A stretch of 64,000 bases of DNA, from NCBI GenBank assembly GCA_016791475.1, contig JAEUWI010000005.1, positions 1 through 64,000 on the forward strand, read 5' to 3'. The translations under genes and the position numbers were made by a program. The notes below the pieces were generated by a model, which saw only the letters and a list, made by a program, of their open reading frames with translations, had not been told where the DNA came from and searched no databases. The DNA is from Candidatus Hydrogenedentota bacterium. GTDB taxonomy: Bacteria; Hydrogenedentota; Hydrogenedentia; Hydrogenedentales; JAEUWI01. Below are positions 1 through 64,000 of the stretch, piece by piece (positions within the stretch are counted from its first letter, which is position 1; each line of letters opens with the position of its first letter).

Positions 1-546
1 CTCAGTATCACCACGGCCTCGGGTAGCTCCGCGGAAGTTCGCCGTGAATATATCATCGTTGGACCAGGCGGCGAAGGTGAAGGCGAAGGCGAAGGTGAAG
101 GTGAAGGTGAAGGTGAAGGTGAAGGCGAGGGTGAAGGCGAAGGTGAAGGCGAAGGTGAAGGCGAAGGCGAAGGTGAAGGCGAGGGTGAAGGCGAAGGTGA
201 AGGCGAAGGCGAAGGCGAAGGTGAAGGCGAAGGCGAAGGCGAAGGTGAAGGCGAGGTCCCGAATCCCGACGAAATCCTGCTGGCGGAATTCGACGAGGCA
301 GACAACAACGGCGATGGCCGCCTGAGCTACAGTGAGGCCCAAGATCAACTGCCCGGATTAACACGCGATCAGTTTGATGATCTCGACAGCAATCAGGATA
401 ACCTGCTGAGCCGCGCGGAACTCGGTGCCGAGGTCCCACCCACGGGATGCCCGGCGAGCAAGGTAACCCTTCCCGGGCTGGGCGATCTGTTCCTGCTGGG
501 CGTGGCCCTGCTGGTGCTGTCCTCCCAGGCCTATCTTCGACGCTAA
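1..546 (+). CDS. C-terminal part of an anchored secreted protein: (GE)31 linker, EF-hand pair, Cys-type sorting signal (5' end outside window)
   Basis: The frame is open from base 1, so the gene starts left of the window. The first ~20 residues end in a Y-I-I-V strand, as at the end of a PKD/Ig-like domain (inference). Residues 24-85 are 31 Gly-Glu pairs. Two canonical 12-residue EF-hand loops follow: D101-E112 (DNNGDGRLSYSE) and D129-E140 (DSNQDNLLSRAE). The last 33 residues have Cys150, nine residues, LGD, a ~16-residue hydrophobic helix and a final Arg-Arg, which is the layout of a C-terminal sorting/anchoring signal. The product is probably exported, calcium-binding and held at the cell surface through this tail. 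What the missing N-terminal part does cannot be seen. The IPT/TIG protein at the right end of the window has the same tail design. Confidence 0.8.
   Translation, partial: LSITTASGSSAEVRREYIIVGPGGEGEGEGEGEGEGEGEGEGEGEGEGEGEGEGEGEGEGEGEGEGEGEGEGEGEGEGEGEGEGEVPNPDEILLAEFDEADNNGDGRLSYSEAQDQLPGLTRDQFDDLDSNQDNLLSRAELGAEVPPTGCPASKVTLPGLGDLFLLGVALLVLSSQAYLRR
70..255 (+). repeat. 6-bp coding repeat (GGNGAR)31 encoding Gly-Glu linker
   Basis: Sixty-two codons alternate GGC/GGT with GAA/GAG without a break. The third positions vary (ggc/ggt, gaa/gag), so the array is older than a fresh slippage product but remains prone to length change in 6-bp steps. It codes for a flexible acidic spacer between the outer domain and the EF-hand pair. 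Confidence 0.95.
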
Positions 547-578
547 GGCGCGATCCATAGCGTAGAAAAAATTCAAGC

Positions 579-618
579 CGGGCGGGCCGATCACAAGTTC
601 GGCCCGCCCGCCACGTTT
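579..618 (+). terminator. Rho-independent-type terminator after the anchored protein
   Basis: Perfect 12-bp GC stem: 579-590 pairs with 599-610 around the 8-nt loop tcacaagt. A short T-run (615-618) follows. It lies 33 bases past the stop codon. Confidence 0.65.
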
Positions 619-726
619 TCAGGTTCGGAGCTTTCCGGGGATTAAGGGCTTTTATTCAATCGCTCCACGGCGCTACAATGGCCCTTCAGGCAAGCAATTA
701 TCCCCCACGATGGAGCGCCCTATCCC

Positions 727-3342
727 ATGCAGATCCCTCACCTCCTCCTGTGCCGCCTCATGCTGGCCGCCGCCACATTTCTCCCGTTGCCGGCCCTGGC
801 GCTCTCCACCACGGCCGTCGATATCGTCACCGGCGACGGCGCCACAACAGTGGAGCGAAACATTGCCCGTATCCTCGCCGAACGCTTGAGCGAGAACACC
901 GGAATCAAGGCCATCGTGGTACCCGAAACCGCCCGCCCGACGGGTGCGCCGCGCATCTTTCTCGGAGTTCCCCAGGGCCACGCCACCATTAAAGCCCTCT
1001 TCGATTCCCAGCGCCTCGCGCCCCTCTCCGAGTTGGCCCCCGGCCCCGAGGGCTACCTCCTGATGACCGTTGAGGCTCAGGGCGCGCCCGCCATACTGGC
1101 GGCGGGCTTCGATGATCGAGGCTGTCTTTACGCCGTGGGCGAGTTGCTCCGCCAGACGACCTTCGCCGAAGGCGGCGTGACCTTTCCCGATGATCTCAAC
1201 GAGCGCAACGCCCCCGCCTTCGAAGTGCGCGGCACCCAGTATGGCCAGAGCCATATCGCGAAAAGCGTGGCAAAAGTGCGGCCCTGGACCGACGCGGAAA
1301 CCCAGCGCTACATCACCGATCTTGCCCTGGCGGGCGCCAATGTCTTCGACACCGCCCCCGGCCCCCACTTCGACTTCATCAAGTCCATCGGCTGCATGAC
1401 CCTCGGCGGTTTCGGCGCGAACACGGGCGCCCATCCCGATCACCCCGAGTGGGAAGGCTCCGAGTCCATCGGTCGCACGGGCTATGTGTGCCTCTCCATC
1501 CCGGAAGCCCGCGCCTGGATGATCGAAAAGTGCGAGCAGGAATTCGCGAGCCAGCCCGCCTATGACTACATCAAGTTCCAGGGCGGCGATGGTGGCGGCT
1601 GCGAGTGCGACCGCTGCAAGCCCTATGGCCTCGCCTTCATCAAGACGGTCGAAGAAATGGCCAACGCCATCCACAAGCACCACCCCGACACAAAGATCTA
1701 TTTCACCAACCAGAAGTTTCAAAATGACGATGACAACGCGATCTTCGATTACCTGAACGAGGAGCCCCGCACCTGGCTCTACGCCTGGGGCTATGGCCCC
1801 GGCTCCGATGCCACCTCCTGGCAGCCGGGCCACCGGCAGACCCACCGCATGGACCTCTTCCGCTATCCCGGCTACGGCCCCTACGGCCTCTACCCCAAGG
1901 AAATCCTCCGGCGCCTTCCCGAGGAGCAGGTGCTGCTCTATTACAACGAGCTGACCCACTGGAAATACGCCCAGCACGCCTACGCCCAGATGTATCCCCG
2001 GGCCGACAAGAACGGCGACCTGCCGCCCCACTGGAGCCACGACATCTACGAGCGCCGGCCCGATCAGTTCCTCACCATGGTCTACAACCGCCTCACCTTC
2101 TACGCCTGGCCCCGCTACTATCACCGCGTCTTCAACGACCTCATGCCCTACGGCGTGGGCGACATTACCCACTCCAGCGGCAATCACGACCACTTCAACC
2201 AGTGGATGTGGATGCGCCTGCTTTCGAATCCGCGCATGACGGTGGAGGAAGTGGTGGATGAATACTGCCGCAACTGGTTCGGCCCCGAAGCCGCGCCGGA
2301 CATGGCCGCCGCCCTCTTCCTCCTCGAACGCAACATGCAGGAAATCCCCGGCGAACCGTTGCCCGTAAAGGAATCCGTCGGCGAGTACTACCGCCTCGTG
2401 AAGGCCGCGGGCGAGAAAATGCCCAAAGTCTGGATGGAGAACAACTGGCTCTGGCGCGAGTACATGCAGAAGGGCGCGCTCGACCTGTACACGCAACTGA
2501 ACGCGCGGCAGCAGGTGGCCCTCCAGTCGCGCATCGAAATCCGCCTCGCTGACGCCCTTGCTTCGGGAAATACCGACGCCGCCATCGCCGAGTCCCTCGC
2601 CTGGTTCACGAGCCTCGGCGAGACGAAGGAAATGCGCGTCCTCCACGAGGAGGCCACGCAATGGGCCACCGAGAGCAACGACCTCTACGGCGTCCGCATC
2701 GACGGCCTCTACACCCTCGATCACGACTTCATCGGACTCGGCTGGCTGAAACGCCAACTGGAGCGCGCCCAGGCCGCCTCGGGCGATGCGCGAAATGAAA
2801 TACTGCGCATGATTACCGCCTACGAAGATCCCGGCCCCGGCGGGCACTACGACAACCTCGGCACCTTCAACCCCGCGCCCAACGCCACCTTTGGCTACCC
2901 CTACGACCACGGCCAGCCCTACGTCTATGGCATGCTCGACGAAGCCAACCGCCCCAGCCAGCGCTCCATGCACTTCACGCAAGACGAAGACCAGGGCGTG
3001 ACGCTGGAGTACCGCGATCTCGAGCCCGGCGCGGCCTACAAAATCCGCTTCACCCTCGTGCGCCCCTGGTACCAGGAGCGCTACGCCATGCGCATGAACC
3101 AGAAATCCCAAAGCATCTACGCCGACGACATCAAGATCGCCGACAACATCGAGATCCCCCAGAAGATGAGCGACTTCTTCACCTTCGACATCCCCGCCGA
3201 GGCCACGAAAGACGGAAAGGTCACCATCCGCTTCGAGCGCGCCCCCGACGTCGCCCGGGGCGACCGCGTGAGCATCGAGCAATGGCGCAACTCCGGTGGC
3301 TGGGGTACGATCTGCTCCGAAGCGTGGCTCATGAAAAAGTAA
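727..3342 (+). CDS. Secreted glycosidase-like protein (DUF4838 / alpha-glucuronidase-like)
   Basis: 871 residues with a Sec signal peptide (about residues 1-26, ending A-L-A). Residues ~30-140 resemble the alpha/beta N-terminal domain that precedes the catalytic barrel in GH67/GH115-type enzymes (pattern GxPxFxLG, then DDRGxLYAVGELL). Residues ~150-500 fit a TIM barrel of the DUF4838 type, with the Cys cluster GGGCECDRC near residue 290 and repeated Trp/Tyr/His-rich segments (YNELTHWKY, SSGNHDHFNQWMW) as in a sugar-binding cleft. The end is helical, then jelly-roll-like. A ggag sequence sits about 10 bases before the ATG. The substrate is unknown; breakdown of an acidic polysaccharide outside the cytoplasm is an inference. 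The gene stands alone, with terminators before and after it. Confidence 0.72.
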   Translation: MQIPHLLLCRLMLAAATFLPLPALALSTTAVDIVTGDGATTVERNIARILAERLSENTGIKAIVVPETARPTGAPRIFLGVPQGHATIKALFDSQRLAPLSELAPGPEGYLLMTVEAQGAPAILAAGFDDRGCLYAVGELLRQTTFAEGGVTFPDDLNERNAPAFEVRGTQYGQSHIAKSVAKVRPWTDAETQRYITDLALAGANVFDTAPGPHFDFIKSIGCMTLGGFGANTGAHPDHPEWEGSESIGRTGYVCLSIPEARAWMIEKCEQEFASQPAYDYIKFQGGDGGGCECDRCKPYGLAFIKTVEEMANAIHKHHPDTKIYFTNQKFQNDDDNAIFDYLNEEPRTWLYAWGYGPGSDATSWQPGHRQTHRMDLFRYPGYGPYGLYPKEILRRLPEEQVLLYYNELTHWKYAQHAYAQMYPRADKNGDLPPHWSHDIYERRPDQFLTMVYNRLTFYAWPRYYHRVFNDLMPYGVGDITHSSGNHDHFNQWMWMRLLSNPRMTVEEVVDEYCRNWFGPEAAPDMAAALFLLERNMQEIPGEPLPVKESVGEYYRLVKAAGEKMPKVWMENNWLWREYMQKGALDLYTQLNARQQVALQSRIEIRLADALASGNTDAAIAESLAWFTSLGETKEMRVLHEEATQWATESNDLYGVRIDGLYTLDHDFIGLGWLKRQLERAQAASGDARNEILRMITAYEDPGPGGHYDNLGTFNPAPNATFGYPYDHGQPYVYGMLDEANRPSQRSMHFTQDEDQGVTLEYRDLEPGAAYKIRFTLVRPWYQERYAMRMNQKSQSIYADDIKIADNIEIPQKMSDFFTFDIPAEATKDGKVTIRFERAPDVARGDRVSIEQWRNSGGWGTICSEAWLMKK

Positions 3343-3348
3343 GAGAAT

Positions 3349-3382
3349 ATCGCGGGCGACCCGGTAATGGGTCGCCCGCGAT
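3349..3382 (+). terminator. 14-bp perfect hairpin after the glycosidase-like gene
   Basis: 3349-3362 pairs with 3369-3382 around ggtaat, seven bases after the stop codon. There is no T-run; the right arm runs directly into a 9-bp tandem array. Confidence 0.7.
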
Positions 3383-3533
3383 GGGTCTTATGGGTCTTAT
3401 GGGTCTTATGGGTCTTATGGGTCTCATGGGTCTCATGGGTCTCATGGGTCTCATGGGTCTCATGGGTCCTTTAGGTCCTTTAGGTCCTTTAGGTCCTTTA
3501 AGTCCTTTAAGTCCTTTAAGTCCCTGAAGTCTC
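3381..3533 (+). repeat. 9-bp tandem array, 17 units
   Basis: Units drift stepwise: atgggtctt x4, atgggtctc x5, atgggtcct x1, ttaggtcct x3, ttaagtcct x2, ttaagtccc, tgaagtctc. Block-wise homogeneity suggests local expansion of successive variants. It would translate to MGL/LGP/LSP repeats, but no gene signals support translation. A related array lies at 60908-61020. Confidence 0.9.
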
Positions 3534-3575
3534 TATTCGTAATTCATAATTCACAATTCATAATTCTCAATTCAA
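3534..3575. repeat. 7-bp array (aattcNN) overlapping the end of the DGC gene
   Basis: Six heptamers with core aattc start at 3534, 3541, 3548, 3555, 3562 and 3569. On the minus strand they read TGAATTN or AGAATTN, and the last one contributes the TGA stop codon (3572-3574) of the neighbouring gene. Confidence 0.8.
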
Positions 3576-3925
3576 AGCTCCCTCCGCACCGCGCGCGCGA
3601 CCCGCTCCACATTCTCTTCATTGATCGGCGACTCCCCTTTCACCAGGCCCAGCGCCCCAAGCTCCACATGGGCGCAGTTGGCGAAGCCCGCCTGCTCCAG
3701 AATCTTCCGCGCACAGCACTGATTGCAGCCGTCAATGGCCACCAGTTTGCGCGCACCCGCACTCCGCTCCAGGGCCGTGTGAACCCCCGCCGCCACCGCC
3801 GCCGTGCAATACATCGATGCCGCCTTCTCGCGCGTCAGTTGCCGGGCCGCCTGATCCGTAAGACCGCCCACATCCGAGGCGCCCGAACAGGCGAAAAGCA
3901 AGAGGTTGGAACTTGTGGTGCTCAT
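3572..3925 (-). CDS. DGC-domain (putative zinc-binding) protein
   Basis: 117 residues matching the small DGC family, named for its conserved Asp-Gly-Cys. Here the motif is DGCNQCCARK (residues ~65-74), with further Cys near the N-terminus (LLLFACSGASDVG) and in the middle (MYCTAA). Family members are thought to bind zinc, and their biochemical role is not settled. A strong GGAGG lies ~8 bases before the ATG. The gene is downstream of, and probably controlled by, the ArsR-type repressor: an operator-like TTGGC-N6-GCCAA lies 56 bases before its start. A role in metal or metalloid response is an inference from this context. Confidence 0.8.
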   Translation of the reverse strand: MSTTSSNLLLFACSGASDVGGLTDQAARQLTREKAASMYCTAAVAAGVHTALERSAGARKLVAIDGCNQCCARKILEQAGFANCAHVELGALGLVKGESPINEENVERVARAVRREL

Positions 3926-3980
3926 GACCCGAATCCTCCAGGGTTAGAAACACATTGCGGGCTTCCGGCCCGCTCGCTTA

Positions 3981-3996
3981 TTGGCCAAACAGCCAA
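3981..3996. promoter_or_regulatory. Probable ArsR operator before the DGC gene
   Basis: Inverted repeat TTGGC-N6-GCCAA. The same half-sites at the same spacing occur before arsR at 4355-4370, which suggests that one repressor binds both. Confidence 0.6.
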
Positions 3997-4016
3997 ATAA
4001 TGCAATAAAAAAAAAA

Positions 4017-4337
4017 CTACCGCACGCCCGCAATCCGCGCCTTCGCGCCGGACCGCAACACACCCTCCACACACTCAAAAAGCCCCGAGAGACAGGGTGT
4101 TTTCAACCGGTAATACACCATGAGGCCCCGCTTGTCATCCGCCACCAATCCGGCCTGCTTCAGCACACTCAAGTGCTTGGATACCGTCGAAATGTCCGCC
4201 CCAATCATCGCCGTCAGCTCGCAAACACACCGCTCCCCCTTCGCAATCTCGTCTACGATAAACAGGCGCGTCGGGTGTGCCAGCGCCTTGACCACACGGG
4301 CCCGCGCTTCATATTTCGCCCTGATCTTTGCGTCCAT
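4017..4337 (-). CDS. arsR: ArsR/SmtB-family metal-sensing repressor
   Basis: 106 residues, winged helix. The metal-site motif ERCVCELTAMIG carries the Cys-Val-Cys of ArsR-type arsenic/antimony/cadmium sensors in helix alpha3; the recognition helix follows (STVSKHLSVLKQAGLV). I chose the ATG at 4337 because GGAG precedes it at proper spacing; the 18 extra upstream residues in the open frame would lie over the operator. TTGGT-N6-GCCAA lies 18-33 bases upstream and points to autoregulation. A run of ten T (minus strand) directly follows the stop codon. The arsC, arsB or other transporter genes usual for this family are absent here; the DGC protein is the only linked target seen. Confidence 0.88.
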   Translation of the reverse strand: MDAKIRAKYEARARVVKALAHPTRLFIVDEIAKGERCVCELTAMIGADISTVSKHLSVLKQAGLVADDKRGLMVYYRLKTPCLSGLFECVEGVLRSGAKARIAGVR

Positions 4338-4354
4338 CGCACACGCTCCTTTAT

Positions 4355-4370
4355 TTGGTATTTTAGCCAA
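4355..4370. promoter_or_regulatory. Probable ArsR autoregulatory operator
   Basis: Inverted repeat TTGGT-N6-GCCAA, extended to ATTTGG...CCAAAT at 4353-4372, directly before the arsR ribosome site. Confidence 0.62.
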
Positions 4371-4421
4371 ATACTGGACCCCTGTCAACACCTCATAACG
4401 ACGCCTTCACCCCCCAATCCG

Positions 4422-7400
4422 CTAACCCCGGAGCACCTCGCGCACCTTGCGCGCAAGCGCCTCCAGGGTATAGGGCTTCTGCAAAAAGGCCACCTCGCTC
4501 TGCAACACGCCATGGCGCATGACCGCGTCGTCGGTGTAGCCGCTGCTGAACAGTACCTTTAAGTCCGGATAGTGCGCGCCCAGGGTCTCCGCCAGGCTGC
4601 GCCCGCTCATCTCCGGCATGACCACGTCGGTGAGCAGTAAGTCGACCCGGCCGTCTTCCGCCGCCATGCGTTCGATCGCGTCGCGCCCGCTGGAAGCCGC
4701 AAGCACGGTATAGCCGAGGCTCGTAAGCGCCATCACGGCCATTTCCCGCAGACTGTCCTCATCTTCCACCAGCAGGATGGTTTCACCGCCCCCCTGTGCG
4801 GGCGACGAATCGCCCACCTCCCGCTCCGCCGACGCCGGCGCCACCAGCGGAAGATAAATCTTGAAGGTCGTGCCCTTGCCCGGCTCGCTATAGACCTGCA
4901 CGTGGCCACCGTTCTGTTTCACAATCCCATGCACCACGGCCAGTCCCAGCCCCGTTCCCCGGCCCGGCCCCTTGGTGGTAAAAAAGGGTTCGAAGATCCG
5001 CTCGCGAACTTCGCGGCTCATGCCGGCCCCGGTGTCGCTCACGGCCAGCAGGTTAAACCGACCGGCGGTAACTTCCGCATGGGTATTCGCGTAGGCCGCG
5101 TCGAGTTCGACAAGCCCCGTTTCAATCGTAAGCCGCCCGCCCTGGGGCATGGCGTCCCGGGAATTCACGGCAAGGTTTAACAGCACTTGCTCGATCTGTC
5201 CTGGATCCACCTTCACCAGCCCCCCGGACGGATGAAGCGCGGTCGACAGCCGCACATCCTCGCCGATGAGTCGGCGCAGCATTTTTTCCACGCCCTCCAC
5301 AAGCGAGTTCAGGTTCAGCACCCTGGGTTCGATCACCTGCTGGCGGCTGAACGTGAGAAGTTGACGCGTCAGCGCGGAAGCGCGCTCGCCCGCCTTGTGA
5401 ATTTCCGTCGCATAGCCGCGCACATCGCTATCGGCCGGCAGATTCCCAATCATCCACTCGCTGTAGCCGTTGATGACCGTCAGCAGATTGTTGAAGTCAT
5501 GCGCCACGCCCCCGGCGAGCTGCCCGAAGGCTTCCATCTTCTGGGACTGCTGCAACTGCGACTCAAGGGCCTTGCGGTCCGTCTCCGCCCGCACCCGCTC
5601 GGTCACATCGCGACAGGTCACCGTATACAGCTTGTGCCCGTCCACCGAGATCTGCGAAATCGAAGCCTCGATGGGAAATTCCTCGCCGCTGGCTCGCAGC
5701 CCGCTGATCGGGCCAAACCGGCCCATCGCCCTCGCCGCCACGCCCGTCTTGCCAAACTCCCGGACATGGCCGCTGTGGGCCGCCCGGGAACGCTCGGGTA
5801 TGAACCGCTCTACGCGCGTACCCAGAACCTCTTCCGAACGGCACTCGAACATCCGCTCCGCCGCGGCGTTCATTAATATCACGCATTGGTCTTCGTCCAC
5901 CGTGATGATTCCGTCCATCGCCGAATTAACGATACCCTCCAGGCGCACTTGCTGCTGCTGGGACGCATACTCGGCAAGACGGCGCTCCGTAATATCCTCC
6001 GCCACACCCGCAACACGGTAAATCTCCCCAGCCTCATTAAATACGGGGAATCCGCGATCATGAATCCAGCGGAGGGTGCCATCCGGCCGAACGATGCGGT
6101 ACTCAATGTCATAGTCCTCGCCCGCCATCTGCCCGTGAAACGCGTCAAGAACACGGGACCGCTCGGCCTCGTGCACGGCGTCAATCCAATCCCAGGGGGA
6201 TTCATACAGCGCGTCGCAGGTGCGGCCCCAGATGCTCTCGTAAGCGGGACTCACGTAGAGAATCTGTCCGTTTCGGATATCGTTCAGCCAGAATACTTCC
6301 CGGATGTTCTCCGCCAGTTGCCGGAAGCGCTCCTCACGCTCCAACGCCTCCTGCGCCGCAGGCTTCCGCTCGGTAATATCCCGTCCCACCACCACCGCGC
6401 CCACAATCGCTCCCCCGTTGTCCAGGATGGGGCTGAAACTGTAACTCCCATACCAGGTCTCGCCGGTATCTTTCCGGCGCATACAATACTCGGCATTGGT
6501 TGCCGTCTCCCCCCGGAGCGCGCGGGGCACCGCCCACATATCAAGCGGCAGCGTTTCTCCATTCTCCAGAAAGACCTCGACTATATCCTGGTAATTGGAA
6601 ATGTGTTTCGCGCATTCCGAACGGGCGCCGAAGCGATGGAAGGTGACGAAGGCGTCATTGAAATGAACTACCTGGCCGCCCGAGTCGGATATGGAGACGG
6701 CATCCGTCATACTCGCCATCGCCGCTTCCAGCTTCGCCTGACTTTCCAGCACGGCCTCCTGCGCAAGATGGGCCTCCGTCACGTCAAAGTTGATCCCGAG
6801 CATCCGAACGGGACGGCCCGTCTCATCGCGAAAGACCTCGCCGATGGCTTTCAGATAGTGCAGCGTTCCGTCCGGCCAGATGGCCCGAAACTCACTTTCA
6901 TAGTCCGCTAGACCGTCGCGGGCCCGCTGGCTTTCCTCATTGCAGCGCTCCCTGTCATCGGGGTGAACGCCCGCAAGCCAGGCCTCGTAGGCCCCCCCAA
7001 AGTCTCCCCGCTTCCGGCCGTACAGACTGAACATCTGATCGTCCCAGGAAATCTGATTCCCGATTAGATCCCAGTCCCAGATACCGAGTCCCGCCGCCCG
7101 CGCGGCCAGCGTCACCCGCTCGCTCAGGCGCGCCGCCGCCTCGGAGGCCTGCTTCCGCTCGGAGACGTCGGTTATCACCACCACCGAAGTGAGCGAGCCA
7201 TCATCCCGTGCCCGGGGTTCATAGGCCACCGCCAGCGTCCGCGGCTGATCCGTGCCGGGTAGCGGCGGAAGACTCAAATCAAAGCCGCCCGGGGTTCCGC
7301 CGAGTGACCGGTCCAGATGGGGCTTGATCTGGGGCCAGGCATAGGGAATCACTTCGGGGACACGGCGCCCCACAATTTCCGATACGGCGATACCGTAGAT

Positions 7401-9098
7401 GCGACCATAGGCCTCGTTCGCAAAAAGATAGCGGTAATCCGAATCCAGGACCACCAACCCCACCCCCGCCGAGCTCGTAACGAATTGAAGCATGCGCTCC
7501 CGCTCCGCCAGAGCGAGTTCGGCCTGCTTGCGTTCCGTGATATTGACCACCACCACCACCACGGAGCGTTCGCTCGTGTCGCTGATCCTCGGCTCGTAGT
7601 TCACCGCGTAGTGGCCAAGCATGCGGCCATCGAGACCGGGCAGCGCGAGCTCGTAGGTCACTCGTTCACCCGCGAGGGCGCGATCGAGCCGGGGCTGGAT
7701 CTGGGACCAGGCGCTGGGGAGTATGTCCGGCACCCGGCACCCCACGATATCCTTCGTTGCCAGCCCGAAGATCTCCCCATAGGCCTCATTGGCAAAGAGG
7801 TAGCGGTAACCCGGACCCACAATAACCAGACCAACCCGCGCCGAACCGGTTACCACCGCCAACAGCCGCTCCCGCTCCGCAAGCGCCAGTTCGGCCTGCT
7901 TTCGCTCGGTAATATCGACGACCGCCACATGCACACTCGGTTCGCCCGCTCGATCCTGGCGTGACTCGTAGATCGCCGAGTAATACCGGGGGCGCTGGCC
8001 GGTTTTCGACGGGAGCATGAATTCGTACTCTGCCCGTTCCCCCGACAGGCTTCGATCCATCCACGGTTGAATTCGAGACCACTCCGACGGCAATACTTCC
8101 GATACCAGTCGGCCCACCATATTGGTGGGGTCCAGCCCATAAATCTGGGCGTACGCCTCATTGGCGAAGAGAAATCGATACTCTGCCCCCACGGTCACCA
8201 GCCCAACCCGCACGGAACCCGTCACGAAGCGCAACAGCCGCTCCCGCTCCTGCAGGGCCACTTCACCCCGCTTTCGCTCCGAAATGTCCTGCACAATCCC
8301 GGTCATCCGGATGGGCCGCTTTTCGTCATCCAGTTCCTGTTGACCAGAGGCCCAGATCCACCGCGTCTCCCCGTCTGCCCGCCGGATGCGGCATTCAAAA
8401 TCCCAGGCCGTGCCCGCCGCCAGCGCCGCCTGAAAGCGCCGGTCCACTTCCGCACGATCCTCGGGCAGCACGTGTTCGAGGAACAGTTCATAGTTCCATT
8501 CGGTAAGGGGGGGATCGTAGCCGAAGATCCGGTCGTGTTCCGCGGTGCGATACGCGCTCAGGTCGGACAGGTTCAGCTCCCATCCGCCAATCCGGCCGTA
8601 GGTCAGCGCAAAGCGCAGGCGGTCTTCTGATCGTTCCAACTGCTGGTTGCGCTGGTCCAGCTCGACCGTCCGCGCCACCACGTTGGCTTCAAGCATGCGA
8701 TTCGCTTCGCGCAGGGCCGTCTCGGCGTCGTGCATGGAACCGGCCATACAGGCCACGCCAATGCCGATACCAATATAGATCAGGAGACCGATCAGGTGGG
8801 AGGGTTCCGAAACCAGGAGACTGCCCCGCGGTTCGAGCAACACGAAGGAGGTGGCCAGGGTGCCCACGATAACGGCGGCCAGCGCGGGCCGCAGCCCGAA
8901 GTAGTAGGCCGTTGCGAGTACCGCAAGAAGGACCGGGGCAAACAGCAGCCCGTCGCCAAGTACCGGATCGAGAAAATACCGGATCCCGACGGCGACAGCC
9001 ACGATGATCGCTGAAAAAACATACCCTTTGAATGGTGAGGAATGAGCATCGACCATCGCGGTTCCACATCCATCGGAACTTCCAGGCAGGCGGGGCAT
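4422..9098 (-). CDS. Hybrid sensor histidine kinase with membrane sensor, eight PAS domains and receiver
   Basis: 1558 residues. Residues ~25-120 hold about four membrane helices (KdpD/DUF4118-like). Eight PAS modules follow, starting near residues 160, 288, 411, 534, 661, 786, 923 and 1051; most end in the D[IV][ST]ERK PAC motif. HisKA has the phospho-acceptor His1200 in GGVAHDFNNLL. HATPase_c has its N box near 1305 (NLAVNSRDAM) and G boxes near 1353 (DTGAGM) and 1380 (GRGTGLGL). The C-terminal receiver has Asp1491 in LLLTDVVMPEMSG. PAS 2-4 are close copies at a ~123-residue period. Role: sensing and a phosphorelay; ligand and output are unknown. There is no partner regulator beside it. An alternative start is Met15 (9056). 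The inverted repeat at 9174-9187 is a possible control site. Confidence 0.92.
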   Translation of the reverse strand: MPRLPGSSDGCGTAMVDAHSSPFKGYVFSAIIVAVAVGIRYFLDPVLGDGLLFAPVLLAVLATAYYFGLRPALAAVIVGTLATSFVLLEPRGSLLVSEPSHLIGLLIYIGIGIGVACMAGSMHDAETALREANRMLEANVVARTVELDQRNQQLERSEDRLRFALTYGRIGGWELNLSDLSAYRTAEHDRIFGYDPPLTEWNYELFLEHVLPEDRAEVDRRFQAALAAGTAWDFECRIRRADGETRWIWASGQQELDDEKRPIRMTGIVQDISERKRGEVALQERERLLRFVTGSVRVGLVTVGAEYRFLFANEAYAQIYGLDPTNMVGRLVSEVLPSEWSRIQPWMDRSLSGERAEYEFMLPSKTGQRPRYYSAIYESRQDRAGEPSVHVAVVDITERKQAELALAERERLLAVVTGSARVGLVIVGPGYRYLFANEAYGEIFGLATKDIVGCRVPDILPSAWSQIQPRLDRALAGERVTYELALPGLDGRMLGHYAVNYEPRISDTSERSVVVVVVNITERKQAELALAERERMLQFVTSSAGVGLVVLDSDYRYLFANEAYGRIYGIAVSEIVGRRVPEVIPYAWPQIKPHLDRSLGGTPGGFDLSLPPLPGTDQPRTLAVAYEPRARDDGSLTSVVVITDVSERKQASEAAARLSERVTLAARAAGLGIWDWDLIGNQISWDDQMFSLYGRKRGDFGGAYEAWLAGVHPDDRERCNEESQRARDGLADYESEFRAIWPDGTLHYLKAIGEVFRDETGRPVRMLGINFDVTEAHLAQEAVLESQAKLEAAMASMTDAVSISDSGGQVVHFNDAFVTFHRFGARSECAKHISNYQDIVEVFLENGETLPLDMWAVPRALRGETATNAEYCMRRKDTGETWYGSYSFSPILDNGGAIVGAVVVGRDITERKPAAQEALEREERFRQLAENIREVFWLNDIRNGQILYVSPAYESIWGRTCDALYESPWDWIDAVHEAERSRVLDAFHGQMAGEDYDIEYRIVRPDGTLRWIHDRGFPVFNEAGEIYRVAGVAEDITERRLAEYASQQQQVRLEGIVNSAMDGIITVDEDQCVILMNAAAERMFECRSEEVLGTRVERFIPERSRAAHSGHVREFGKTGVAARAMGRFGPISGLRASGEEFPIEASISQISVDGHKLYTVTCRDVTERVRAETDRKALESQLQQSQKMEAFGQLAGGVAHDFNNLLTVINGYSEWMIGNLPADSDVRGYATEIHKAGERASALTRQLLTFSRQQVIEPRVLNLNSLVEGVEKMLRRLIGEDVRLSTALHPSGGLVKVDPGQIEQVLLNLAVNSRDAMPQGGRLTIETGLVELDAAYANTHAEVTAGRFNLLAVSDTGAGMSREVRERIFEPFFTTKGPGRGTGLGLAVVHGIVKQNGGHVQVYSEPGKGTTFKIYLPLVAPASAEREVGDSSPAQGGGETILLVEDEDSLREMAVMALTSLGYTVLAASSGRDAIERMAAEDGRVDLLLTDVVMPEMSGRSLAETLGAHYPDLKVLFSSGYTDDAVMRHGVLQSEVAFLQKPYTLEALARKVREVLRG

Positions 9099-9173
9099 GC
9101 GGAAAGCCCGGATAGGCCCCCACCCGAAAGCCCCGCCTCCGTACTATAGGTTACCCTAACATCTCCCGGATGT

Positions 9174-9187
9174 CCATACCTGTATGG
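9174..9187. promoter_or_regulatory. Small inverted repeat upstream of the hybrid kinase
   Basis: CCATAC-CT-GTATGG, about 80 bases before the kinase start codon. It could be a regulator site; no promoter boxes of quality lie beside it. Confidence 0.25.
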
Positions 9188-9256
9188 AAAATAGATGTTA
9201 ACGCGTCGATTCCCGCAATCCGCCCACCTCGCGCGCGGAAAATTCCGCACGGGCTG

Positions 9257-9865
9257 CTACTGAATAATGCCCCGATCACGCAGGTGGCGCAGGACCATCT
9301 CCACGCACTCCGCCAGGGGCACCGACGAGGTGTCAATCCGCAATTCCGCCTGCTCCGGCGCCTCATAGGGCGCGGAGATGCCGGTAAAGTCCCCAATCTC
9401 CCCCGCCCTCGCCTTCTTGTAGAGCCCCTTGGGGTCCCGGGCTTCGCAGGTGGCCACATCCGCATCCACGTGAACTTCGATGAAACGCTCCCCCACGATC
9501 TGACGCGCCCGGGCCCGATCCTCCCGGTACGGTGAGATAAAGGCTGTCATGACCACCAGACCGGCGTCCACAAACAGCCGCGCCACCTCGCTGATGCGCC
9601 GAATATTCTCCACGCGGTCTTCGGCCGAAAAGGTCAGATCCTTGTTCAATCCATGGCGCACGTTGTCCCCATCGAGCACATAGGTGTGGACACCCCGATC
9701 GTGCAGGGCGCGGGCAACCGCGTTGGCCAGGGTCGATTTGCCCGAGCCCGAGAGCCCGGTAAACCAGAGCAGCGCGGCCTGATGCCCCTTCAGTTGCTCG
9801 CGCTCCGCCGGGGAGACGCCGCTTTCATGCCAGGTGATATTGGTGGATTTCGACGTCTCCGCCAT
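9257..9865 (-). CDS. cysC: Adenylylsulfate (APS) kinase
   Basis: 202 residues, full length for CysC. It phosphorylates APS with ATP to PAPS, the activated sulfate used for reduction or sulfation. Visible motifs are Walker [10 protein letters not shown] (~residues 37-45), [13 protein letters not shown] after strand 2, [17 protein letters not shown], and [14 protein letters not shown] of the lid. The start ATG at 9865 has GGAG about 11 bases upstream. No cysD, cysN or cysH lies nearby, so the gene is isolated from the rest of sulfate assimilation here. Sulfated surface polysaccharide is one possible use (inference). Confidence 0.95.
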
Positions 9866-9981
9866 GAATCAATAGACTCCAACGCCCGCGCACGGCGGGC
9901 GATGTTCAAGTTTCGGGAAAATAAGGTAAGATCGTTAGTGTAGCAGGCTCCGCGCGCGGGACGCGACCCCGCCCGCGTGTC

Positions 9982-10011
9982 TTGACCCTTGCGGCTCGAG
10001 ACACCTATACT
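9982..10011 (+). promoter_or_regulatory. Sigma-70-type promoter for the small charged protein
   Basis: TTGACC (9982-9987), 18-base spacer, TATACT (10006-10011), about 50 bases before the start codon. Confidence 0.55.
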
Positions 10012-10064
10012 GTGTGGGAGAACTGGGTATTGGAATTATCTGACGAGAGAAAGCTGTGCCAAGC

Positions 10065-10286
10065 ATGACGGAACACCGATCTGGGTACTACAAAGATGAA
10101 TTTGGGAACTGGCAGCCGGACCGCCGACAGGCCAGCCGACGCAGCAGCACCGCTTTTCCCTTCGACCACGAACAGCGAAAGCAGTTCCGGCGGAAGGCGG
10201 ATCAGGAGCTTTACGAGACCGATCATAAGAAGATGATCCAGGAAGCCCTCGAGGATTTCGCGGAAGAGCACGACGGACACCTGTAG
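10065..10286 (+). CDS. Small charged protein of unknown function (73 aa)
   Basis: I do not recognise this family. The sequence is rich in Arg, Lys, Glu, Asp and His: an N-terminal segment with YYKDEFGNWQPDRR, then an amphipathic helical stretch (residues ~38-65), ending EEHDGHL. No signal peptide, membrane helix or Cys is present, so it is probably cytoplasmic. I prefer the ATG at 10065 over the in-frame GTG at 10056 because the purine-rich gagagaaag lies ~11 bases before the ATG and too close to the GTG. A promoter upstream and a hairpin plus T6 downstream make this a self-contained transcription unit, the main reason to call it real. Confidence 0.62.
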   Translation: MTEHRSGYYKDEFGNWQPDRRQASRRSSTAFPFDHEQRKQFRRKADQELYETDHKKMIQEALEDFAEEHDGHL

Positions 10287-10313
10287 CCGTCGGTGACATA
10301 ACCGAACAAGACC

Positions 10314-10354
10314 CGGGAAATGGATAGTCAGTCGACTTCCGTTTCCCGTTTTTT
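10314..10354 (+). terminator. Rho-independent terminator after the small charged protein
   Basis: The 11-bp stem 10314-10324/10338-10348 (one G-T wobble) has a 13-nt loop and is followed directly by six T. Confidence 0.8.
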
Positions 10355-10649
10355 GTTGCAGGCACGCCGGAGCAAGGCCCTGCCGCAACGGCCAAGTCAA
10401 TCCCCGCATTTCAGGGAGAATCTTCCGTGAAATTCCGTGCCCTTCCGTGGTCAATTTTTTTTGCCACTGATGATTTTGCACGCAAAGGCGCGAAGGCGCA
10501 AAGCTAATTGGGACGCCAGATCAGCGCGTACCGCCTGGATTGCAGGGGGGATCATGGTTGCAGAAGGCTTCCTTCCCCCGTTCTTTCTCTGTGTCTTCGT
10601 GGCCTTCGTGGTGAATCTGTGGGTTCCGCGCGGAAAACCCACCCGTACT
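10355..10649. repeat. Intergenic region with 10-bp-phased TTCCGTG/TTCGTG repeats
   Basis: No gene seen. TTCCGTG occurs at 10423, 10433 and 10443, exactly 10 bp apart, then GGTCAA and eight T. A relaxed set (TCTGTG, TTCGTGG, TTCGTGG, TCTGTGG) spans 10588-10622. Between them lies a cacgcaaag/gcgcgaag/gcgcaaag series (10478-10503) that recurs near 52360-52386. Confidence 0.75.
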
Positions 10650-12164
10650 TCACGAGCGCTCCAGTTCCGCCTGGGCCTCCGCCTGCAACGCCAGCGCCGC
10701 CTCGCGCCCGGTCTTCAGCCCGCTGAGCACCGACGTTTCCGCCTGCTCTACCAGCTTGCGGATCTGTTGCCAGCCGGCCACATTGGGCTCGGTCCGCGCA
10801 AAGGAAAGGCAATCGTAGGCACTCCGGTTGGAGGGCCAGGCATCAAAGTACGCTTTGATTTTCGGGTCCTCCGCGAGAGACTTTCGAAAAGGCACATAAC
10901 CCGTCGCCAGCGTCCACTCCGTCATGACTTCGCGCGAAGTAAAGTACTTCACAAAGCCCCAGGCCGCCTTCTCCTGCGCGTCGCCCACGGCAAAGAGGGT
11001 CACATTCGGCCCGAAGACGATCGTGGCTGGTTTCGCCGGATCCGCCTGGGGAATTGGGTTGACCGACCAGTCGTCGTTCTTCCCGCCCATGGCCATCGCC
11101 ATGTTGGCGCTGCCCGCGCTGGTGCGCAGCGTAAAAGCGATCTTGTTTGCCGCAAAGGCCGCTTCGTCGTCAAAGGTGCGCGCGGCAATCTGATAGGCCA
11201 GCCCCTCTTTCGTAAGCGTTTCGAGCAGCTCGAAAACCTGGATGGACGCGGGCTGATCATATTGAAGCGCGCCGTCTTTCAACACCTCGCCGCCCATGCT
11301 CAGGATCAGGGCGCTGATGGTGGAGCAGTCCACCGAAAGCGCGATTCCTGGCTTCCCCGTCTTCTCCTTGATCGTGCGGCACTGCGTCAGAAAGTCCCCC
11401 CAGGTCGACGGTGGTTTTTCTATCCCGGCTTCGCGCAATACCCGATGGTTCGCATAGAGCATGAGCACGCTCTTCGCCAGCGGGAAGGACAGCAGCGCTC
11501 CGCCGTGCTCCTCGAAGCGGCAGCTCGCAAGCACGGTCTCGAAGTAATCTCCCATTTCCTCGGGGGCGAGTCCCCGTTCACCGTCGGCCACGTGGGAATC
11601 CAGGGAAGCCACGGCGCCCGAGGCCGCGTATTGCGCCGTCATGCTTTCATAGGACACCGCCATGGCCGGCAGGCGCTTCGCCTGAATGCTCGCCATGGTT
11701 TTCTGATAGATCTCGCCATAGTTTCCGGTCGTCTCGATCTTCACGGGCAGGGGTGGATTGGCGCCGTTGTAGCGCGCCGCGATATCCGCCATCAACGTCG
11801 CCGTCTCCGTCGTCTGACGATCCCAGAAAACCGCGTGGGCGTCGTCCACCGGCGCGAAGCCCGACGGTGCGGAGACACCCGACCCGCCACAGCCGATGGA
11901 TACAAGTGCGATGACGAGCATGGCAAGAAGATTTCGCGCCGTACGACGTTCCGTGGTAGCGCAATGTCGTGGAAGGCCCCAGGTCGTGCCACGCGATTCG
12001 GCAACGCCGATTCGTGTGCCCGTCGTGTCGTCCACGAGGCTCGCCGTGGCGGACGCAACCGAGCGGTTGGTGACTCGACCTTCACGCGGAGAATCCGCCA
12101 AGACACAACGGCGTCGGCCGCGCCAGGCGCCCTTCTTTTTCGCCATGGATATTGGAATACTCAT
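10650..12164 (-). CDS. ABC importer solute-binding lipoprotein (family 1, sugar type)
   Basis: The body is a type-1 extracellular binding protein (SBP_bac_1): AMAVSYESMTAQYAASGAV, FPLAKSVLMLYANHRVLREAG, PPSTWGDFLTQCRTI, AAWGFVKYFTSREVMTEWTLATGYVPFRKS. A lipobox VSIGC follows a hydrophobic stretch, so the mature protein should be lipidated. Oddly, ~75 residues (Arg/Thr/Ala-rich, low structure) precede the signal peptide, and no better start codon lies close to it. The ATG at 12164 directly follows the permease stop (GGGTGAGGATG), implying coupled translation. It delivers substrate to the two permeases upstream; the sugar is unknown and no ATPase gene is linked. The end of the extension may be mis-assigned coding. 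Confidence 0.85.
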   Translation of the reverse strand: MSIPISMAKKKGAWRGRRRCVLADSPREGRVTNRSVASATASLVDDTTGTRIGVAESRGTTWGLPRHCATTERRTARNLLAMLVIALVSIGCGGSGVSAPSGFAPVDDAHAVFWDRQTTETATLMADIAARYNGANPPLPVKIETTGNYGEIYQKTMASIQAKRLPAMAVSYESMTAQYAASGAVASLDSHVADGERGLAPEEMGDYFETVLASCRFEEHGGALLSFPLAKSVLMLYANHRVLREAGIEKPPSTWGDFLTQCRTIKEKTGKPGIALSVDCSTISALILSMGGEVLKDGALQYDQPASIQVFELLETLTKEGLAYQIAARTFDDEAAFAANKIAFTLRTSAGSANMAMAMGGKNDDWSVNPIPQADPAKPATIVFGPNVTLFAVGDAQEKAAWGFVKYFTSREVMTEWTLATGYVPFRKSLAEDPKIKAYFDAWPSNRSAYDCLSFARTEPNVAGWQQIRKLVEQAETSVLSGLKTGREAALALQAEAQAELERS

Positions 12165-12166
12165 CC

Positions 12167-12976
12167 TCACCCTTTCAGCCCGCTGCGCAGGGCTTGATCA
12201 TCAAAGAAACGCTGGGTAAACAGATACAGCAACGCGCCCGGCGCAATGACCACCAGCGATGCGCACATCAGGAGGTTCAAACGTACGCCGGAATCGAGCA
12301 CGAAAGCCGCCAACCCCGCCTGGACCACCCGCATCGATGTTTCGCTGGTGACCACAATAGGCCACAGGAGGGCATTGTAGCTGCCGAGGAAGGCGAAGAG
12401 GAAGATGGTCGCCAGGGCCGGACGCACCAGCGCGGCGCCCGCGTGGCGTATGAATCGGAGGTGACCGCAGCCGTCCATCTGGGCGGCGTCGAAGATGTCC
12501 TGGGGCACGGAGAGAAACGCCTGGCGCACGAGGAAGATACCGAAGGGGCTGGCGCACCAGGGCACGATCAGGGCCGCGTAGGTGTTGTACCATCCGAGGC
12601 GCGTCACCAGGACAAAATTCGGGATGAACGTCAGTTCAAAAGGCACCATCATGGTGGCCAGCAGCAGCCCGAAAAGGGCGTTCCGCCCCCGAAACTCCAG
12701 GCGGGCAAAGGCGTAGCCCGCGAAGAGCGAGGTGCAGGCCACCGCCGCGCCGGCGGCGAAGCTGACCAGCAGCGAGTTCAGGAAATAGCGCCCGAAGGGC
12801 GCCGCCTGAAAGGTGAGCGCCAGATTACCCCACTGCCACGTGGCGGGAAAGAGTGGCCCGGCGGGATCGAGCGACTCGGGCAGCGTCTTGAAGGCGGTGG
12901 CGCTCATCCACAGAAAGGGATAGGCCATTACCATGCCGCCGAGGCCCAGCAGGATTGGTCCGGCGAGGCGCTTCAT
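12167..12976 (-). CDS. ABC sugar-type permease, MalG-like
   Basis: 269 residues with six hydrophobic segments. The EAA loop is present in diverged form (IFDAAQMDGCGHLRFIRHAGAAL). The N-terminal helix MKRLAGPILLGLGGMVMAYPFLWM is followed by TAFKTLPE, typical of MalG-type carbohydrate permeases. I set the start at the ATG (12976) that overlaps the MalF-like stop as ATGA; the long open frame upstream of it is only the shadow of the MalF-like gene. It forms the channel with the preceding permease. Confidence 0.88.
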   Translation of the reverse strand: MKRLAGPILLGLGGMVMAYPFLWMSATAFKTLPESLDPAGPLFPATWQWGNLALTFQAAPFGRYFLNSLLVSFAAGAAVACTSLFAGYAFARLEFRGRNALFGLLLATMMVPFELTFIPNFVLVTRLGWYNTYAALIVPWCASPFGIFLVRQAFLSVPQDIFDAAQMDGCGHLRFIRHAGAALVRPALATIFLFAFLGSYNALLWPIVVTSETSMRVVQAGLAAFVLDSGVRLNLLMCASLVVIAPGALLYLFTQRFFDDQALRSGLKG

Positions 12977-13998
12977 TCGTAGTACACCCATCGCCGGGCC
13001 GCGCGCGACTGGATCATGGTGATACCGATGATCGCGACGAGCAGCAGCGCCGCGATGGCGGCGCCATAGCCCCAGCGCCCGAACTCGTAGAAATTGGCGA
13101 AGAGATAGAGCACCATGTTCTCCGTCGTCCCCAGCGTGTTTCCCCCGCTCTGGGTCAGCGCGTAGAACGAGTTGAAGGCCTGGAACCCTTTGATTGTGCC
13201 CACGACCACCAGAAAGTAGAGCGTGGGGCTCAGCAGCGGCAGGGTCACGTGGCGACTCACACGCCAGGCGCCCGCGCCATCCAGCCGCGCGGCCTCCTCC
13301 AGTTCGCGCGGGATCGATGACAGGCCCGCCAGTAGAACAACAACCGTGAATCCAAGGCCGTGCCAGATGTCGAAGGCCATGACACAGCATAAGGCGAGGC
13401 TCGGGCCCGTTTCTTCCGAAATCACGCCCCCGCTCACGAGGTGAAGTATCCCGCGGGGTTCCAGCAACCATTGTTGCGCCGGAACGCCAAGCCACGCCAG
13501 CACGCGATTCGCCAGACCCGTCTGTGGATTCAGCATGGCCCCCCACACCAGCGCCGCCGCATAAGCCGAGGTTATGTAGGGTAAAAAGTAGAGTGTCTTG
13601 AAGAGCGCCCGGCCACGGGTAACATCGAGCAGAAGTCGGGCGATGACATAGCCCAGCAGAATCGTCGGGGGAATCGTGCCGGCCAGGTAGTAAAGCGTCA
13701 CCCGGACGCTGTTCCAGAAATCGGGAGACAGGAGTGCTTCGCGGTAGTTCGCCAGGCCGCTGAATTCGCCCCGGACGTAGCGCCCGTCGAACAAACTGAG
13801 ATAAAGGCACGCCGCGACCGGAGCGAAGCCAAACATGCCGATGATGAGCCCGGCCGGCCCGATTAACGGGGCCGCCGCGCGCCACCCGTCTCGCCGTGGA
13901 CTCCCGCCCCGGGACATGCGGTCATCCAGCCTGGCCAGCCAGTCGTCCGGCCGAAACACGGCCCGAGGTCGCCCGGGCGAGTTCGGCGCCGGGCTCAC
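12973..13998 (-). CDS. ABC sugar-type permease, MalF-like
   Basis: 341 residues. The EAA motif EEAARLDGAGAWRVSRHVTLPLL near residues 240-262 contacts the (unlinked) ATPase. Six membrane segments follow a ~45-residue charged N-terminus. The start is GTG at 13998, sharing 4 bases with the waaA stop (GTGA); an ATG at 13917 is possible. It includes a Trp/Gly insert around residues 170-195 that I do not recognise from MalF. It is co-transcribed with the MalG-like and binding-protein genes. Confidence 0.88.
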   Translation of the reverse strand: MSPAPNSPGRPRAVFRPDDWLARLDDRMSRGGSPRRDGWRAAAPLIGPAGLIIGMFGFAPVAACLYLSLFDGRYVRGEFSGLANYREALLSPDFWNSVRVTLYYLAGTIPPTILLGYVIARLLLDVTRGRALFKTLYFLPYITSAYAAALVWGAMLNPQTGLANRVLAWLGVPAQQWLLEPRGILHLVSGGVISEETGPSLALCCVMAFDIWHGLGFTVVVLLAGLSSIPRELEEAARLDGAGAWRVSRHVTLPLLSPTLYFLVVVGTIKGFQAFNSFYALTQSGGNTLGTTENMVLYLFANFYEFGRWGYGAAIAALLLVAIIGITMIQSRAARRWVYYE

Positions 13999-15275
13999 CG
14001 GGACTCGCCCGGTGGAAACGCGCCCGACAACACGTCCGCTATCAGCGCGATGTTTGCCTGGGTCGCACCTTGATGGTCAAGCACGGTCTTACGCGCGCGC
14101 GTGCCCATCTGCCGCTGCTCGGCCGTGTCCCCAAGCAGCTTGCTGAGTGAGAGATACAGATCCTCCGGACAGGCCACCGCCTGTGCACCACCCCGCTCCA
14201 GCAGCACCGCCGCCGGATCCTCGAAGTTGCTCATGTAAGGCCCGAACACCGTGGGGATGCCGAGCGCCGCCGGCTCCAGCGGATTGTGGCCGTTGACTCC
14301 CGGAAAAAAGCTGCCCCCGACCACCGCCACCGTGGCCAGTGAAAGGAAGCTTGGCATCTCGCCCAGGGTGTCGAGAAGAAATACGCGTTCCCCGCGCGGG
14401 GGACGGCCCGCAAGCACCCCCGAACGCCGCAGGACCGCTTCGCTGAACAGCCCCTGGATCTCTTCCGCCCGTTCCACATGACGCGGCGCAACCACCAGGC
14501 GCAGCTCGGGGAACTCCTCGCGCAGCGTCGCCCAGCACGCCGAAGCCAGGGCCTCGTCGCCCGGGCGGGTACTGGCGAAGAACAAGACTGGTCCCTGCTG
14601 GCGAAAGCCGTTCTCTATCCGAATACGCTGCCGGTCACGTCCCCCCACGTGATCGCGGGCCGCGTCAAACTTCAGGTTTCCCGTGATGCGCTGCCGCTCC
14701 CGAGGAAGACCCAGCGACTCCAGGCGCGCCGCATAGCGCTCCGACTGCATTCCCGCCGCACTGAGGCCACGAACGAGGGGACGATACCACCCACCCAACC
14801 GGCGATAGCGGCGGGCGTGGCGGTCGCTCAGGCGGCCGTTTACGAGAACGACGGGAACCCCGCCACGTCGGCAGGCCCCTATTATATTAGGCCACAGCTC
14901 CGTTTCCGCGAGAATCAGGATCCTGGGTTCCAGGCGCCGCACGAAGGAGCGAGTCGCGCGGCGGGTGTCAAAGGGAAACCACGCAACGTTTTCGACGCCG
15001 GTCTCTTTCTGTGCGCGGGCGTATCCGGAAACGGTGGATGAGGTCAGCACGATGGGAACGCCGGGAAAAGCCGCCCGGAGGCCTTCCAGGAGCGGAAGCA
15101 CCGTGTTCACTTCGCCCACGCTGCACGCCTGAATCCAGATGGGCCGCACCTTGAACTCGGGCAACGGTGGCGCGAAGCGCGCCACCAGCTCGTGGTAGCG
15201 GTGGTGCCGCCGCAGCCACCAGCGCGCGGGGGGGGCGGCGATCAAAAGGGCGAGATTGTAAAGGAGCATTCGCAT
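13995..15275 (-). CDS. waaA: 3-deoxy-D-manno-octulosonic acid (Kdo) transferase
   Basis: 426 residues, GT30 fold with two Rossmann-like halves. It transfers Kdo from CMP-Kdo to lipid A precursor at the inner membrane. The family signatures are IWIQACSVGEV near residue 47, PIVLTSSTVSGYA, AETELWPN (~residue 125), VLVNGRLSDRH, ITGNLKFD, and a C-terminal half with GGSFFPGVNGHNPLEPAALG. An N-terminal membrane anchor (MRMLLYNLALLIAAPPARW) is present. This indicates lipopolysaccharide. The gene starts six bases after the T-rich tail of a terminator-like hairpin, and no clear Shine-Dalgarno is visible. Coupling to an ABC importer is unusual and may reflect read-through rather than shared function. 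Confidence 0.95.
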   Translation of the reverse strand: MRMLLYNLALLIAAPPARWWLRRHHRYHELVARFAPPLPEFKVRPIWIQACSVGEVNTVLPLLEGLRAAFPGVPIVLTSSTVSGYARAQKETGVENVAWFPFDTRRATRSFVRRLEPRILILAETELWPNIIGACRRGGVPVVLVNGRLSDRHARRYRRLGGWYRPLVRGLSAAGMQSERYAARLESLGLPRERQRITGNLKFDAARDHVGGRDRQRIRIENGFRQQGPVLFFASTRPGDEALASACWATLREEFPELRLVVAPRHVERAEEIQGLFSEAVLRRSGVLAGRPPRGERVFLLDTLGEMPSFLSLATVAVVGGSFFPGVNGHNPLEPAALGIPTVFGPYMSNFEDPAAVLLERGGAQAVACPEDLYLSLSKLLGDTAEQRQMGTRARKTVLDHQGATQANIALIADVLSGAFPPGESR

Positions 15276-15280
15276 AAGAG

Positions 15281-15317
15281 AAAACGCGGGCGGTCCAATC
15301 GAAATTGGCCGCCCGCG
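15281..15317 (-). terminator. Terminator between the secretin gene and waaA
   Basis: Stem 15285-15293/15309-15317 plus 15295-15299/15304-15308 (one bulged base), loop cgaa, then TTTT on the minus strand. It ends the pilus block and sits immediately before waaA. Confidence 0.75.
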
Positions 15318-15343
15318 AGGGTCCTTTGCAGGGTCAGGTGCTT

Positions 15344-18300
15344 TTATTCAGCCGATGCAACGTCGAAGAAGCGCGCGCCCGTCGAATCGATGATATCCGG
15401 CGTCACAAAGATCAGCAGACTGGACTGGGAGACTTCCTTCGACTTTCCGCGGAAGAAGTAACCCAGGATGGGCAGGTCAGCCACGTAGGGCAGTTTCTGC
15501 TCGCCCTTGATGGACTTGTCCTGCACCAGGCCGCCGAGCACCAGCGTATCGCCGTCGTGCACGATCACGTTCGTCCACACCGCCTGCCACGAGGTCGTCG
15601 GGTAGGTCAGGGTCTGGTCGAGCTCGATGTCGCCGCTCACCGTGGTCGTCGTGAAGGTCTTCTCGCCGATTCGGGTGCGCACTTCGGGGTTCAGCCACAG
15701 GCGCACCTGGTCGTTGTCGCGAATCTGCGGCGTGACCGAGAGCGCAATACCGAAATTGAACGGAAGCGCAAGGGGGCGGGTCGCCACGATGGGCTGGGTG
15801 ACGCCGTTGTCGCCATTCGAACCCGGAATAACCTGGGTGTCCACGAACACCAGGAAGTACTCCGTCGTGTAGTCCACGATGGCCGCGGGCTTGCGGTTCA
15901 TCGTGGTCACGCGCGGCGCGCTCAACAGTTCCGACTCCTCAAGGCTGTTCAAGTAGTCGAAGGTCACCGACAATTCGTCGCCACTGCCGTTGTCCAGAAT
16001 CGAGGACACCAGATTGAAGGTCGTCGACGCCGGACCGGGGTTCACCGCCGCGCCCACCACCGTCTCGCGGAGGGTATTGCTGAAGGCGTTGGAGCCGTCG
16101 GGCCGCTCGTCGAAGCCGATCTCCTCCAGCACGTTGTCGCCGTTGATGTCATACTCATAGGTCTCTTCTTCCAGACCCGTGGGCAGACGCGCGCCACTGT
16201 TGCTTTCGGTGTTGATGTCCCACTTGAAACCAACCTTGTCCAAATCGGAAACGCGGATCGTGAGGAACTTGGCCTCGATGCTCACCTGCTTGGGCGTCAC
16301 GTCCAACTGGGCAAGCTGCTCTTCAAAGGCTTCCAGATTGGTCGGTGTATTGCGCACGATCAGCATGTTGTTCGCGGGATTGTAGATCATGTCCGACAGA
16401 CGCTCTTCAGACGAGGGCGCGTACACGTCGGGGATAAGGCGCTGGAGGAGCGTCAGGATCGGGGCGTCGCCGCCGATCGAGCTGGCACCCGTTCCACCGA
16501 GGCCCGCACCCTGGTCGTCGGTCTGTCCAGCGCGGGCGGCACCATTCCGCCCTCCGCCGAGCCCGGCAGTTCCACCGCTGGCTTGTCCTCCCGTGCCCGT
16601 ACCGGCACCGTCTAGACCAACTATGAAGTTGGTTGCCGGCGTTTCGCCGACCGCTTCATCCGGGAAGGTGGAAAACAGATCGGAAATGTTGCTCGTCGCG
16701 GTCACGTCGCCGCCACCGCCCTGGCCGCCACCACCGCCGAAGCCACCACCCTGTCCACCACCACCAAAGCCACCACCCTGACCACCGAAACCGCCGCCCT
16801 GGCCGCCGAAGCCGCCGCCGCCGCCAAATCCGCCGCCGGAGCCGCCGAAGCCGCCGCCGCCAAAGCCGCCGCCGGAGCCGCCGAAGCCGCCACCGCCGAA
16901 GCCACCGCCGGAACCGCCGAAGCCGCCACCGCCAAAGCCGCCGCCGGAACCGCCAAAGCCGCCGCCGGAACCACCGAAGCCACCGCCGCCGAAACCACCC
17001 TGACCACCACCACCGAAGCCGCCACCCTGGCCGCCGAAACCACCCCCCTGACCGCCGAAGCCGCCGCCGCCCGAACTGTTACCCAGGGGGGATACAGAGA
17101 ACTGATTGCGAAGCACCAGCTTGAAGAGGGTTTCCGCGCCGGCGTTACGCAGCTCGTAGTAGCGCGTATCCAGATCTTCGAACGATTCGCGCTGAATGAT
17201 TTCCGGCTTGCTGACGAAGAGGAAACCAGGTTCAATCGAATAGGACAGGCCGAGCGGGCGAAGGAGCGCCTTCAGGGCCTCGCCCAGAGGCGTGTCCTTC
17301 AGGTTGATGTACGGAATCATACCATCGCTCTTCGGGCCATAGTATTCGTCAAGATTACTGAGGGGCTGACCATCCTGTCCGACGAATTGTCCTGTGGTAC
17401 CGAACTGCCCACCACCGAAACTCCCGCCGAAGCCTGTAGGCTCATCCTCGTCACGATCACGGCGGGATGCACCACTACCACCGGCGCGAGGCGGAGCATT
17501 GAATGCTCCGGGAGCGGGCTGGAAGGCGCCGGGTGCGCCAAAACCAGGCTGGCCGGGCGCCAGAGCCGTAGCGGCGACCTCTTCGCGCTCCGGTTCAACC
17601 GCGCGCTTGTCGATCACAACGTTGAGCTCAAAGCTGTCCTGAATGAATTCCATGACATCTTTGATGTGAATGTCTTCAAATTCGATATTGACCGGAGACG
17701 CAAGGGTGCGCTCGATCTGGGTCACTTCTTTTTCTTCCTCGAAATCTTCTTCGATTTCGGGGACACGGAAGACGTATTGCTTGATACCCTTGGGATCCGC
17801 GCCCTCCGGAAGCTGCTTCGACTTCTCTACATACTGGCGGATACGATCCTTGTCTGTCTCCACCTTACGCTCGTCGTCCATCATGGACTCGCCGCTCTGG
17901 CCCAGCGATGCCGTATGCAGGCCCTCCTTGGCTTCCTTGTTGTCGGGATCCAACTGCAGCACGTGGCTGTAGATCTCGACCGCCTGGCCGTAGAGATGCT
18001 GCTCGAGGTAGAGCTTGGCATACTTCAGGTGCTCTTCCACGCGGAGACGCTTGATCTCCTCGGGGGAAAGGCCGGGCGCTTCGCCGTTGGTTATGGTCTC
18101 GGGGTCAAACGTCTCGAAGACGGGCGTCGCACCCGGATTCTGACCCGCAGCCTCCATCGAGATCTTGCTGGTGCATTGCTTCAGGTACTCCTTCGCCTCC
18201 GCGTAGTCCGGGCTCAACGCGAGTGCGCGGTTGAACTCGGTCTGGGCATCGCGGTAGCGCTCGCCCTTGTAATGCTCCACGCCACGTCGGAATGCCTCTT

Positions 18301-18466
18301 CCGCAGGCGTTAGCGCCGCGGCCTGGGCAAGCACGATCTCTGGTTGCGATCCCTCTTCTGTTGCTGCGTGGCCGCGCTGGTCGCCGTGCGCCATCACGGG
18401 GAGGATGAGCGCCATGGGAGCCACCAACCAACCCCAGACTTTGGCGCGCTTGTAGCCGTTTTTCAT
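15344..18466 (-). CDS. TPR-containing secretin of the pilus-like system (Amuc_1098-like)
   Basis: 1040 residues. Signal peptide 1-26; TPR-like repeats ~50-190 (AEEAFRRGVEHYKGERYRDAQTEF); a secretin/TonB short N-domain near 255-290 (VNIEFEDIHIKDVMEFI); a Gly/Phe-rich low-complexity insert at ~462-582 (GGFGGSGGG repeats); then the secretin barrel with LSAPRVTTMNRKPAAI, VRLWLNPEVRTR, GDTLVLGGLVQDK and LPILGYFFRGK. Family knowledge: multimers form an outer-membrane gate. The TPR head plus the PilP-, PilO- and PilM-like neighbours match the Akkermansia Amuc_1098-1101 layout. Start 18466 has GGAAG 8-10 bases upstream; longer frames lack a signal peptide. It is last in its operon, with a terminator at 15281-15317. 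Confidence 0.93.
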   Translation of the reverse strand: MKNGYKRAKVWGWLVAPMALILPVMAHGDQRGHAATEEGSQPEIVLAQAAALTPAEEAFRRGVEHYKGERYRDAQTEFNRALALSPDYAEAKEYLKQCTSKISMEAAGQNPGATPVFETFDPETITNGEAPGLSPEEIKRLRVEEHLKYAKLYLEQHLYGQAVEIYSHVLQLDPDNKEAKEGLHTASLGQSGESMMDDERKVETDKDRIRQYVEKSKQLPEGADPKGIKQYVFRVPEIEEDFEEEKEVTQIERTLASPVNIEFEDIHIKDVMEFIQDSFELNVVIDKRAVEPEREEVAATALAPGQPGFGAPGAFQPAPGAFNAPPRAGGSGASRRDRDEDEPTGFGGSFGGGQFGTTGQFVGQDGQPLSNLDEYYGPKSDGMIPYINLKDTPLGEALKALLRPLGLSYSIEPGFLFVSKPEIIQRESFEDLDTRYYELRNAGAETLFKLVLRNQFSVSPLGNSSGGGGFGGQGGGFGGQGGGFGGGGQGGFGGGGFGGSGGGFGGSGGGFGGGGFGGSGGGFGGGGFGGSGGGFGGGGFGGSGGGFGGGGGFGGQGGGFGGQGGGFGGGGQGGGFGGGGGQGGGGDVTATSNISDLFSTFPDEAVGETPATNFIVGLDGAGTGTGGQASGGTAGLGGGRNGAARAGQTDDQGAGLGGTGASSIGGDAPILTLLQRLIPDVYAPSSEERLSDMIYNPANNMLIVRNTPTNLEAFEEQLAQLDVTPKQVSIEAKFLTIRVSDLDKVGFKWDINTESNSGARLPTGLEEETYEYDINGDNVLEEIGFDERPDGSNAFSNTLRETVVGAAVNPGPASTTFNLVSSILDNGSGDELSVTFDYLNSLEESELLSAPRVTTMNRKPAAIVDYTTEYFLVFVDTQVIPGSNGDNGVTQPIVATRPLALPFNFGIALSVTPQIRDNDQVRLWLNPEVRTRIGEKTFTTTTVSGDIELDQTLTYPTTSWQAVWTNVIVHDGDTLVLGGLVQDKSIKGEQKLPYVADLPILGYFFRGKSKEVSQSSLLIFVTPDIIDSTGARFFDVASAE
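16722..17083 (-). repeat. Gly-rich coding repeat inside the secretin
   Basis: About 120 codons of GGFGG/QGGG/SGGG variants made of 9-, 15- and 27-bp units. It is GC-rich and low in complexity, so it is prone to length change and to assembly error. Confidence 0.9.
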
Positions 18467-18545
18467 TACCTTGTCTTCCTTCCGCTTGTTCTCAGCACTA
18501 TCCCGAAATGTGCACCATAGCCGCAATCCGCGCCTACGCCAGCTC

Positions 18546-19031
18546 TTAGGGTAACCTGAGGGTAACCGTTTTCGCAAAACGTTCCGCATACACAACCACC
18601 GACTTCTCATCGGGGTTGATTGACTCTACTTTAAACTCTTCGAACTCTTCACCCTCGTCGTACCACTTCTTGGCTACGCCCGTTTTCAACTGGGCGCGCC
18701 ACTTGCCCTGAACTTCCTTCAGATCCAGCAATTCGATGCCGGCTTCTTTTCCCGTCAGGCCCGTACCTCCCTCGGTCGGCGCATCGGAGAAATAGGTAAA
18801 GGCATTGCTCCGGTAGAGCCCGGCATATTGACCGGGCGCGTCCAGCGGGGGCCGGTTGGGCGGCGGCGCGGGCGGATCCGGCTTCCCGCTGAGTACCGTG
18901 ACGGCGTCATCGAAATCCTCTGAGCCAAACAACTCATACACGCGGAACCCCAAATAGGCCAGAAGCGCCACCAGAACCACACGCTCTTTGAAGCGCCAAA
19001 TTCCTTTAGTTGCTTTCAGCAGTTTATCCAT
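18546..19031 (-). CDS. PilP/GspC-like inner-membrane protein of the pilus block (Amuc_1099-like)
   Basis: 161 residues: a short cytoplasmic Lys-rich start (MDKLLKATKGIWRFKER), one membrane helix (VVLVALLAYLGFRVYELF), a Pro-rich linker (DPPAPPPNRPPLDAPG) and a C-terminal beta domain ending in VTLRLP, resembling the HR-type domain of PilP/GspC that links inner membrane and secretin. I chose the ATG at 19031, preceded by AAGGGAC. It lies between the PilO-like and secretin genes. The assignment rests on topology and position more than on sequence. Confidence 0.6.
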   Translation of the reverse strand: MDKLLKATKGIWRFKERVVLVALLAYLGFRVYELFGSEDFDDAVTVLSGKPDPPAPPPNRPPLDAPGQYAGLYRSNAFTYFSDAPTEGGTGLTGKEAGIELLDLKEVQGKWRAQLKTGVAKKWYDEGEEFEEFKVESINPDEKSVVVYAERFAKTVTLRLP

Positions 19032-19077
19032 AAGTCCCTTCCAGTCCCGCTTCCTGCGCACCGCGCTATCTAGCAAA

Positions 19078-20088
19078 TTAGTTGGTGAACAGAACGGTCC
19101 GCTTGAACCATTTCCAGAACTTGGCGACTCCCGACGGTTCTGGTTGCGGCGTAGGCGCTTCGTCGTCTCCTATGGCCATGGAATTCCTACGGGCAGTCGG
19201 AGCCAAAAGGCCCGCAACGTTATTCGCCCCCGGCGTGACTGGAGGCACCATAGACACGGCCCCTCCTCCACCGACCGTACCGGTCGCGTCCGTTATTGGA
19301 TGGGCGCGAAGAAGGAATAATTCCACTTCCATCATAGGCTCATATTTCATCAGAATCCGAGGATGAGTCACTCTTAACCCCTCCACGCTGAAGAATTTGT
19401 CGGAGGTACGGAGTTTCTCCAAGAACTTTACAAGGTCTTCCATCTCCATAGAGAATGCAAGACCGGCACGCGTATACTCCACAGTATTTCCTATAAATCC
19501 CGCAGGCTTTGGGTCATAGAGCGCGACACGCGAGATATATTGAGCGTTGTTGTCCATAAGCATCTCGAAGATTGAAATACCGTACTTCAGGCGCTCCAAT
19601 TGGTCTGTAACCAACTTGGGGGTGATGTCGTAGCCCTGCCACTCTTCCGCGTAGTGCACCCCAAGCATCGTCTGGATCTCCATAGGGATGCGCTGATATA
19701 CCTGCACGCCGTATTTCTTTTGTGCCTTCTCCCACAACTCCTTTGTCATCCTCGCCGTCTGCTCACCATACCAGAATTGGAGTATAAACACATCTTCCGG
19801 GGGCTTCTCATATTCTCGCCAATCGGAGTCATTGAAGTACGGAAGACGCACGGAAATCGCGTCCTTCCAAGACTCGACAACCGCGCTATGCTGTGCGATA
19901 ACCGTATCGGGATCCTCGTCCTTAAACGTGCTGTTCAAGCCCTTGTAGGCCGCGCTCAACGATTCGAGCAGCGCCTTGTCTTGAGCATATTTTGTTAGTT
20001 TTGCCTTGAAATAGAACTGGTAAACACAAAAACACACTGCTACCATCGACACCAGAACGAGGACATATAAAATTCGATCTCGGTTCAT
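19078..20088 (-). CDS. PilO/Amuc_1100-like pilus-associated protein
   Basis: 336 residues: one N-terminal membrane helix (MNRDRILYVLVLVSMVAVCFCVYQF cut at ~25), then a periplasmic part with a coiled-coil opening and alpha/beta segments (SFSMEMEDLVKFLEKLR, GLRVTHPRILMKYEPMMEVELFLLRA) like the ferredoxin-like domains of PilO/GspM. The C-terminus is Pro-rich and ends KFWKWFKRTVLFTN. It overlaps pilMN by 4 bases (ATGA), so production is coupled. Codon use is less GC-rich than in its neighbours. Amuc_1100-type proteins are the nearest relatives I can think of; homology is inferred from layout. Confidence 0.62.
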   Translation of the reverse strand: MNRDRILYVLVLVSMVAVCFCVYQFYFKAKLTKYAQDKALLESLSAAYKGLNSTFKDEDPDTVIAQHSAVVESWKDAISVRLPYFNDSDWREYEKPPEDVFILQFWYGEQTARMTKELWEKAQKKYGVQVYQRIPMEIQTMLGVHYAEEWQGYDITPKLVTDQLERLKYGISIFEMLMDNNAQYISRVALYDPKPAGFIGNTVEYTRAGLAFSMEMEDLVKFLEKLRTSDKFFSVEGLRVTHPRILMKYEPMMEVELFLLRAHPITDATGTVGGGGAVSMVPPVTPGANNVAGLLAPTARRNSMAIGDDEAPTPQPEPSGVAKFWKWFKRTVLFTN

Positions 20089-22361
20089 TCTTCTTCCCTC
20101 TGACGGCGTCGCTCGCTCCTAGTCAGCCTTGGCTGCCCCGATGGAGCCGCGTCGAGTCCTTCGCCCCCGGTGGCAGGAGCACTCGGCCTGGCAAAATTCG
20201 TCCCGGCGGCACCCGTGCGCCCCAGACCAGCGTTGGAAGCCGTAACTGACACTTGGGGGGTAGCCTTGTAATAGAGGCCTTCAAACTCGATGTTTACCTC
20301 GAACGAGTAGACAGCAGGGCCCGTGACGGGACCAACCGCGCCCGAAGGCCGACTCGCCTGATTCGCCGTCGTCCACGCTTGATAGAGTATTTCCTGCGGC
20401 AGCTTGAGCACGCTGGCTTCGCTGAAGTGAACCGCCTTCACCTTCAGCGTATCTTTGTTCGCTTGGGTGCGCTCCGCCGCCTTCAGGTTCTCCACGAATT
20501 CCTGTATCGCTTCGCTGGACTCCGCAAAGCCAAGAACACGGAGACCGTTGGGCCGCGTAAATTCCTGGAGACTGGCCCCTGCCCCCCCGCCCATTCCGCT
20601 TCGACCTCCACGGCGACCGGCACGATCATCATCTTCTTCCTCGTCCGCACTCGCAAAACCGCCGCCGCCCGCGGCCAATCCCGTGGGGTTCTGAAGGCTC
20701 ACGCCCGGAAATCCGGAACTGAATACCTTGGGCTGGGCCAGGGTCGGCTCGTTCTCCGCGCCCGGCGTACCCGCGCCCGCCAGCGGATTGATGCCGCCGG
20801 AAAGACGGCCAAAGCCACCACCCGGCCGTTCCATGCCGCCGCCGCCGCGCATCGGCCCCGCCGCTGTCGCCGTAGCCGCGTCCGTGATGGTGGTCGTCTC
20901 GATGGCGCTGAACCACACCTTGAATTTTTCAGGGCGGGAATCGTTGACCAGCGACATCTCCTCAAGCCAGAAATTGCGGAAGTTCCGCTCGTCTTCGAGG
21001 GCCTTTACCTGCGTTTCCAGCCCCGACACCTGGGTCTGAACCGCCTTGAAATCTTTCAGTTTCGCCGACTGGGGCACCGTCGCGCCGGTGATACTCAGCA
21101 CCAGCTCCGGGTCGTAGCGCTGGATCATCGTCTTCATTTTTCCGATTTCTTCCAGCACCTTCGTATTTTCTTTGGCCTTCTGGGGGATGATGCACGCCAT
21201 CGTCAGGGCCAGGGTCGCCATCGAAAGCCCCCAGTACAGGGCGGCCTCCCGGCGGCGCGCCGCTTCCAGAACGCGCGGCGGGATCAGATTGATCTCCAGC
21301 GCCACCGTCTGCTGGCAGCGCAGCGCCATCCCCAGCGCCACGCAGGACTGCTCCGGCGCTTCGCTGACCTGCTGGCCACCCGGAGCCACCGCCAGGCCCG
21401 CCAGCGGCTGGGCAATACGCACCTCAAGGCCAAGCTGGCGCTGCATGAAGGGAATGATGTTGCGCAGACAGGCACCCCCGCCGCAAAGCACCACGCGATT
21501 GACCTGGCCACCGCCCGGCAGCGACCGGAAGTACGCAAAAGAACGCATGATCTCGGAGACCATGCGCTGGAGAACATTACCTATGACTTCGCCGCCCTGA
21601 CCGTCCGTATTCGGATCGCCCGTCGGCGCAAAACCGCGCTGGCGCTTCAGGCGCTCCGCGTCGGTAAAACTCATGTTGAAGGCCGACGCGATCGCCAGGG
21701 TAACGTCGTTGCCCCCCAGATTCAGCGGGCGCGTAAAGCGGAACTGCCCCTCGCGCTCGATGACGATATCCGTCGTGGCCGCGCCCATATCGATAAGGGC
21801 GACGCATTCGCCCGAACTGCCAAATTCACCCGTGTGCTTCAGCCAGTTGTAGGCCGCCAGCGGGTTCACGTCCGCCACATCGATCACCCGCCGCGATGGC
21901 GTCAGGATCTCGATCAGCTTGTCCACCACATCCACCTTGATCGCCGCCATCATCACATCGTACCCGCCCGCCTCCGTGCGGCCCAGGATCTGATAGTCCA
22001 TCGCAATCTGATCCAGCGAAAACGGAATCTGCTGCTGAATTTCGTAACGAACTATCTGGCTGACTTTATATTCCGGTACCGGAGGAAGCGTTCGACTTCG
22101 TGTGAACACAGACTGGCCCGGCACGCCGAAAATCGTCTTTCGCGTGCGGACCTTCGTCTCTTTCAGCAGTTCGGCAAGCGCCTTCTGCTTGATGGCCTTG
22201 CGCTCTTCCTCGTCCAGCGCCGGATCCGAGTTAAACTCGCGCTGGTAATACTTTACCAGTTGGTGTCCAGCTTTGGTCTGCGCAAGTTCCGCAAGTCGGA
22301 TTGCGCTTGCACCAATGTCAAGCACCAACCGCTTGTGTCGTCCGCCAGTTATACCAGCCAT
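20085..22361 (-). CDS. PilM-PilN fusion protein (Amuc_1101-like)
   Basis: 758 residues. Residues 1-~365 form an actin-like PilM domain (LVLDIGASAIRLAEL; VALIDMGAATTDIVIEREG; NRVVLCGGGACLRNI). Residues ~375-400 are a membrane helix (YWGLSMATLALTMACIIP), followed by a coiled coil and a PilN-like periplasmic part with Gly/Pro-rich linkers and a mostly beta C-terminus. The ending LTRSERRRQREEE is strongly charged. PilM and PilN are usually separate and interact through the PilN N-terminus; here the joint replaces that contact. AGGA precedes the ATG. It is first in a four-gene unit driven by the promoter at 22507-22535. Confidence 0.88.
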   Translation of the reverse strand: MAGITGGRHKRLVLDIGASAIRLAELAQTKAGHQLVKYYQREFNSDPALDEEERKAIKQKALAELLKETKVRTRKTIFGVPGQSVFTRSRTLPPVPEYKVSQIVRYEIQQQIPFSLDQIAMDYQILGRTEAGGYDVMMAAIKVDVVDKLIEILTPSRRVIDVADVNPLAAYNWLKHTGEFGSSGECVALIDMGAATTDIVIEREGQFRFTRPLNLGGNDVTLAIASAFNMSFTDAERLKRQRGFAPTGDPNTDGQGGEVIGNVLQRMVSEIMRSFAYFRSLPGGGQVNRVVLCGGGACLRNIIPFMQRQLGLEVRIAQPLAGLAVAPGGQQVSEAPEQSCVALGMALRCQQTVALEINLIPPRVLEAARRREAALYWGLSMATLALTMACIIPQKAKENTKVLEEIGKMKTMIQRYDPELVLSITGATVPQSAKLKDFKAVQTQVSGLETQVKALEDERNFRNFWLEEMSLVNDSRPEKFKVWFSAIETTTITDAATATAAGPMRGGGGMERPGGGFGRLSGGINPLAGAGTPGAENEPTLAQPKVFSSGFPGVSLQNPTGLAAGGGGFASADEEEDDDRAGRRGGRSGMGGGAGASLQEFTRPNGLRVLGFAESSEAIQEFVENLKAAERTQANKDTLKVKAVHFSEASVLKLPQEILYQAWTTANQASRPSGAVGPVTGPAVYSFEVNIEFEGLYYKATPQVSVTASNAGLGRTGAAGTNFARPSAPATGGEGLDAAPSGQPRLTRSERRRQREEE

Positions 22362-22506
22362 ATCGGTCCTGTTCCCATACCCCCAGAATCAGCCACACCT
22401 GCCTTCCCGCAAGTGACATTCACTGCTCTGAATCGGTCGTTAACGCTAACAGGGTAAATAGTGTTAATAGACCTATTTCCCATGACGGCGTAAACCCTTG
22501 TCCGTT

Positions 22507-22535
22507 ATTGTAGTATACCCTTAAATACTTGTCAA
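22507..22535 (-). promoter_or_regulatory. Strong sigma-70-type promoter for the pilM-N/O/P/secretin block
   Basis: On the minus strand: TTGACA (22530-22535), 17-base spacer, TACAAT (22507-22512). Upstream of the -35 box lies the palindrome TGTTGACAACA (22547-22557), a possible regulator site. The leader to the ATG is ~140 bases. Confidence 0.75.
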
Positions 22536-22576
22536 GACCCCTGTTATGTTGACAACAATTTACCCCGAACCACTAC

Positions 22577-23962
22577 CTACGGTACACTAAGCGCGCAACG
22601 AAATCCATAGTCCGCGCGAACCGTTGAAATTTTGTCAAAATGACGCTTCGCACAGCGCACGTCAAAACGATCCGATTGATACGATCCACCCCGAAGCACC
22701 CGGAATATTTGACCGTAATCCTTCGTCACGTCCGTATTCCCTTCGTACGCCTGATACCAGTCCTGCGTCCACTCATACACGTTGCCGGCCATGTCCACGC
22801 AACCATAGGGCGAAAGACCCTCAATATACTTGCCGCGCTCAACCGGCCCGCCCACCTCCGACACCTTCGTGTTGCACACCGTCGGGTCAAACTCGTTCCC
22901 CCAGGGAAACTCCAGCCCCGCCGTGCCCCGCGCCGCCTTCTCCCACTCCTGCTCCGTCGGAAGTCGCTTCCCCACCGCCTTCGCATAATCCACCGCCTGG
23001 TTCCACGTCACGCCGGAAACAGGAAAGTTCTCCCGACCCTCCGGGAATTCATGCTCAAGAAACACTTCCTTAAATTCTGCGTTAGTAACCTCATATTTGT
23101 CAATATAAAATGATGGCAGATCCACCTCGGCCTGGGGGGCCTCATCCGGCGCCCGGCCCGACGCCCCCCGGAGGAAGGGCCCCGCCGGCACCAGCACCAT
23201 CCCCGCCGGAATGTCACCCGGCACCATCTCCAGCAGCACGTCCTGCGGCTCATTGGGCTTCAGCGTTACCCGCGTGCCTTTCATGATATACCCCGACGTG
23301 TGCACATCCACAATATAATTGCCCGGCGGCAGCGAGTATTCCTGCGGCGTCACCAGCGGCTGCTTCGCCCCATTCAGCCAGATCGTGGCCGCCGTGGGCT
23401 TCGAAGAAAGCCGCAGGATCCCCTCCTGGGGCTTCAAGTTCACCTTCGTGTTCACCCCGTACTCGTGGTCCGTCTTCACGTCCAGGACCTCCGACTCATA
23501 GGGATAATAATTCGGATAGGTCAGCCGGTACCGGTGCTCGCCGATCCCCACCGCGTACTTTCTGATCGGGGTCGTGCCGATTACCGCGTCGTCCAGCGTC
23601 ACCTCGGCGCCCGAAGGTTCCGACTCGATCGTCAGATAACCCACCAGCGGCTCCATCTCGATCACGAACTTCTGCGGATCGCCCGCCTCCACCCGGATCT
23701 CGTCCTCCGTATCGCGGTAGCGCTCCATCTTCAGCAAAATATTCAACTGTCCCTCGGGCAAACCCCGAAGCGTCGCCGGGGTCACCGCCGTCACCCCGCC
23801 CTCCACCAGCACCGTCGCGCCCGACTCCGGCGCGCTGTCAATCGTCACCTCCGTCTGCGGTATCTCCTTGCCGCAGCCGCCGGCCAGTGTCGCGAGGCCG
23901 ACCAGAAGGACAAGAAAGCCCGCTCTCGCGCGCACGGCACACAAGTCAAGACGTCTATCCAT
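22577..23962 (-). CDS. Lipoprotein with PEGA repeats and a formylglycine-generating-enzyme-like domain
   Basis: 461 residues. Lipobox LAGGC ends the signal peptide. Residues ~35-250 hold three PEGA-type beta repeats (LTIESEPSGAEVTLDDAVIGTTP; LRLSSKPTAATIWLNG); residues ~260-460 are an FGE-sulfatase/SUMF1-type domain (AGMVLVPAGPFLRG, FYIDKYEVTNAEF, GKRLPTEQEWEKAARG, YGCVDMAGNVYEWTQDW, RVLRGGSY, GFRCAL). Many proteins with this domain are not sulfatase activators; no sulfatase gene is near. It should sit in the periplasm or outer membrane. Of two adjacent ATGs, 23962 has better spacing from GAGG. It may have its own promoter, with the -10 box TATAAT at 24089-24094. Confidence 0.9.
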   Translation of the reverse strand: MDRRLDLCAVRARAGFLVLLVGLATLAGGCGKEIPQTEVTIDSAPESGATVLVEGGVTAVTPATLRGLPEGQLNILLKMERYRDTEDEIRVEAGDPQKFVIEMEPLVGYLTIESEPSGAEVTLDDAVIGTTPIRKYAVGIGEHRYRLTYPNYYPYESEVLDVKTDHEYGVNTKVNLKPQEGILRLSSKPTAATIWLNGAKQPLVTPQEYSLPPGNYIVDVHTSGYIMKGTRVTLKPNEPQDVLLEMVPGDIPAGMVLVPAGPFLRGASGRAPDEAPQAEVDLPSFYIDKYEVTNAEFKEVFLEHEFPEGRENFPVSGVTWNQAVDYAKAVGKRLPTEQEWEKAARGTAGLEFPWGNEFDPTVCNTKVSEVGGPVERGKYIEGLSPYGCVDMAGNVYEWTQDWYQAYEGNTDVTKDYGQIFRVLRGGSYQSDRFDVRCAKRHFDKISTVRADYGFRCALSVP

Positions 23963-24088
23963 CATTGTCCTCAACCACACTCGCCCCGGCATTCCACCGT
24001 GTCCTGTCTACTGCACGATGGCAGCTCCTGCGCCGCACGCCCCCCAAACGAAGCATGCGGCACACCAAAACCCTATTCTGCGCCCCCC

Positions 24089-24117
24089 ATTATAAACAAT
24101 AAATCTCGAAATTACAC
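24089..24117 (-). promoter_or_regulatory. Possible promoter for the PEGA/FGE lipoprotein
   Basis: A perfect TATAAT on the minus strand (24089-24094) with a weak -35 (GTGTAA) at 17 bases, in an A/T-rich island between two GC-rich genes. Confidence 0.45.
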
Positions 24118-24121
24118 CCCC

Positions 24122-27100
24122 CTATTCCTTCGAGAAACTCTTGTTCGGCTGCTCGTCTTTCAGGGCCCGATCCACCGTCACCGTAAACTCCACCGTCGCC
24201 GGGGTCGTGTCAAATATGTAGCTGGCGGGATCGTTCGGAGGCAACGTGGCGTTCTGCAGAATTCCCGTCCTGAACAACACCTGATACTTCACGTCGCGCT
24301 GGCGGTAGGGGGGCTCCGCGCCCAGCGGACCATCGTCGCCCAGGCGATCCGGCGCGCCCGGATAGCACGTGGAAACGTTCAGGAAATCGAGGCCGCCGCC
24401 CGTGATGATGGCGGATGGGCCCGGCGCGGTGATGAGATCCTGAGGCACGACGAAGGTGTAGCCTCCCGGCGCGCTCGAAGGATCGATCAGGCCGACGGCC
24501 GCCACGGCGCCGTCTTCAAAGAGCTCGTAGGACACGCGCGCACTCGCGGGCGATACGCTGTCCGGTATCTCCATCGTGATATTGAAGCCCGCCTCCACGC
24601 GCGCGGGACAGAGCGGCAGCGCCACGCGGGACGCCGCGCCAAAGCTCTTCTCGCCCGCGTCCACGGCGCGAAGCGCGGCCAGGGTCGGGTTGTTGTACCA
24701 GAAGTTCGCCTGCACCTTCGTATCCAGCGCGGCGGCCATGCTGACCCCCGGATCCGTCCAGCGGCGGAAATTTACATTGAGCGCCGTCAGATCATTGGAG
24801 GTGGTCAGGTTGCCCAGCACGGGGATACTCTGCAGGTTACCCGCTTCGTCATAGCCCTGCACGGCAATCAGATACTCGGAGCCCACCGGACCCGTCATCA
24901 GATCCCGGAGCCGCGTGGTTCCGGTGAAGATGGTGTCCAGCCCGATCACACGGGTATTCGCATCCATCCAGTTGCTCCAGGTGCCCGCCGTGAGGTCGGT
25001 CCACGACGTGGCGGCGACACCGGGGAAATCCGCTCCCCACAGGCGCCAGCGCACCGACGGAACGCAGGGGAAGGGATCCTGAGGATCTTCGCCGCCCTGG
25101 CCGCGGAAGAGCCCCCAACTGAAGACCGGATTGGTCGACGGCACCTCGTGGGGTCCGCTGCGCAACTCGCCCCGGGCATCGGGGAACCACCAGAAGTGGT
25201 AGGGGCGCATGGGTATGAAATTCTGGAAGGACGGGTCGAGGGTGGCCTCGTTGCCCGCCAGATCCATGACACGGATATTGGCGATGGCGTGCCACTGGTT
25301 GACGCCGTCGTGGGCCAGATTCGTAAAGTTCCACACGGTCTGCAGGGTGTTGCCGCCCGAATTCGTGTAGGTCACCGTCAGTTCGGAGGCGTTCGCGATC
25401 AGCTCCGGCGTGGACTCGTCGGCGCTGTCCCACCAGGCGAAGCCGGGGCGCACCGTATAGTCTCTGAACAGGGCAGCCTGCTTGCCGCCCGGCGTATTCT
25501 CAACGCGGCCATTGGGCAGGCCGTTCACCGCGAAGCCCGCTCCCACGTCGGTAAAGGTGAGGGCGAGGCCCACATTGGCCTTGAGGTATGGCGGAATGAC
25601 GGGCAGATTGCCATCGAGGAAAACGGACGGCTCGCCCGTGTTCCCATTGAGGTAACCGGCGTTGGCGCCCGCATTGCCCAGGAGCGCGCTGGCCGCACCG
25701 CTCCAGGGAGCCCCTCCGTCGATGGGGTCGTCCAGCAGGGTGGCCGCCGTCGCATACTGATCCGCGAGCAGGGTGAGATTCGTCGTCACCACCGGCGGGA
25801 TCGTGTCCAGACCGAACACGCGACCGTAGACCGCCTGGCCGACCGCGCTGAAGTTGCCCTCGGTGTCGCCGTGCAGGTCGTTGGTCGCCGCGATACTCTG
25901 GGTATCGTCGGTGTTCAGGTAGATGATGTAATCCTTCTGAATATTGAAGCCCGGCGCGGGATAGAGCGTCTCCAGCACATCCTCATCGATGGTGTAGTCC
26001 GCCGTGCCAAAGCTCGTGTCGACGAGGCTCTCGGTGATAATCGGAAGGGGACCAATAATATTGGCGGCGGTGCGAATATCCACCACGTCTTCGTGCTTGA
26101 TGTACAATTCCGCATCGCTCAGATCCAGTCGGCGCGCGTTGATCTCGATGGTGATGACCCCCTCGCCCACATAGGCCCGTGCGAAGCCGCCCTGGATCAC
26201 AAAGCACTCGGTCCAGTCCGACGAACCGCCCGAACCGTCCGCGTCATCCGCGCCCACCACGAGGTTGCCGGTCGCCCGGGTCTCGGTGTCAAAATCGAGG
26301 CCCGTGAAGGGCATGCTGAAAGGGTCGGTCTCCAGTTCGCCCGTGTCCACGCCGCTCTGGCGCTCCTGGGCCGCGCTGGCCAGTTTACCGGGAAAGGGCT
26401 CGATCACGGTTTCAAACACCGTGGCGGGAACCAGAACATCAATGACCGCATTGGCGTCGGTGACGCCGGTCGGCATGGCCACCGGATTACCCCCGGCATC
26501 GGTCACCCAGTTGCCCAGCACTTCCAGGGTGGCCGGGGTGCCGTCGATACCCGCGCCGCTGTCGTGGATCAAGGTCGCCACAATGTGGGCCTCGCCGTCC
26601 AGGGCGTTTACCCCCAGCCCGGTATTTGTCAGCAGCGTGCACTGGAGCACGTTCAACTTGCCGCCTTGATCGATTCGAATGGCGTCGCCGCCGCTGCCGG
26701 TAATGACCGATCCGGCAATATAGACGTTGGTCGGGTCGAGGCAATTCAAACTGATGCCGGTGATGCCGTCAAACATGCAGCGGCGGATTTCCACGGTGCT
26801 GTCGGGCATCGCCAGAATGCCCGTGGTGCCGCCCTTGATCGTCACCCCCAGAATCTCAAAGGAGCGGTCGTCTTCCACCGTGATGACGGGGCCGCCGCCG
26901 GTGCCCACGATCTCGATCTTGTCCGGTCGGGAGGCCTGCTTGCCACGGATGGTGATGTTGTTCTTCGCGGCGTTGATCACCAGATCCGTCGCCAGCGTGT
27001 AGGTCGCCGGCGGATCGGTCAACAGCGTGGGACCATCCAGCACAATCGTGTCGCCCGAGGTCGCGGCCGTGAATGCGGAGTCCAGCGTGGTGTGGGTACA

Positions 27101-27211
27101 GGTCGCGCACACATCCAGGGTCGCCGCGCGGGCCGGATCTACGATCAAGACGGCGCCGGGCACGGCCAGGAGCAGGGCCACCGCCCGATTGAATCGCTTG
27201 CTATACCACAT
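24122..27211 (-). CDS. Large secreted right-handed beta-helix protein
   Basis: 1029 residues with a Sec signal peptide (MWYSKRFNRAVALLLAVPG start; cut near ARA-AT). Residues ~35-260 have the features of a parallel beta-helix (DSAFTAATSGDTIVLDG, NNITIRGKQ, GVTIKGGTTGI, VTGSGGDAIRID, ATLIHDSGAGIDGTP), the fold of pectate lyases and many adhesins. The rest (~260-1029) is beta-rich with no catalytic motif I recognise. GGAG stands 9 bases before the ATG. It lies directly after the giant GspK-like gene and before the lipoprotein, inside the pilus region, so it may be cargo or a surface component of that machine. Function is unknown. Confidence 0.68.
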   Translation of the reverse strand: MWYSKRFNRAVALLLAVPGAVLIVDPARAATLDVCATCTHTTLDSAFTAATSGDTIVLDGPTLLTDPPATYTLATDLVINAAKNNITIRGKQASRPDKIEIVGTGGGPVITVEDDRSFEILGVTIKGGTTGILAMPDSTVEIRRCMFDGITGISLNCLDPTNVYIAGSVITGSGGDAIRIDQGGKLNVLQCTLLTNTGLGVNALDGEAHIVATLIHDSGAGIDGTPATLEVLGNWVTDAGGNPVAMPTGVTDANAVIDVLVPATVFETVIEPFPGKLASAAQERQSGVDTGELETDPFSMPFTGLDFDTETRATGNLVVGADDADGSGGSSDWTECFVIQGGFARAYVGEGVITIEINARRLDLSDAELYIKHEDVVDIRTAANIIGPLPIITESLVDTSFGTADYTIDEDVLETLYPAPGFNIQKDYIIYLNTDDTQSIAATNDLHGDTEGNFSAVGQAVYGRVFGLDTIPPVVTTNLTLLADQYATAATLLDDPIDGGAPWSGAASALLGNAGANAGYLNGNTGEPSVFLDGNLPVIPPYLKANVGLALTFTDVGAGFAVNGLPNGRVENTPGGKQAALFRDYTVRPGFAWWDSADESTPELIANASELTVTYTNSGGNTLQTVWNFTNLAHDGVNQWHAIANIRVMDLAGNEATLDPSFQNFIPMRPYHFWWFPDARGELRSGPHEVPSTNPVFSWGLFRGQGGEDPQDPFPCVPSVRWRLWGADFPGVAATSWTDLTAGTWSNWMDANTRVIGLDTIFTGTTRLRDLMTGPVGSEYLIAVQGYDEAGNLQSIPVLGNLTTSNDLTALNVNFRRWTDPGVSMAAALDTKVQANFWYNNPTLAALRAVDAGEKSFGAASRVALPLCPARVEAGFNITMEIPDSVSPASARVSYELFEDGAVAAVGLIDPSSAPGGYTFVVPQDLITAPGPSAIITGGGLDFLNVSTCYPGAPDRLGDDGPLGAEPPYRQRDVKYQVLFRTGILQNATLPPNDPASYIFDTTPATVEFTVTVDRALKDEQPNKSFSKE

Positions 27212-27291
27212 ACTGCTATCTCCTTTGGGGCCGATTCCGGCGCCTCAAATCACTTCCGGGGTATTCAGTTTACAACGGCACAGACGGGACC

Positions 27292-27319
27292 GCGGCGCCC
27301 GGTGTCGCCGGGGCGCCGC
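27292..27319. other. Intergenic hairpin after the giant GspK-like gene
   Basis: 9-bp stem 27292-27300/27311-27319 with a 10-nt loop and no T-run. It could lower read-through or protect the 3' end before the beta-helix gene. Confidence 0.4.
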
Positions 27320-27327
27320 AAGCCCAA

Positions 27328-30300
27328 TTACTCACCACTGTCCGACTGGTCCGAGGGCGCCCGACGCTCATAGGTCGCCGTGGCCTTCGTCGCCGCCGTG
27401 GTCACGAATTCGTTGCGATCACGGTAGTTGATAAAACCGTCTTTGTTCTGGTCGATACCGTAACCGGCTTCCACCGTCATGATAATTTCAAACACGTCGG
27501 AGCGCACCGTAATCAGGTTGCCCATGGCGCGCAGGCGCGCCTGGATCTCATCGAAGCGGCGCGCCGGAACGGCATCGTTCGACAGCGGATAAACCGCCCA
27601 GTCTTCAACACCATCCGTCCCCGTACCGGTAAGATCCGGAACATCCATCCGGCTCAGCGTATAGTTGTAGTCGAAGGCGTTGGAATCCTTGGTCAGATCG
27701 CCCACGCTCTCATAGTAGCGGCCATCCGCATGCTCGGTCCGGCCGCCCGCTATCATGGCGCTCAGGCGGAACGCGCCCAACTGGTGCGCGGCCATGGAAG
27801 GCAGGCCCGTGTTCGGCACCAGCAGGTCGGAGTCCGGATTCAGCACGTCGCCGGTGAAGCGGTTGCGCGTGGGCGGCGTCGGCCCGCCCGCGTAGAACCC
27901 GGCCGCGCCGTCGGGCGCCGTCCAGCTTCCATCCACCGGCAGCGGCCCGCTGTAGCGCATGAGACCCACCGGATCGTCCACGGGAATGGGAGCGCCCAGC
28001 GCGCCGGTCGTCCCGGCGACGTTGGTCGGATACACGGTCTGGGCCACGTTCACCACGCCGGGCAGGCCCAGGAGCGTGCTGAAGTAATCGTGGTTCGCGC
28101 CCTGCACCGAAACGCGCTGCTGGACCGTATTGATGTTCACCCGGCCCGCCGTCCGCTTGCGGGGCGACAGCACCACATGGGTCAACACACCCACATCGCC
28201 CGGCAGGCCCACGTTGCGCACGCGAATCGCCAGGAAGTTATCCGTCACCCGCACGATCTGAGGCTGCCAGCCGCCCGAGGTGTTGTTGCCATAGGGGATG
28301 TAGCCATCGGCGCCCGCGCGGTACTGCACCGTGGGATTCCAGTCGTCGGGATGAATCAGACCGGCCGGCTTCGCGGAGGGATCGGCAACCGTGGCCAACT
28401 GGGGCGCGATACCACGGGCCTCGGTCGGATCGGTGATGACGTCGATGGCGTAGACCGGATCATAAAGGCGGCCATTCGGGTCCTTGCGGGGATTCGTGGG
28501 ATCCTTGATCAGGAGGTTGTTGGTCACCGCGTTCACCGGCACGACGCTGCCATCGGACAAGACGTAGTTCACAGGCGTATTGTTATTGATGAAACTCGTT
28601 GTGTTCTTGGCCTCAATACCCTGCGCGGGAAGATCCCGCACCTGGGCCGAGGCACGGGCCGCTTCTTCGATGCGCTCCCGCATCTGGGGCAGGAAGGTGC
28701 CGATGTACAGCACATACTCGCCGTTTTCCAGGCCGTCGGCCCCGTCCCACGTGAAGAGGGCTTCGGGCGGCGCAAAGCCGTCGCGCTTCTCGCTCACGAA
28801 CATGGCCGTGCGCTTCTCCAGCGGCCAGCGGCTGTCGAGATTGTTGTTGTCGTAGACGTTGTTGCCCGCAAAGTTCGCGGGGTCGGTGATATAATCGGAA
28901 TCAAAGAGGTAATACAGCGGGAAGCTTACCCCCGCGTTCGCTCCGTTCACATAGCTCGGATAGTTCGAGAAGTGATCCGGGTTCGACGGTGCGGCCGTAT
29001 CCGAACCCAGTCCAAAGAGGAAGACCGGAGTCCAGGCCGCCGGCGCGAGCCAGGTGTCGGGTCCGCCACCGGCGATGGTGGGCACCCAATCCACTTCGGC
29101 CAGCGTAACCGCTTCCGGCCGGATCGGGCGAAGCTCCGCCTGGCCCATGGTCAACACCGTGCTGTCCACCGCCATACTGTTCATGGCCGCCGTGAGCAGA
29201 TCCTGCGAGTAGGTGTCGTCCACCAGGTCCTGGCCCAGCGTGGCGCCCCGCAGGGCAATATCCTGCGTGACGGAAATGCCGTCGCCCGGACCACTGTCAC
29301 CCTGCAGATTATAATTCAGCATGGTCATGTCATGAAGATACCCGTGTATATTGGTTAACGGGTTTGGGTTGGCAGGGGTATCAACCGCGTCGTGCAGGTA
29401 CATCTGGTGAGGCACCCGCATCAGGTCCGCCGGACTCTGGAAGGCCCGATTCGCCACAAAGGTGCGGGAATGGTTCCAGCGCTGATCCGGCAGCGACTTG
29501 GTGTTGGCCGTGGTGTCGCCCGGCAGGCGCAGGGCGTTCTTAAGCGGATTGGCCCCGTTGAATGCGCCGTCCTCGTGGGTGCGGAAATAGTCGAAGGGGC
29601 CCTGGAAGCCGGGACGGCTCGGGAACTGGCGCGTATCCGTCGCCGCCGCCGCGATCAGCTCCAGATCCCGCGGGTTGTGGCCGCGCCGCATCGCCGCGTT
29701 CATACGCAGGGGCGAACCGCTCATGGCATGGCCGTAAAGCTGGAGATTGCGCGCCACCGTGGCCACATCCACGTTGGTAAAGGCCGGGTGCGTCCCCACA
29801 AAGCGCGGGCGAATGTCCTGCACATCAGCGGGATTAGCTGAGATAACTAGAGTATCTGTGCCCGTCAAGCCCGGATTCACACTGCCGAGTTCCGCTTCGA
29901 AGTAACTCAGGCTGTCGGCCCAGTCATCGTAATTGCCGTCCGTCGCCTGCCAACGATTTTCCGTGCCGAAGCGATCACCGTTGTACAGCGGATCCTTCCG
30001 CTCCAGGCTGCGATAGAAATCAAGACCCATCTGGTTCGGAAGCCAGAACGTGCGGTATCTTGCGTTTAGACCGGGCTGCTCGATGAGCACATCGCCCGGC
30101 GTGCCGCTTCCGTCAAGATCCACCGACACATAGGGCACCGCCACCACGTCGTCGATGGTGCGGTTGGTCACATCCGCTTCGCGATAGGTCACCCGGTCCA
30201 CGACCTGGCGTTCAAGCTGCGACTTTTCATACAGCGTAACGATGACGTTGTCGCCCGGATACCAACGGCGCTCGGAGAAGGCTTTCCAGTCCTGGGGATC

Positions 30301-33300
30301 CAGGTCCGACCCCTGGTAGGACGTCGGAATGGCGGTGGGAATCACGGTGTTGTCGCCGTAGATGTTGTAGCCCGCGTTGATGCCGTGCTGAAGTCCAAGA
30401 CCACTGGGCACGATAGAATCCACCGTGAAGGGTGCATTGGGAACGCCCGTGGAATAAGCCGTGTTCCAGTCCAGCCGATCCGGGAAGAGCGAAAACGGCA
30501 TGATACCGGCCTCAAAGCTCCCCGCGCCGAAGCGCCGCACCGCGAGCACATTGTTGACCAGATTCCGGCCTTCGTCCACGCCCTCGCTCAGGCTCGCGCG
30601 ATAGAACACGCTGTCCACGCCAATGCCGAAGAAGTCCGCTTGATAGGGGCGCTCGTCCACAAAGCCGTCGAAGTCGTTGTCGACCATGTCCATATCCAGC
30701 GTGCCGGGAATGTACTGCGCGGGCACACCCGGAACCCGGCTGGCGTCGATCCAGTCCGGGAAGCCATCCGCACCCGCCGTGCCGACAACGTAGCCGGGCA
30801 GGGCGCCATTCTGCGTCCGCTCGTCGATCTGCTCAAAGAGCACATAGCCGCCGTCACCGTCGTTGTCGAAGCCATCGCGCTCGGGGTAGTTTGGCAACAC
30901 GCCGCCTTTCAACACAAAGGCGGAGACATCGTCCAAAGTATCGACCTCGTCCAAGCGGATCGGCGTAGGTGTAGCCGTAAAGGGATTGGCGGTGCCGATC
31001 TGGACCGACTCCAACTGGATGATACGATCCCAAGGCAAGTTGCCGCTGGAATTGGAGAAGAAGCTGCCGAGGGCTTTGCTACTCGCAAGGGTCCCCTCAT
31101 TCGCGAGGTTGTCCGTGTCCGTGGGCGCATTCAAGGAAGTACGACCATCGCCGTCGTTGTCCACATAGTCGGTGAGGGCGTTGGTGGCCGGATTGACCTT
31201 CCGGCGGAATACGCTGCCGGTCACGTCCTGAAGAGTCGGGAAGATTGAGGCGAGGCTGTTGTCTCCTATCGGCGGCACGGTAAGGGCATCCGAGAGGAAA
31301 CCCGCCGTGACCAGGGGATTCGGCGAGTCGCCATCGGCCAGGCCCATGCCGTTATCGGCAATCCTGTGGTCCGCAGGAACGGCACCCTTGAAACTATCGA
31401 ACTTATTGAAGGCCAGGAGCACCATGCCCCGGGGCGCGATCTCGGTATTGGCCGGGATGGTCCAGATACTCTTGAAGGGATCCGAAGGCACGGAAGGCCG
31501 ATCAGGGATACCCACTTCCAACTGCCAGCCACCGATGTCCACGATATCGTCGGACACGTTGACCAACTCCACCCATTCGTGATCGGGTTCCTGGCTGAAA
31601 TCCAGGGAGTTGATCGCCACGGTATAAGTCAGGGGCGGATTCAGCGGGTTGGCGAGTGCCGTTACAAAGTTGGGATTGACTCGAAATGCGATGTGGAGTT
31701 CGAAATCCGAGGCCGCTTCGGGTACGGTGATCGTGAAGGTCTCCGAGCCGCTCGTGGCTTGGTTGTTGAATAGTCCTTCCACGTACCCGTCGAAGTGGTA
31801 GTTCGCAAGGGAAGCAAACCCCCCTCGGGTTCCATCAACAAAGGTCCACCCCGCTGGCGCACCGGGAATCTGACCCCCGATCTGAGCATCGTCGATATTC
31901 TGGAAGCCATCGGCGGCACCCAGGACGATATCTTGAACGATTGAGTTGCCATCCTGAAGACCTGAAGTCTTGCTGCGATACTTTACCGCGCTCTGCAAGA
32001 GCGGCTCATTGAATGCGGCGAGTGCAGGAATCAACTGATTGATGGGCACCACCGTGGTCGCGCCCGTATTGGTCGTCGTGTTGATTGTCAGGTAGTAGCG
32101 ACCGGGAGGCAGACCATCGGTGGGCGCAATCACGAATTCCAGAATATCCGCCGCGTCGACGAGCGTTGCTGGAACGGTGTTGTCCATAGAAATCCCAAGG
32201 TAGGATGCCTCACCCAGAACACCGCCGTTAAACACGTTCCATCCGTTGAGCAGGGGAGTAGTCAGGCGCGCCACGGCGAACTCGGGAAGAATCGACGGGG
32301 CCGCCGGGAACCCGAAGTCGGGGCTGGGATCGAAGTTCGGCAGTAATGCCGGTGCGATTGCGGTCATGGGATCGCTCGGATCGAGGACGGCGGTGGGAAC
32401 CGGCACGGCCTCGGCCTCGATGCGGCGCACGGGGCGCACCATGAGTTCGTTGATCCGGATGGCTTCGCTGCCCGCGGCGGTGTAGCTGATTTCGCGAACT
32501 TCGGGACGGCCATTCTCGCCGGTGACGGCGGCTTCAAAAGTCCACCAGTCGTCTTTCACTTCGAGCTTGCGGTTCAGCTCCAGGGTATTGCGCAGGTGGT
32601 CTTCAAGCACGCCGAGGGGGAAGAGTTCCGTATCCGCGGTGCGCTCCCGGGCGCCGAGGCGCGTGGGGAAGAAGTCATAGTTGGCCAGTTCGAGCCCATC
32701 GGTGCTCAGCTTCTGGCGCTCGGTGCTGAGCACGGAGCGCGTATGGCCGGGATCGCGGTTGTCCACGATGTCCACGGCCGCCTGCATGGCCTGCAGGACC
32801 GGGTCCGCCGGGAAGAAGGTCGCGGAGTTGTTCAGCAGGCCGCCACTCGCCCGGATGTGCACGTCTTTCTGGCGGAGGCCCTCGGCGAAGCGATTGGCCA
32901 CGGGAGCCGTTGCTACAGGCGCCGCCGTGACGGATTGGAAATTATTCGCGAGCACCAGGTTGGCGGCGATCTGCTGGGGCGTGGCGAAGTTGAAGTCGAG
33001 CTTGTTGATGGCCCGGATACCGCCCTGGCCGCCGATGAAGTTCGTGTTCCGGTCGGTGCTGAAGGTGGTGACGCTCTGTCGGAGGGCGGCGGTGGTGCCG
33101 GTGCCCAGGCCGAAGATCTCCTCAAGCTGGAGGGTGTCCTGCAACTGAAGATCGCCCAGTTCGCCCAGCTCGTTGATGGCGCCGTCGAGATCGTTGTCGA
33201 GGCCGTCGGTCAATCCGCTGCGGTCATAAGGATTGCGGCCTTCGGCCACAAGATTCGAGGCGGGGTTGAGGCGCTGAAGTTCGCCCGGCTCGTCCACGCC

Positions 33301-35499
33301 TTCAAAGGCGCCGAGCTGTCCGAAGTATTCCGCGTAGCGCGTCGCCTGAAGCTCCGCCTGGGCGCTCGCCACCTGGGCGCCCGTGAGGACGCCGCCGCGG
33401 ATGAAGCTCTGGGCCACGGCGGAAAGCTGGGGCAGGTACAGCCCCTCGTCCACCAGACCGTCGCCGTCGTCGTCGCGACCGTTCAGCGCCGCGATCATGG
33501 CGTTCGCGTTGTCGTCCACGCGGCCGTAGCCGGGGTAGATCACGTCGCGATTGAAGGCGGTGGTCACGGTGGGGTCCCAGCCGGTCGGGTCGCCGCCGGG
33601 CACGCCGGTGCGCTGCAGCCACAACTGGGCCGCCTCCACCACGCCGACGCCGGGAAGGGTGCGCGTTTCAAATTCCGCCGCGGAATTGCCCAGGCCCAGG
33701 GAACGGTAATAGCCCGTGTTGATCAGGCCGCCCAGGCGCGTGGAGGCCAGCAACTCGGGAACCGCCGGACCCAGGGGGTCGTAGCTCTGGCCGCCGGCCA
33801 CGTTTACGTTGACCTTGCTGGCTTCGTCGCGGATGGTGATGGCGGCGCGGCCGGCCAGATCGCACACGGGCTCGCCCGAATGGGTGATGCGAATGGCGGG
33901 TTCAAGCAGGGTGTAGTCGAAGTTGGAGACGATGCCCGGCTCCGCGTGGAACACGGCGTTGGCCGGCTCGATGCGCAGGCCGCCATTGGGCGCAATGGCC
34001 GTTTCCACGTTGATATCTTCATAGGCGCGGAGAATGGCCGTGGTGAAGAGGCCCCGATCGTCGGCGGGCCATTCGCCGGGGCTCCGCCAGGTGGTGAGGT
34101 AAAAGGGATCGCCCACCGCCAGGGAGCTGTTCGCCGCCACGTTCTCATTGATCTGAATCAGGTTCGTTCCGACGATGGGGGGCGTGGGCGCGACCGGGTT
34201 GGCCACGCCGGAGTCTTCGAAGCCCGTAAGCTGGAAGGGCGGAAAGGTGCCGCTGGCCGTGATGTCGTTGGTGTTTGGCCCGACATAGGCGTAGACCTGG
34301 TAGTCGTTGATGAGCATGTCGAAGTCGTTGTCGATGGCATCCACATCGGTGGCGGTCAGGTTGACGACGCCGCCCGCCGTCTCGACGGAAATGGTGTTCG
34401 GGAGCGTCACCGTGATGGGCACGAGTACCCCAACCGCGTTGGGCACCAGATCGGGCACCTTGCCGTCGGCGTTGAAGTCCAGGAGAATGGTCAGACCCGG
34501 CAGGGGCGCGGTCAGGAAATACTTGTTCTCGTTCGCCGGGTCGTCCACCACCCCGTTGCCGTCGTTGTCGAGACCGTCGCCCCGCCGGTCCGGGCCGAGC
34601 CCGTGATAGACGAAGCTCGCGAGCTCCATGGCGCCTTCGTTGGCCTCGGGCAGTTCGTCATAGCCGTTGATGCCGGTGCTGTCCAGGTCGTTGTCCACAC
34701 CGTCGTCGTACATGCGCCGACCGGTGGCGTCGTCCACCACTTCGCCACCGCTGAAGAAACGGTCCTGAGGCAAGGGGATCCAGATCGCATCGTTCAGCCC
34801 GTCCAGATCGTTGTCCACGTCGGTCCAGGTGTGAATCCATTCCAGGGGATATTTCTCGTCCGTGAAACCGTCCGTGCCGGAGGGGCCGTAGAAGGCCGGC
34901 GTCACAAAGGGAGCCCGGTTGCGATCCGCCACGTTGAAAATGTTGCCGTAGGGCAGGCCGGTGGCGTCGTCCAGTACGTTGGCATAGGCGATGGGGTTGG
35001 CGCCCCACACGGCGGGATCTTCAAAGCGCGGAATGGTCAGCCAGTCTTTGGAGCGGCCGCCGTTGAACATCAGCTCGGGGGGCAGGCCGTCTCCAAAATC
35101 AAGAAGGGGCATGGCCCGGAGATTGACCAGCGGCGCGCCGCCGGCCTGAAGGGGGACGCCGTTCCACAGGGCCCACTGCTTGCCCACGGCCCAACTGCCG
35201 TTGAAGAGTGAGAACGGAGCGGAGTCCGAAGAGGTCGCGTTGGGGTGCTTGAGGAAGTCGCGGTTCAGTTCGGCCTGACCCATGGCATAGGCCGCATCGA
35301 GGAGGAGATCGACCTGCGCCTGATTCTTCACGTTCTCGGCGTTGGTCACTTCCTGGCGGCTGACGGCGTAAAACGTGAGGGCGACGGCCAGCAGGATCGT
35401 CATGATGGCGATCGCCACGACCAGCGCGGCGCCGCGCTCGCTGGAGCGGCCGGGCTTCTTGGATTGCCTGTCGATCATTGTGTACTGCACCTTTTCCAT
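27328..35499 (-). CDS. Giant GspK/PilX-like minor pseudopilin (2723 aa) with Ca-type loops and lamin-tail domain
   Basis: The N-terminus (GRSSERGAALVVAIAIMTIL, residues 17-36) is the Arg-Gly-Ala-Ala-Leu helix of GspK/PilX-type minor pseudopilins, followed by SRQEVTNAENVKNQ. Near 2450-2487 the segment GRVNINTV...YFSTLLGLPGV is the GspK-style Asn-Thr helix; KVNVNVAGG near 565 is a second such segment. GspK is normally ~300-440 residues. The extra ~2300 residues include ten D-N-D-x-D-G-like loops (near 226, 272, 308, 385, 675, 768, 1446, 1543, 1605, 2685) and a lamin-tail-like domain (~1297-1330, DHEWVELVNVSDDIVDIGGW). GGAG precedes the ATG. It occupies the K position after gspG-H-I-J. A tip or adhesin role is an inference. 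Confidence 0.83.
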   Translation of the reverse strand: MEKVQYTMIDRQSKKPGRSSERGAALVVAIAIMTILLAVALTFYAVSRQEVTNAENVKNQAQVDLLLDAAYAMGQAELNRDFLKHPNATSSDSAPFSLFNGSWAVGKQWALWNGVPLQAGGAPLVNLRAMPLLDFGDGLPPELMFNGGRSKDWLTIPRFEDPAVWGANPIAYANVLDDATGLPYGNIFNVADRNRAPFVTPAFYGPSGTDGFTDEKYPLEWIHTWTDVDNDLDGLNDAIWIPLPQDRFFSGGEVVDDATGRRMYDDGVDNDLDSTGINGYDELPEANEGAMELASFVYHGLGPDRRGDGLDNDGNGVVDDPANENKYFLTAPLPGLTILLDFNADGKVPDLVPNAVGVLVPITVTLPNTISVETAGGVVNLTATDVDAIDNDFDMLINDYQVYAYVGPNTNDITASGTFPPFQLTGFEDSGVANPVAPTPPIVGTNLIQINENVAANSSLAVGDPFYLTTWRSPGEWPADDRGLFTTAILRAYEDINVETAIAPNGGLRIEPANAVFHAEPGIVSNFDYTLLEPAIRITHSGEPVCDLAGRAAITIRDEASKVNVNVAGGQSYDPLGPAVPELLASTRLGGLINTGYYRSLGLGNSAAEFETRTLPGVGVVEAAQLWLQRTGVPGGDPTGWDPTVTTAFNRDVIYPGYGRVDDNANAMIAALNGRDDDGDGLVDEGLYLPQLSAVAQSFIRGGVLTGAQVASAQAELQATRYAEYFGQLGAFEGVDEPGELQRLNPASNLVAEGRNPYDRSGLTDGLDNDLDGAINELGELGDLQLQDTLQLEEIFGLGTGTTAALRQSVTTFSTDRNTNFIGGQGGIRAINKLDFNFATPQQIAANLVLANNFQSVTAAPVATAPVANRFAEGLRQKDVHIRASGGLLNNSATFFPADPVLQAMQAAVDIVDNRDPGHTRSVLSTERQKLSTDGLELANYDFFPTRLGARERTADTELFPLGVLEDHLRNTLELNRKLEVKDDWWTFEAAVTGENGRPEVREISYTAAGSEAIRINELMVRPVRRIEAEAVPVPTAVLDPSDPMTAIAPALLPNFDPSPDFGFPAAPSILPEFAVARLTTPLLNGWNVFNGGVLGEASYLGISMDNTVPATLVDAADILEFVIAPTDGLPPGRYYLTINTTTNTGATTVVPINQLIPALAAFNEPLLQSAVKYRSKTSGLQDGNSIVQDIVLGAADGFQNIDDAQIGGQIPGAPAGWTFVDGTRGGFASLANYHFDGYVEGLFNNQATSGSETFTITVPEAASDFELHIAFRVNPNFVTALANPLNPPLTYTVAINSLDFSQEPDHEWVELVNVSDDIVDIGGWQLEVGIPDRPSVPSDPFKSIWTIPANTEIAPRGMVLLAFNKFDSFKGAVPADHRIADNGMGLADGDSPNPLVTAGFLSDALTVPPIGDNSLASIFPTLQDVTGSVFRRKVNPATNALTDYVDNDGDGRTSLNAPTDTDNLANEGTLASSKALGSFFSNSSGNLPWDRIIQLESVQIGTANPFTATPTPIRLDEVDTLDDVSAFVLKGGVLPNYPERDGFDNDGDGGYVLFEQIDERTQNGALPGYVVGTAGADGFPDWIDASRVPGVPAQYIPGTLDMDMVDNDFDGFVDERPYQADFFGIGVDSVFYRASLSEGVDEGRNLVNNVLAVRRFGAGSFEAGIMPFSLFPDRLDWNTAYSTGVPNAPFTVDSIVPSGLGLQHGINAGYNIYGDNTVIPTAIPTSYQGSDLDPQDWKAFSERRWYPGDNVIVTLYEKSQLERQVVDRVTYREADVTNRTIDDVVAVPYVSVDLDGSGTPGDVLIEQPGLNARYRTFWLPNQMGLDFYRSLERKDPLYNGDRFGTENRWQATDGNYDDWADSLSYFEAELGSVNPGLTGTDTLVISANPADVQDIRPRFVGTHPAFTNVDVATVARNLQLYGHAMSGSPLRMNAAMRRGHNPRDLELIAAAATDTRQFPSRPGFQGPFDYFRTHEDGAFNGANPLKNALRLPGDTTANTKSLPDQRWNHSRTFVANRAFQSPADLMRVPHQMYLHDAVDTPANPNPLTNIHGYLHDMTMLNYNLQGDSGPGDGISVTQDIALRGATLGQDLVDDTYSQDLLTAAMNSMAVDSTVLTMGQAELRPIRPEAVTLAEVDWVPTIAGGGPDTWLAPAAWTPVFLFGLGSDTAAPSNPDHFSNYPSYVNGANAGVSFPLYYLFDSDYITDPANFAGNNVYDNNNLDSRWPLEKRTAMFVSEKRDGFAPPEALFTWDGADGLENGEYVLYIGTFLPQMRERIEEAARASAQVRDLPAQGIEAKNTTSFINNNTPVNYVLSDGSVVPVNAVTNNLLIKDPTNPRKDPNGRLYDPVYAIDVITDPTEARGIAPQLATVADPSAKPAGLIHPDDWNPTVQYRAGADGYIPYGNNTSGGWQPQIVRVTDNFLAIRVRNVGLPGDVGVLTHVVLSPRKRTAGRVNINTVQQRVSVQGANHDYFSTLLGLPGVVNVAQTVYPTNVAGTTGALGAPIPVDDPVGLMRYSGPLPVDGSWTAPDGAAGFYAGGPTPPTRNRFTGDVLNPDSDLLVPNTGLPSMAAHQLGAFRLSAMIAGGRTEHADGRYYESVGDLTKDSNAFDYNYTLSRMDVPDLTGTGTDGVEDWAVYPLSNDAVPARRFDEIQARLRAMGNLITVRSDVFEIIMTVEAGYGIDQNKDGFINYRDRNEFVTTAATKATATYERRAPSDQSDSGE

Positions 35500-35562
35500 G
35501 GCCGCACTCCTTGCGGTCCCTTCCCCAACACGCGGGCCCGGGCCGAATTACCCGTTTCCGCC

Positions 35563-35582
35563 GCGCGGGATCCGTCCCGCGC
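35563..35582. other. Hairpin between the GspJ-like and giant GspK-like genes
   Basis: 8-bp stem GCGCGGGA/TCCCGCGC with a 4-nt loop in a 111-base gap. It may tune expression of the giant gene; no T-run follows. Confidence 0.35.
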
Positions 35583-35610
35583 GCTCTCTTCTACTGGTTG
35601 CGGCCGCGTC

Positions 35611-37293
35611 CTAGAGGGACGCGCCGGGCCCCTGGGCGATGGTCGTGGTCGCCGATCGTCCCTGGGCGGTTGGAATCTGCACGGTCTGGGAAAACCGCTT
35701 CAGGATATCCGGCGCGCCGGGGCGCGTCCGGGTGCGGGTAACCCAGAAATCCGTCGAGACGACGGACGGAATACGGGGGGCCAGGGGCGATCCCATTTTC
35801 GCGGCATTGGGAATCCGCTGCGACGGATTCGCCGGGTCCACTTTCGTGTTGGAGCCCAGCATGGTATTCGACAGGGCCATATCCGCCGCCACCAGGTCGC
35901 CATCGGTGAAATCGCCCACGCCGAAGTAGCCGTTGTCCTTGGACAGCAGGATGGGAATGCTCGGTTCGTAAAGGGCGGGATTCGCGCCCCCCGTGTTCCC
36001 GTCGGGGTTCTCCGGGTCGCGCAGGTTCTGGATATCGTTGAAGTATTGCTGGGCCGGGTTGGATCCATCGCCATAGGCGAACTTCACCTCCGCATCGAGG
36101 ATATCGGGGAAGATATCGGGCGGGCTGGGGTTTGAATTGCCGTCCACGTCGATATACAGCTCGATCTCGGAGTTCGGCTGCAACAGGATGCTGCGCCCGA
36201 CGATGCCGTCCGCGATGACGTACTCGTTGAGCACGCGCATGTTGCGGGAGTTGGGGGCGTTCAATCGTTCGTCGTACCAGTAGCCCACGGACCCATGGGA
36301 CGCATCGGGGGTCAGGGTGGGCAGGCCCATGGGCTCGCCGGAGAGCATGCGGAGCCAGAACTCGCGCTTGCGCGCATTCAGTAGCTGCTGGAATGTATCG
36401 TGGCCCAGTGCGCGCAGGAACATCCGTTCGCCGGAGGGTAGCAGGTAACCGCCCGTGCCAAGGGTGTCGCGGTTGATCGTCCGGTAAATCTCGCGCATAT
36501 CGTAATTCGTATCGCCGGGAGTGGGGTCAAGGGCGCGCAGCAGAAAGGCCTGCTGGGCGTTGCCGTCGGTGGCCGGAGGCGTCGCCGCGTCGTTGGCGGG
36601 CTCAATGGGATCGACATAGGGCCAGTCCAGACTGATGGGCGCGCCGAGGTTGTCCAGCTTCACGTACATATTGAACGCGTCCAGATCGGCCGCGCCCGTT
36701 TCCTCGTAGCGAATCAGACTCTCAAGCTCCAGCTCCACGTCGAACTCGACCCACTCGCCCGCGTTGTAACGCCGGGTTCCGCTGAAGTCGCTGTAGAAAT
36801 AGAAGTCATCCACTACGTCGATGGTGTTGTCGGCGAAAAGGGCGGGATAGCCCCCCGAGTAGCCCCGCTCGCGGGCGATCCGCTCGGCCTGGCGGCGCAG
36901 GTTCGCCTCGATCACGCCCCAGCGCTCGGTGACCTTCATCCGCACCCGGGGCGTGTTGAGGCTGGGATGGGTGACATAGGTCACGCGGCCAATCTGGCCA
37001 TTGGCCAGGGCGCCGACGAACATGAATCCATCCGGTCGACCGTAGAAATTGTAGGTGTCGCCGTGCTCTCGGGCGGTGAACGCGCCGTTGAGATCGCGGG
37101 CGAAGGTGCTCATGGCCATGCGGCCGGTTTCAAAGGCGTCGATGCTGGCGTAGCCCTGGCGCACGGCGGCAATGGCGGAGTTGAAAAGCGTCACCAGGGC
37201 GCTCATCAATATCACAAAAATCGCGGTGGCCACGAGCAGTTCGGTCAGGGTGAACCCGGCCTGGCTCTGGCGGCGCGCTGGTACTCCATGCAT
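35611..37293 (-). CDS. GspJ-like minor pseudopilin, enlarged (second system)
   Basis: 560 residues. Prepilin signal SQAGFTLTELLVATAIFV: cleavage after Gly, Phe at +1, Glu at +5. The following MSALVTLFNSAIAAVRQGYASIDAFETGRMAMSTFARDL is typical of GspJ. It is over twice the usual size (~200); the additional part is beta-rich with many Tyr/Asn/Asp and no domain I recognise. Start at the ATG 37293, preceded by GAGG; the frame upstream overlaps the GspI-like gene by 17 bases. It should join the tip complex with the GspI- and GspK-like products. Confidence 0.88.
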   Translation of the reverse strand: MHGVPARRQSQAGFTLTELLVATAIFVILMSALVTLFNSAIAAVRQGYASIDAFETGRMAMSTFARDLNGAFTAREHGDTYNFYGRPDGFMFVGALANGQIGRVTYVTHPSLNTPRVRMKVTERWGVIEANLRRQAERIARERGYSGGYPALFADNTIDVVDDFYFYSDFSGTRRYNAGEWVEFDVELELESLIRYEETGAADLDAFNMYVKLDNLGAPISLDWPYVDPIEPANDAATPPATDGNAQQAFLLRALDPTPGDTNYDMREIYRTINRDTLGTGGYLLPSGERMFLRALGHDTFQQLLNARKREFWLRMLSGEPMGLPTLTPDASHGSVGYWYDERLNAPNSRNMRVLNEYVIADGIVGRSILLQPNSEIELYIDVDGNSNPSPPDIFPDILDAEVKFAYGDGSNPAQQYFNDIQNLRDPENPDGNTGGANPALYEPSIPILLSKDNGYFGVGDFTDGDLVAADMALSNTMLGSNTKVDPANPSQRIPNAAKMGSPLAPRIPSVVSTDFWVTRTRTRPGAPDILKRFSQTVQIPTAQGRSATTTIAQGPGASL

Positions 37294-37306
37294 GGCGTTT
37301 GCCTCT

Positions 37307-37702
37307 TTATTGTTCGGTAACATAGGTCACAAACCGTTCGCGACGCCCGTCAAACATCTCGACGTTGAAGGTCACCCGGTACAAGTCCACATCGCTGCTC
37401 ACCCGCTTTACCGTGCTGTTCCACGACTTGTAGAGGCCGGTGTATTCGCCGCCGGCCGTGGCCAGGCTGCGAAAGGCGTTGTTCGCCGCCCAGCTCGTCA
37501 TCACGGGACCCACGCCGCCCGCACGCAATTGGCCCAGCTCGGTTTTCGCCAGGAAGGAGGCCTGCTGGCGCTCCGCCGCCTGGCGGGTCTGCTGGATGGA
37601 GCGGGGGAAAAGCTTCATGATCGCTATGATCCCGATGGAGAGAATCGTGAGCGCCACGATAACCTCGATGAGGGTGAAACCGCGCTGGTACTTCCTGTTC
37701 AT
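37307..37702 (-). CDS. GspI-like minor pseudopilin (second system)
   Basis: 131 residues with prepilin signal MNRKYQRGFTLIEVIVALTI: Gly -1, Phe +1, Glu +5. The body (IIAIMKLFPRSIQQTRQAAERQQASFLAKTELGQLRAGG) is typical of GspI, the nucleator of the pseudopilin tip. The start at 37702 has GAGG 7 bases before; the longer open frame runs into the GspH-like gene. Normal family size, unlike its J and K partners. Confidence 0.9.
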   Translation of the reverse strand: MNRKYQRGFTLIEVIVALTILSIGIIAIMKLFPRSIQQTRQAAERQQASFLAKTELGQLRAGGVGPVMTSWAANNAFRSLATAGGEYTGLYKSWNSTVKRVSSDVDLYRVTFNVEMFDGRRERFVTYVTEQ

Positions 37703-37713
37703 GAAAACCTCGC

Positions 37714-38709
37714 TTAGAAGTCCTGGGGAATGGCAATTCGCCCGGTGGATTTGAAAATGTGGATCTCGCGGTAACGCAGGTTGGACTGCTCCACCCCGTT
37801 GCTGTCGAGATAACTCAGATCGGGATTTTCCGGCTGCACCAGGCGCTCGTCCAGGGGGCGATCCGCGGAGGGCGTGATGAAAAGGGAGTAGCGCTCCCGT
37901 GCGCAATTCGCACCGGAACCGCATTCAAAGCCAAACTGGGGGCTGTCGAGCCGGCCGGAAGATCGGAACACGTGGGCGGGAAAGTTCTCTTCCGTATAGT
38001 TCGCCGGGTTGGTGGCCAGGGTAAAAAGCTCGCCGCCCGTCAGCGCCGGGGGCAGACCCAGCGCCGCCGTTATACGCTTCATCCCGCCATCGCCCACGCG
38101 GTTGATGGTCGCGGTGCTGCGGTAGTTGGACCAGCCAAACTCGGAATAGAGGGCGCCGTAAACCGGATTGCTCGGGTTGGTAGTATCGATGTTTTCCGGC
38201 TCGGGGCTCTGCAGCGCGATGGACATGCCCTGGGGCAGGGGCCGGAATTCGCCCAGGTCGCCGGGGATGGGGACGAACTTGTCCCGGAGATTGGCGCCCA
38301 TGGTGGAGGGCAATTGGTACATGATGGCGGCGGCCTCGATCTGCCGAACCGGGATGCCGGTGAGTGAATCTACGATGGGGGACGCGACGGCGCGGAAGGG
38401 ATCGCCGGGATCCTCATCCGACGGATCGGCCACGGGCAGGGTGTCCGCGAGGGTCGCTTCCTCCTGAGAATAGTTATCCATGCTGTAGACGACGGCGGTG
38501 TTCACGTTGTAGGTCGTGGCGTAGAGCTGGGCGGCGCGGAGGACGGAATTGACTTCCTGGGTGGCCCGTTTGAACTCATCGCGGGAGAAGGCGCCCATCT
38601 TGGCGAGGCCGGGAATGGCAATGGCCGAAACCAGCGCCACGATGGCCAGAACCACCAGAACCTCCACCAGGGTAAAACCCGCCCTGCTCTCTCGGTATTC
38701 GCCGTGCAT
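37714..38709 (-). CDS. GspH-like minor pseudopilin, enlarged (second system)
   Basis: 331 residues. Prepilin signal RESRAGFTLVEVLVVLAIVALV with Glu +5; then GAFSRDEFKRATQEVNSVLRAAQLYATTYNVNTAVVYS matches the GspH/FimT pattern of an alpha-helix leading to a beta domain. It is longer than usual (~170-200), with loops rich in Pro/Asp/Asn. The start at 38709 has GGGAG 8 bases upstream. The C-terminus ends HIFKSTGRIAIPQDF, a typical final beta-strand. Confidence 0.88.
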   Translation of the reverse strand: MHGEYRESRAGFTLVEVLVVLAIVALVSAIAIPGLAKMGAFSRDEFKRATQEVNSVLRAAQLYATTYNVNTAVVYSMDNYSQEEATLADTLPVADPSDEDPGDPFRAVASPIVDSLTGIPVRQIEAAAIMYQLPSTMGANLRDKFVPIPGDLGEFRPLPQGMSIALQSPEPENIDTTNPSNPVYGALYSEFGWSNYRSTATINRVGDGGMKRITAALGLPPALTGGELFTLATNPANYTEENFPAHVFRSSGRLDSPQFGFECGSGANCARERYSLFITPSADRPLDERLVQPENPDLSYLDSNGVEQSNLRYREIHIFKSTGRIAIPQDF

Positions 38710-38815
38710 CGCACATTCTCCCGTGCTGGCGGATTCCGGATCTCCGTGGTTTGCCCTCACCTCGGGCCGGCCTTGCGCCAGGCTGACGTTAGCTCACTTG
38801 CATTATCGCGCCATG

Positions 38816-38840
38816 GGCGCCGCCCGCAGAGGGCGGCGCC
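38816..38840 (-). terminator. Strong hairpin after the major pseudopilin gene
   Basis: A perfect 10-bp GC stem (38816-38825/38831-38840, loop gcaga) starts 17 bases beyond the gspG-like stop. Such hairpins after major pilin genes often give partial termination or mRNA protection, so the pilin is made in excess over downstream minor pilins (inference). There is no T-run. Confidence 0.5.
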
Positions 38841-38856
38841 GCGCGCGGAACAGTAA

Positions 38857-39777
38857 TTAGTTGTAGAACCGCATGAAGGTCTGGTTGCGGTCCCAGTTGT
38901 TCACGTCGTCACCACCGCCCACGAGTTCAGGTTCCTGACCGCCGGGATAGGCGCTCGTGATGGGCGAAATGCCGCCGTACTGGGAGCTCCCCGGCGTGCC
39001 GGGGTTATAGCCCGGAACGGGAGGAAGAAATTCCGCCTGACCCGATACCAGATTGGCGCCCTTGGACCAGATAAAGGTGTCCACTTGATTGGCCGCGGGA
39101 ACGCCCGCCAGGTCAATTTCCTGACCATCGATATCCGTGATAACGAATCCCGACGTGGAACCGGAGCCCAGGCTCAGGTCATCGCCGTTCAACACGGCCG
39201 TGCTCTCGCCGGGGACGACCTTGGCCGCACTCGTGGCGGGCAGATAGACGCGGAAGACATTCGGGCCGTTGGTGACGCGCCAGGGGCCGGGGAATATCTG
39301 GTAAAGTTCGCCCCAGGGATCGAAACCCAGCTCGGCGAAGTACGTCGTACCCAGATTGCGAACCACATCTTCCTGATAGTCCAGAATCGCGGTACCGGTG
39401 CCGTCGTCCGAGACCGTCGCGCCGCGACCCTTCTTCAGGAGCCGATAGACCGCGTTGGTGTAGGCTTCCGTAAAGTTTTCAAAGTCGCCCGCGGCCCAGG
39501 TGGACATGTCCCGGACGTCCTTGGAATTCGCGGAGTTTATGCCTACGGAGTCGCCAATGACTTCCAGGTTCAGCACATCGTTCAGGCTGCTGCGGCCCGC
39601 GTCGGACAACAGCTTCGTAATCGCCAGCTCGATATTCTGAATCTCGGAGATCGCCTGCGTGGCCCGGCCACGGGCAATGTAGCTCTGGATGTTCGGAATG
39701 GCGATGGCCGCGAGGATGGAGATAATCGCCATCACGACCAGGAGTTCCACGAGGGTGAAACCTTGTTTTCTTCTCAT
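38857..39777 (-). CDS. GspG-like major pseudopilin, enlarged (second system)
   Basis: 306 residues. Prepilin signal MRRKQGFTLVELLVVMAIIS with Gly -1 and Glu +5, followed by ILAAIAIPNIQSYIARGRATQAISEIQNIELAITKLLSDAG. The GspG feature of a conserved DPWGE segment is present (FDPWGELYQI, near residue 165). It is about twice the usual 140-150 residues; the extra C-terminal half is Gly/Pro-rich (PPVPGYNPGTPGSSQYGG). AGGAGG precedes the ATG. It probably forms the shaft of the second machine. Confidence 0.9.
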   Translation of the reverse strand: MRRKQGFTLVELLVVMAIISILAAIAIPNIQSYIARGRATQAISEIQNIELAITKLLSDAGRSSLNDVLNLEVIGDSVGINSANSKDVRDMSTWAAGDFENFTEAYTNAVYRLLKKGRGATVSDDGTGTAILDYQEDVVRNLGTTYFAELGFDPWGELYQIFPGPWRVTNGPNVFRVYLPATSAAKVVPGESTAVLNGDDLSLGSGSTSGFVITDIDGQEIDLAGVPAANQVDTFIWSKGANLVSGQAEFLPPVPGYNPGTPGSSQYGGISPITSAYPGGQEPELVGGGDDVNNWDRNQTFMRFYN

Positions 39778-39836
39778 GCTCTACTTCCTCCGTATCGGCG
39801 GGCTTGCGCGCTCCGCCTGTCATTGCCTAAGGGTCG

Positions 39837-41087
39837 TCAGTTCCCGCCGCCCGGGTTGTTGATCTGGTCGCCCAGGGTGAAGATGGGCAGGTAGAGGGAC
39901 ACCACGATGAAACCGATGATACCGCCCAGCACCACGATGATGATGGGTTCCATCAGGGTCAGCATGGCCTCGACCGCCACTTCCACTTCCTGGTCGTAAA
40001 TATCGGCAACCTTGTTCAGCATCTGGTCGAGCTGGCCCGTTTCCTCGCCCACGTCGATCATGTTCACCACCATGGGCGGGAAAACCTTGGTCTCGTCCAG
40101 CGGGGCGGCGATGGTGTCGCCCTCCTTGATACTGTCGTGCACCTTGTCCACGGCGTCCTGAATCACACTGTTGCCGATGGTTTCGCGGGTAATCTTCAGC
40201 GCCTGCAGAATCGGCACGCCGGAGGAGATCAGGGTACCCAGGGTTCGGGCGAAGCGGGCCACGCCCACCTTGGTGACCAGATCGCCGACCACGGGAAATT
40301 TCAGACTCACGATATCGAAGACGCGCTGGACCACGCGGACCTTCATAATCAGTTTCATGAAGATGATGGTCGAGTTGATGACCAGCAGCACCATCCACCA
40401 TTTGTACACCATGAAATCGCCCGCCGCGATAAGGAAGCGCGTGGGCGCGGGCAGTTCGCCGCCCAGTTCGCCGAAGATTTCGGCGAACACCGGAACCACC
40501 TTGATCAGCAGGAAGGACACGATACCGGCCGCGATGAGGAGCACGGCGATGGGATACACCATGGCGCCCTTCACCCGGCGTTTCAGCGCTTCGCGCCGTT
40601 CCAGGAAGGTGGCCACGCGCTGGAGCACCACTTCGAGCATACCGCCCACCTCGCCCGCGCGAACCATGTTCACGAAAAGGCGGTCAAACTGTTTCGGGTG
40701 CTTCGCCAGGGCTTCGGAGAAGGTCGAACCGGTCTGGATGTCCTGGGCGCATTCGCGCAGGATATCCCGCAGTTTGCAGGGCTTGAGCTGGGCGATCAGC
40801 ACGTTCACACTGCGCAGCAGCGGCAGGCCGGCGTCGATCAGCGTGGAGAGCTGGCGCGTCATCACCACGATTTCCTTGGTCTTCACGCCGCCGAAATAGA
40901 GCTCGTCGATGCCCTTCTTGTCCTTGCGCGCCCGCTTCTCGTCGCGCTTGGTCGCCTCGCGTACCGTTGTGGGGTACAGGCCAAGGGTGCGCACGTCGTT
41001 GATGGCCAGGGCCTTGCTGTCGGCCTGAACCACCCCGAAGATCTGCTTGCCCTCTTTGTTCAGGGCCTTATACGCGTACTTGGGCAT
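39837..41087 (-). CDS. GspF/PilC inner-membrane platform protein (second system)
   Basis: 416 residues with two T2SSF domains (~75-195 and ~275-400), each with the pattern FARTLGTLISSGVPILQAL or MTRQLSTLIDAGLPLLRSV. The N-terminal start MPKYAYKALNKEGKQ and the membrane helices near 175-200, 225-245 and 380-402 are standard for GspF/PilC. It anchors the assembly ATPase and turns its motion into pilin addition. It lies between the second ATPase and the pseudopilin genes. Confidence 0.94.
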   Translation of the reverse strand: MPKYAYKALNKEGKQIFGVVQADSKALAINDVRTLGLYPTTVREATKRDEKRARKDKKGIDELYFGGVKTKEIVVMTRQLSTLIDAGLPLLRSVNVLIAQLKPCKLRDILRECAQDIQTGSTFSEALAKHPKQFDRLFVNMVRAGEVGGMLEVVLQRVATFLERREALKRRVKGAMVYPIAVLLIAAGIVSFLLIKVVPVFAEIFGELGGELPAPTRFLIAAGDFMVYKWWMVLLVINSTIIFMKLIMKVRVVQRVFDIVSLKFPVVGDLVTKVGVARFARTLGTLISSGVPILQALKITRETIGNSVIQDAVDKVHDSIKEGDTIAAPLDETKVFPPMVVNMIDVGEETGQLDQMLNKVADIYDQEVEVAVEAMLTLMEPIIIVVLGGIIGFIVVSLYLPIFTLGDQINNPGGGN

Positions 41088-41101
41088 GGGAGTCTCCTCG
41101 C

Positions 41102-42847
41102 TTAATCTTCGTAGCTATCGGTGTGATACAACACTTCGGCAGCGGTGGTCGTTCCCTGAACCGCCTTCATCAGCGCCGCCTCGCGCAGGGTCATCATGCC
41201 CAGGTGCTTGCGGCAGTAGCGGCGCAGCGTCAGCGCCGTGGCGCTCTCCAGCACCAGATCGCGGATACCTTCGTCGACCGACACCATTTCATACAGTCCT
41301 GTGCGACCGTTGTAACCCACATAGTCGCAGTTCACGCAGCCTTTCGCGCGGAAAAGCTTGAACTTGGGGTCGCGGCGCCAGGCCGAGGGAATGCCCAGCT
41401 CGTCCATTTCCTTCTCGTCCGGCACATAGGGCTCTTTGCAGAAGCGGCAGACCTTCCGGCAGAGCCGCTGGGCCAGCACCGCCTCCAGCGAGGCCGCAAT
41501 GAGGAAAGGCTCCACGTCCATGTCGAGCAGTCGCGTGATCGTTTCGGGCGCGCTGTTCGTGTGGAGCGTGCTCAGCACCAGGTGGCCGGTCAGCGAGGCT
41601 TCGACGGCGATCTGGGCCGTCTCCAGGTCGCGGATCTCGCCCACCATCACAATGTCCGGGTCCTGGCGCAGGATGGAGCGCAGGCAGCGCGCGAAGGTCA
41701 GGCCCACGTCGTCGTTCACGTTGCACTGGATCAGCCGGTCGATCTGGAATTCCACCGGGTCCTCGGTGGTGATGATTTTCACCTCGGGCTCGTTCAGAAT
41801 ATTCAGGCACGCGTACAGCGTGGTGGTCTTGCCGGAACCCGTGGGCCCCGTCACCAGCACGATGCCGTTCGGCTTGTTGATGGCCTCGTCGATCTGCGCG
41901 TAGATGTCCGCCGGGAAGCCCAGCGCCACCAGATCGTGCTTTACCGCGTTGCGGTCGAGAATACGCATGACGACGCTCTCGCCGTGGAGCACGGGCAGGG
42001 TGGACACGCGGACGTCGATGATCGTATCGCCCACTTTCAGCTCGATGCGGTTGTCCTGGGGGAGGCGCCGCTCGCTGATGTCCATGTTGGAAATAACTTT
42101 GATGCGGGAAACCAGCGCCACGGCCAGATTCTTCGGCGGGCACACAATCTCCTGGAGCATCCCGTCCACGCGGATGCGGATGCGGAACTCTTCTTCGTAG
42201 ACTTCCATGTGAATATCGGAAGCGCGCTTCTGCACCGCTTCGAGAAACACCAGGTTCACGATCTTGATCACTTCGGGCTGCTGCGCCAGCTCCACCAGGT
42301 TGTCGGTATCGCCCGTGACCTGCTGGATCTTCTGCTCGTCCATCGTCAGCTCGGCGTTGCCGACCTTCTCCTGAAGGTCCAGCAGCATGGAGTGGATGGA
42401 CTCGCCCTCGAAGCTGTAGTTGTTCTTCCAGGCGTTGGACACGTCCTGCTGGTTGCTCACCGCGCCCTGGATTTCCATGCCCGTGATCTGTTGCAGATCG
42501 TCGAGCACCTGAAGATTCAGCGGGTCCGCCATGGCCACGATCAGCCGGTCGCCCGTCTTGCGGATGGGGATCACGCTGTAGAAACGCGCCACGTCCGCCG
42601 AAATCGTGTGGATCACCTCTTCGGTGATCTTCAGCTTGGAAAGGTCCACGCGCTCCATGCCGGACTGCACGCCCAGCGACTCGATGATGTCCTGCTCTTC
42701 GCAGAGCCCCATCGTCACCAGAACGCGGCCCAGCATGTCGCCGGTGAGGCGCTGGCGCTGAAGGGCTTCGTCAAGCTGGAGCGGGCTGATGACGCCCTGC
42801 TCGACCAGAATATCGCCCAGTTGCTTCTCTCGGGATCCAAGTGCCAT
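41102..42847 (-). CDS. GspE/PilB-family assembly ATPase
   Basis: 581 residues. N-terminal MshEN-type domain (LGDILVEQGVISPLQLDEAL, ~10-60); ASDIHMEVYEEEFRIRIRVDG; Walker A GPTGSGKTT (~residue 337); Asp box ITTEDPVEF; Walker B VMVGEIRDLET; His box HLVLSTLHTN; the four-Cys zinc site CRFCKEP...CVNCDYVG. It hydrolyses ATP to power pseudopilin extension. It follows PilT by 6 bases and precedes the platform gene by 14, so it is most likely the motor of the second system. Confidence 0.94.
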   Translation of the reverse strand: MALGSREKQLGDILVEQGVISPLQLDEALQRQRLTGDMLGRVLVTMGLCEEQDIIESLGVQSGMERVDLSKLKITEEVIHTISADVARFYSVIPIRKTGDRLIVAMADPLNLQVLDDLQQITGMEIQGAVSNQQDVSNAWKNNYSFEGESIHSMLLDLQEKVGNAELTMDEQKIQQVTGDTDNLVELAQQPEVIKIVNLVFLEAVQKRASDIHMEVYEEEFRIRIRVDGMLQEIVCPPKNLAVALVSRIKVISNMDISERRLPQDNRIELKVGDTIIDVRVSTLPVLHGESVVMRILDRNAVKHDLVALGFPADIYAQIDEAINKPNGIVLVTGPTGSGKTTTLYACLNILNEPEVKIITTEDPVEFQIDRLIQCNVNDDVGLTFARCLRSILRQDPDIVMVGEIRDLETAQIAVEASLTGHLVLSTLHTNSAPETITRLLDMDVEPFLIAASLEAVLAQRLCRKVCRFCKEPYVPDEKEMDELGIPSAWRRDPKFKLFRAKGCVNCDYVGYNGRTGLYEMVSVDEGIRDLVLESATALTLRRYCRKHLGMMTLREAALMKAVQGTTTAAEVLYHTDSYED

Positions 42848-42853
42848 AAGCGG

Positions 42854-43954
42854 TTAGTTCGCCGGTGCGGGGGCCGGCCCTCCTTCAAGCCCGAGCGCGC
42901 GGGCGTTGGCCTCGAATTCATCGCGGAACTGGGCCTTGCCGGCGCAGTCCTCGTACTTGCAGATGCCTTTGCGGTACAGCGCCAGCAGGTGTTCGTCCAG
43001 CAGGTTCATGCCGTACTTGTGCCCGGTCTGGATCGCCGACGTAATGCGGTAGGTCTTGTTTTCGCGGATAAGGTTCTGAATGGCCGACGTCGTGATCATG
43101 ATCTCGAAAGCGGCCACGCGGCCGAAGCCGCTCTTGCGCGGCACCAGCGCCTGGGAAATCACGGCCTTCAGGTTACCCGCGAGCTGCGTGCGGATCTGCT
43201 CCTGCTGGTTCGTGGGGAACGCGTCCACCAGTCGGTCCACGGTGCGCACCGCGCCCGTCGTGTGCAGCGTGCCAAACACCAGGTGACCCGTTTCCGCCGC
43301 CGTCACCGCCGCCTCGATCGTCTCCAGGTCGCGCATTTCGCCCACCAGAATCACGTCCGGGTCCATGCGCAGCGCGCGGCGAAGCGCCTCGGCGAAGGTG
43401 GGCACGTCCACACCCACTTCACGCTGGGTGATGATGCTCTTCTTGTGGTAATGATAATATTCGATCGGGTCTTCGATTGTGATGATATGGTGGTCGTAGC
43501 TCATGTTCAGCCAGTCCACCATCGTCGCCAGACTGGTCGACTTGCCCGAGCCCGTGGGACCCGTCACGAGGATCATGCCGCGGGGCTGGGAAATGACCTC
43601 CTTCAACGACATGGGCAGGCCGATTTCCTCAAAGGTCAGCAGGGTTCTCGGGATGAGACGCAGCACCATGCCCACATAGCCGCGCTGCTTGAATACGGAC
43701 ACGCGAAAGCGCGCCACGTCTTCGAAAGCAAACCCGAAGTCCGTGCCGCCCACTTCCTGCAATTCCTGCTGGTTGTCCACCGACGCGATGCTCTTCATCA
43801 AGCTTTCGGTGTCTTCCGCCGTCAGGGGATTGTCCCCGAAAAACTGCATGTGCCCGTGAACGCGGCCCGCCGGGGGATCGTCCACCGCAATGTGCAGGTC
43901 GGACCCGTCCCGGTCAATCAACATCCGGAGCAAACTCACCATTTCATAGGCCAT
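42854..43954 (-). CDS. pilT: PilT-type retraction ATPase
   Basis: 366 residues, normal for Pil[25 protein letters not shown], Walker [50 protein letters not shown] (Walker B), [24 protein letters not shown], and a late segment ([14 protein letters not shown]) as in PilT/PilU. No zinc Cys pairs, unlike the PilB-type genes around it. PilT implies that the fibre of the second system can be withdrawn, which favours a pilus over a pure secretion machine. Confidence 0.93.
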
Positions 43955-43989
43955 GAATCAAATTCTCCCAGGCACGACCGCCCCAATGC

Positions 43990-45831
43990 TTACGTGTGAA
44001 TCACCTTTTCGAGGGGCTCGTCCACGCGCGTGCGGCGGTTTACTTCTTGTATCGTCGTGATGCCGTTCAGCGCTTTTTTCCAGGCATCCTCGCGCATCGT
44101 CAACATGCCCTGCTCCCGGGCCGCGCGCTTGATCGCGGTGGCGGACTCATGCCTCATCAGCATTTCCCGGAGCCGGTCGGTGTTCACCATCAGTTCATAA
44201 GCGCCCAACCGGCCCGCATGGCCCGTGTTGTTGCAGTTGTCGCAGCCCGCGCCGTGGTACAGCTCCACCTCCGAAAGATCCACGTCAAATCCGAGACGCT
44301 TGACTTCCTGCGGATCCGGCGCGCAGGTCTCTTTGCAGTTCGTACAGATCGTGCGCACCAGACGCTGCGCCAGAATCGCCCGCACGCCGGAAGAAACCAG
44401 GTAGGGCTTGATCCCGATATCGATCAGACGGGTAAAGGAACTCGCCGTGTCGTTCGTGTGCAGCGTGGAGAACACCAGGTGACCCGTCAGGGCCGCCTTG
44501 ATCGCGATTTCCGCCGTTTCGGCGTCTCGAATTTCACCCACCATCACGATGTTCGGGTCCTGGCGCATGATGGCGCGCAGGGCCCGTTTGAAGTCGAAGG
44601 CGATCTCGTGGTTGATCTGTACCTGATTGATACCGGCCAACTGATATTCCACCGGGTCTTCCACGGTGATGATTTTCGTGTCCGGCTTGTTCAGCGTGTG
44701 CAACGAGGCGTAGAGCGACGTGGTCTTGCCGGAACCCGTGGGGCCCGTCACCAGAATCACGCCCGTGCTCAGCCCCAGCAACTGCTCCCAGCGGCGCTGG
44801 TGCTCCGGCGAAAAGCCCAACTGGCCCAGACCCAGCAGCAGACCGCTCTTGTCCAGGATACGCATTACCATGCTCTCGCCGTAGTAGGCCGGGAGCGCGC
44901 TCACGCGCAAGTCCACCATCTTGCCGCTCATCATCATCTTGATGCGGCCGTCCTGGGGAACCCGCTTCTGCGTAATGTCCATGCCCGACATGATCTTCAG
45001 GCGCGAAATGATCGAGGCCTGCGCGCGCTTGGGCGGCGGCGGCATCAACTGCATCACGCCGTCGATACGATAGCGCACCTTCACGTCCGCCTTGGAAGGC
45101 TCCACGTGAATATCGCTCGCCCGAAGGCGGAAGGCTTCCAGAATCATCTGGTTCACATACCGCATCACCGGACTGTTGTCGTCGGCATCCTCGGTCCCGT
45201 CCCCCGTGGAGGAGAAACCGTCTTTGTCCATCTGGTCGATGCTGATGCTGCTCATGCTGATGTCGCTGGCGCTCATGCTGCCCAGACTGCTCATGGACGA
45301 ATCCAGCGAGCTCAAATTCGACATCGTGCTCAGCGTGCTCATGCTGCTCGCCGAACTCACGGAAGACAGCATCGTCTCCACCGTGTTGTCCTGCAGACCA
45401 TAGCACTTGTTCAGCGCCACGGAGATCTCTTCCCCCGTGGAAAGCACCGGCTCCACCTCCCGATCCAGAAGGCGGCGCAAATTATCCAGATTGTTGATGT
45501 TGGTGGGATCGGCCGTCGCGATGACGATGGTGTTCCCCCGCTCCTCAATCGGAATCACGCGGTAGAGCGTGGCAATACTGCCATCGATCAAACTGCGGAT
45601 GCGCTCGGGGATCTCCCGGTCCGCGAGCTTTACTATCGGAATGCCAAGCTGGTCCGCCAGGCCTTCCGTCACATGGTGCTTGCTGATATAGTTCAGGCGG
45701 ACCAGAATCTCACCGATCTTACGGTGAGCCATGGTTGTCTGCTGTTTGTGAATGGCCTCATCAAGCTGTTGCTGCTTGATAATTCCCTTTTCAACCAAGC
45801 GCTGCCCAAACAGGGTGTACGTCGTTTGCAT
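43990..45831 (-). CDS. pilB: PilB/GspE-family ATPase with Ser/Met-rich linker
   Basis: 613 residues. Two-part MshEN-type N-terminus (LFGQRLVEKGIIKQQQLDEAI; IGEILVRLNYISKHHVTEGLA), then a linker (~160-205) made almost only of Ser, Met, Leu and Asp (SSMSTLSTMSNLSSLDSS and following), then the motor: ASDIHVEPSKADVKVRYRIDG, Walker A GPTGSGKTT, ITVEDPVEY, VMVGEIRDAET, HLVFSTLHTND, and Cys pairs CTNC/CDNC. Start 45831 has GAGGTG 7 bases before; the upstream Met at 45855 lacks one. First gene of the second-system operon, with a promoter at 45862-45890. Confidence 0.92.
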   Translation of the reverse strand: MQTTYTLFGQRLVEKGIIKQQQLDEAIHKQQTTMAHRKIGEILVRLNYISKHHVTEGLADQLGIPIVKLADREIPERIRSLIDGSIATLYRVIPIEERGNTIVIATADPTNINNLDNLRRLLDREVEPVLSTGEEISVALNKCYGLQDNTVETMLSSVSSASSMSTLSTMSNLSSLDSSMSSLGSMSASDISMSSISIDQMDKDGFSSTGDGTEDADDNSPVMRYVNQMILEAFRLRASDIHVEPSKADVKVRYRIDGVMQLMPPPPKRAQASIISRLKIMSGMDITQKRVPQDGRIKMMMSGKMVDLRVSALPAYYGESMVMRILDKSGLLLGLGQLGFSPEHQRRWEQLLGLSTGVILVTGPTGSGKTTSLYASLHTLNKPDTKIITVEDPVEYQLAGINQVQINHEIAFDFKRALRAIMRQDPNIVMVGEIRDAETAEIAIKAALTGHLVFSTLHTNDTASSFTRLIDIGIKPYLVSSGVRAILAQRLVRTICTNCKETCAPDPQEVKRLGFDVDLSEVELYHGAGCDNCNNTGHAGRLGAYELMVNTDRLREMLMRHESATAIKRAAREQGMLTMREDAWKKALNGITTIQEVNRRTRVDEPLEKVIHT

Positions 45832-45861
45832 GGTGACACCTCTTGCCTTATGCACACTGTA

Positions 45862-45890
45862 ACTCTACCAGAGAAGGCCCAAATTGTCAA
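45862..45890 (-). promoter_or_regulatory. Sigma-70-type promoter for the pilB-pilT-pseudopilin operon
   Basis: On the minus strand: TTGACA (45885-45890), 17-base spacer, TAGAGT (45862-45867), ~30 bases before the pilB ATG. A perfect AGTAATTACT palindrome lies at 45904-45913, upstream of the -35 box. Confidence 0.68.
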
Positions 45891-46143
45891 TGTAAATACT
45901 GAGAGTAATTACTGATAGATCTGGACTTACGATCAGTTTTGTCAAGAGATTACCCGATCCGGATACGCCGATTTACGCCGACGTCGGCCCCAATTTTCCG
46001 ACCGCCGACACGACAATACCCGTAGCTCCCATTCGACCCAACGGACCATGGCGTAGACGACATTGTCACTGATCCACGCCGGAATGTCAAGAGTACTCTC
46101 CACGCCCGAATACCCCGCCCCGAACGCCCCCGATTTCTCGACC
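45868..46143. other. Intergenic region between gspM and pilB
   Basis: About 280 bases with no gene. The part nearest pilB is A/T-rich and holds the promoter and a small palindrome; the rest is GC-rich without a hairpin I would call a terminator. Confidence 0.6.
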
Positions 46144-46668
46144 TCAGACTTTCAAGGTCACCAGCGAAAGTTCGCAGACCAGACCCCGGGCTTTGACGGC
46201 CGGTTTGATACTCATCTTGTGCACCGCAATCAGGTTGTTGCTCCCGCCCACCTTGTAAAAAAGCTCGATCAGCTCTTCGAGGCTCACGCCATTCAACTCC
46301 AGCTCCACCATGGGATGGTTCGGCGAGGAGTTGCGGGTCGTGGGGGCAATTTCCAACTTCGCACGATCGCTGAGCTTGGCCTCTTTCAACACGCCGTTCA
46401 CGAAGGAGAAAAGGTCAAAGCGCGGATCCCGGGCATTCAGCACCGCCAGCAGCTTCTCCTGGCTCTGGACCCGGTCCTGCTCGGCCAGCAGGTCCAACTG
46501 GGCCAATTGCAGCTCCTGCTGCTTCTGGGCGAGCTGCCCCTTGGCCGACTTGTAGCGCTTCCCCAGGCTCGAGGGCACATACACCGCCATGAAAAGGGCC
46601 AGCAACACAAAAAGTCCGGCGAAAAACAGCGTCCCCTTGTCGCGCTTGTCCAAATCACTCGTTCCCAT
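46144..46668 (-). CDS. gspM: GspM-like inner-membrane protein
   Basis: 174 residues: a cytoplasmic start (MGTSDLDKRDKG), one membrane helix (TLFFAGLFVLLALFMAVYVP), a coiled coil (GKRYKSAKGQLAQKQQELQLAQLDLLAEQ) and a small alpha/beta domain (ELELNGVSLEELIELFYKVG). Topology and place after gspL fit GspM/PilO. It overlaps the gspL end by 14 bases, and the ATG at 46668 is preceded by GGAGA. It is last in the type II operon. Called by topology and order; direct sequence similarity is low. Confidence 0.8.
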   Translation of the reverse strand: MGTSDLDKRDKGTLFFAGLFVLLALFMAVYVPSSLGKRYKSAKGQLAQKQQELQLAQLDLLAEQDRVQSQEKLLAVLNARDPRFDLFSFVNGVLKEAKLSDRAKLEIAPTTRNSSPNHPMVELELNGVSLEELIELFYKVGGSNNLIAVHKMSIKPAVKARGLVCELSLVTLKV

Positions 46669-48121
46669 CGGCCGTCTCCTCCTCTTCGTCTTCCAGGCGG
46701 AAGGCCCGCACGGTAAAGGTAATCTGATCGCCCTCGGAGGACAGTTTCGGATTGGGATCAACCTTATACAGGGTCGACTTGGCCAGTTCTTCCATGGCCG
46801 CGTTCACGTTCTCCGCGCTGGAGGCCGTCCCCGCAATGGTCAGCCAGCCGCTCCGCGCGCCGGGCGGCGCCAGCACCACCTCCAGCACGTTCACCTTGTC
46901 TCCAGGCATGCGTTGGCTGATGTCCGCCAGGATCTCCAGGGCCAGGGGGTCGCGGAAAATGTCGGTGTTAATGTCCTGGGTCAGGCCCTTCTTGGACAGA
47001 GCCTCGATCTCGGCGTTCAATCCGTCGATCTCTTTCTGCAGCACCGCCGCCTGGGCGCGAAACTGGGACGCGCCCAGATAATAATACCCGCCCCAGAGGA
47101 GCAGGGCCGCCAGCGCCAGGGCCGACGAGTACACCAGATGGGGCGCAATGGCCCGCAGCTTCGAGGCCGTGCTCCGCTCGCTCCGGTCAAAATTCAGGGC
47201 CAGCACCCCACCCGCCCCGGCAAAGGCCGCGCCAATGGCCGCCTCCCAGGTGTTGGGGGCCGGCGTGAACTCGTCCTGCGTCAGCACCTTGGCGCCGCCC
47301 TGGATCCGGGCCAGCATCGTCTGCGAAGTCACCGGCAATCGCAGCGTTTCTCCCAGAGCATCGCTCAGGGCCGGGGTCATTTCCAGCCCGGTCACTTCCA
47401 AGGCCGTGATCTCGCCGCCGCCGCGCCATTTGGCCAGGAAGGCCCGGAGCGTGTTCTGCACCTCCCGCGCCACCTGATTCGGTTGTTCTTCAAGGGTCTT
47501 GGCGCCCTGGGGCATGTTTCTGAAATACGCGATGGTCCCGTTGAAGAGCACCACCAGGCTGCTGCAATGGCTCCGCACATGGAGCACGGCCTGAAGGCCC
47601 TTCTGCGCCTTGCGCCCCGCCTGCCACAGGCCCGTCATGGCCACCGCGTCCAGGTTCACCGCATCCACCTCAATCCCCGCCGCCGCCAGCACCGCCATCT
47701 GCTCTTCCAGGTGGTTGCGTCGCATCCCCACCGCCAGCACCTCCGTCTCGCCGTCCACCTCGGCCACCAGGTTAAAATCGAGCAGCAACTCTTCGATCGG
47801 AAAAGCCAGGTGGGGCTCCAGCTCAAACTGGGCCGCCGCCAACACCCGCTTGCGCCCGCGGATGGGAATCGTAATCGCCCGCACCACGCTGAAGAGGCCG
47901 CTCGCGCAGAGGATAAACACCGCCGGCGGGTTTTTCAGCGCGTCCACCGCCTCGCCCAGGGCCTGGGCCAGGGCGGGCACCCGCTCCTCCGCTTCCAGAT
48001 ACGCCGCCGTGCGCGACTGCACCTCCAGCAGCACCGGCTTGCGCCCGCCCGTTTTCACCACCGCCACCCGCACCTCGTTTTCCACGAACTCGATGGCGCC
48101 TATCTTCGCACTAAACAGCAT
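46655..48121 (-). CDS. gspL: GspL-like protein (PilM-like cytoplasmic plus PilN-like periplasmic part)
   Basis: 488 residues. The actin-like part (1-~320) has IGAIEFVENEVRVAVV, RAITIPIRGRKRVLAAAQFELEPHLAFP, and a late ATPase-like segment (NTWEAAIGAAFAG). One membrane helix near 345-365 (LVYSSALALAALLLWGGYYYLG), then coiled coil and a ferredoxin-like domain. GspL recruits the GspE ATPase to the membrane. Glu-rich C-terminal tail. GGAG is 9 bases before the ATG. The 390-base gap before it means it may have its own promoter, though none is convincing. Confidence 0.88.
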   Translation of the reverse strand: MLFSAKIGAIEFVENEVRVAVVKTGGRKPVLLEVQSRTAAYLEAEERVPALAQALGEAVDALKNPPAVFILCASGLFSVVRAITIPIRGRKRVLAAAQFELEPHLAFPIEELLLDFNLVAEVDGETEVLAVGMRRNHLEEQMAVLAAAGIEVDAVNLDAVAMTGLWQAGRKAQKGLQAVLHVRSHCSSLVVLFNGTIAYFRNMPQGAKTLEEQPNQVAREVQNTLRAFLAKWRGGGEITALEVTGLEMTPALSDALGETLRLPVTSQTMLARIQGGAKVLTQDEFTPAPNTWEAAIGAAFAGAGGVLALNFDRSERSTASKLRAIAPHLVYSSALALAALLLWGGYYYLGASQFRAQAAVLQKEIDGLNAEIEALSKKGLTQDINTDIFRDPLALEILADISQRMPGDKVNVLEVVLAPPGARSGWLTIAGTASSAENVNAAMEELAKSTLYKVDPNPKLSSEGDQITFTVRAFRLEDEEEETADGNE

Positions 48122-48511
48122 TCACACAACTCCAATATCGTATACGCGGCAAGCGAAGGAAACGGTCACTTTATGCAGGTTACAAGCGGCTAACCCCAAC
48201 GATCAATCACCGCCGGGCGCAAATCAAGCAGAATAAATTCCACCACAAGCGCAAACGTCTGGGAGTTCCGTTCGGAACATCCAAGATGCGTCCTAACCTG
48301 ATAACAGGGCCTGATTCTTCCGGCCTGAAAGCTGCACTGGCCCTTCGGGCCGAAAGCAAACGGGCACAATAGCAAGTATCGAATAACAGGAGTCTCGCCT
48401 CTTATTCGCGCTGATTCTACGCTTATTCGCGGTTCAATTTTTCAGATCTCGGTCACCCACCGCGCAATGACGCGCCTTCACAATCGCGCAATGACCCCGA
48501 CGCCGGACTCG
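48122..48511. other. Repeat-rich intergenic region between gspK and gspL
   Basis: No gene. 48322-48358 is a shortened copy of the REP-like unit found at 55001-55082, including its last hairpin (48339-48351: GGCCC-TTC-GGGCC). 48402-48441 holds two ATTCGCG motifs 21 bases apart ending GGTTCAATTTTT, which matches the ends of the phased repeats elsewhere. Confidence 0.7.
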
Positions 48512-49825
48512 TCATTGTATTACTTTCCACTCCAGAATTCGATAAAGCTCCGCGGGCAGCGTCACCACGGGGAGCGGAGGAAAAGGATTGGTCGTCTGCA
48601 TCTGACTGTTCCCGCTGGGAAACTCCAGCAACCCCGCATCCTCCGGGGTCCGAAGCACATAGGCCTCGTTGCGCACCAGCAGATCATCCAGCATGGCGTC
48701 GCCCTGGATGCGGAACACGTGACTGTAGACCGTGAACATGTAGCGTACCATTTCCTCCTGCGCACGATTCTGCTGCGTCTGGCTTTGGCTGACTTGCACA
48801 CCTCCGCCGCGCCCGCCCCGTCCACCGTCGTCCACAGAGGGAATGTTGCCAAATACGATGTAATTCCGACTTCTTATGTCGTCAACGCTCTGGAAGGTAC
48901 CACTCACATCCTCTACGGCCACCATGTCCTGAATCATGTCCTCGTATTTAACTTCCTGAATCAGATCCGGCTCGGCCTCCTGCCATCCGAAGGCGTACGC
49001 TTCCAGCACATCGCTGATGCCCGAATCGTAGTCAATGTACACCGTGTTCGGATTGATGCGGCCGAGCCAGTCGCCGTGCACGGTGAGGAACTCGGTCAGG
49101 GGCAACTGGGGCGGATCGATGCCCTTCGCGCCGAAGAACAGCGCCGGGGTCATGCCTTTTATCAAAAGCAGCTCGTCCAGCGAGTCCATGGGACCGTTCT
49201 TCGCGTTGTAGGGATTCTCCGAGGCCAGGTAGAAATCCGACTCCGCGCCACCTTCTTCTTGTTCGTCATCATCGTCGATCCAGTCGATGATGGCCTCCAC
49301 CAGCGACTCGGGATCCACCTCGGCGCTCGCAGCCTCGCCCCGGATGCGGAAAAATTCCTGCAGGGCATAGCGGAGATGCTCGCGGACCACTTTTCCGTTC
49401 TGATTATCCACCAGCGCGTTCAAATTGAGCTTGCCGTATTCGTCCGTGATCGTCGTGCGCATCACGGCGTCGTTCAGCGGCTCGAATCCCCCCGGCTGCG
49501 CCCAGGAACTCCACCGGCTGTCCACCGTAATACCCGAACCCTGATTCGCCGTGTTCATGTTATTGTTGTTATTGTTGTTTGTTGGTGTCATCGTGGTCGA
49601 CAGTTGGGCCTGGAGGCGGTCCATTTCCAAGATCGAAATGCCCTTGTACACCGCCGACCGCGCCGCCAGCCGCGCCTGATAGTCGTTCCCGCTGTTCATG
49701 GAATACGACGCCTCCACCTGAGCCTCATAGGCAAACTCCACCACCAGCACGGTAAGCAGCACGACAAAGAGCAGCGTCAAAATCAACGCCACGCCTTCAT
49801 TCCGCTTTTCACATCGCTGCTTCAA
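48512..49825 (-). CDS. gspK: GspK minor pseudopilin
   Basis: 437 residues, near normal for GspK. N-terminus KRNEGVALILTLLFVVLLTVLVVEFAYE: Gly -1 with Val-Ala-Leu-Ile in place of a Glu +5, the usual GspK deviation. TDEYGKLNLNALV is the Asn helix, and LVEAIIDWIDDDDE, DELLLIKGMT and INPNTV follow the family order. A poly-Asn/Thr stretch (near 83-92) is unusual. The start is TTG (49825) with GAGG 7 bases before; no ATG fits. It caps the tip with GspI and GspJ. Confidence 0.92.
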   Translation of the reverse strand: MKQRCEKRNEGVALILTLLFVVLLTVLVVEFAYEAQVEASYSMNSGNDYQARLAARSAVYKGISILEMDRLQAQLSTTMTPTNNNNNNNMNTANQGSGITVDSRWSSWAQPGGFEPLNDAVMRTTITDEYGKLNLNALVDNQNGKVVREHLRYALQEFFRIRGEAASAEVDPESLVEAIIDWIDDDDEQEEGGAESDFYLASENPYNAKNGPMDSLDELLLIKGMTPALFFGAKGIDPPQLPLTEFLTVHGDWLGRINPNTVYIDYDSGISDVLEAYAFGWQEAEPDLIQEVKYEDMIQDMVAVEDVSGTFQSVDDIRSRNYIVFGNIPSVDDGGRGGRGGGVQVSQSQTQQNRAQEEMVRYMFTVYSHVFRIQGDAMLDDLLVRNEAYVLRTPEDAGLLEFPSGNSQMQTTNPFPPLPVVTLPAELYRILEWKVIQ

Positions 49826-49907
49826 TGCAATACCTCAATACTTTACCAAATCACCAGTGGACTGAGCGGACTCGGTGGACCGAAACAAACCCAAACCACC
49901 AACGCAA

Positions 49908-49970
49908 TCAACTGTCAACTGTCAACTGTCAACTGTCAATTGTCAATTGTCAATTGTCAATTGTCAATTG
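49908..49970. repeat. 7-bp tandem array overlapping the gspJ stop codon
   Basis: TCAACTG x4 (49908-49935), then TCAATTG x5 (49936-49970), without interruption. On the minus strand these read CAGTTGA and CAATTGA; one unit provides the TGA of gspJ (49964-49966). Confidence 0.92.
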
Positions 49971-50869
49971 ACTTCCGCCCCCGCCTCCTGCGCCGACTCC
50001 ATACTGGGACGAAATTGGTTTGGGTCGCCGAACTCTTCGAGCGTACCCGCGCTGGACGACAACACCACGGTCACATCCATATCAAAGTCTTCCTGCGGGT
50101 CGACGCCCATGGAAGCCTCCTCCATCAACTGGCCCTCGGTCTTCGCCAGGTTGATTTGAACGCGAATCGCCCAGGGCAGCATGCCCGTCTCATCGGAATT
50201 CCACTCCTCCACCCACTCCTCCGCGGCGCCATCGTAATACAGAAAGTTCATCGCGCGGATGGGCAACTCGCGCTCCCACACGATCTCGTTCTCGCCCGCG
50301 TCCTCCGCCTCGAACAATTCGCCGCCCTCGTCCTCGCCAAAGAGCACGAGGGGCGATTCGGTGATAAAAAGGGTCACCCCCTCTTTCTCCTCCGCGGGCG
50401 CTTCATCTATGGCGAATTTCTGAAAGCCGCCCTCTTCGGACACGCTCGGATCGTCCACGTGGTACTCCACCTTCTTCACCAGACCCGGCAGGGACTTCGC
50501 GCCGCTCATGGGCAACTGGGTCACCAGGCGCAGGGTGTCCGAGGGGCCATAGGCGCCGGACTCGTCCTCGCCAATCAGGGCGTATTCGCCATTCGGATTG
50601 GGATGGGTCGCGCTGATGTTTTCGGTGAAGTGCTTCCACAGCAACTGCTGGATGCGCAGTTCATCCGCGGAGGTCCGCGCGATGTCCGCCGTGTCCGCCA
50701 CGGAAACAAAACACGTGTACACCGCGCCCACCAGAATCACCAAGATGACCATGGCCACCATCATTTCGATCATGGTGAAACCCGCCTGGCCCCGCCGCGC
50801 GCGGAATGCCCCCCCGCTGTCGAAGATCCGCCGCAGGAGGACGGGGGGGCAGGGGGGGTAATTCCCCAT
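49964..50869 (-). CDS. gspJ: GspJ minor pseudopilin
   Basis: 301 residues. Prepilin signal RRGQAGFTMIEMMVAMVILVIL: Gly -1, Phe +1, Glu +5. The body has TADELRIQQLLWKHFTENI and a late WAIRVQINLAKTEGQ. It is longer than usual (~200), with an acidic middle (GEDEGGELFEAEDAGENE). The leader before the Gly is long (~29 residues, Pro/Cys-rich). The start is uncertain: the ATG at 50869 overlaps the gspI stop, and another ATG lies at 50890. The stop codon lies in a heptamer array. Confidence 0.88.
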   Translation of the reverse strand: MGNYPPCPPVLLRRIFDSGGAFRARRGQAGFTMIEMMVAMVILVILVGAVYTCFVSVADTADIARTSADELRIQQLLWKHFTENISATHPNPNGEYALIGEDESGAYGPSDTLRLVTQLPMSGAKSLPGLVKKVEYHVDDPSVSEEGGFQKFAIDEAPAEEKEGVTLFITESPLVLFGEDEGGELFEAEDAGENEIVWERELPIRAMNFLYYDGAAEEWVEEWNSDETGMLPWAIRVQINLAKTEGQLMEEASMGVDPQEDFDMDVTVVLSSSAGTLEEFGDPNQFRPSMESAQEAGAEVN

Positions 50870-50873
50870 AACC

Positions 50874-51371
50874 TCACTTCGCATTTTCATTCGTCGCCCC
50901 TTCCGCCAACACCTCATTGCTGCCCACGTTATAAACGTAGAAGTTCAGCGACTCTTCCTCGCCATCCGGCGTGCGCAGTGTCGCTTCAACCTGGTAAAAG
51001 GGCAGGGGCATATCCTCCGATCCGCCCATGGGCGTGCCATTGAAGGCCCAGGAATAGCCCGCGTAGCGACCTTCAAACTCGCCGGACTCCGTGAGGGTCC
51101 CCGCCAGCACCTTGAACTCCGCATCGCTCACCACCCGCTCCATCAGCTCCCGGCGCAACACCGAACTGGCCATCTCCTCATGGAGCCGCAGCGCGCTGTA
51201 GTGAGTATTCAGCAAAATGAACATCGCCCCGCCCAGAATCGCCAGCGCGGCAAGCACCTCCACCAGCGTAAACCCCCCATTATGGAGAGGGGGCTTTCCA
51301 GCCCCACAGTTTCGCCCGCTATGGAGGGGGGGCTTTCCAGCCCCACAGTTTTCATTTTCGTGCGCGCCCAT
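50874..51371 (-). CDS. gspI: GspI minor pseudopilin with a repeat-built leader
   Basis: 165 residues. Prepilin signal NGGFTLVEVLAALAILGGAMF with Glu +5, then HYSALRLHEEMASSVLRRELMERVV as in GspI. The leader is unusual: two copies of a 13-residue unit, NCGAGKPPLHSGR and NCGAGKPPLHNGG, fill most of the ~32 residues before the cleavage site and come from a DNA repeat with hairpins. GGAGG lies 7 bases before the ATG at 51371; that ATG shares one base with the gspH stop (TGATG). It is the tip nucleator of the type II system. Confidence 0.9.
   Translation of the reverse strand: MGAHENENCGAGKPPLHSGRNCGAGKPPLHNGGFTLVEVLAALAILGGAMFILLNTHYSALRLHEEMASSVLRRELMERVVSDAEFKVLAGTLTESGEFEGRYAGYSWAFNGTPMGGSEDMPLPFYQVEATLRTPDGEEESLNFYVYNVGSNEVLAEGATNENAK
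51281..51352. repeat. 39-bp direct repeat with hairpins inside the gspI leader
   Basis: The units begin with tatgga at 51281 and 51320. Each has a perfect hairpin GGGGCT-TTCC-AGCCCC (51290-51305 and 51329-51344). The 39-bp period is 13 codons, so the gspI frame is kept. Confidence 0.85.
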
Positions 51372-52228
51372 CACAGATCCTCCTCCCGACCGGGGAAGAT
51401 GTTCGTGCGACCCGAGACTGGGTCCCACAACACCGTGAAGGCGTCGCCATCCTCATTCTCGATATAAAACACCGCCTTCTGCACCAGCCCCAGCACCGTG
51501 AATTCAATCTCCACCACGCCCTTGCCGACGGGGGCGCCATCCAATACCACGTCCGTAATCGTCACGCTCTCGCTCAACTTTGTTCGGCGCAAAATCGGAT
51601 CCGCCAACTCCTCCTCGATCGGCTCTTTCTCGTCCAGATCGAAGATGTCCTCTTCCGTGAAGATATCCCCCACATCCTCCAGAAAACTCTCGTCGTGCTT
51701 CACATTTTCCGCGCGCGTCTCCAGCGCCTGGCGCGCAAAGGTATTGAACTTGTCCGTCATCTGGTAGCCGGCGAGTTCTTCGTCGAAACCGCCGTCATCG
51801 CCCCCCAGCAGACTGCTCAACTCGCCCCCCTGGAGCAGCGACTTGTCCAGGTCTTCCGCCGAGCGAATGCCCTTCTCCTTCAGTTGCGCAAGCTTCGCCA
51901 ACTGGTCCGGCTCCTCCTCGCGCAGTTTCTTCTCCTCCTCCGTTTCCTCGATAATCCAGTGGACCGCGTAGATCTCCTGCTCCGTCAAGTCCACCCGCAC
52001 CACTACCCGATCCCGCAGCAGCGCCGAGTGCGCCATGGCCCCGCGACCGAAGCCCGCAATATGCCGCGCGCTTCCCTCCAGCTCGCTGAAGGCGATAATC
52101 GGCAGAATCTGCGGCACCGCCATCGCCGCCACCACCCCGATCAGAAATACCACCAGCGCCAGTTCCAGCAACGTGAAACCCGCCTGCGCTGCGCGGCAAG
52201 CGCGCCTATGATGTTCCAAGTGTGACAT
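51371..52228 (-). CDS. gspH: GspH minor pseudopilin with acidic insert
   Basis: 285 residues. Prepilin signal RAAQAGFTLLELALVVFLIGVV, Glu +5; AFSELEGSARHIAGFGRGAMAHSALLRDRVVVRVDL is the GspH helix and first strands. GspH is usually ~170-200; the extra ~90 residues are strongly charged (ETEEEKKLREEEPDQLAKL; DIFTEEDIFDLDEKEPIEEE) and look like an exposed helical or disordered loop. Start ATG 52228. The stop overlaps the gspI start. Confidence 0.87.
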   Translation of the reverse strand: MSHLEHHRRACRAAQAGFTLLELALVVFLIGVVAAMAVPQILPIIAFSELEGSARHIAGFGRGAMAHSALLRDRVVVRVDLTEQEIYAVHWIIEETEEEKKLREEEPDQLAKLAQLKEKGIRSAEDLDKSLLQGGELSSLLGGDDGGFDEELAGYQMTDKFNTFARQALETRAENVKHDESFLEDVGDIFTEEDIFDLDEKEPIEEELADPILRRTKLSESVTITDVVLDGAPVGKGVVEIEFTVLGLVQKAVFYIENEDGDAFTVLWDPVSGRTNIFPGREEDL

Positions 52229-52624
52229 TACGCCAGGTATGCTTTCCGAAAATCCTTCGATTACGCCGAAACCCGTACACATAGGTAACGTGCGCCCGCG
52301 AAATCCGCTGACAGGGCTCTTTGCGCCTTAGCGCCCTTGCGTGCGCTGTTCGATGGATTCGCACGCAAAGACGCTATGACGCAAAGGACCGCAGGAACCA
52401 GCGGGACATCACAAATCTCGCGCCAGCAGCGCTTCTCTTTCCGTGAATTTCCGTGTCATTCCGTGGTCAAGAAAGGGAATTTGACCACGGAACTACACGG
52501 AACTACACGGAAGGAAGGGGACACGTCCATTTGACCGTATCTCATTCGTGTGAATTCGTGTCCATTCGTGGTTCAATTTTTCCCGGAGGCGTCCGTATTG
52601 TCGATGCCATCCATGGTCAACATC
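52229..52624. repeat. Repeat-rich intergenic region between the second gspG-like gene and gspH
   Basis: No gene. 52319-52386 is a loose inverted series of gcgcctta/gcgccctt/gcgtgcg and cacgcaaag/acgcaaagg. 52439-52512 is a large inverted repeat: three TTCCGTG 10 bp apart (52439, 52449, 52459) facing three CACGGAA 10 bp apart (52486, 52496, 52506). 52544-52582 has three ATTCGTG 10 bp apart, then GGTTCAATTTTT. Confidence 0.8.
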
Positions 52625-53113
52625 CTAATACTGTGCGGCCTCATTCGTAAGCTCATCACTGCGGATATCGGCATCCTTGCCGTCGCCGCTTGGTTCACCG
52701 TCAGCACCCAGTGACACTATTACATAAGACTTCGAATCCAACTTCAAATAAAGGTAAGGAGTGTCCCACGGATCCACCGGGATCACTTTCGCATTCATAA
52801 TGGGCTCACCACTCGGCGGCAATAACAACTGATCGAGGTTTTCGGGCAATTCGCCAAACTTCATCTTGTACGCCGTAAGCGCCGTATCAAACTGCTTGAT
52901 CTGCGCCTTCGCCGCCGCTATCTCGCCTTGCTCGAATTGCGTCCAGCGATAAAACAATATATCGAACAATCCCAGAGCGCCCAGGCAGATACAAGGTGTC
53001 ACAACGACTATCACCGCGATACGCTCAAGAGCGGTAAATCGGTCCGTCTCGCTCTGATCGCCCAAGACGTCGCCTCGCACGGTCAGAAAGCTGTTTGGGA
53101 GCGACTCAAACAC
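52625..53113 (-). CDS. Second GspG-like protein with altered prepilin signal
   Basis: 162 residues. From about residue 60 it is a close copy of the neighbouring GspG (AAAKAQIKQFDTALTAYK; PPSGEPIMNAKV; PVDPWDTPY; VSLGADGEP; ELTNEAAQ), so it arose by duplication. The N-terminus has changed: TDRFTALERIAVIVVV keeps Phe +1 and Glu +5 but has Arg, not Gly, at -1, and the hydrophobic stretch contains Pro and two Cys (VTPCICLGALGLF). Prepilin peptidase normally needs Gly -1, so the protein may stay uncleaved in the membrane. The start is GTG 53113 with no strong ribosome site; a GTG at 53080 is possible. Confidence 0.78.
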   Translation of the reverse strand: MFESLPNSFLTVRGDVLGDQSETDRFTALERIAVIVVVTPCICLGALGLFDILFYRWTQFEQGEIAAAKAQIKQFDTALTAYKMKFGELPENLDQLLLPPSGEPIMNAKVIPVDPWDTPYLYLKLDSKSYVIVSLGADGEPSGDGKDADIRSDELTNEAAQY

Positions 53114-53246
53114 AGCGCTGTATTCTCACTATCTGTGGAAATCGGTGTGAATCTGTGGGAAAACTCTCATTCAATTGTCTTAAAGTCCCGCTGGACTTTT
53201 CCTTCCGTGCTTTTCCGTGTCATTCCGTGGTCAACACTTTTTCTCG
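53114..53246. repeat. Phased repeats between the two gspG genes
   Basis: ATCTGTG / ATCGGTG / ATCTGTG stand at 53131, 53141 and 53151. TTCCGTG stands at 53203, 53213 and 53223, followed by GGTCAA. All are 10 bp apart. No other feature seen. Confidence 0.8.
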
Positions 53247-53678
53247 TTACTGCGCCGCCTCGTTCGTGATATCGTCGCTCTTGATATCCGCATCCACATC
53301 TTCTCCGCCCGGTGCGCCGTCCGCGCCCAGCGACGTGATCACGTACTTCCGCGATCCTTCAAGCTGGTACTGATAGGGATTGCCCCAGGGATCCAGCGGC
53401 ACTTCCTTCGCGTTCATGATCGGATCACCACTGGGCGGACTGATCAGCGCGCCCAGATCTTCGGGGAACTTCTTGAACTTTATCTTGTACGCCACCAGCG
53501 CCGTGTCGAACTGTTTGATCTGCGCCTTCGCCGCCGCGATGTTGCCCTGGTCCACGGAGCCCAGCACGTTGTAGCCCACGATGGCCGCGAGCACGGCGAT
53601 GATCGAAATCACCACCATCAGTTCCACCAGGGTAAAGCCGCCGTCGTTGCGGGTGCGCCGCTTCTTGTTCGTGTTCAT
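53247..53678 (-). CDS. gspG: GspG major pseudopilin
   Basis: 143 residues, normal size. Prepilin signal RTRNDGGFTLVELMVVISIIAVL: Gly -1, Phe +1, Glu +5. The GspG core follows: QGNIAAAKAQIKQFDTALVAYKIKFKKFPEDL, PPSGDPIMNAKEVPLDPWGNPYQY, then VITSLGADGAPGGEDVDADI, the Asp-rich calcium-site region of GspG. It polymerises into the type II pseudopilus shaft. Start 53678 or 53696 (both ATG); 53678 gives the more usual leader length. Confidence 0.95.
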   Translation of the reverse strand: MNTNKKRRTRNDGGFTLVELMVVISIIAVLAAIVGYNVLGSVDQGNIAAAKAQIKQFDTALVAYKIKFKKFPEDLGALISPPSGDPIMNAKEVPLDPWGNPYQYQLEGSRKYVITSLGADGAPGGEDVDADIKSDDITNEAAQ

Positions 53679-53697
53679 CGCTCTCTTGCTCCTCATG

Positions 53698-54927
53698 TTA
53701 AAGATTCTGGCTCATGTTCAGAATCGGCAATAAGATGGATATGACCAGGAAGCCCACAAAGACTCCCATGACAATAATTATAACAGGCTCGATCAGGCCC
53801 ACGATGGCGTCGATGGTCAGGCGCACATCCTCGTCGTAGGTGTCCGCCACCTTGATAAGCATGTCCTCGATCTCGCCGCTGCGCTGGCCCAGCTCCACCA
53901 TGTGGATCATCATGGAGGGAAACATGCCCGTTTCCTTAAGTTGTTGCGACAGCTCGCGTCCGCGCCGCACGCCCGCCTTCACCTCGTCCATATGCTCCCG
54001 GAAATGGGCGTTGTCCAGCACCGAATTCACCACTTCCAGCGCGGGCAGCATGGTCAATCCACTCTGGAGCATGGTGCCGAGGGTTCGCGCGAAACGCGCG
54101 CAGACCAATTTCAGGTGCAGTCCGCCATAGAGCGGAAACTTCAACTTCATGCGGTCCCACTTGAGCCGCCCCTTCGGCTGGGAGACCCAGTAGCGCCAGA
54201 GGGCGAATCCACCGAAAATCGCGCCTATGATCAGGTACCAGTAGCTGCCCAGGAAATCACTGCACGCGATGAGCACCAGCGTGGGCTTGGGCAGGGCCGC
54301 TTCCTGTTTCTCGAAGATCAGCGTGATGCGCGGCACGATGAACATCATCAGAAACACCACCACGGCAATGGCGAAGAGCCCCATGAACACGGGGTAGGCC
54401 AGGCTCGACATGAGCTGGCCTTTCAGCTTCGACTGATGCTCCTGGATCTCGGCCAGACGAAAGAGCACCTCCTCCAGCGTGCCGCTCACCTCGCCCGCGC
54501 GCACCATGTTCACATACAGATTGGAAAACAGCCGCGGGTGCTTCGCTAGCGCGTCGGCCAGGGTCGTTCCGCTGTTCACGTTGTCGCGGATATCATAGAG
54601 CGCCGACTGGAGCCGGGGCTTGCTGGTCTGCTCCTGCATGGCGCTCAGCGCATCCACCAGGGGCATGCCCGCCTTCAACAACACCGCAAACTGGCGCGTG
54701 AGCATGGCCAGATCGCGCGACGAGACGCGACCGCCGCCACCCTTGTGCGCCGCCTTTGGATCCTGGCCCCGGGTCGACACCATGGTGGCGCTTTCGACGA
54801 TCTCCGTGGGGAAAAGATCCTGGTCGCGAAGCTTCTGCCGCGCCTGGGCCGGACTCTCCGCATCGATCACGCCCTTCGAGCTCTTGCCCGTCGCCTTGTT
54901 GATCGCTTTGTAGTCGTAAACCGCCAT
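53698..54927 (-). CDS. gspF: GspF inner-membrane platform protein
   Basis: 409 residues with two T2SSF domains (~75-190, 275-400): LTRQFAVLLKAGMPLVDAL and FARTLGTMLQSGLTMLPAL. N-terminus MAVYDYKAINKATGKSSKGVI. Membrane helices lie near 170-195, 225-245 and 375-398. Start ATG 54927 after AAGAAG; longer frames lack a ribosome site. It works with GspE and GspL at the inner membrane. Confidence 0.95.
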   Translation of the reverse strand: MAVYDYKAINKATGKSSKGVIDAESPAQARQKLRDQDLFPTEIVESATMVSTRGQDPKAAHKGGGGRVSSRDLAMLTRQFAVLLKAGMPLVDALSAMQEQTSKPRLQSALYDIRDNVNSGTTLADALAKHPRLFSNLYVNMVRAGEVSGTLEEVLFRLAEIQEHQSKLKGQLMSSLAYPVFMGLFAIAVVVFLMMFIVPRITLIFEKQEAALPKPTLVLIACSDFLGSYWYLIIGAIFGGFALWRYWVSQPKGRLKWDRMKLKFPLYGGLHLKLVCARFARTLGTMLQSGLTMLPALEVVNSVLDNAHFREHMDEVKAGVRRGRELSQQLKETGMFPSMMIHMVELGQRSGEIEDMLIKVADTYDEDVRLTIDAIVGLIEPVIIIVMGVFVGFLVISILLPILNMSQNL

Positions 54928-55000
54928 GGGATCTTCTTCGTTTCCTGTCCGCCCGGTTGTTCTCGCCGCGCCAACCGCCGCGACGCCGAGCAACTGCGCT

Positions 55001-55082
55001 GCCCTTTCAGGGCGATATGATTTGGGGTTCCGTAGACCCTGGGCGTTGCCCAGGGCTGAAAGCTGCGCTGGCCCTTCGGGCC
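55001..55082. repeat. REP-like unit of three consecutive hairpins
   Basis: Hairpins GCCCT-TTC-AGGGC (55001-55013), CCCTGGGC-GTT-GCCCAGGG (55037-55055) and GGCCC-TTC-GGGCC (55070-55082), each perfect with a 3-nt loop. The first and third are preceded by CTGCGCT. It lies in the gspE-gspF gap. Confidence 0.82.
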
Positions 55083-55088
55083 GAAGAA

Positions 55089-55137
55089 ACTCGGTCCACT
55101 CGGTCCATTCGCCGCGGCGAATCCACTCGGTCCACTA
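55089..55137. repeat. 9-bp repeats ACTCGGTCC around a 16-bp palindrome
   Basis: Two ACTCGGTCC units, then the perfect palindrome ATTCGCCGCGGCGAAT (55107-55122), then CC and another ACTCGGTCC. The 9-bp register continues across the palindrome. Confidence 0.7.
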
Positions 55138-55187
55138 TACCAACGTCCCCACCACCACAATCGTTACAGATCAGCACCGGGCACGCC

Positions 55188-56921
55188 TCAGCCCATAAAC
55201 TCTTCTTCCATGTCGTTCCGCGTCACGCGGAGAATTTCTTCCGCCGAGGTCAGGCCGAGCATGGCCCGGTGGGCGCCGTCTTCGCGCAGCGTCCGCATGC
55301 CGTACTTCCGGGCCTCGCGCTTGATCTGGTTGGAGTCCACGCCCTGCAGCGCCATCTCCTGAATGCGCGGGGTCATCAACAGCAGCTCGAAAATACCGGT
55401 CCGGCCTTTGTAGCCGCGCTCGGAGCACTTCTTGCACCCCACCGCGCGATACAGGATCTGCTTTTCCTTCGCGGGCGGCTCGATGCCCAACTCGCGCCAG
55501 GTTTCCAGCTCGGGTGTGTAGGCCTCGCGGCAGGCGTCGCAGATGCGCCGCACCAGGCGCTGCGCCTGAATCGCGATGGTGGACGAGGTCACCAGGAAAG
55601 GCTCGATGCCCATGTTGACCAGTCGCGTGATCGCGCCGGCGCTGTCGTTGGTGTGCAGTGTGGAAAACACCAGGTGGCCCGTGAGCGAGGCCTGCACCGC
55701 CATCTCCGCCGTTTCCATATCGCGGATTTCGCCGATCAGAATAATATCCGGGTCCTGGCGCAGGATACTGCGCAGGCCCGCCGCGAAGGTCAGGCCGATC
55801 TTCGGCGCAACCTGGATCTGGCCGATGCCCTCAAGCTGGTATTCGATGGGGTCTTCCACCGTGATGATGTTCTTGTCCGGCGAATTCACCCGCTGTAGCG
55901 CGGCATAAAGCGTGGTGGATTTGCCCGAGCCGGTGGGCCCCGTCACCAGAAAGATACCGTGGGAGCTCTGAATGATTTTGTCGAGCTGGGTGCGATCTTT
56001 TTCCTCCATGCCGAGGTGCTCCAGGCTGAAAAGAAAGCTCCCCTTCTCCAGAATACGCATCACCACGCGCTCGCCGTGGGCGATGGGAATGACCGACACA
56101 CGGATGTCGATCTCCTTGCCGCTCAGGCGGATCTTGATGCGCCCGTCCTGCGGGAGGCGGTGCTCGGCGATGTTCAAATCCGCCATGATCTTCACGCGGG
56201 AGATCACCGCGGCCTGCTGGCCCCGGGGCACGGCGAACTTCTCGTACAGGACGCCGTCGATGCGGTAGCGGACGCGCACTTCTTTTTCGAAAGGCTCGAT
56301 GTGAATATCGGAGGCGCGCTCTTTGACCGCGCCCGTGATTACCAGGTTGATCAGCTTGATGATGGGGGCTTCGTTCGCCAGATCGAGCAGGTCCCGCTCG
56401 GATCCCATGCTCTCCAGCGACTTGTACTCCGTGTCCTTCTCCGCCATCGTGATGCTGTCGATCATGTCGGCGGCGTTTTCGTTCTGCTGCTCGAAATAGC
56501 CGTCGATGATCTTCTGCACATCGCCCTTGCGGCAGAGCACGGGCGAAACAGGGCCGCCCAGCAGCAGCCGCAGGTCGTCCAGAGGCAGCAGGTTGACCGG
56601 ATCGTTCACCGCCACAAGGAAGCCGGTGCCGTTCCGCTTGTAGGGCACCATGTGGTACTCGCGGATGAAGGAAATGGGCACCTTCGTCGTCAGCGCCGCC
56701 TCCACGTCGTCGCCCAGTTCGTCCACGAAGGGGATATTGAACTGCTCGCCCAGCGCCGTGAGCACCTGCTCTTCGTCCACATAGCCGAGATCGAGGAGCA
56801 GCTCGCCCAGACGCTTGGGCCGGATCTTCTGGAGTTCCAGTGCTTCGTTTATCTGGTCGGGGTGCGCGAACTCATTGCGGATCAGGATCTCGCCCAGTTG
56901 CAGGTCTTGGCCTGTTTTCAT
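55188..56921 (-). CDS. gspE: GspE type II secretion ATPase
   Basis: 577 residues. MshEN-type N-terminus (LGEILIRNEFAHPDQINEAL; LGELLLDLGYVDEEQVLTAL); ASDIHIEPFEKEVRVRYRIDG; Walker [19 protein letters not shown]; Walker B ILIGEIRDMET; HLVFSTLHTND; zinc Cys pairs CDAC/CKKC. It powers the type II pseudopilus. GAGG is 6 bases before the ATG; it starts 3 bases after the gspD stop. The 260-base gap to gspF holds the REP-like unit. Confidence 0.95.
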   Translation of the reverse strand: MKTGQDLQLGEILIRNEFAHPDQINEALELQKIRPKRLGELLLDLGYVDEEQVLTALGEQFNIPFVDELGDDVEAALTTKVPISFIREYHMVPYKRNGTGFLVAVNDPVNLLPLDDLRLLLGGPVSPVLCRKGDVQKIIDGYFEQQNENAADMIDSITMAEKDTEYKSLESMGSERDLLDLANEAPIIKLINLVITGAVKERASDIHIEPFEKEVRVRYRIDGVLYEKFAVPRGQQAAVISRVKIMADLNIAEHRLPQDGRIKIRLSGKEIDIRVSVIPIAHGERVVMRILEKGSFLFSLEHLGMEEKDRTQLDKIIQSSHGIFLVTGPTGSGKSTTLYAALQRVNSPDKNIITVEDPIEYQLEGIGQIQVAPKIGLTFAAGLRSILRQDPDIILIGEIRDMETAEMAVQASLTGHLVFSTLHTNDSAGAITRLVNMGIEPFLVTSSTIAIQAQRLVRRICDACREAYTPELETWRELGIEPPAKEKQILYRAVGCKKCSERGYKGRTGIFELLLMTPRIQEMALQGVDSNQIKREARKYGMRTLREDGAHRAMLGLTSAEEILRVTRNDMEEEFMG

Positions 56922-56924
56922 CCA

Positions 56925-59534
56925 CTACCTCTTCATGTCGCCGCGGCGGAAACTGTCCGACGCGCCGGATCCGGTATCGCGCCCGGTGATCGCCGCGGAT
57001 TCGTCAAAGGTCGGGCGGTGGCTCTTGCGGTATTCCTGTTTCTTCTTCACTTTCTTGAAGAAGCCAGCCTCAAAGAGCTCATCCAGGTTGGCATCGTGGT
57101 ACTCGTTCAACTTGTGAAGCGTGAGGCGCTCCATATCCACGTTTTCTTTCACGATATGGGGCGTCACCAGCACCACCAGATTGCTCTTCTGGCGGGTGTC
57201 TTTCTTCGAGCGGAAAAGCCAGCCCAGCACGGGCGCATCGCCCAGCAGCGGGGCCTGGTTGCGCGTGCGGTTCGTGGAATCGCGAATAAGTCCCGCCAGC
57301 ACCGCCGTGGAACCGTCCTTCACCAGCACTTTGCTGGTGAACAGGGACTTGTTCGTGGTCGGGCCCACGATGTCCGGCGTACCCACGCGGGGGTCCGTGT
57401 CGGCAATGTCGGACACTTCGATTTCCGTCTCCAGCAGGACGTTGTCGCCCTCGCTGATCTGGGGGGTCACCTTCAGCTTCACACCCACATCTTCGCGCTC
57501 GATTCGCGTGGTGCCGAAGCTGGAATTAATTTCGCCATCGGTGCCGCCCGTCGTCGTCTGGGGGCGGGAACTGCCCGTGATGAAGGGCACTTCCTTACCC
57601 ACCGTGATGGACGACTCCTCGTTGTCAATCGTGGTCAGGCTCGGCTGGGACAGCACTTCCAGATCCGACAGGGTTTCCAGCGCCTGAAACAGCACCGGAA
57701 CGAAGGGGATGTTGAACTCGCGGCCACCATACTCCACGGTGATGTCGTCGAAAATACCCGCGCTGATACCGCCCGAATCCCCCAGACTCAGCACACTGCT
57801 GAGCAGGCCCGCGCCCGCGCCCGTGGGATTGGTCAGGGCCGTCGCCAGATCGGTCACCGGGAGCAGTGAGGTGTCCGTGAGACCGAAACCGTCGCTGCCG
57901 CTGATGCTGGCCGCGTTGACCTGCAGGTTGAAGGTATCGTTCAGGGCCACGTCCATCACACTGGCCTTCACGTAGACCTGGCGCTGGGGCACGTCGAGCC
58001 GCGCGATATAGGCTTCGAGCTGCTTGTAATCCTGGGGCGAAGCCAGAATCAGCAGCGAGTTGGTTTGGTCGTAGCGGGCGATCTGCACCTTCTGCTCGAA
58101 GGGCTGCACTTCCGAAGACCCGGAAGATCCGCCGCCGCCGCCTGCTCCACCGGCCGCCGCGGCCGCACCGCCACCGCCGCCACCTTCCTGGCGCCGCGGG
58201 GCCGTGCCGATGAGCGGCTGGAGCGCCTGCTCCATCAACTCCGCATCCGCATTCAGCAGTTCGTAAATGTGCATGTTGTTCTGCTCGTAGGGCACGGGCG
58301 TGTCCAGGCGTTTCACCAGATCGCGGACCTGCTCCATCATGCCTTCCGTGGCCACCACGATGAGCGAATTCAGCCGCTCATCGGGCACCATGCGAAGCAC
58401 TTCCTCATTCGAGCCGATGACCGCGGAGGCCTCCGCGCCGGGTACCGTGCGGGTGGTTGGCCGGGTGGGCCGGGTTGTCGCGGACTGGGGGCGCGTGGTC
58501 GTTGTGCGGCTCGTATTCTGTGCCGCGCCGGCACCCTCGGGCGCCAGGAGCACCTGCTCCAACTGGGTGGCCACGACTTCCGCCCGGGTATACTCCAGCG
58601 TAAAGATATCCATGGTCGTGTCGTTGCCGGGGATGTCCGCAAGCTCAATGAATTTCAACATGCGGCGAAGACCGTTTGCCGTGTCGGTGATAATCAGCGT
58701 GCTCGTCGGCTGATACGTGTCCACCTTGGCGTTCTTCGTGCCCAGCAGGGTCAGCGCCGTGGAAATCTCGGCCGGGTCGGCGTACTTGATCGGCACCACG
58801 TGGGTCGAGAAGGTGTCGTAACCCTCGGGGATATTGTCGGCGGTAATACCTTCCTGGATCCCCGTCTTGCCCGATCCGGGCGCGTCGGGCGTGGGGATGA
58901 CCTGAATCAGCTTGCCATCCAGATTTTCCACCAGCGAGTAGCCCCGGCTGTTCAGCACGGATTCGAGCACTTCGTAGGCCATTTCCGGCGGAAACTTGTC
59001 GTGGGTGATAATGGTCACCGTGGTCGCGCCGATATTGGGATCGATGTCGAAGTTCTTGCCCGTCAACATGGCGATGTGCTGGATCACCTGGATCAGAGGC
59101 TGGTCGTTGAAATTGAACAGCGCGTCTTCGTCCGGCGTGGCGCCGGGCGGCAGCGCGGGGGCCGCCGGGGTATCGGCCAGCTTCGCGCCGCCGGGAACCT
59201 GGGGCGGCTGGGGACGCGCGGCCGGCGGGGTCAGCGGCTGGGGGCGGTTCACACGGGGGCGGGTCGTCGTGGTACCGCTGGGGGGCCGCGTCGATGTGCC
59301 GCTGGAGGGACGGCGCGTGCTCGTGCCGCTCTCGGGCACCTCCTGCACGGGAATCTCTTCGACCGCGTGCTCGTCGACCGGCGCTTCTTCCGCAGGGGCT
59401 TCCTCGGCGGGGGCCTCTTCCACGGGAACTTCCTCGACAACCTCCTGCTCCTCCTGGGCGGGCGCCGGCACGGCGGTAAACAGGCCCAGGGCAAGGAGGT
59501 GTACTGCAAAACAGGCGATGCATCGCTTCAGCAC
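56925..59534 (-). CDS. gspD: GspD type II secretion secretin
   Basis: 869 residues. A signal peptide leads into a ~90-residue Glu/Pro/Ala then Thr/Arg/Pro linker (EEAPAEEAPVDEHAVEEI...). N-domains follow: FNFNDQPLIQVIQHIAMLTGKNF (N0/N1) and repeated V-x-Y-x-A-E-V patterns. A Gly/Ala linker (near 450-475) precedes N3, then the secretin barrel (LSQPSLTTIDNEESSITVGKEVPFI; VGVKLKVTPQISEGDNVLLETEIEVS; SKVLVKDGSTAVLAGLIRD; LGWLFRSKKDTRQKSNLVVLVTPHIV). I prefer the GTG at 59534, with GGAAGGA 7 bases before, over the TTG at 59549, which would lie on that site. It forms the outer-membrane exit channel. Confidence 0.94.
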   Translation of the reverse strand: MLKRCIACFAVHLLALGLFTAVPAPAQEEQEVVEEVPVEEAPAEEAPAEEAPVDEHAVEEIPVQEVPESGTSTRRPSSGTSTRPPSGTTTTRPRVNRPQPLTPPAARPQPPQVPGGAKLADTPAAPALPPGATPDEDALFNFNDQPLIQVIQHIAMLTGKNFDIDPNIGATTVTIITHDKFPPEMAYEVLESVLNSRGYSLVENLDGKLIQVIPTPDAPGSGKTGIQEGITADNIPEGYDTFSTHVVPIKYADPAEISTALTLLGTKNAKVDTYQPTSTLIITDTANGLRRMLKFIELADIPGNDTTMDIFTLEYTRAEVVATQLEQVLLAPEGAGAAQNTSRTTTTRPQSATTRPTRPTTRTVPGAEASAVIGSNEEVLRMVPDERLNSLIVVATEGMMEQVRDLVKRLDTPVPYEQNNMHIYELLNADAELMEQALQPLIGTAPRRQEGGGGGGAAAAAGGAGGGGGSSGSSEVQPFEQKVQIARYDQTNSLLILASPQDYKQLEAYIARLDVPQRQVYVKASVMDVALNDTFNLQVNAASISGSDGFGLTDTSLLPVTDLATALTNPTGAGAGLLSSVLSLGDSGGISAGIFDDITVEYGGREFNIPFVPVLFQALETLSDLEVLSQPSLTTIDNEESSITVGKEVPFITGSSRPQTTTGGTDGEINSSFGTTRIEREDVGVKLKVTPQISEGDNVLLETEIEVSDIADTDPRVGTPDIVGPTTNKSLFTSKVLVKDGSTAVLAGLIRDSTNRTRNQAPLLGDAPVLGWLFRSKKDTRQKSNLVVLVTPHIVKENVDMERLTLHKLNEYHDANLDELFEAGFFKKVKKKQEYRKSHRPTFDESAAITGRDTGSGASDSFRRGDMKR

Positions 59535-59589
59535 GGTCTGTCCTTCCAATCGGGTTCAGCCAGTGCTCCCGGCTGGGAGCTGCGGCGTG

Positions 59590-60522
59590 TTAGCGGAAAT
59601 TGTAGGTGATTATCTTCTGTTTGCCGTTGCGCATGATACCGATGCGGAACGAACCGGCGTCCTGATATTTCTGGACCATCTCCAGCACCTTCTGCTCGCT
59701 GTCGATCTTCTCGTTGTTGACCGTCTGGAGCACATCCCCGTTCTCCAGCCCGAGCTGCTTGGCAAGCGGCACCTCGGCGATATCCGCCGCCGTGATACCG
59801 GCCACTTTCCCGTTGGCGTCCCGGTAAAGCTCGGGCTTGACCTTGGTCACCAGGTCCGCATAGTTCACGGTCAACTCATTGATAAAGTCGTTCCGATCGA
59901 TCTCCACTTCCTGCGGCGGAAGCGTGGGGGCCCGGCTGCCCCGCGAGGCCAGCGTGTTCGCGTCGGCTCCTTCGGCGCCCTCTTCCTCGTCCATGCTCAG
60001 GCGTTCGCGTTTGGGCGGGCTCTCGTTTCGATTGATCAGCACCACCCAGCGCGGATGTACTTCCTCCAGCGTGACATTCTCCACCACCGGATTGCCAATA
60101 TGAAAAAGCTGGCTTCCCGTCTTCTGGCCGAGATCCTCGATACTCGCCGAGGCAAAAGGACTCTTGGGTGAAAGGCTCGTCACCGCCCAGAGCTTCAGAT
60201 TCAGTTTGGTCTCTTCTTCCGCAGGGCCCGGAACCGGCTCTTCGGGAATGACCTCGGTGGCCTGCTGATCCACCTTGAATTGCCCGGCCTCGCCGAAGAG
60301 CTTGTTCTCCATGATGCTGCTATAGGCCGTGCGCTCCCGAAGAGATTTCAGCGCCTCGCCCGAACTTTCCGCGCCGCCCTCCACCGGCGGCGATAAGGCA
60401 TCGGCGACCTGAGGCGGGCTGGTCATCTGAAGCACCACCGACGCCGCCGTGTACAGAATCAAGCCGGACAGCGCCAGGTTCAGCACCAGGAAAAGCTGCC
60501 GTATGATTAAACCACGTACCAT
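59590..60522 (-). CDS. gspC: GspC type II secretion coupling protein
   Basis: 310 residues: one N-terminal membrane helix (LIIRQLFLVLNLALSGLILYTA), a linker, an HR domain (LNLKLWAVTSLSPKSPFASASIEDL; HIGNPVVENVTLEEVHPRWVVLIN) and a C-terminal PDZ domain (KQLGLENGDVLQTVNNEKIDSEQKVLEMVQ; FRIGIMRNGKQKIITYNF). GspC links GspD to the inner-membrane platform, and its PDZ domain takes part in cargo choice. Start 60522 is set by AGAGGT 5 bases before. It is first in the type II operon. Confidence 0.9.
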   Translation of the reverse strand: MVRGLIIRQLFLVLNLALSGLILYTAASVVLQMTSPPQVADALSPPVEGGAESSGEALKSLRERTAYSSIMENKLFGEAGQFKVDQQATEVIPEEPVPGPAEEETKLNLKLWAVTSLSPKSPFASASIEDLGQKTGSQLFHIGNPVVENVTLEEVHPRWVVLINRNESPPKRERLSMDEEEGAEGADANTLASRGSRAPTLPPQEVEIDRNDFINELTVNYADLVTKVKPELYRDANGKVAGITAADIAEVPLAKQLGLENGDVLQTVNNEKIDSEQKVLEMVQKYQDAGSFRIGIMRNGKQKIITYNFR

Positions 60523-60838
60523 TGCTACCTCTCGTATCGGGCTTGCGGTATACGACATTCCCGAAGCCAAACTGGGCCTCGGTTTCGATTCCGCCCCGCC
60601 GCAACATGTTGTGATACCACAACTAACGCCGGTATGGGCGCGCGGGTTGACAGGAAAGACGGCACTGAAGGCCGCCCGATCAACGGACGCTACAACCGGC
60701 CTCGGTACACACCTGCCCCATGTTCGCTACGGGCGCGTAGTGTAGCCCATCCCCAGCCGACAACGCAAAAGCACAGGAACCCCCGGAACCCCCCGGATCG
60801 GCATGCGGAAGGGCAGGTTTCGCGCGAAGCAGGCGGTT

Positions 60839-60887
60839 GTAGGCTGTAGGCTGTAGGCTGTAGGCTGTAGGCTTCAGGCTTCAGGTT
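60839..60887. repeat. 7-bp tandem array GTAGGCT
   Basis: GTAGGCT x5 followed by TCAGGCT and TCAGGTT, in perfect 7-bp register. Confidence 0.9.
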
Positions 60888-60907
60888 AGGAGATATCGCG
60901 CCAGCCC

Positions 60908-61020
60908 GGGACCCAAGGGACCCAAGGGACCCAAGGGACCCAAGGGACCCAAGGGACCCATAAGACCCATAAGACCCATAAGACCCATAAGACCCATAAG
61001 ACCCATAAGACCCATAAGAC
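60908..61020 (-). repeat. 9-bp tandem array, about 13 units
   Basis: Read on the minus strand it starts with about seven GGGTCTTAT-type units and changes to GGGTCCCTT (about six). The leading unit is the same as in the array at 3381-3533, in the same orientation to the upstream gene. Confidence 0.9.
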
Positions 61021-61034
61021 CCGCCACCCCCCTC

Positions 61035-61069
61035 AAAAAAAATCACACCCCCGAATACCGGGGGTGTGA
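61035..61069 (-). terminator. Rho-independent terminator after the metalloprotease gene
   Basis: 11-bp stem TCACACCCCCG/CGGGGGTGTGA (61043-61053/61059-61069, 5-nt loop), followed on the minus strand by eight T (61035-61042). Confidence 0.9.
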
Positions 61070-61098
61070 CACGAAACCCACTACACCGAAAAGTCCCA

Positions 61099-63441
61099 TC
61101 AGGACTTCGCCTTCTCCTGGGCTTTGGCAATCGCCCGCAACTCCGCCATGAACTCCGACACCTCCATCTTATCGGGCACCGTCTCGCCAGGAGCCAGCGA
61201 CTTGGCCTTCTTGGCCTTGATATCGGGCGGGGTGGCCACATACTTCGTCTTCGTGGCGGCATCCAGAGACACGAGTTGCTTTCCACCCAGACCATTGTAG
61301 ACCAGGTAGCCCTCGCCTTCGACATACTGGAGATAAAGAACTACTTCCTCGCCCGCGCTGAAGCTGGGCAGTTCGCTGACCTGGGTATCCAGACCGCCGA
61401 CACGCCCGCCAATCTGGCTGAAGGTGACCGTGGACTGCTTGTTCAAGCCGCCCTTGGCTTTGTCTTCAATCTGCACCACCACGTCGGTATAGATATAGGA
61501 GGTGCCGCCTTCCCACCGCGCCTGCGCGCTCGTAATCGTGCCGGAGACCACATCCGTGGCGCCGGCCACAAGCTGCTCGGTGTTCTGATATTGCAGCACG
61601 GCCTGGGCGCCCGGCGTGAGCATGAGTCCCAGAAGCAGCGCACCCGCGACGCCGGATACCGCCCGACGACGTTTGCGAAGCCCGTAAACTATCCCGGAAA
61701 GAAGGACTGAAACTCCCAGAATCATGGTGAAATTCTCCATGCACCAGTAGAATGCCCGAACGGCCTTGACGGTGGCGCCCAGCGCGAAACTGTTGCCCAA
61801 GAGGAAGCGGGCGGCCGAGGGGGAGACTTTGTAGTAGGTTTCAACGATGAAACTACCCAGGGGGGTCTCCATTAGAACGGTGTCGCGCAGTGACCGAACG
61901 GCATTCGCGCCTTTGGCCGCCTGGTTCAGAGCGCCCGTGCCGCCGCCGGCCGCGACCGAACTCACCACGTTCAGGATACAGACGTCATTGGGGTCCCCGA
62001 ACATCGGGTCGTCGCCCAGGATCTCTTCAATGCTGCGCTCGGTGTCGGTGCTGACGAGCGTTCCACGTTCGAAATCCCAGACAAGCGCCGTGCCGGCATC
62101 CTTGTTGGAGACGTCGATGATGTTTTCAACTTCATGAAACACTTCCGACGGATACGTATTGAATACGGTGGTGCGTCCGCCGATGTTGTCGAATTCTTCC
62201 ACCGAGAAGCCGGGGGGCGACTGGCGATCATAGCCGCCGCCGTTGAACGGCGTCATGCTGAGCGTATAAGTCGCGTTGATCACGCCCGATCCGGTTTCGA
62301 GAGTCTTCCACAGGTTGTTAATCTCGAACCAACCATCCCGCTCGGTGTTCTCCGGATTCTCAAAGTAGGCGGTGAAGGCGCTGAAAAGGGGAACGCGGGG
62401 TGTCGCTTCGTCGTTGTCCACGTCCGCCCAGGCGACTACATGCGCGCTTGCAACCTGGATCGACGGAAGACCCGTGCCCGGACGCGTGCGGGTGCGCGCC
62501 TCACCCGTAAGATCAAAAAACAGGTCCTGGCTACCACGAGGATAGAGCCACGAGATGGCCGAGATGTCGTCCGGCGCGAGATCGGCCCCGCCGCCTTCAA
62601 GTCCGCCGCCCTCGGCGGTCACTTCGAAGATAAACGGGAACATCGTCGGCGTAACGCCGATGCGGCGCTGCACACCCGCGATGCTGTGCACCATGGCCGT
62701 CGTTTCAATCAGGCTGGCGTCGCTCTCGGTGAGGTTGTTGAGGGGCGTGTGGCCCATGCCAAAGAAGTGGCCCATTTCGTGAACAAGCACGCTCTGGAGG
62801 TCCCCGAGCGGCTCTTCACCCAGGACTTGAGGACGCACCGTATCCGCGACGATAATCACGTCGTTGTCGACAATGTTTCCGGCGCTTACGAGGTAGGATT
62901 CGCTCGGCGTATCGATAATCACATCGTCGACGGCGTGTATATAGACGTTGACACCCAGCACGCCGGCGGGCAGGGCGAAAATGACATCGGCGGGATCGGG
63001 CTCCACGTTCTCGTCGGGAAGTCCATCGCCATCCAGATCCACCGTGCTCGTAACCTGCATCACAATGGTATTCTGCAAATCCGCGGTGCCGCCGGCGATG
63101 ACCGGATCCTGAAACAGGCCAATCTCGTCTACGGACGCGTAGCTCTGCGGAACACGCTCCCATACGGCGAAGGACTCGCGGACAATCTCCAGCTCCGCCT
63201 CGGTGAAACCGCTCCGACCATTTTCGATCAGGACGGGCACACCCTCGGTCTCTTCCACGCGGCCATTGTTGTTGGCATCGAAGTCGTTCACCCGATGCTT
63301 CTTGATACGAAGCACATCGAATGAATCGAAACTACCCAGCGGGAAGATAGCCCAGGTATTGGTGGCAAGTAACAGGCCGCCGGCCAGTATCGCCATTCCT
63401 AAGTGTCGTCTACGCGAGATCACGTATCCATTTCCTTTCAT
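61099..63441 (-). CDS. Metzincin-type protease with CFI-box-like segment fused to a second secreted domain
   Basis: 780 residues. Signal peptide 1-31. EF-type loops DANNNGRVE (54-62) and DLDGDGLPDE (~135-144). The zinc motif HEMGHFFGMGH at 221-231 (three His, catalytic Glu222) places residues ~75-300 among matrixin-like metzincins; NDITALQYLYP is replaced by DDISAISWLYP. Residues ~488-545 resemble the CFI-box C-terminal region (VCILNVV...; SLRDTVLMETPLGSFIVETYYKVSPSAARFL). A membrane helix (571-588) and RKRRR follow, as at the end of a protein, but the frame continues into a second signal-peptide-like stretch (594-613, ending AQA) and a beta domain (620-720). It looks like two exported proteins joined in one frame. 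Confidence 0.85.
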   Translation of the reverse strand: MKGNGYVISRRRHLGMAILAGGLLLATNTWAIFPLGSFDSFDVLRIKKHRVNDFDANNNGRVEETEGVPVLIENGRSGFTEAELEIVRESFAVWERVPQSYASVDEIGLFQDPVIAGGTADLQNTIVMQVTSTVDLDGDGLPDENVEPDPADVIFALPAGVLGVNVYIHAVDDVIIDTPSESYLVSAGNIVDNDVIIVADTVRPQVLGEEPLGDLQSVLVHEMGHFFGMGHTPLNNLTESDASLIETTAMVHSIAGVQRRIGVTPTMFPFIFEVTAEGGGLEGGGADLAPDDISAISWLYPRGSQDLFFDLTGEARTRTRPGTGLPSIQVASAHVVAWADVDNDEATPRVPLFSAFTAYFENPENTERDGWFEINNLWKTLETGSGVINATYTLSMTPFNGGGYDRQSPPGFSVEEFDNIGGRTTVFNTYPSEVFHEVENIIDVSNKDAGTALVWDFERGTLVSTDTERSIEEILGDDPMFGDPNDVCILNVVSSVAAGGGTGALNQAAKGANAVRSLRDTVLMETPLGSFIVETYYKVSPSAARFLLGNSFALGATVKAVRAFYWCMENFTMILGVSVLLSGIVYGLRKRRRAVSGVAGALLLGLMLTPGAQAVLQYQNTEQLVAGATDVVSGTITSAQARWEGGTSYIYTDVVVQIEDKAKGGLNKQSTVTFSQIGGRVGGLDTQVSELPSFSAGEEVVLYLQYVEGEGYLVYNGLGGKQLVSLDAATKTKYVATPPDIKAKKAKSLAPGETVPDKMEVSEFMAELRAIAKAQEKAKS

Positions 63442-63496
63442 GCCAGCTACTTCCTTCCCCGAGGGGCTGAAATCTACTGATCGAATGTATTCAAAT

Positions 63497-63520
63497 GGCC
63501 GCGCGCCGAAACGCGCGGCC
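63497..63520 (-). terminator. Hairpin between the IPT/TIG gene and the metalloprotease gene
   Basis: 9-bp stem GGCCGCGCG/CGCGCGGCC with a 6-nt loop, just past the IPT/TIG stop. No T-run, so termination strength is uncertain. Confidence 0.55.
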
Positions 63521-63528
63521 TCATGTTC

Positions 63529-63999
63529 CTACACGCGGCTCCGGGCGCTTTTGCGCCGTACGCCGAAGGCCAGGCCCGCGAAGACCAGCGACAAGAGCAC
63601 CACATCACCCAGCGGCGAAGAGGTACCGCCGCCATTCGGACCGCAACTGAAGGGTCCGATGTTCGGCTTGGCCACGGGGTCGCTGACAAACTCGAAGGCG
63701 TTCAGCTTGATCGCTTCCGTGCCGTTCGTATCGTTCGCAACCGTTACGCTCATCACATCCACTTCGGCAAAGCCACCGGTCGGGTAGCCCACGCTGATTT
63801 CCGTACCCTCGCTGTTGACCGCGAGGATCGTCATCAACGTTTCGCCAAAGCGAACGATCATGTCCTCACGGGCTCCGAAGTTCGAACCGATGACCTTCAC
63901 CGGGAAGTCCGACTTCTTGGCCTTCGCCGGCGACACGCGCGTGATGACCGGAGCCACGTCGCCCGTGCCGTTCACCAGCGTGAAGAGATTGGAGCGACT
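63529..63999 (-). CDS. C-terminal part of an IPT/TIG-domain surface protein with Cys-type sorting signal (5' end outside window)
   Basis: The frame is open to the right edge, so the gene begins outside the window; the GTG at 63975 is an internal Val codon. The visible ~156 residues contain an IPT/TIG domain (PVITRVSPAKAKKSDFPVKVIGSNFG; then FGETLMTILAV) of the type found in surface receptors and adhesins. The C-terminus has a Cys, ten residues (Gly/Ser-rich), LGD, a hydrophobic helix and Arg-Arg-Lys, the same layout as the tail of the protein at the left edge. It is presumably exported and anchored by this tail. No enzyme motif is visible. Confidence 0.78.
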   Translation of the reverse strand, partial: SRSNLFTLVNGTGDVAPVITRVSPAKAKKSDFPVKVIGSNFGAREDMIVRFGETLMTILAVNSEGTEISVGYPTGGFAEVDVMSVTVANDTNGTEAIKLNAFEFVSDPVAKPNIGPFSCGPNGGGTSSPLGDVVLLSLVFAGLAFGVRRKSARSRV

Positions 64000-64000
64000 G

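Follow-up and report, generated by a model that had tools for sequence, protein, structure and literature searches.

A giant, apparently K-type minor pilin encoded in a type IV pilus-type cassette of Hydrogenedentota

The DNA analysed here (the window; 64,000 nucleotides from a Candidatus Hydrogenedentota genome) contains a single uninterrupted open reading frame of 2723 codons on its minus strand, placed where a K-type minor pilin gene would follow its G-, H-, I- and J-type neighbours. An earlier note on the sequence had described the product as a giant GspK-like pseudopilin. We asked whether this frame represents one genuine gene, to which family and which machine its product belongs, and what the additional sequence might do.

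The coordinates and length reported in the earlier note are correct (Table 1). AGGAG is present 5′ of the ATG. Removal of the leader between G23 and A24 would leave a mature product of about 2700 residues, with a computed mass of 290.5 kDa and a computed pI of 4.3; the computed net charge is about −170. Structure predictions were unusable both for residues 1–1200 (single sequence; mean pLDDT 31) and for residues 1524–2723 (two sequences; mean pLDDT 24), and PDB profile searches with three sub-alignments of the protein gave no significant match.

The giant K is carried by nearly every sampled genome of the poorly known phylum Hydrogenedentota: a protein search found homologues in 58 of 68. The genomes that apparently have no giant K also lack the orthologue of the retraction ATPase (PilT) of the surrounding cassette, or have contigs that stop a few kilobases past PilT and short of the K position. 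G067, which is 100% complete, has neither gene. Presence of the giant K was associated with presence of the cassette PilT (Fisher p 0.007), with the reservation that the sequences are not independent and that contig breaks contribute. Three genomes with fragmented assemblies (G032, G050, G065) have a K match and no cassette-type PilT.

The earlier note had itself raised the objection that the frame might join separate genes through an assembly error. The length is indeed unusual, and many contigs of fragmented genomes end inside the gene. However, 20 loci extracted from other genomes have intact longest frames of ≈2000–3070 aa that begin with a K-type N-end, and when 18 full-length proteins are aligned, invariant residues occur from end to end, with the conserved motifs collinear. 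GC3 is also high throughout the gene (0.73–0.87). Since intact homologues exist in independent genomes, an artefact or a fusion of neighbouring genes is refuted, and we give it virtually no chance of being correct.

K-type sequence features

The protein starts with a prepilin-like helix, G23/AALVVAIAIM. The NCBIfam GspK model NF037980 matched residues 21–88 (E 9e-6), with a score of 25.4 bits that is below the cut-off of 130, and also matched 17 of the 18 homologues. An hhalign comparison with 20 canonical GspKs from the phylum aligned the first ≈70 residues across 71 columns (E 5.2e-8, prob 94.8). Both results confirm the GspK/PilX-like N-terminal helix that had been proposed, and a helix at residues 19–52 was predicted even in the low-confidence model. 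Only 3 of the 18 members were matched by PilX_N. The K-type N-helix is in itself widespread; matches outside the phylum stop before the end of the phylum signature that follows α1.

Two Asn-type segments, DEASKVNVN and GRVNINT, had been noticed at the two ends of the protein, and in profile comparisons both line up with their counterparts in GspK, the latter in the area of residues 2440–2500 that had been marked for such a check. Each motif is short, and neither match is strong by itself (prob 41 and 30); what carries weight is that the two motifs are the right ones in the right order. The order is the same as in the window's canonical GspK, but the spacing is 1886 residues compared to about 120. 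The NLITVRSDVFEI sequence near the C-terminus resembles, by eye, FTVYSHVFRI of GspK. BLASTP of the giant K against the window's canonical GspK returned nothing, the likeness being detectable by profile comparison only, and the Pfam T2SSK domains PF21687 and PF03934 matched none of the 18 members. (Matches to PF03934 elsewhere in the genome were to ComEA-, DnaE- and Tex-like HHH proteins, none of which is a pilin.)

Decisive support for the K identity came from bridging proteins that match both the giant K and canonical GspK. Six genomes in three families outside the phylum (L117–L122) encode long K-type pilins of 1026–1572 aa with a lamin-tail domain. They matched the giant K at its N-end (E 1e-11 to 1e-13), in the 525–870 region (to 1e-24), in the lamin-tail region (1e-10 to 1e-13) and at its C-end (1e-10 to 1e-16), and the canonical GspK profile at 1e-7 to 1e-11. 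In one of them, a Pfam T2SSK match directly follows the second anchor (E 2.8e-4, just under the cut-off). Shared with the giant K are the N-helix, both anchors (the second degenerate in L118), the lamin-tail, a TT[RK]S C-end and, where upstream sequence is visible, a position downstream of PilC and pilin genes, which lie on the same strand in three loci. Unlike the giant K, these proteins are half as long and have neither the post-α1 signature nor the 1480–1960 module. Taken together, the comparisons support a K-type minor pilin that appears to have been greatly enlarged by insertions. With shorter lamin-tail relatives outside the phylum, the giant K therefore marks the far end of a class of long Ks that has hardly been described. 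Three further large frames, at L126 5041–8076 (1012 aa), L116 288–5393 (1702 aa) and L127 3878–7240 (1121 aa), have a K-type N-helix and gave no lamin-tail match.

The giant K also matched TIGR02600, the model for Verru_Chthon cassette protein A, as did 17 of the 18 members (best E 1e-10), and the I, J and H/G-like pilins encoded beside it gave sub-threshold matches to Verru_Chthon B, C and D. Verru_Chthon A is likewise a large K-type protein from a cassette with three prepilin-like proteins, and the N-end, first anchor and C-end are common to both. That the giant K is a plain member of this functionally unassigned family nevertheless seems improbable to us: the scores (13.5 bits for the giant K, 31 bits for the best member among the matches listed) come nowhere near the curated cut-off of 332.3, the matches are limited to the N-terminal helix, the first anchor or the C-end, and the giant K is twice as long as the model of 1296 positions. 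The matches suggest that the Verru_Chthon cassette may itself be a tip-pilin set, in which A to D would correspond to tip pilins of the K, I, J and H/G types. A genome search with TIGR02600 gave no match anywhere, controls included, and is uninformative on absence. Our literature search found no description of the Verru_Chthon cassette, of giant pilins or of lamin-tail pilins.

Table 1. Features of the window discussed in the text.
Feature	Position	Strand	Basis or remark
Giant K-type minor pilin gene	27328..35499	minus	ATG 35499, stop 27328; 2723 aa; homologues in phylum
Prepilin cleavage site G23/A and α1 helix (residues ≈23–52), without Glu at +5	35344..35433	minus	NF037980, hhalign
Phylum signature after α1, consensus ATSTDHxWRxxFNGAWxAGKPW (residues ≈85–111)	35167..35247	minus	alignment of relatives
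First GspK anchor DEASKVNVN (residues 558–566)	33802..33828	minus	hhalign to canonical GspK DEYGKLNLN, E 2.8e-4, prob 41
GspK-like region (residues 525–870)	32890..33927	minus	common to long Ks outside phylum
Lamin-tail domain (residues 1293–1365)	31405..31623	minus	PF00932, E 1.3e-4, below curated cut-off
Phylum-specific middle module (residues 1480–1960; WKAFSERRWYPGDNVIVTLY ... DFYRSLERKDPLYNGDRFG)	29620..31062	minus	44 phylum genomes
Second GspK anchor GRVNINT (residues 2452–2458)	28126..28146	minus	hhalign to canonical GspK GRINPNT, E 5.4e-4, prob 30
C-terminal segment NLITVRSDVFEI ... YER (residues ≈2652–2712)	27364..27546	minus	GspK by eye; long-K C-end by profile
J-type minor pilin, 570 aa	35611..37323	minus	best match Verru_Chthon cassette protein C
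I/PilV-type minor pilin, start probably internal, mature ≈125 aa	37307..37924	minus	TIGR02523 E 3e-13
H-type minor pilin, 348 aa	37714..38760	minus	profile match
PilA/GspG-like pilin, 306 aa, presumed major subunit	38857..39777	minus	profile match
PilC/GspF platform protein	39837..41087	minus	profile match
PilB-type assembly ATPase with MshE-type c-di-GMP motif	41102..42847	minus	profile match
PilT retraction ATPase	42854..43954	minus	TIGR01420, over cut-off
Second PilB-type assembly ATPase with MshE-type c-di-GMP motif	43990..45855	minus	profile match
Secreted right-handed β-helix protein, 1029 aa, directly after K	24122..27211	minus	PF13229 E 3.5e-9
PEGA and FGE-sulfatase-like lipoprotein	22577..23992	minus	domain match
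PilM of pilus cassette, 758 aa	20085..22361	minus	PF11104 E 1e-43
336-aa protein in PilN/O position	19078..20088	minus	position; no family match
PilQ-like secretin with N-terminal TPRs, pilus cassette	15344..18610	minus	PF00263 E 1e-33
Separate complete T2SS cassette, C-D-E-F-G-...-J-K-L-M	46144..60570	minus	profile matches
Canonical GspK of T2SS, 437 aa	48512..49825	minus	PF21687 E 1e-20; NF037980 E 2e-32

The pilus cassette and the adjoining type II secretion system

The giant K gene closes a series that reads PilB-PilT-PilB-PilC-A-H-I-J-giant K, and is followed by genes for the β-helix protein, the PEGA/FGE lipoprotein, PilM, the PilN/O-position protein and the TPR secretin. Giant Ks were found at the same locus in relatives, as the earlier note had proposed to check: the order PilC-A-H-J-giant K is kept in 16 of the 17 with informative upstream sequence, PilT being visible in 15 of these 16. 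In the exception, G014, the giant K is not adjacent to the pilus cassette. The doubling of PilB, with one copy on either side of PilT, is also conserved in relatives.

A type II secretion system (T2SS) cassette lies upstream on the same strand, head to tail with the pilus cassette. It encodes GspC, D, E and F, two GspG-like proteins, further prepilins, a GspK with the T2SSK_1st domain, GspL and a GspM-position protein. The T2SS is complete with its own 437-aa GspK, which rules out the giant K as the GspK of that system. The earlier note was right to place the protein at the K position after G-H-I-J, but not in the type II machine; it is the neighbouring PilT-bearing cassette that carries it. 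Because this cassette is separate and has its own PilM and secretin, we assign the giant K, on gene content, to a type IV pilus-type machine. The GspK and giant K genes are found on one contig and the same strand, ≈12–14 kb apart, in members of several further families, namely G002, G040, G046, G047, G024, G031 and G057. The two cassettes make up a 45-kb type 4 filament block, the order of which is partly conserved across the phylum, and the TPR secretin is unlike the GspD of the T2SS.

The cassette could also be regarded as a second secretion pseudopilus, in which the giant K, as a periplasmic cargo receptor or tip, would load large substrates and remain permanently at the cell surface. The K is GspK-like, the next gene encodes a secreted β-helix protein that would be a possible substrate, and the adjoining T2SS is built from the same kinds of parts. 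We consider this unlikely, however, since the cassette encodes a PilT retraction ATPase with 79–100% identity across the phylum and a complete T2SS is already present. The β-helix protein is no constant partner, being encoded beside the giant K in just a small number of relatives (G035, G034, G041).

The presumed insert

The giant K has nine strict D-x-[DN]-x-[DN]-G loops, against an expectation of 0.49 and a highest count of 4 among 300 shuffles; with a looser loop at residue 390, they account for the ten calcium-type loops counted previously. The homologues have 5–19 strict loops each. GspK binds calcium (PMC6211770), and by analogy the inserted part of the giant K may do so as well. The lamin-tail-like domain that had been noticed between the anchors is a weak PF00932 match in the giant K itself, but 16 of the 18 homologues match (best E 5.7e-13). 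It is the only known domain with a possible adhesive function that was found in the protein.

The module at residues 1480–1960 is strongly conserved in 44 Hydrogenedentota genomes and has no real counterpart among 317 genomes outside the phylum. Matches in G251, G106 and G146 were rejected, as these are non-pilin proteins with only calcium-type loops in common.

A candidate tip pilin with a possible built-in adhesin

The tip complex of type 4 filaments is capped by a subunit without Glu5 (PMC10191384). Glu5 is missing in 21 of 21 giant Ks and present in the A, H, I and J pilins of the window's cassette (the H, I and J genes were not all detected in every relative). Since it lacks Glu5, the giant K is expected at the very tip, and presumably it sits at the tip of the pilus.

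In other bacteria with retractile pili, the K subunit carries PilY1 as the adhesin (PMC10191384). PilY1 (PF05567) was found in none of the 68 Hydrogenedentota genomes, although a divergent PilY1 could escape a profile search; the identical search detected it in 27 of 318 genomes outside the phylum, which served as the positive control. The C-terminal β-propeller of PF05567 had no match in the giant K. We infer that the giant K binds a ligand and replaces PilY1, the protein being most economically read as a tip-borne adhesin or presentation scaffold.

It thus appears fairly probable that the giant K is an enlarged K-type tip pilin of a retractable type IV pilus-type machine, with the insert forming a calcium-stabilised ligand-binding head. 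Its N-terminal helix would be made and cleaved as in any pilin, and the protein would be part, with H, I and J, of the filament-initiating complex. The strands of the K pilin core would be separated by about 2000 inserted residues (≈430 before the first anchor and ≈1770 between the anchors), and their calcium-type loops, lamin-tail and phylum module would be displayed as a large head, so that one polypeptide did the job of K/PilX and a separate PilY1. This retains much of the earlier proposal of a tip protein turned into a giant calcium-stabilised adhesin or scaffold, namely the K-type minor pilin, the calcium-type loops, the lamin-tail and the enlargement; T2SS membership is what falls away. 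The accompanying claim, that a protein of this size could not cross a secretin unfolded unless it had a route of its own, is not supported either: the general secretory pathway delivers pilins to the inner membrane, where prepilin peptidase cleaves them (PMC12075869), and the secretin of type IVa pili (T4aP) exports the assembled pilus, its tip already bearing the large non-pilin PilY1 (PMC10191384). The question raised is rather whether a folded 290-kDa tip fits the secretin lumen.

A tip that catches DNA for natural transformation is another conceivable function. In Thermus ComZ, a domain inserted in a pilin is thought to bind DNA (PMC8179133), PilT would drive uptake, and ComEA-type helix-hairpin-helix models give hits at the C-end of the long Ks from outside the phylum. 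Such matches were found in 0 of 18 phylum members, however, the region is part of the GspK fold anyway, and a net charge of about −170 is unfavourable for DNA; we regard this function as very unlikely.

An enlarged tip pilin with a ligand-binding head can be compared with several known systems. GspK/XcpX of the T2SS has the same N-terminal helix without Glu5, stands at the end of H-I-J-K, is rich in calcium sites, and has DE-x-[SG]-K-[VL]-N-[VL]-N followed by GR-[VI]-N-x-NT in the same order, but is only ≈300–450 aa long. The giant K differs from it in having no PF21687 or PF03934, in scoring far below the NCBIfam cut-off and in its PilT-bearing cassette. That cassette, with PilB, PilT, PilC and H-I-J minor pilins, and a presumed tip position, resemble PilX/PilK with PilY1 in T4aP; PilX, however, is small and needs PilY1 as a separate adhesin, for which no homologue was found in the phylum. 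Like the modular pilins (S. sanguinis PilB/PilC, CofB, ComZ), the giant K combines a pilin core with extra modules, in its case a recognisable non-pilin (lamin-tail) domain. In ComZ and GspK, the additional domain sits within the pilin sheet and is not a terminal extension (PMC8179133). The most extreme modular pilin named in that survey has 860 residues, with 12 copies of one motif (PMC8179133), compared to ≈2000 inserted residues, conserved across a phylum, in the giant K. The giant K is probably an enlarged modular tip pilin; it is neither a categorically new protein nor a T2SS component.

It is quite possible, if somewhat doubtful, that the phylum has dispensed with PilY1 by merging K tip pilin and adhesin in a single ≈290-kDa polypeptide. 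With ≈2000 inserted residues, this would be among the largest pilins described, at the end of a graded series from GspK (≈400 aa) through the lamin-tail long Ks (1000–1570 aa) to the giant Ks (2000–3070 aa), and would show how far a pilin can enlarge and yet apparently remain the filament-initiating tip. The prediction is that in phyla without PilY1 the K subunit itself contains the adhesin.

The A-, H- and J-type pilins of the cassette (35611–39777) are also oversized, with mature lengths of ≈302, 322 and 549 aa.

Follow-up and report, generated by a model that had tools for sequence, protein, structure and literature searches.

Short arrays of three 7-bp units, which recur between the genes of a Candidatus Hydrogenedentota bacterium, are in our judgement probably the inverted termini of small elements that contain, when complete, a single gene of the GxxExxY protein family. 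Here, we describe these triplets in a 64,000-nucleotide stretch of one contig of this genome (referred to as the window), their distribution around the GxxExxY gene in the phylum and across GTDB, the agreement of the ends with each other and with the protein, and a second, unrelated gene family that is bounded in the same manner.

Triplets of 7-bp units lie between genes

The window holds six exact triplets with a 10-bp step (at 10423, 52439, 52486 on the minus strand, 52544, 53131 and 53203; Table 1), all of which had been listed in an earlier note on this DNA and all of which are real when read from the sequence. The looser sets that the same note placed at 10588 and 48402 also exist, but are of a different kind, the one at 10587 having 8/9 steps and the one at 48404 a damaged middle unit. 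With up to two mismatches allowed, the doublet pattern matched the window 17 times, against a mean of 4.70 and a maximum of 11 in shuffled sequence, and a comparison of the window with Rfam gave no match.

Table 1. Repeat arrays in the window that are assigned to element ends, with positions counted from its first base.
Feature	Position	Strand	Remark
TTCCGTG triplet, steps 10/10	10423..10449	+	solo element end; GTCAA and a T-run follow
CTCTGTG/CTTCGTG/CTTCGTG triplet, steps 8/9	10587..10610	+	other subfamily; read from sequence
Degenerate ATTCGCG triplet (ATTCGCG/ATTCTAC/ATTCGCG), middle unit damaged	48404..48430	+	followed by GTTCAATTTTT; read from sequence
(TCAATTG/TCAACTG)x9 heptamer array	49908..49970	+	heptamer found at both ends of this genome's four-helix-bundle gene L309; class assignment probable
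CTTTGCG-type triplet, steps 8/8	52319..52341	+	left arm of inverted pair
CTTTGCG-type triplet, steps 8/8	52364..52386	-	right arm, paired with 52319..52341
TTCCGTG triplet, steps 10/10	52439..52465	+	left arm of hairpin
TTCCGTG triplet, steps 10/10	52486..52512	-	right arm of hairpin, paired with 52439..52465
ATTCGTG triplet, steps 10/10	52544..52570	+	followed by GTTCAATTTTT; flavour of the ends of this genome's GxxExxY element L036
ATCTGTG/ATCGGTG/ATCTGTG triplet, steps 10/10	53131..53157	+	flavour of the ends of this genome's GxxExxY element L035
TTCCGTG triplet, steps 10/10	53203..53229	+	solo

Across the genome (7.7 Mb, 96.2% complete), the doublet pattern TTCCGTGN{0,7}TTCCGTG has 80 matches, of which 73 have a spacer of three bases, that is a 10-bp step, six a spacer of two bases and one a spacer of five; its reversed control has none. 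The 10-bp step thus dominates the TTCCGTG doublets and spacing is not spread evenly over 8-12 bp. A strict triplet of WTYNGTG units occurs at 102 places (0 in the reversed control), and the units inside one triplet are nearly always of a single type. The placement suggested by the earlier note, between genes rather than equally inside them, holds as well: all ten window sites lie outside called genes, though 88% of the window is called coding, and across 50 loci of this genome, 67% called coding, 74 of 78 distinct triplet sites are outside called ORFs and four inside, as judged by a simple GC3-based gene caller made for this analysis.

The 10-bp step had been taken to set each unit on the same face of the helix, as for cooperative protein binding. 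The exact spacing and the intergenic sites stand, and so does the likelihood that some protein recognises the units; the helical step does not, because spacing ranges from 8 to 11 bp and is set per subfamily, related elements having steps of 8/8, 9/8, 9/9, 10/9, 10/10 or 11/9, each fixed within an element. Helical phase was therefore rejected as the defining feature.

A GxxExxY gene sits between inverted triplets

In this genome, each of the six GxxExxY genes (TIGR04256/PF13366) is flanked by triplets, on either side and no more than 600 bp away, the end types being CTTTGCG with 8/8 steps, CTTCGTG (9/8-9/9), CTCCGTG (8/8-8/9), ATTTGCG (10/10), ATCTGTG (10/10) and ATTCGTG (10/10). Of 68 genomes from the phylum, 58 carry the gene, and its 98 matches in 95 loci have consensus-based triplets on both sides in 57 cases, on one side in 20 and on neither in 21; together these loci contain 192 triplets, against two in reversed sequence. 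Of the 21 genes classed as having none, 12 were inspected by eye and several proved to have inverted arrays of other units, for example ATCCTGT. A test that is free of any consensus, in which each upstream flank was compared with its own reverse-complemented downstream flank, gave a median score of 57 against 29 for mismatched flanks (n=91, p=6.5e-34).

The association extends well beyond the phylum. Across GTDB, 80 loci taken from named genomes in many phyla have 84 triplets in the 31.1 kb that lie within 200 bp of the GxxExxY gene (2.70/kb), against 46 in the roughly 565 kb that lie 0.4-5 kb from it (about 0.08/kb), and a consensus-blind detector showed the same fall in density away from the gene. 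A triplet is found on at least one side in 55 of these loci and on both sides in 31, the remaining 25 having none by the consensus used; two loci are archaeal (Methanothrix and Methanoperedens). HMM matches under 330 bp were left out, and three of the 80 loci were missed by the HMM. The similar strings that the earlier note mentioned for unrelated environmental genomes do occur there.

All four plasmid GxxExxY loci that were inspected carry triplets, on both sides in three by the detector and on one side in the fourth by eye. Two plasmid genes lie inside core operons in the sense direction, one between fabD and fabG (Sphingomonas) and the other after radA (Bacteroides). In viral contigs, nine stretches matched the pattern and none was confirmed, and one GxxExxY query protein had no match among phages. 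At one locus, L083 (G054:C223), two tandem GxxExxY genes are separated by about 640 bp, and each has triplet ends of its own.

By profile, fold and its catalytic D...(D/E)xK residues, GxxExxY belongs to the PD-(D/E)XK nuclease superfamily, and it is likely, as predicted from these features, to be an active nuclease. The PF13366 profile matched all 20 GxxExxY proteins scanned. An AlphaFold model (pLDDT 97.3) found its best structural match, among the structures compared, in SSO0001 (Z 9.5, rmsd 4.5, 100 residues aligned), which we take to be a Cas4-family protein; the next matches, with Z below 8, were Holliday-junction resolvases and restriction enzymes and may reflect a common arrangement alone, and Foldseek by itself returned nothing below E 0.001 for the model. 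At the sequence level, a Cas4 profile matched the proteins weakly (E 0.004-0.005) and the best match in the PDB had an E of 0.14. The motif's G, E and Y, like the catalytic D and K, do not vary in either of two alignments (20/20 and 38/38 proteins), of which the structure-mapping one covers 38 of the 80 GTDB loci, and the catalytic E is kept in at least 90% of the sequences in both.

The ends agree closely with each other. Both ends share the same spacing in 91.8% of 85 elements (18% when permuted, with a maximum of 33%), with 0.14 base differences per unit between one end and the other, against 1.91 when permuted. They also agree with the protein, as protein distance correlates with unit distance (Mantel r=0.463, with none of 2000 permutations as high) and nearest protein neighbours have a common unit in 55.6% of cases against 10.6% (n=126 genes for both). 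On a protein tree built without the C-terminal 14 residues, from which L157 and L131 were left out, the first base of the unit changes six times (100 shuffles give no fewer than 28), the unit itself 52 times (no fewer than 81) and the spacing 44 times (no fewer than 70).

Part of this agreement can be read at the C-terminus, where a two-residue insert goes with C-initial units and is missing with A- or T-initial ones, and where a GHYPG..EIERI-like sequence occurs in all seven genes with TTCCGTG ends, the flavour of the window. The table of C-terminus type against unit (90,4 / 2,29; Fisher p=8e-22; 125 genes, L157 dropped) is descriptive, its classes having been tuned on the same data; among its six exceptions, L097 and L118 look misassigned and L061 and L131 are probably one locus. 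The whole-set Mantel and tree tests are independent of these classes. The covariation of unit and protein type shows that gene and ends travel together, although common descent of the two could also give such covariation without recognition. None of the six GxxExxY genes of this genome has the TTCCGTG-associated C-terminus, so the main flavour of the window has no partner gene in this assembly (96.2% complete).

Gene-less copies, their fate between species and a proposed element

Gene-less inverted pairs also occur in this genome, 11 with ATTCGTG and three with ATCTGTG ends, the ends being near-identical and the interiors 61-330 bp long. A plain internal-deletion model fails to explain these pairs because their interiors are mostly unrelated, with few matches that fall largely in nested repeats; some pairs hold nested elements of other flavours. 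Where triplets are adjacent within 600 bp (54 rows with near neighbours), the order is '-+' in 20 cases, '+-' in three, '--' in two and '++' in one. TTCCGTG copies are mostly solo or form short '+-' hairpins, and the window pair at 52439-52512 is predicted to fold as DNA into a strong hairpin (-28.8 kcal/mol, z -9.0). The copies in the window have no gene between their ends.

The interval at 52.18-53.27 kb of the window, with its seven triplets, corresponds to 431 bp without triplets in the congener G035, and the same syntenic interval has one weak 8/10 match in G036 and a different, CTTCGTG triplet in G037; the window copies are thus not conserved in place between species. Two adjacent T2SS protein G-like pseudopilin genes lie at 52625-53113 and 53247-53696, and in G035 the syntenic interval has no room for the first of them. 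The absence of the triplets at syntenic sites weakens the model of operators or terminators and bears on any reading of the triplets as stationary regulatory sites, be they operators for a cooperative protein or boundary or terminator signals. Such sites would have the exact spacing, the intergenic placement, the T-run that follows some copies and the stable hairpin in their favour. Yet the window's triplets are missing from G035, with a single weak match in G036 and a different triplet in G037, spacing varies by subfamily and one gene family is bracketed far above background, and we regard regulatory sites as very improbable. The stationary binding sites of the earlier note hence give way to triplets that bracket a gene in inverted orientation, form gene-less pairs and are absent at the syntenic place in congeners.

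A single site followed across a genus gives a further view of presence and absence. The GxxExxY element of Flavobacterium sp. 7A, which occupies the entire gap between a stop and a start codon, was followed in 199 genomes of the genus, 138 of which matched, and its site was inspected in 34 species including the query. In seven of these the GxxExxY gene lies between CTTTGCG-type ends, and in five a four-helix-bundle gene lies between inverted arrays of another unit; two species have 46 bp only, two others have 84-96 bp without obvious repeats by eye, and most of the remaining species have gene-less inverted repeats. The seven filled sites may represent one old insertion that was kept or lost. 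Neither among the 34 Flavobacterium species nor for the gene-less pair L220 of the present genome against its congeners, where a single flank aligned and there was no empty site, was a target-site duplication resolved, there being no clean pair of empty and filled sites with alignable intergenic flanks.

We think there is a good chance that these triplets form the termini of a family of very small mobile elements, with the gene-less copies as non-autonomous derivatives. A complete element measures about 0.5-1 kb and consists of a triplet, a gene for a GxxExxY PD-(D/E)XK protein of about 130 aa and the same triplet inverted, each triplet comprising three 7-bp HTYNGYG units at steps of 8-11 bp and a short conserved tail such as GGTTCAA. 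The nuclease would recognise the three units through a subfamily-specific surface of its own and would cut or nick the folded end, a hairpin or cruciform being the likely substrate, as proposed for REPINs, after which a new intergenic site would receive the element by copying or pasting, either in cis or in trans. The non-autonomous derivatives, which the GxxExxY nuclease may mobilise in trans, would comprise solo triplets, inverted pairs of 0.1-0.4 kb and short hairpins, among them that at 52439-52512. The build of the elements, the agreement of their ends with each other and with the protein type, their spread between genes and their presence or absence from species to species are observed here; the steps from the action of the nuclease on the ends to transposition and the movement of gene-less copies in trans are what we infer.

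The strongest rival turns this order round, with the arrays as older interspersed repeats that serve as targets and are invaded by GxxExxY as a homing-type endonuclease. Small PD-(D/E)XK homing endonucleases exist, the gene-less copies far outnumber the genes (102 exact triplets against six), and triplets can occur in genomes without the gene; genomes that lack it have a median of two 10/10 triplets (n=10), against four in those that have it (n=58; p=0.04; Spearman 0.51). Homing fits poorly, in contrast, with the tandem gene units of L083, which have their own ends each, with a flavour and spacing that track the protein tree, and with the position of the gene between whole triplets, no array being split in the loci inspected by eye. 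We therefore hold homing to be unlikely and prefer the mobile element.

A second gene family with heptamer ends, and relation to known systems

The same architecture, with 7-bp units, is found in a second, unrelated gene family, the four-helix-bundle (S23) genes (TIGR02436, PF05635), which are present in 53 of the 68 genomes of the phylum. At 30 such loci, inverted 7-bp arrays cluster at the gene: the first 200 bp of its flanks (11.6 kb in all) contain 49, the stretch from 200 to 400 bp (11.2 kb) five and the roughly 57 kb farther out none. Within 200 bp of GxxExxY genes (31.1 kb) there are no period-7 arrays and 87 arrays with steps of 8-11 bp. On plasmids, the detector found a heptamer array in five of eight four-helix-bundle loci, all cyanobacterial, with arrays on both sides in three (L323, L324 and L326), and most of the others have related runs by eye; these plasmid loci lie among protein genes, not in rRNA. 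In L324, from a plasmid of Anabaena sp. 90, the four-helix-bundle gene, flanked on either side by heptamer arrays, is located inside a type I-D CRISPR operon, with cas6 and cas4 as its neighbours.

Judging by its heptamer, the window array at 49908-49970 is a probable end of this second class. The TCAATTG/TCAACTG pattern has 127 forward and 155 reverse matches genome-wide with up to three mismatches, against 67 and 45 in the control, a figure raised by the near-palindromic nature of the pattern. Further period-7 arrays in the window, TGTAGGC x5 and ATTCATA x6 (60838-60880 and 3535-3574), are probably ends of the same class. Period-9 arrays at 3381-3531 and 60908-61022 (ATGGGTCTC x10, GTCCTTTAA x7, GGGACCCAA x6 and GACCCATAA x8) make up a third repeat type, and a palindrome-rich repeat of about 93 bp at 54993-55085, with dozens of copies in the genus that in G035 are often in '-,+' pairs about 123 bp apart, is another REPIN-like family.

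The two periods also bear on the idea that slippage or gene conversion makes the units, with no dedicated enzyme and with both gene families as tolerant bystanders. One study suggests slippage as the source of bacterial heptamer arrays (PMC4692102), and another gives heptamer copy numbers that differ between Coxiella strains (PMC4990558). Slippage, however, does not make inverted pairs that flank a specific gene or keep the spacers between units, nor does it explain why one gene family has period-7 arrays and another arrays of period 8-11, and we rate it the least probable of the readings considered.

On the preferred reading of mobile elements, opinion is evenly balanced as to whether the two families make up a general class of minimal mobile element in bacteria and archaea, with one gene of about 110-130 aa and inverted ends of at least three short tandem units, reached independently by at least two unrelated proteins (Cas4-like GxxExxY with 8-11 bp steps and four-helix-bundle S23/Avd-like with 7 bp). 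If so, many 'simple' intergenic repeats would have arisen as gene-less ends, and the intervening sequence (IVS) of 23S rRNA would be one special insertion of the four-helix-bundle kind. The four-helix-bundle half would offer an origin for the heptamer arrays of cyanobacteria and perhaps of Xanthomonas; for such arrays, a 2015 study (PMC4692102) generally found no connection with insertion sequences or transposable elements.

A search of PMC by family names, exact strings and keywords, with the subscription literature outside its scope, found no earlier description of a link between triplet ends and the GxxExxY gene. The exact triplet strings had no match in PMC, the ATTCGTG matches among those listed look unrelated, and the keywords led to nothing relevant beyond the work on REPINs, IVSs and heptamers; a PMC paper that names the GxxExxY domain does so only as the neighbour of a reverse transcriptase. 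A family that is widespread yet scarcely mentioned in PMC would thus gain a setting and a testable substrate, a common and unexplained intergenic repeat of environmental genomes would be accounted for, and the many natural pairs of protein and site would form a panel for reading a recognition code.

Among nucleases, GxxExxY is like Cas4 and other PD-(D/E)XK enzymes in fold and catalytic residues and differs in its size of about 130 aa and in sequence, as the weak PDB match indicates. The recombination-promoting Rpn nucleases (PDDEXK_2/Transposase_31) are also of PD-(D/E)XK type and are tied to recombination or transposition, but are a separate family from GxxExxY, and we know of no triplet ends in Rpn. 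The heptamer class resembles a known insertion, the IVS of Coxiella 23S rRNA, described as a selfish sequence of about 430 nt with an S23p ORF, terminal inverted repeats that form a stem and three tandem heptamers before the ORF (PMC4990558). ORF family (PF05635), inverted repeats and tandem heptamers all match; the IVS, in contrast, lies inside rRNA genes, whereas the present elements lie between protein genes and the triplet class carries another gene.

With MITEs and their parent insertion sequences, the elements share terminal inverted repeats and the existence of gene-less copies of 0.1-0.4 kb that have the ends of a gene-bearing form (L220-L233 against L035 and L036); they differ in having no known transposase, no target duplication seen and interiors that are mostly unrelated. 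A close parallel in habit is the REPIN-RAYT system (PMC3116915). It too has inverted doublets that lie outside genes in high copy number and fold to hairpins; a genome has several flavours, every flavour has its own cognate gene beside it, and gene-less copies far outnumber the genes. Here, however, the gene encodes a PD-(D/E)XK protein (PF13366, 20/20) rather than a tyrosine (Y1) transposase, and each end is a triplet of 7-bp units at steps of 8-11 bp rather than one REP palindrome. The lifestyle of these elements resembles that of REPIN-RAYT systems and MITEs, but their enzyme and their tandem-unit ends have no counterpart in either.

Follow-up and report, generated by a model that had tools for sequence, protein, structure and literature searches.

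Several bacterial metzincins are encoded beside a gene for an inhibitor-like protein. In Listeria monocytogenes, the secreted metzincin Mtz adjoins Tim, a protein of predicted TIMP-like structure; Tim, a lipoprotein, is reportedly cleaved by Mtz, and no inhibition was demonstrated (PMC8235301). In Pseudomonas aeruginosa, Mep72 and BamI are products of adjacent genes and bind each other, and BamI, which its authors predicted to be partly unfolded, relieves the toxicity of Mep72 in E. coli (PMC4334185). In Tannerella forsythia, genes for the potempins, lipoprotein inhibitors, lie upstream of those for the KLIKK proteases (PMC7296668). Whereas such pairs are known as separate genes, the pair described here from Candidatus Hydrogenedentota appears, from its sequence, to be made as a single chain.

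The gene lies in a stretch of 64,000 nucleotides (the window, by which we mean this whole stretch) from a genome of 7.7 Mb assembled in 529 contigs. Its open reading frame begins with ATG and encodes 780 amino acids plus a stop, with no internal stop codon. The initial annotation had listed a metzincin motif, a CFI-like segment, a membrane helix, RKRRR and a second signal-peptide-like stretch with AQA, all of which are present, and had placed a beta domain at the C-terminal end, which is borne out by residues 615-780, although its TIMP-like identity had not been recognized. It is this identity of the second domain that gives the fusion its meaning. The features are as follows.

61099-63441, minus strand: the whole candidate polyprotein gene (open reading frame, 40 aligned orthologues, full-length AlphaFold model).
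63349-63441, minus strand: predicted N-terminal signal peptide, residues 1-31 (hydrophobic core; near-invariance of A31 and F32).
62530-63348, minus strand: matrixin (MMP-like metzincin) catalytic domain by fold, about residues 32-304 (Foldseek, VIA).
62749-62781, minus strand: zinc-binding motif HEMGHFFGMGH, residues 221-231 (sequence).
61678-61980, minus strand: divergent CFI-box-like tail with C488, an LRxxRD...YYxxSP core and membrane helix 571-588 (subthreshold NF041770 match, layout).
61663-61677, minus strand: RKRRR, the predicted cytoplasmic loop, residues 589-593 (positive loop charge across orthologues).
61600-61662, minus strand: predicted internal signal peptide, residues 594-614, ending in AQA at 612-614 (AxA conservation, spacing to the NTR domain).
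61102-61599, minus strand: TIMP-like NTR (OB-fold) domain and C-terminal helix, residues 615-780 (AlphaFold, Foldseek, VIA).
61042-61070, minus strand: strong intrinsic terminator directly 3' of the gene (13-pair stem and T run; dG -23.8, z -3.35).

The N-terminal signal peptide is likely to be cut after A31. A further domain lies between the metzincin part and C488, reaching about residue 480. The full-length model has a pLDDT of 81.3, with values below 50 confined to the two export segments and one short linker, and a pTM of 0.78, which by itself is no proof that the NTR domain docks onto the metzincin.

Between the terminator and gspC, at 60908-61022, lie two abutting perfect 9-bp tandem arrays, GGGACCCAA repeated 5.9 times and GACCCATAA repeated 7.6 times; an unrelated 9-bp array is found just downstream of one orthologue (L014, 4025-4072). 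Beyond the arrays is a type II secretion cluster encoding GspC, D, E, F, G, a second G-like protein, H-, I- and J-like pseudopilins, GspK and a PilM/GspL-like protein. Linkage to gspC is also seen at L004, L070, L071 and L072, with a helicase in its place at L007, and this neighbouring system could plausibly export the mature proteins. The upstream gene (63529-64000 of the window, continuing to about position 75000 of the contig) encodes a giant protein of more than 3,800 amino acids with TIG and other repeats. Its Cys-containing tail (CGP or CAP...GD, helix, Arg) is common to the orthologues, matches no sorting-signal model and is perhaps an undescribed sorting signal.

The fused arrangement is conserved across the order. 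Sixty-six of 100 relatives matched the whole protein as a query, and a profile of the beta domain matched in 56 of 68 genomes (G000-G067). The open frame crosses the junction in 53 of these 56; in the other three it ends at a contig end within the beta domain. The orthologues are mostly about 30-60% identical, and the relatives with named records are Candidatus Hydrogenedentota, one that bears a Nitrospiraceae label grouping in the same order. No split version of the fused gene was found among the 56 genomes, indicating that the fusion is old in Hydrogenedentota. Short stand-alone frames in G004, G066 and G054, considered as unfused genes, turned out to be truncated at contig ends, and what looked like a stop in G045 is the normal end of an intact fused frame of 804 amino acids. 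One orthologue (L068:3877-7620) is 1,248 amino acids long, with an apparent trypsin-like domain inserted within a zinc-less metzincin part.

The metzincin part has a matrixin catalytic fold and the HExxHxxGxxH zinc motif. Foldseek matched it to MMP-11 (1hv5, E 5e-4) and karilysin (2xs3, E 5.9e-4), with MMP-13 also among the best matches, and VIA gave a Z of 10.0 across 160 residues for model residues 32-304 against MMP-type structures. The Pfam model PF00413 matched a short stretch only, at 17.3 bits, below its gathering score of 24. By modelled fold and motif we therefore regard this part as a matrixin with putative proteolytic activity, not as a member of Pfam M10.

The tail that follows resembles a CFI-box but departs from it in both score and position. 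The NCBIfam CFI-box-CTERM model NF041770 matched residues 511-549 at E 2.4e-7 and 30.5 bits, and neither this score nor one of 34.9 bits reaches the cut-off of 40, so we consider the segment a divergent relative of the CFI-box. Its core spans residues 514-548; the invariant C488 precedes ILN here and PLN in most orthologues, and FI is absent. CFI-box segments normally end proteins, as the initial annotation stated, and in the same genome all three true members do terminate in this way, the CFI-box being followed by a helix and an Arg-rich tail. The fused gene carries this entire type of tail (segment, helix and RKRRR) internally and then continues in frame. Our literature search on the CFI-box found no paper. 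MYXO-CTERM is nearly absent from the genome, with one weak match above the cut-off, and for this reason we do not invoke a myxosortase.

The C-terminal domain adopts an NTR (OB) fold according to both its model and its structural matches. An AlphaFold model built with 36 orthologues reached a pLDDT of 96.2 and a pTM of 0.90, and its 16 best Foldseek matches in the PDB all belong to the NTR/TIMP superfamily (E 0.004-0.06, probability 0.97-1.00), including the PCOLCE NTR domain, agrin NtA, TIMP-2, MMP-bound TIMP-1 and complement C3. VIA aligned the model to agrin NtA with a Z of 10.2 and to N-TIMP-3, taken from a complex with TACE, with a Z of 9.9. Residues 615-780 contain no cysteine, so Cys1 and the disulfides of the TIMP family proper are missing; the domain is thus TIMP-like in fold but is not a TIMP, and it lacks the Cys1-mediated chelation of true TIMPs. 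It belongs to no Pfam or NCBIfam family, and a profile search of PDB sequences with the NTR alignment returned nothing meaningful. The BamI model NF052435 had no match in the source genome at E 10, and matched one distant orthologue at E 0.023, short of its curated cut-off.

The junction between the two parts has the properties of an internal signal peptide. In all 40 aligned orthologues it consists of the helix, a positive loop (net charge +3 to +8), a hydrophobic stretch (residues 594-611 here) and AxA. Position -3 is Ala in 37 of the 40 (Gly in two, Val in one) and position -1 is Ala in 37 (Ser in two, Gly in one), whereas position -2 is free, with His, Gln, Asp and Glu frequent; residue +1 is variable. 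The two Ala columns are the least variable of the 72 junction columns, also once sequences more than 60% identical are dropped. AxA with a free -2 position is what signal peptidase I classically recognizes. The conservation thus points to this enzyme, genes for which are found in the source genome, and from the sequence pattern it very likely cuts after A614 (position 61600). The predicted product starts at V615, and its semi-tryptic peptide begins VLQYQNTEQLVAGATDVV. RKRRR would then both end the sorting tail and form the n-region of the internal signal peptide.

Spacing supports the same assignment. With cut sites placed by a simple scorer and the distance counted up to and including a conserved Gly, 28 of 40 Hydrogenedentota junctions have 20 residues, and 37 of 43 stand-alone relatives that bear a signal peptide have 21; the remaining distances are mostly 1-3 off, through ambiguous sites. 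As the two agree within one residue, the internal segment occupies the place of a stand-alone signal peptide. In the full-length model, residues 614-776 align with residues 1-121 of N-TIMP-3, and a cut after A614 would thus leave an N-terminus that coincides in the model with TIMP residue 1-2, within one residue of where TIMPs start. In TIMPs it is the N-terminus that inserts into the active site of the MMP.

We found the same pairing, mostly as separate genes, well beyond Hydrogenedentota. An NTR protein is present in 107 of 117 sampled genomes of Myxococcota (the phylum of G095, an assignment judged by MXAN and MYXO-CTERM gene families), usually as a small frame that has a signal peptide of its own. 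In 28 of the best 30 of these loci a metzincin frame with the motif HExxHxxGxx[HD] directly follows or overlaps the NTR frame, nearly always in a different frame from it. Adjacent separate genes also occur at L112, L116, L122 and L123, the first of these being a second, unfused metzincin/NTR pair within Hydrogenedentota. Single chains are found too: at L115, L119 and L121 the NTR domain stands right behind the signal peptide and is followed by the metzincin, and at L118 a metzincin precedes the NTR domain with no membrane segment. The order at L115, L119 and L121 gives the NTR domain the look of a pro-domain. Except at L118, the NTR domain lies directly behind a signal-peptide-like segment in all these relatives.

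The junction design itself recurs in another phylum. In a single genome (G332; L117:1413-3311), one relative of which ends at a contig end, a 633-residue frame encodes a metzincin, a Cys-containing tail, a helix, RYRR, a signal peptide ending in PAAA and an NTR domain. Its tail differs from that of the Hydrogenedentota fusion while the junction design is the same; judged from these sequences, it is apparently independent, and the metzincin-NTR fusion probably arose more than once. In two closely related Hydrogenedentota genomes, one of them Hydrogenedens, the chain has three parts in frame (L051:328-8418 and L053:109-8445, the latter from Hydrogenedens), about 2,650 amino acids from the likely start: the upstream giant TIG-domain protein, the metzincin and the NTR domain. 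The extra junction again consists of tail, loop and a signal peptide ending in GHA or GQA, then FFP.

Our combined findings suggest that a protease, or a pseudoprotease, is probably synthesized together with its TIMP-like inhibitor or partner as a single chain that is split at the membrane, the gene product being exported twice. The N-terminal signal peptide would export the matrixin-type metzincin, and translocation would stop in the inner membrane at the CFI-like tail and helix. RKRRR would remain cytoplasmic and start the internal signal peptide, which would export the NTR domain; signal peptidase I would then cleave behind AQA, freeing the N-terminus where TIMPs begin. Unless trimmed by another enzyme, the metzincin would retain the tail helix, the loop and the remnant of the signal peptide at its end. 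Derivation from one chain would guarantee equal amounts of the two parts, which we think likely bind each other; the NTR domain would most likely occupy the active-site cleft and keep the metzincin inactive, or help it to mature, until both reach their final place. Inhibition of the TIMP kind is only somewhat favoured, and solely for chains with an intact zinc site. Most probably the NTR domain exerts TIMP-like control over the active metzincin and forms a stable complex with the inactive one. The initial annotation had offered two fused neighbouring genes, giving a polyprotein split at the membrane, as one of two readings. It is the better supported of them, the partners being separate in the Myxococcota loci and at L112, while the adjacent split orthologues that it had named as a sign of fusion did not appear for this very gene.

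The alternative that survives best retains the processed polyprotein and gives the NTR domain a non-inhibitory role, as a folding helper, a pro-domain-like adaptor or a surface-binding partner, with a binding complex where the protease is dead; we regard this as possible, if rather unlikely. It draws on the fate of the zinc site: of 39 orthologues, 18 retain the ligands and 21 have lost them, and the tree shows four changes of state, at least three of them on well-supported branches. The zinc-less orthologues retain both the junction and the NTR domain, which must therefore have a role beside a dead protease too, and protease inhibition cannot be its sole role. The lack of cysteine, and the presence of non-inhibitory NTR modules (agrin NtA, complement) among the nearest folds, fit this alternative as well. 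Against it, the domain accompanies metzincins, most of them with an intact zinc motif, in many phyla and in varied architectures, and nearly always starts directly at the signal-peptide cut, as an N-terminal inhibitory wedge needs. A covariation of mature residue 4 (Tyr or Pro) with zinc loss (Fisher p 0.006) vanished on independent tree pairs.

An uncut chain that spans the membrane twice, with both domains on the same side and a helical hairpin between them, was the second reading of the initial annotation. The geometry of transmembrane segment, positive loop and transmembrane segment does fit such a hairpin, and a fused chain would hold the partners together. The signal-peptidase pattern is left unexplained, however: an uncut hairpin has no reason to conserve AxA, with its free -2 position, above all else, nor does it account for a segment that equals the cleavable signal peptides of stand-alone relatives in position and length, making this reading improbable.

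Cleavage of the junction by the metzincin itself, also raised initially, is very improbable. The protease does lie in the same chain, and the Listeria metzincin cleaves its TIMP-like partner (PMC8235301), but the 21 zinc-less orthologues keep the junction and AxA unchanged. Since AxA does not track the loss of the zinc ligands, the junction is not maintained for the protease's own use. We give just as little credence to separate translation of the second protein from an internal start codon, with no polyprotein. Some in-frame ATG, GTG or TTG lies 17-35 codons upstream of the cut in 31 of 40 orthologues, and a few (L042, L040 and L039) have a Shine-Dalgarno-like stretch, whereas the other nine, including the gene in the window, have no start codon in this range, the positions are not conserved, and the constant absence of a stop is left unexplained. 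Finally, the proposal that a sequencing or assembly error deleted a stop near 61665-61690, in favour of which only the 529-contig state of the assembly speaks, can be discarded as practically impossible, as no orthologue carries a stop there and the open frame is shared by 53 genomes at mostly about 30-60% identity.

The preferred reading, of a chain separated at the membrane, may extend further. We tentatively propose that bacterial lineages turn protease-inhibitor operons into polyproteins by running a sorting tail into the next signal peptide, with a shared Arg cluster, such that the inhibitor's N-terminus becomes active only upon the signal peptidase I cut. This would have happened in Hydrogenedentota, where it was extended to a three-part chain, and separately in the other phylum. 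If true, activation of the inhibitor would be coupled to the export of its protease. Polyproteins of such a kind are familiar in viruses and rare in bacteria, and our literature search on bacterial polyproteins with internal signal peptides found mainly viral cases; a conserved bacterial example, divided by the housekeeping signal peptidase, would be among the few outside viruses. Sorting tails, moreover, can lie inside a chain, and annotation pipelines that expect them only at the end will overlook such cases. The fused gene is also strong evidence that the bacterial TIMP-like NTR family, common in the sampled Myxococcota and lacking a Pfam or NCBIfam model, works with metzincins. With a matrixin and a TIMP-like partner joined in one gene, it becomes testable whether bacteria, too, use MMP/TIMP-type control.

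Mtz-Tim, Mep72-BamI and the KLIKK proteases with their potempins are thus the documented bacterial metzincins with inhibitor-like neighbours, and none is a single chain. Mtz-Tim shares with the fused gene the combination of a metzincin and a TIMP-like partner, but it comprises two genes and has no internal signal peptide. Mep72-BamI likewise pairs a metzincin with a cognate partner, but from separate genes. Karilysin, which pairs with PotA (PDB 8b2q), has one of the folds closest to the metzincin part, and here too the pair comprises two genes; PotA was absent among the matches listed for the NTR model and profile. The MYXO-CTERM metalloproteases of the MXAN_2677/2678 family (NF041905; myxosortase, PMC11980579) are metzincins with a C-terminal sorting tail and, in Myxococcota, an adjacent NTR gene; there the tail is terminal, and the NTR and metzincin genes are separate, overlapping and in reversed order relative to the fused gene. 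Vertebrate MMPs and TIMPs match both folds, and the predicted mature N-terminus is in TIMP register in the model, whereas TIMPs have Cys1 and disulfides that the NTR domain lacks, and MMP and TIMP genes are separate in animals; inhibition in Hydrogenedentota is putative. As for processing, the cytochrome b/c1 precursor fbcH of Bradyrhizobium japonicum is a single chain whose internal signal peptide is cut by signal peptidase to yield two proteins. Its products are respiratory subunits, with neither protease nor sorting tail, unlike the fused gene described here.
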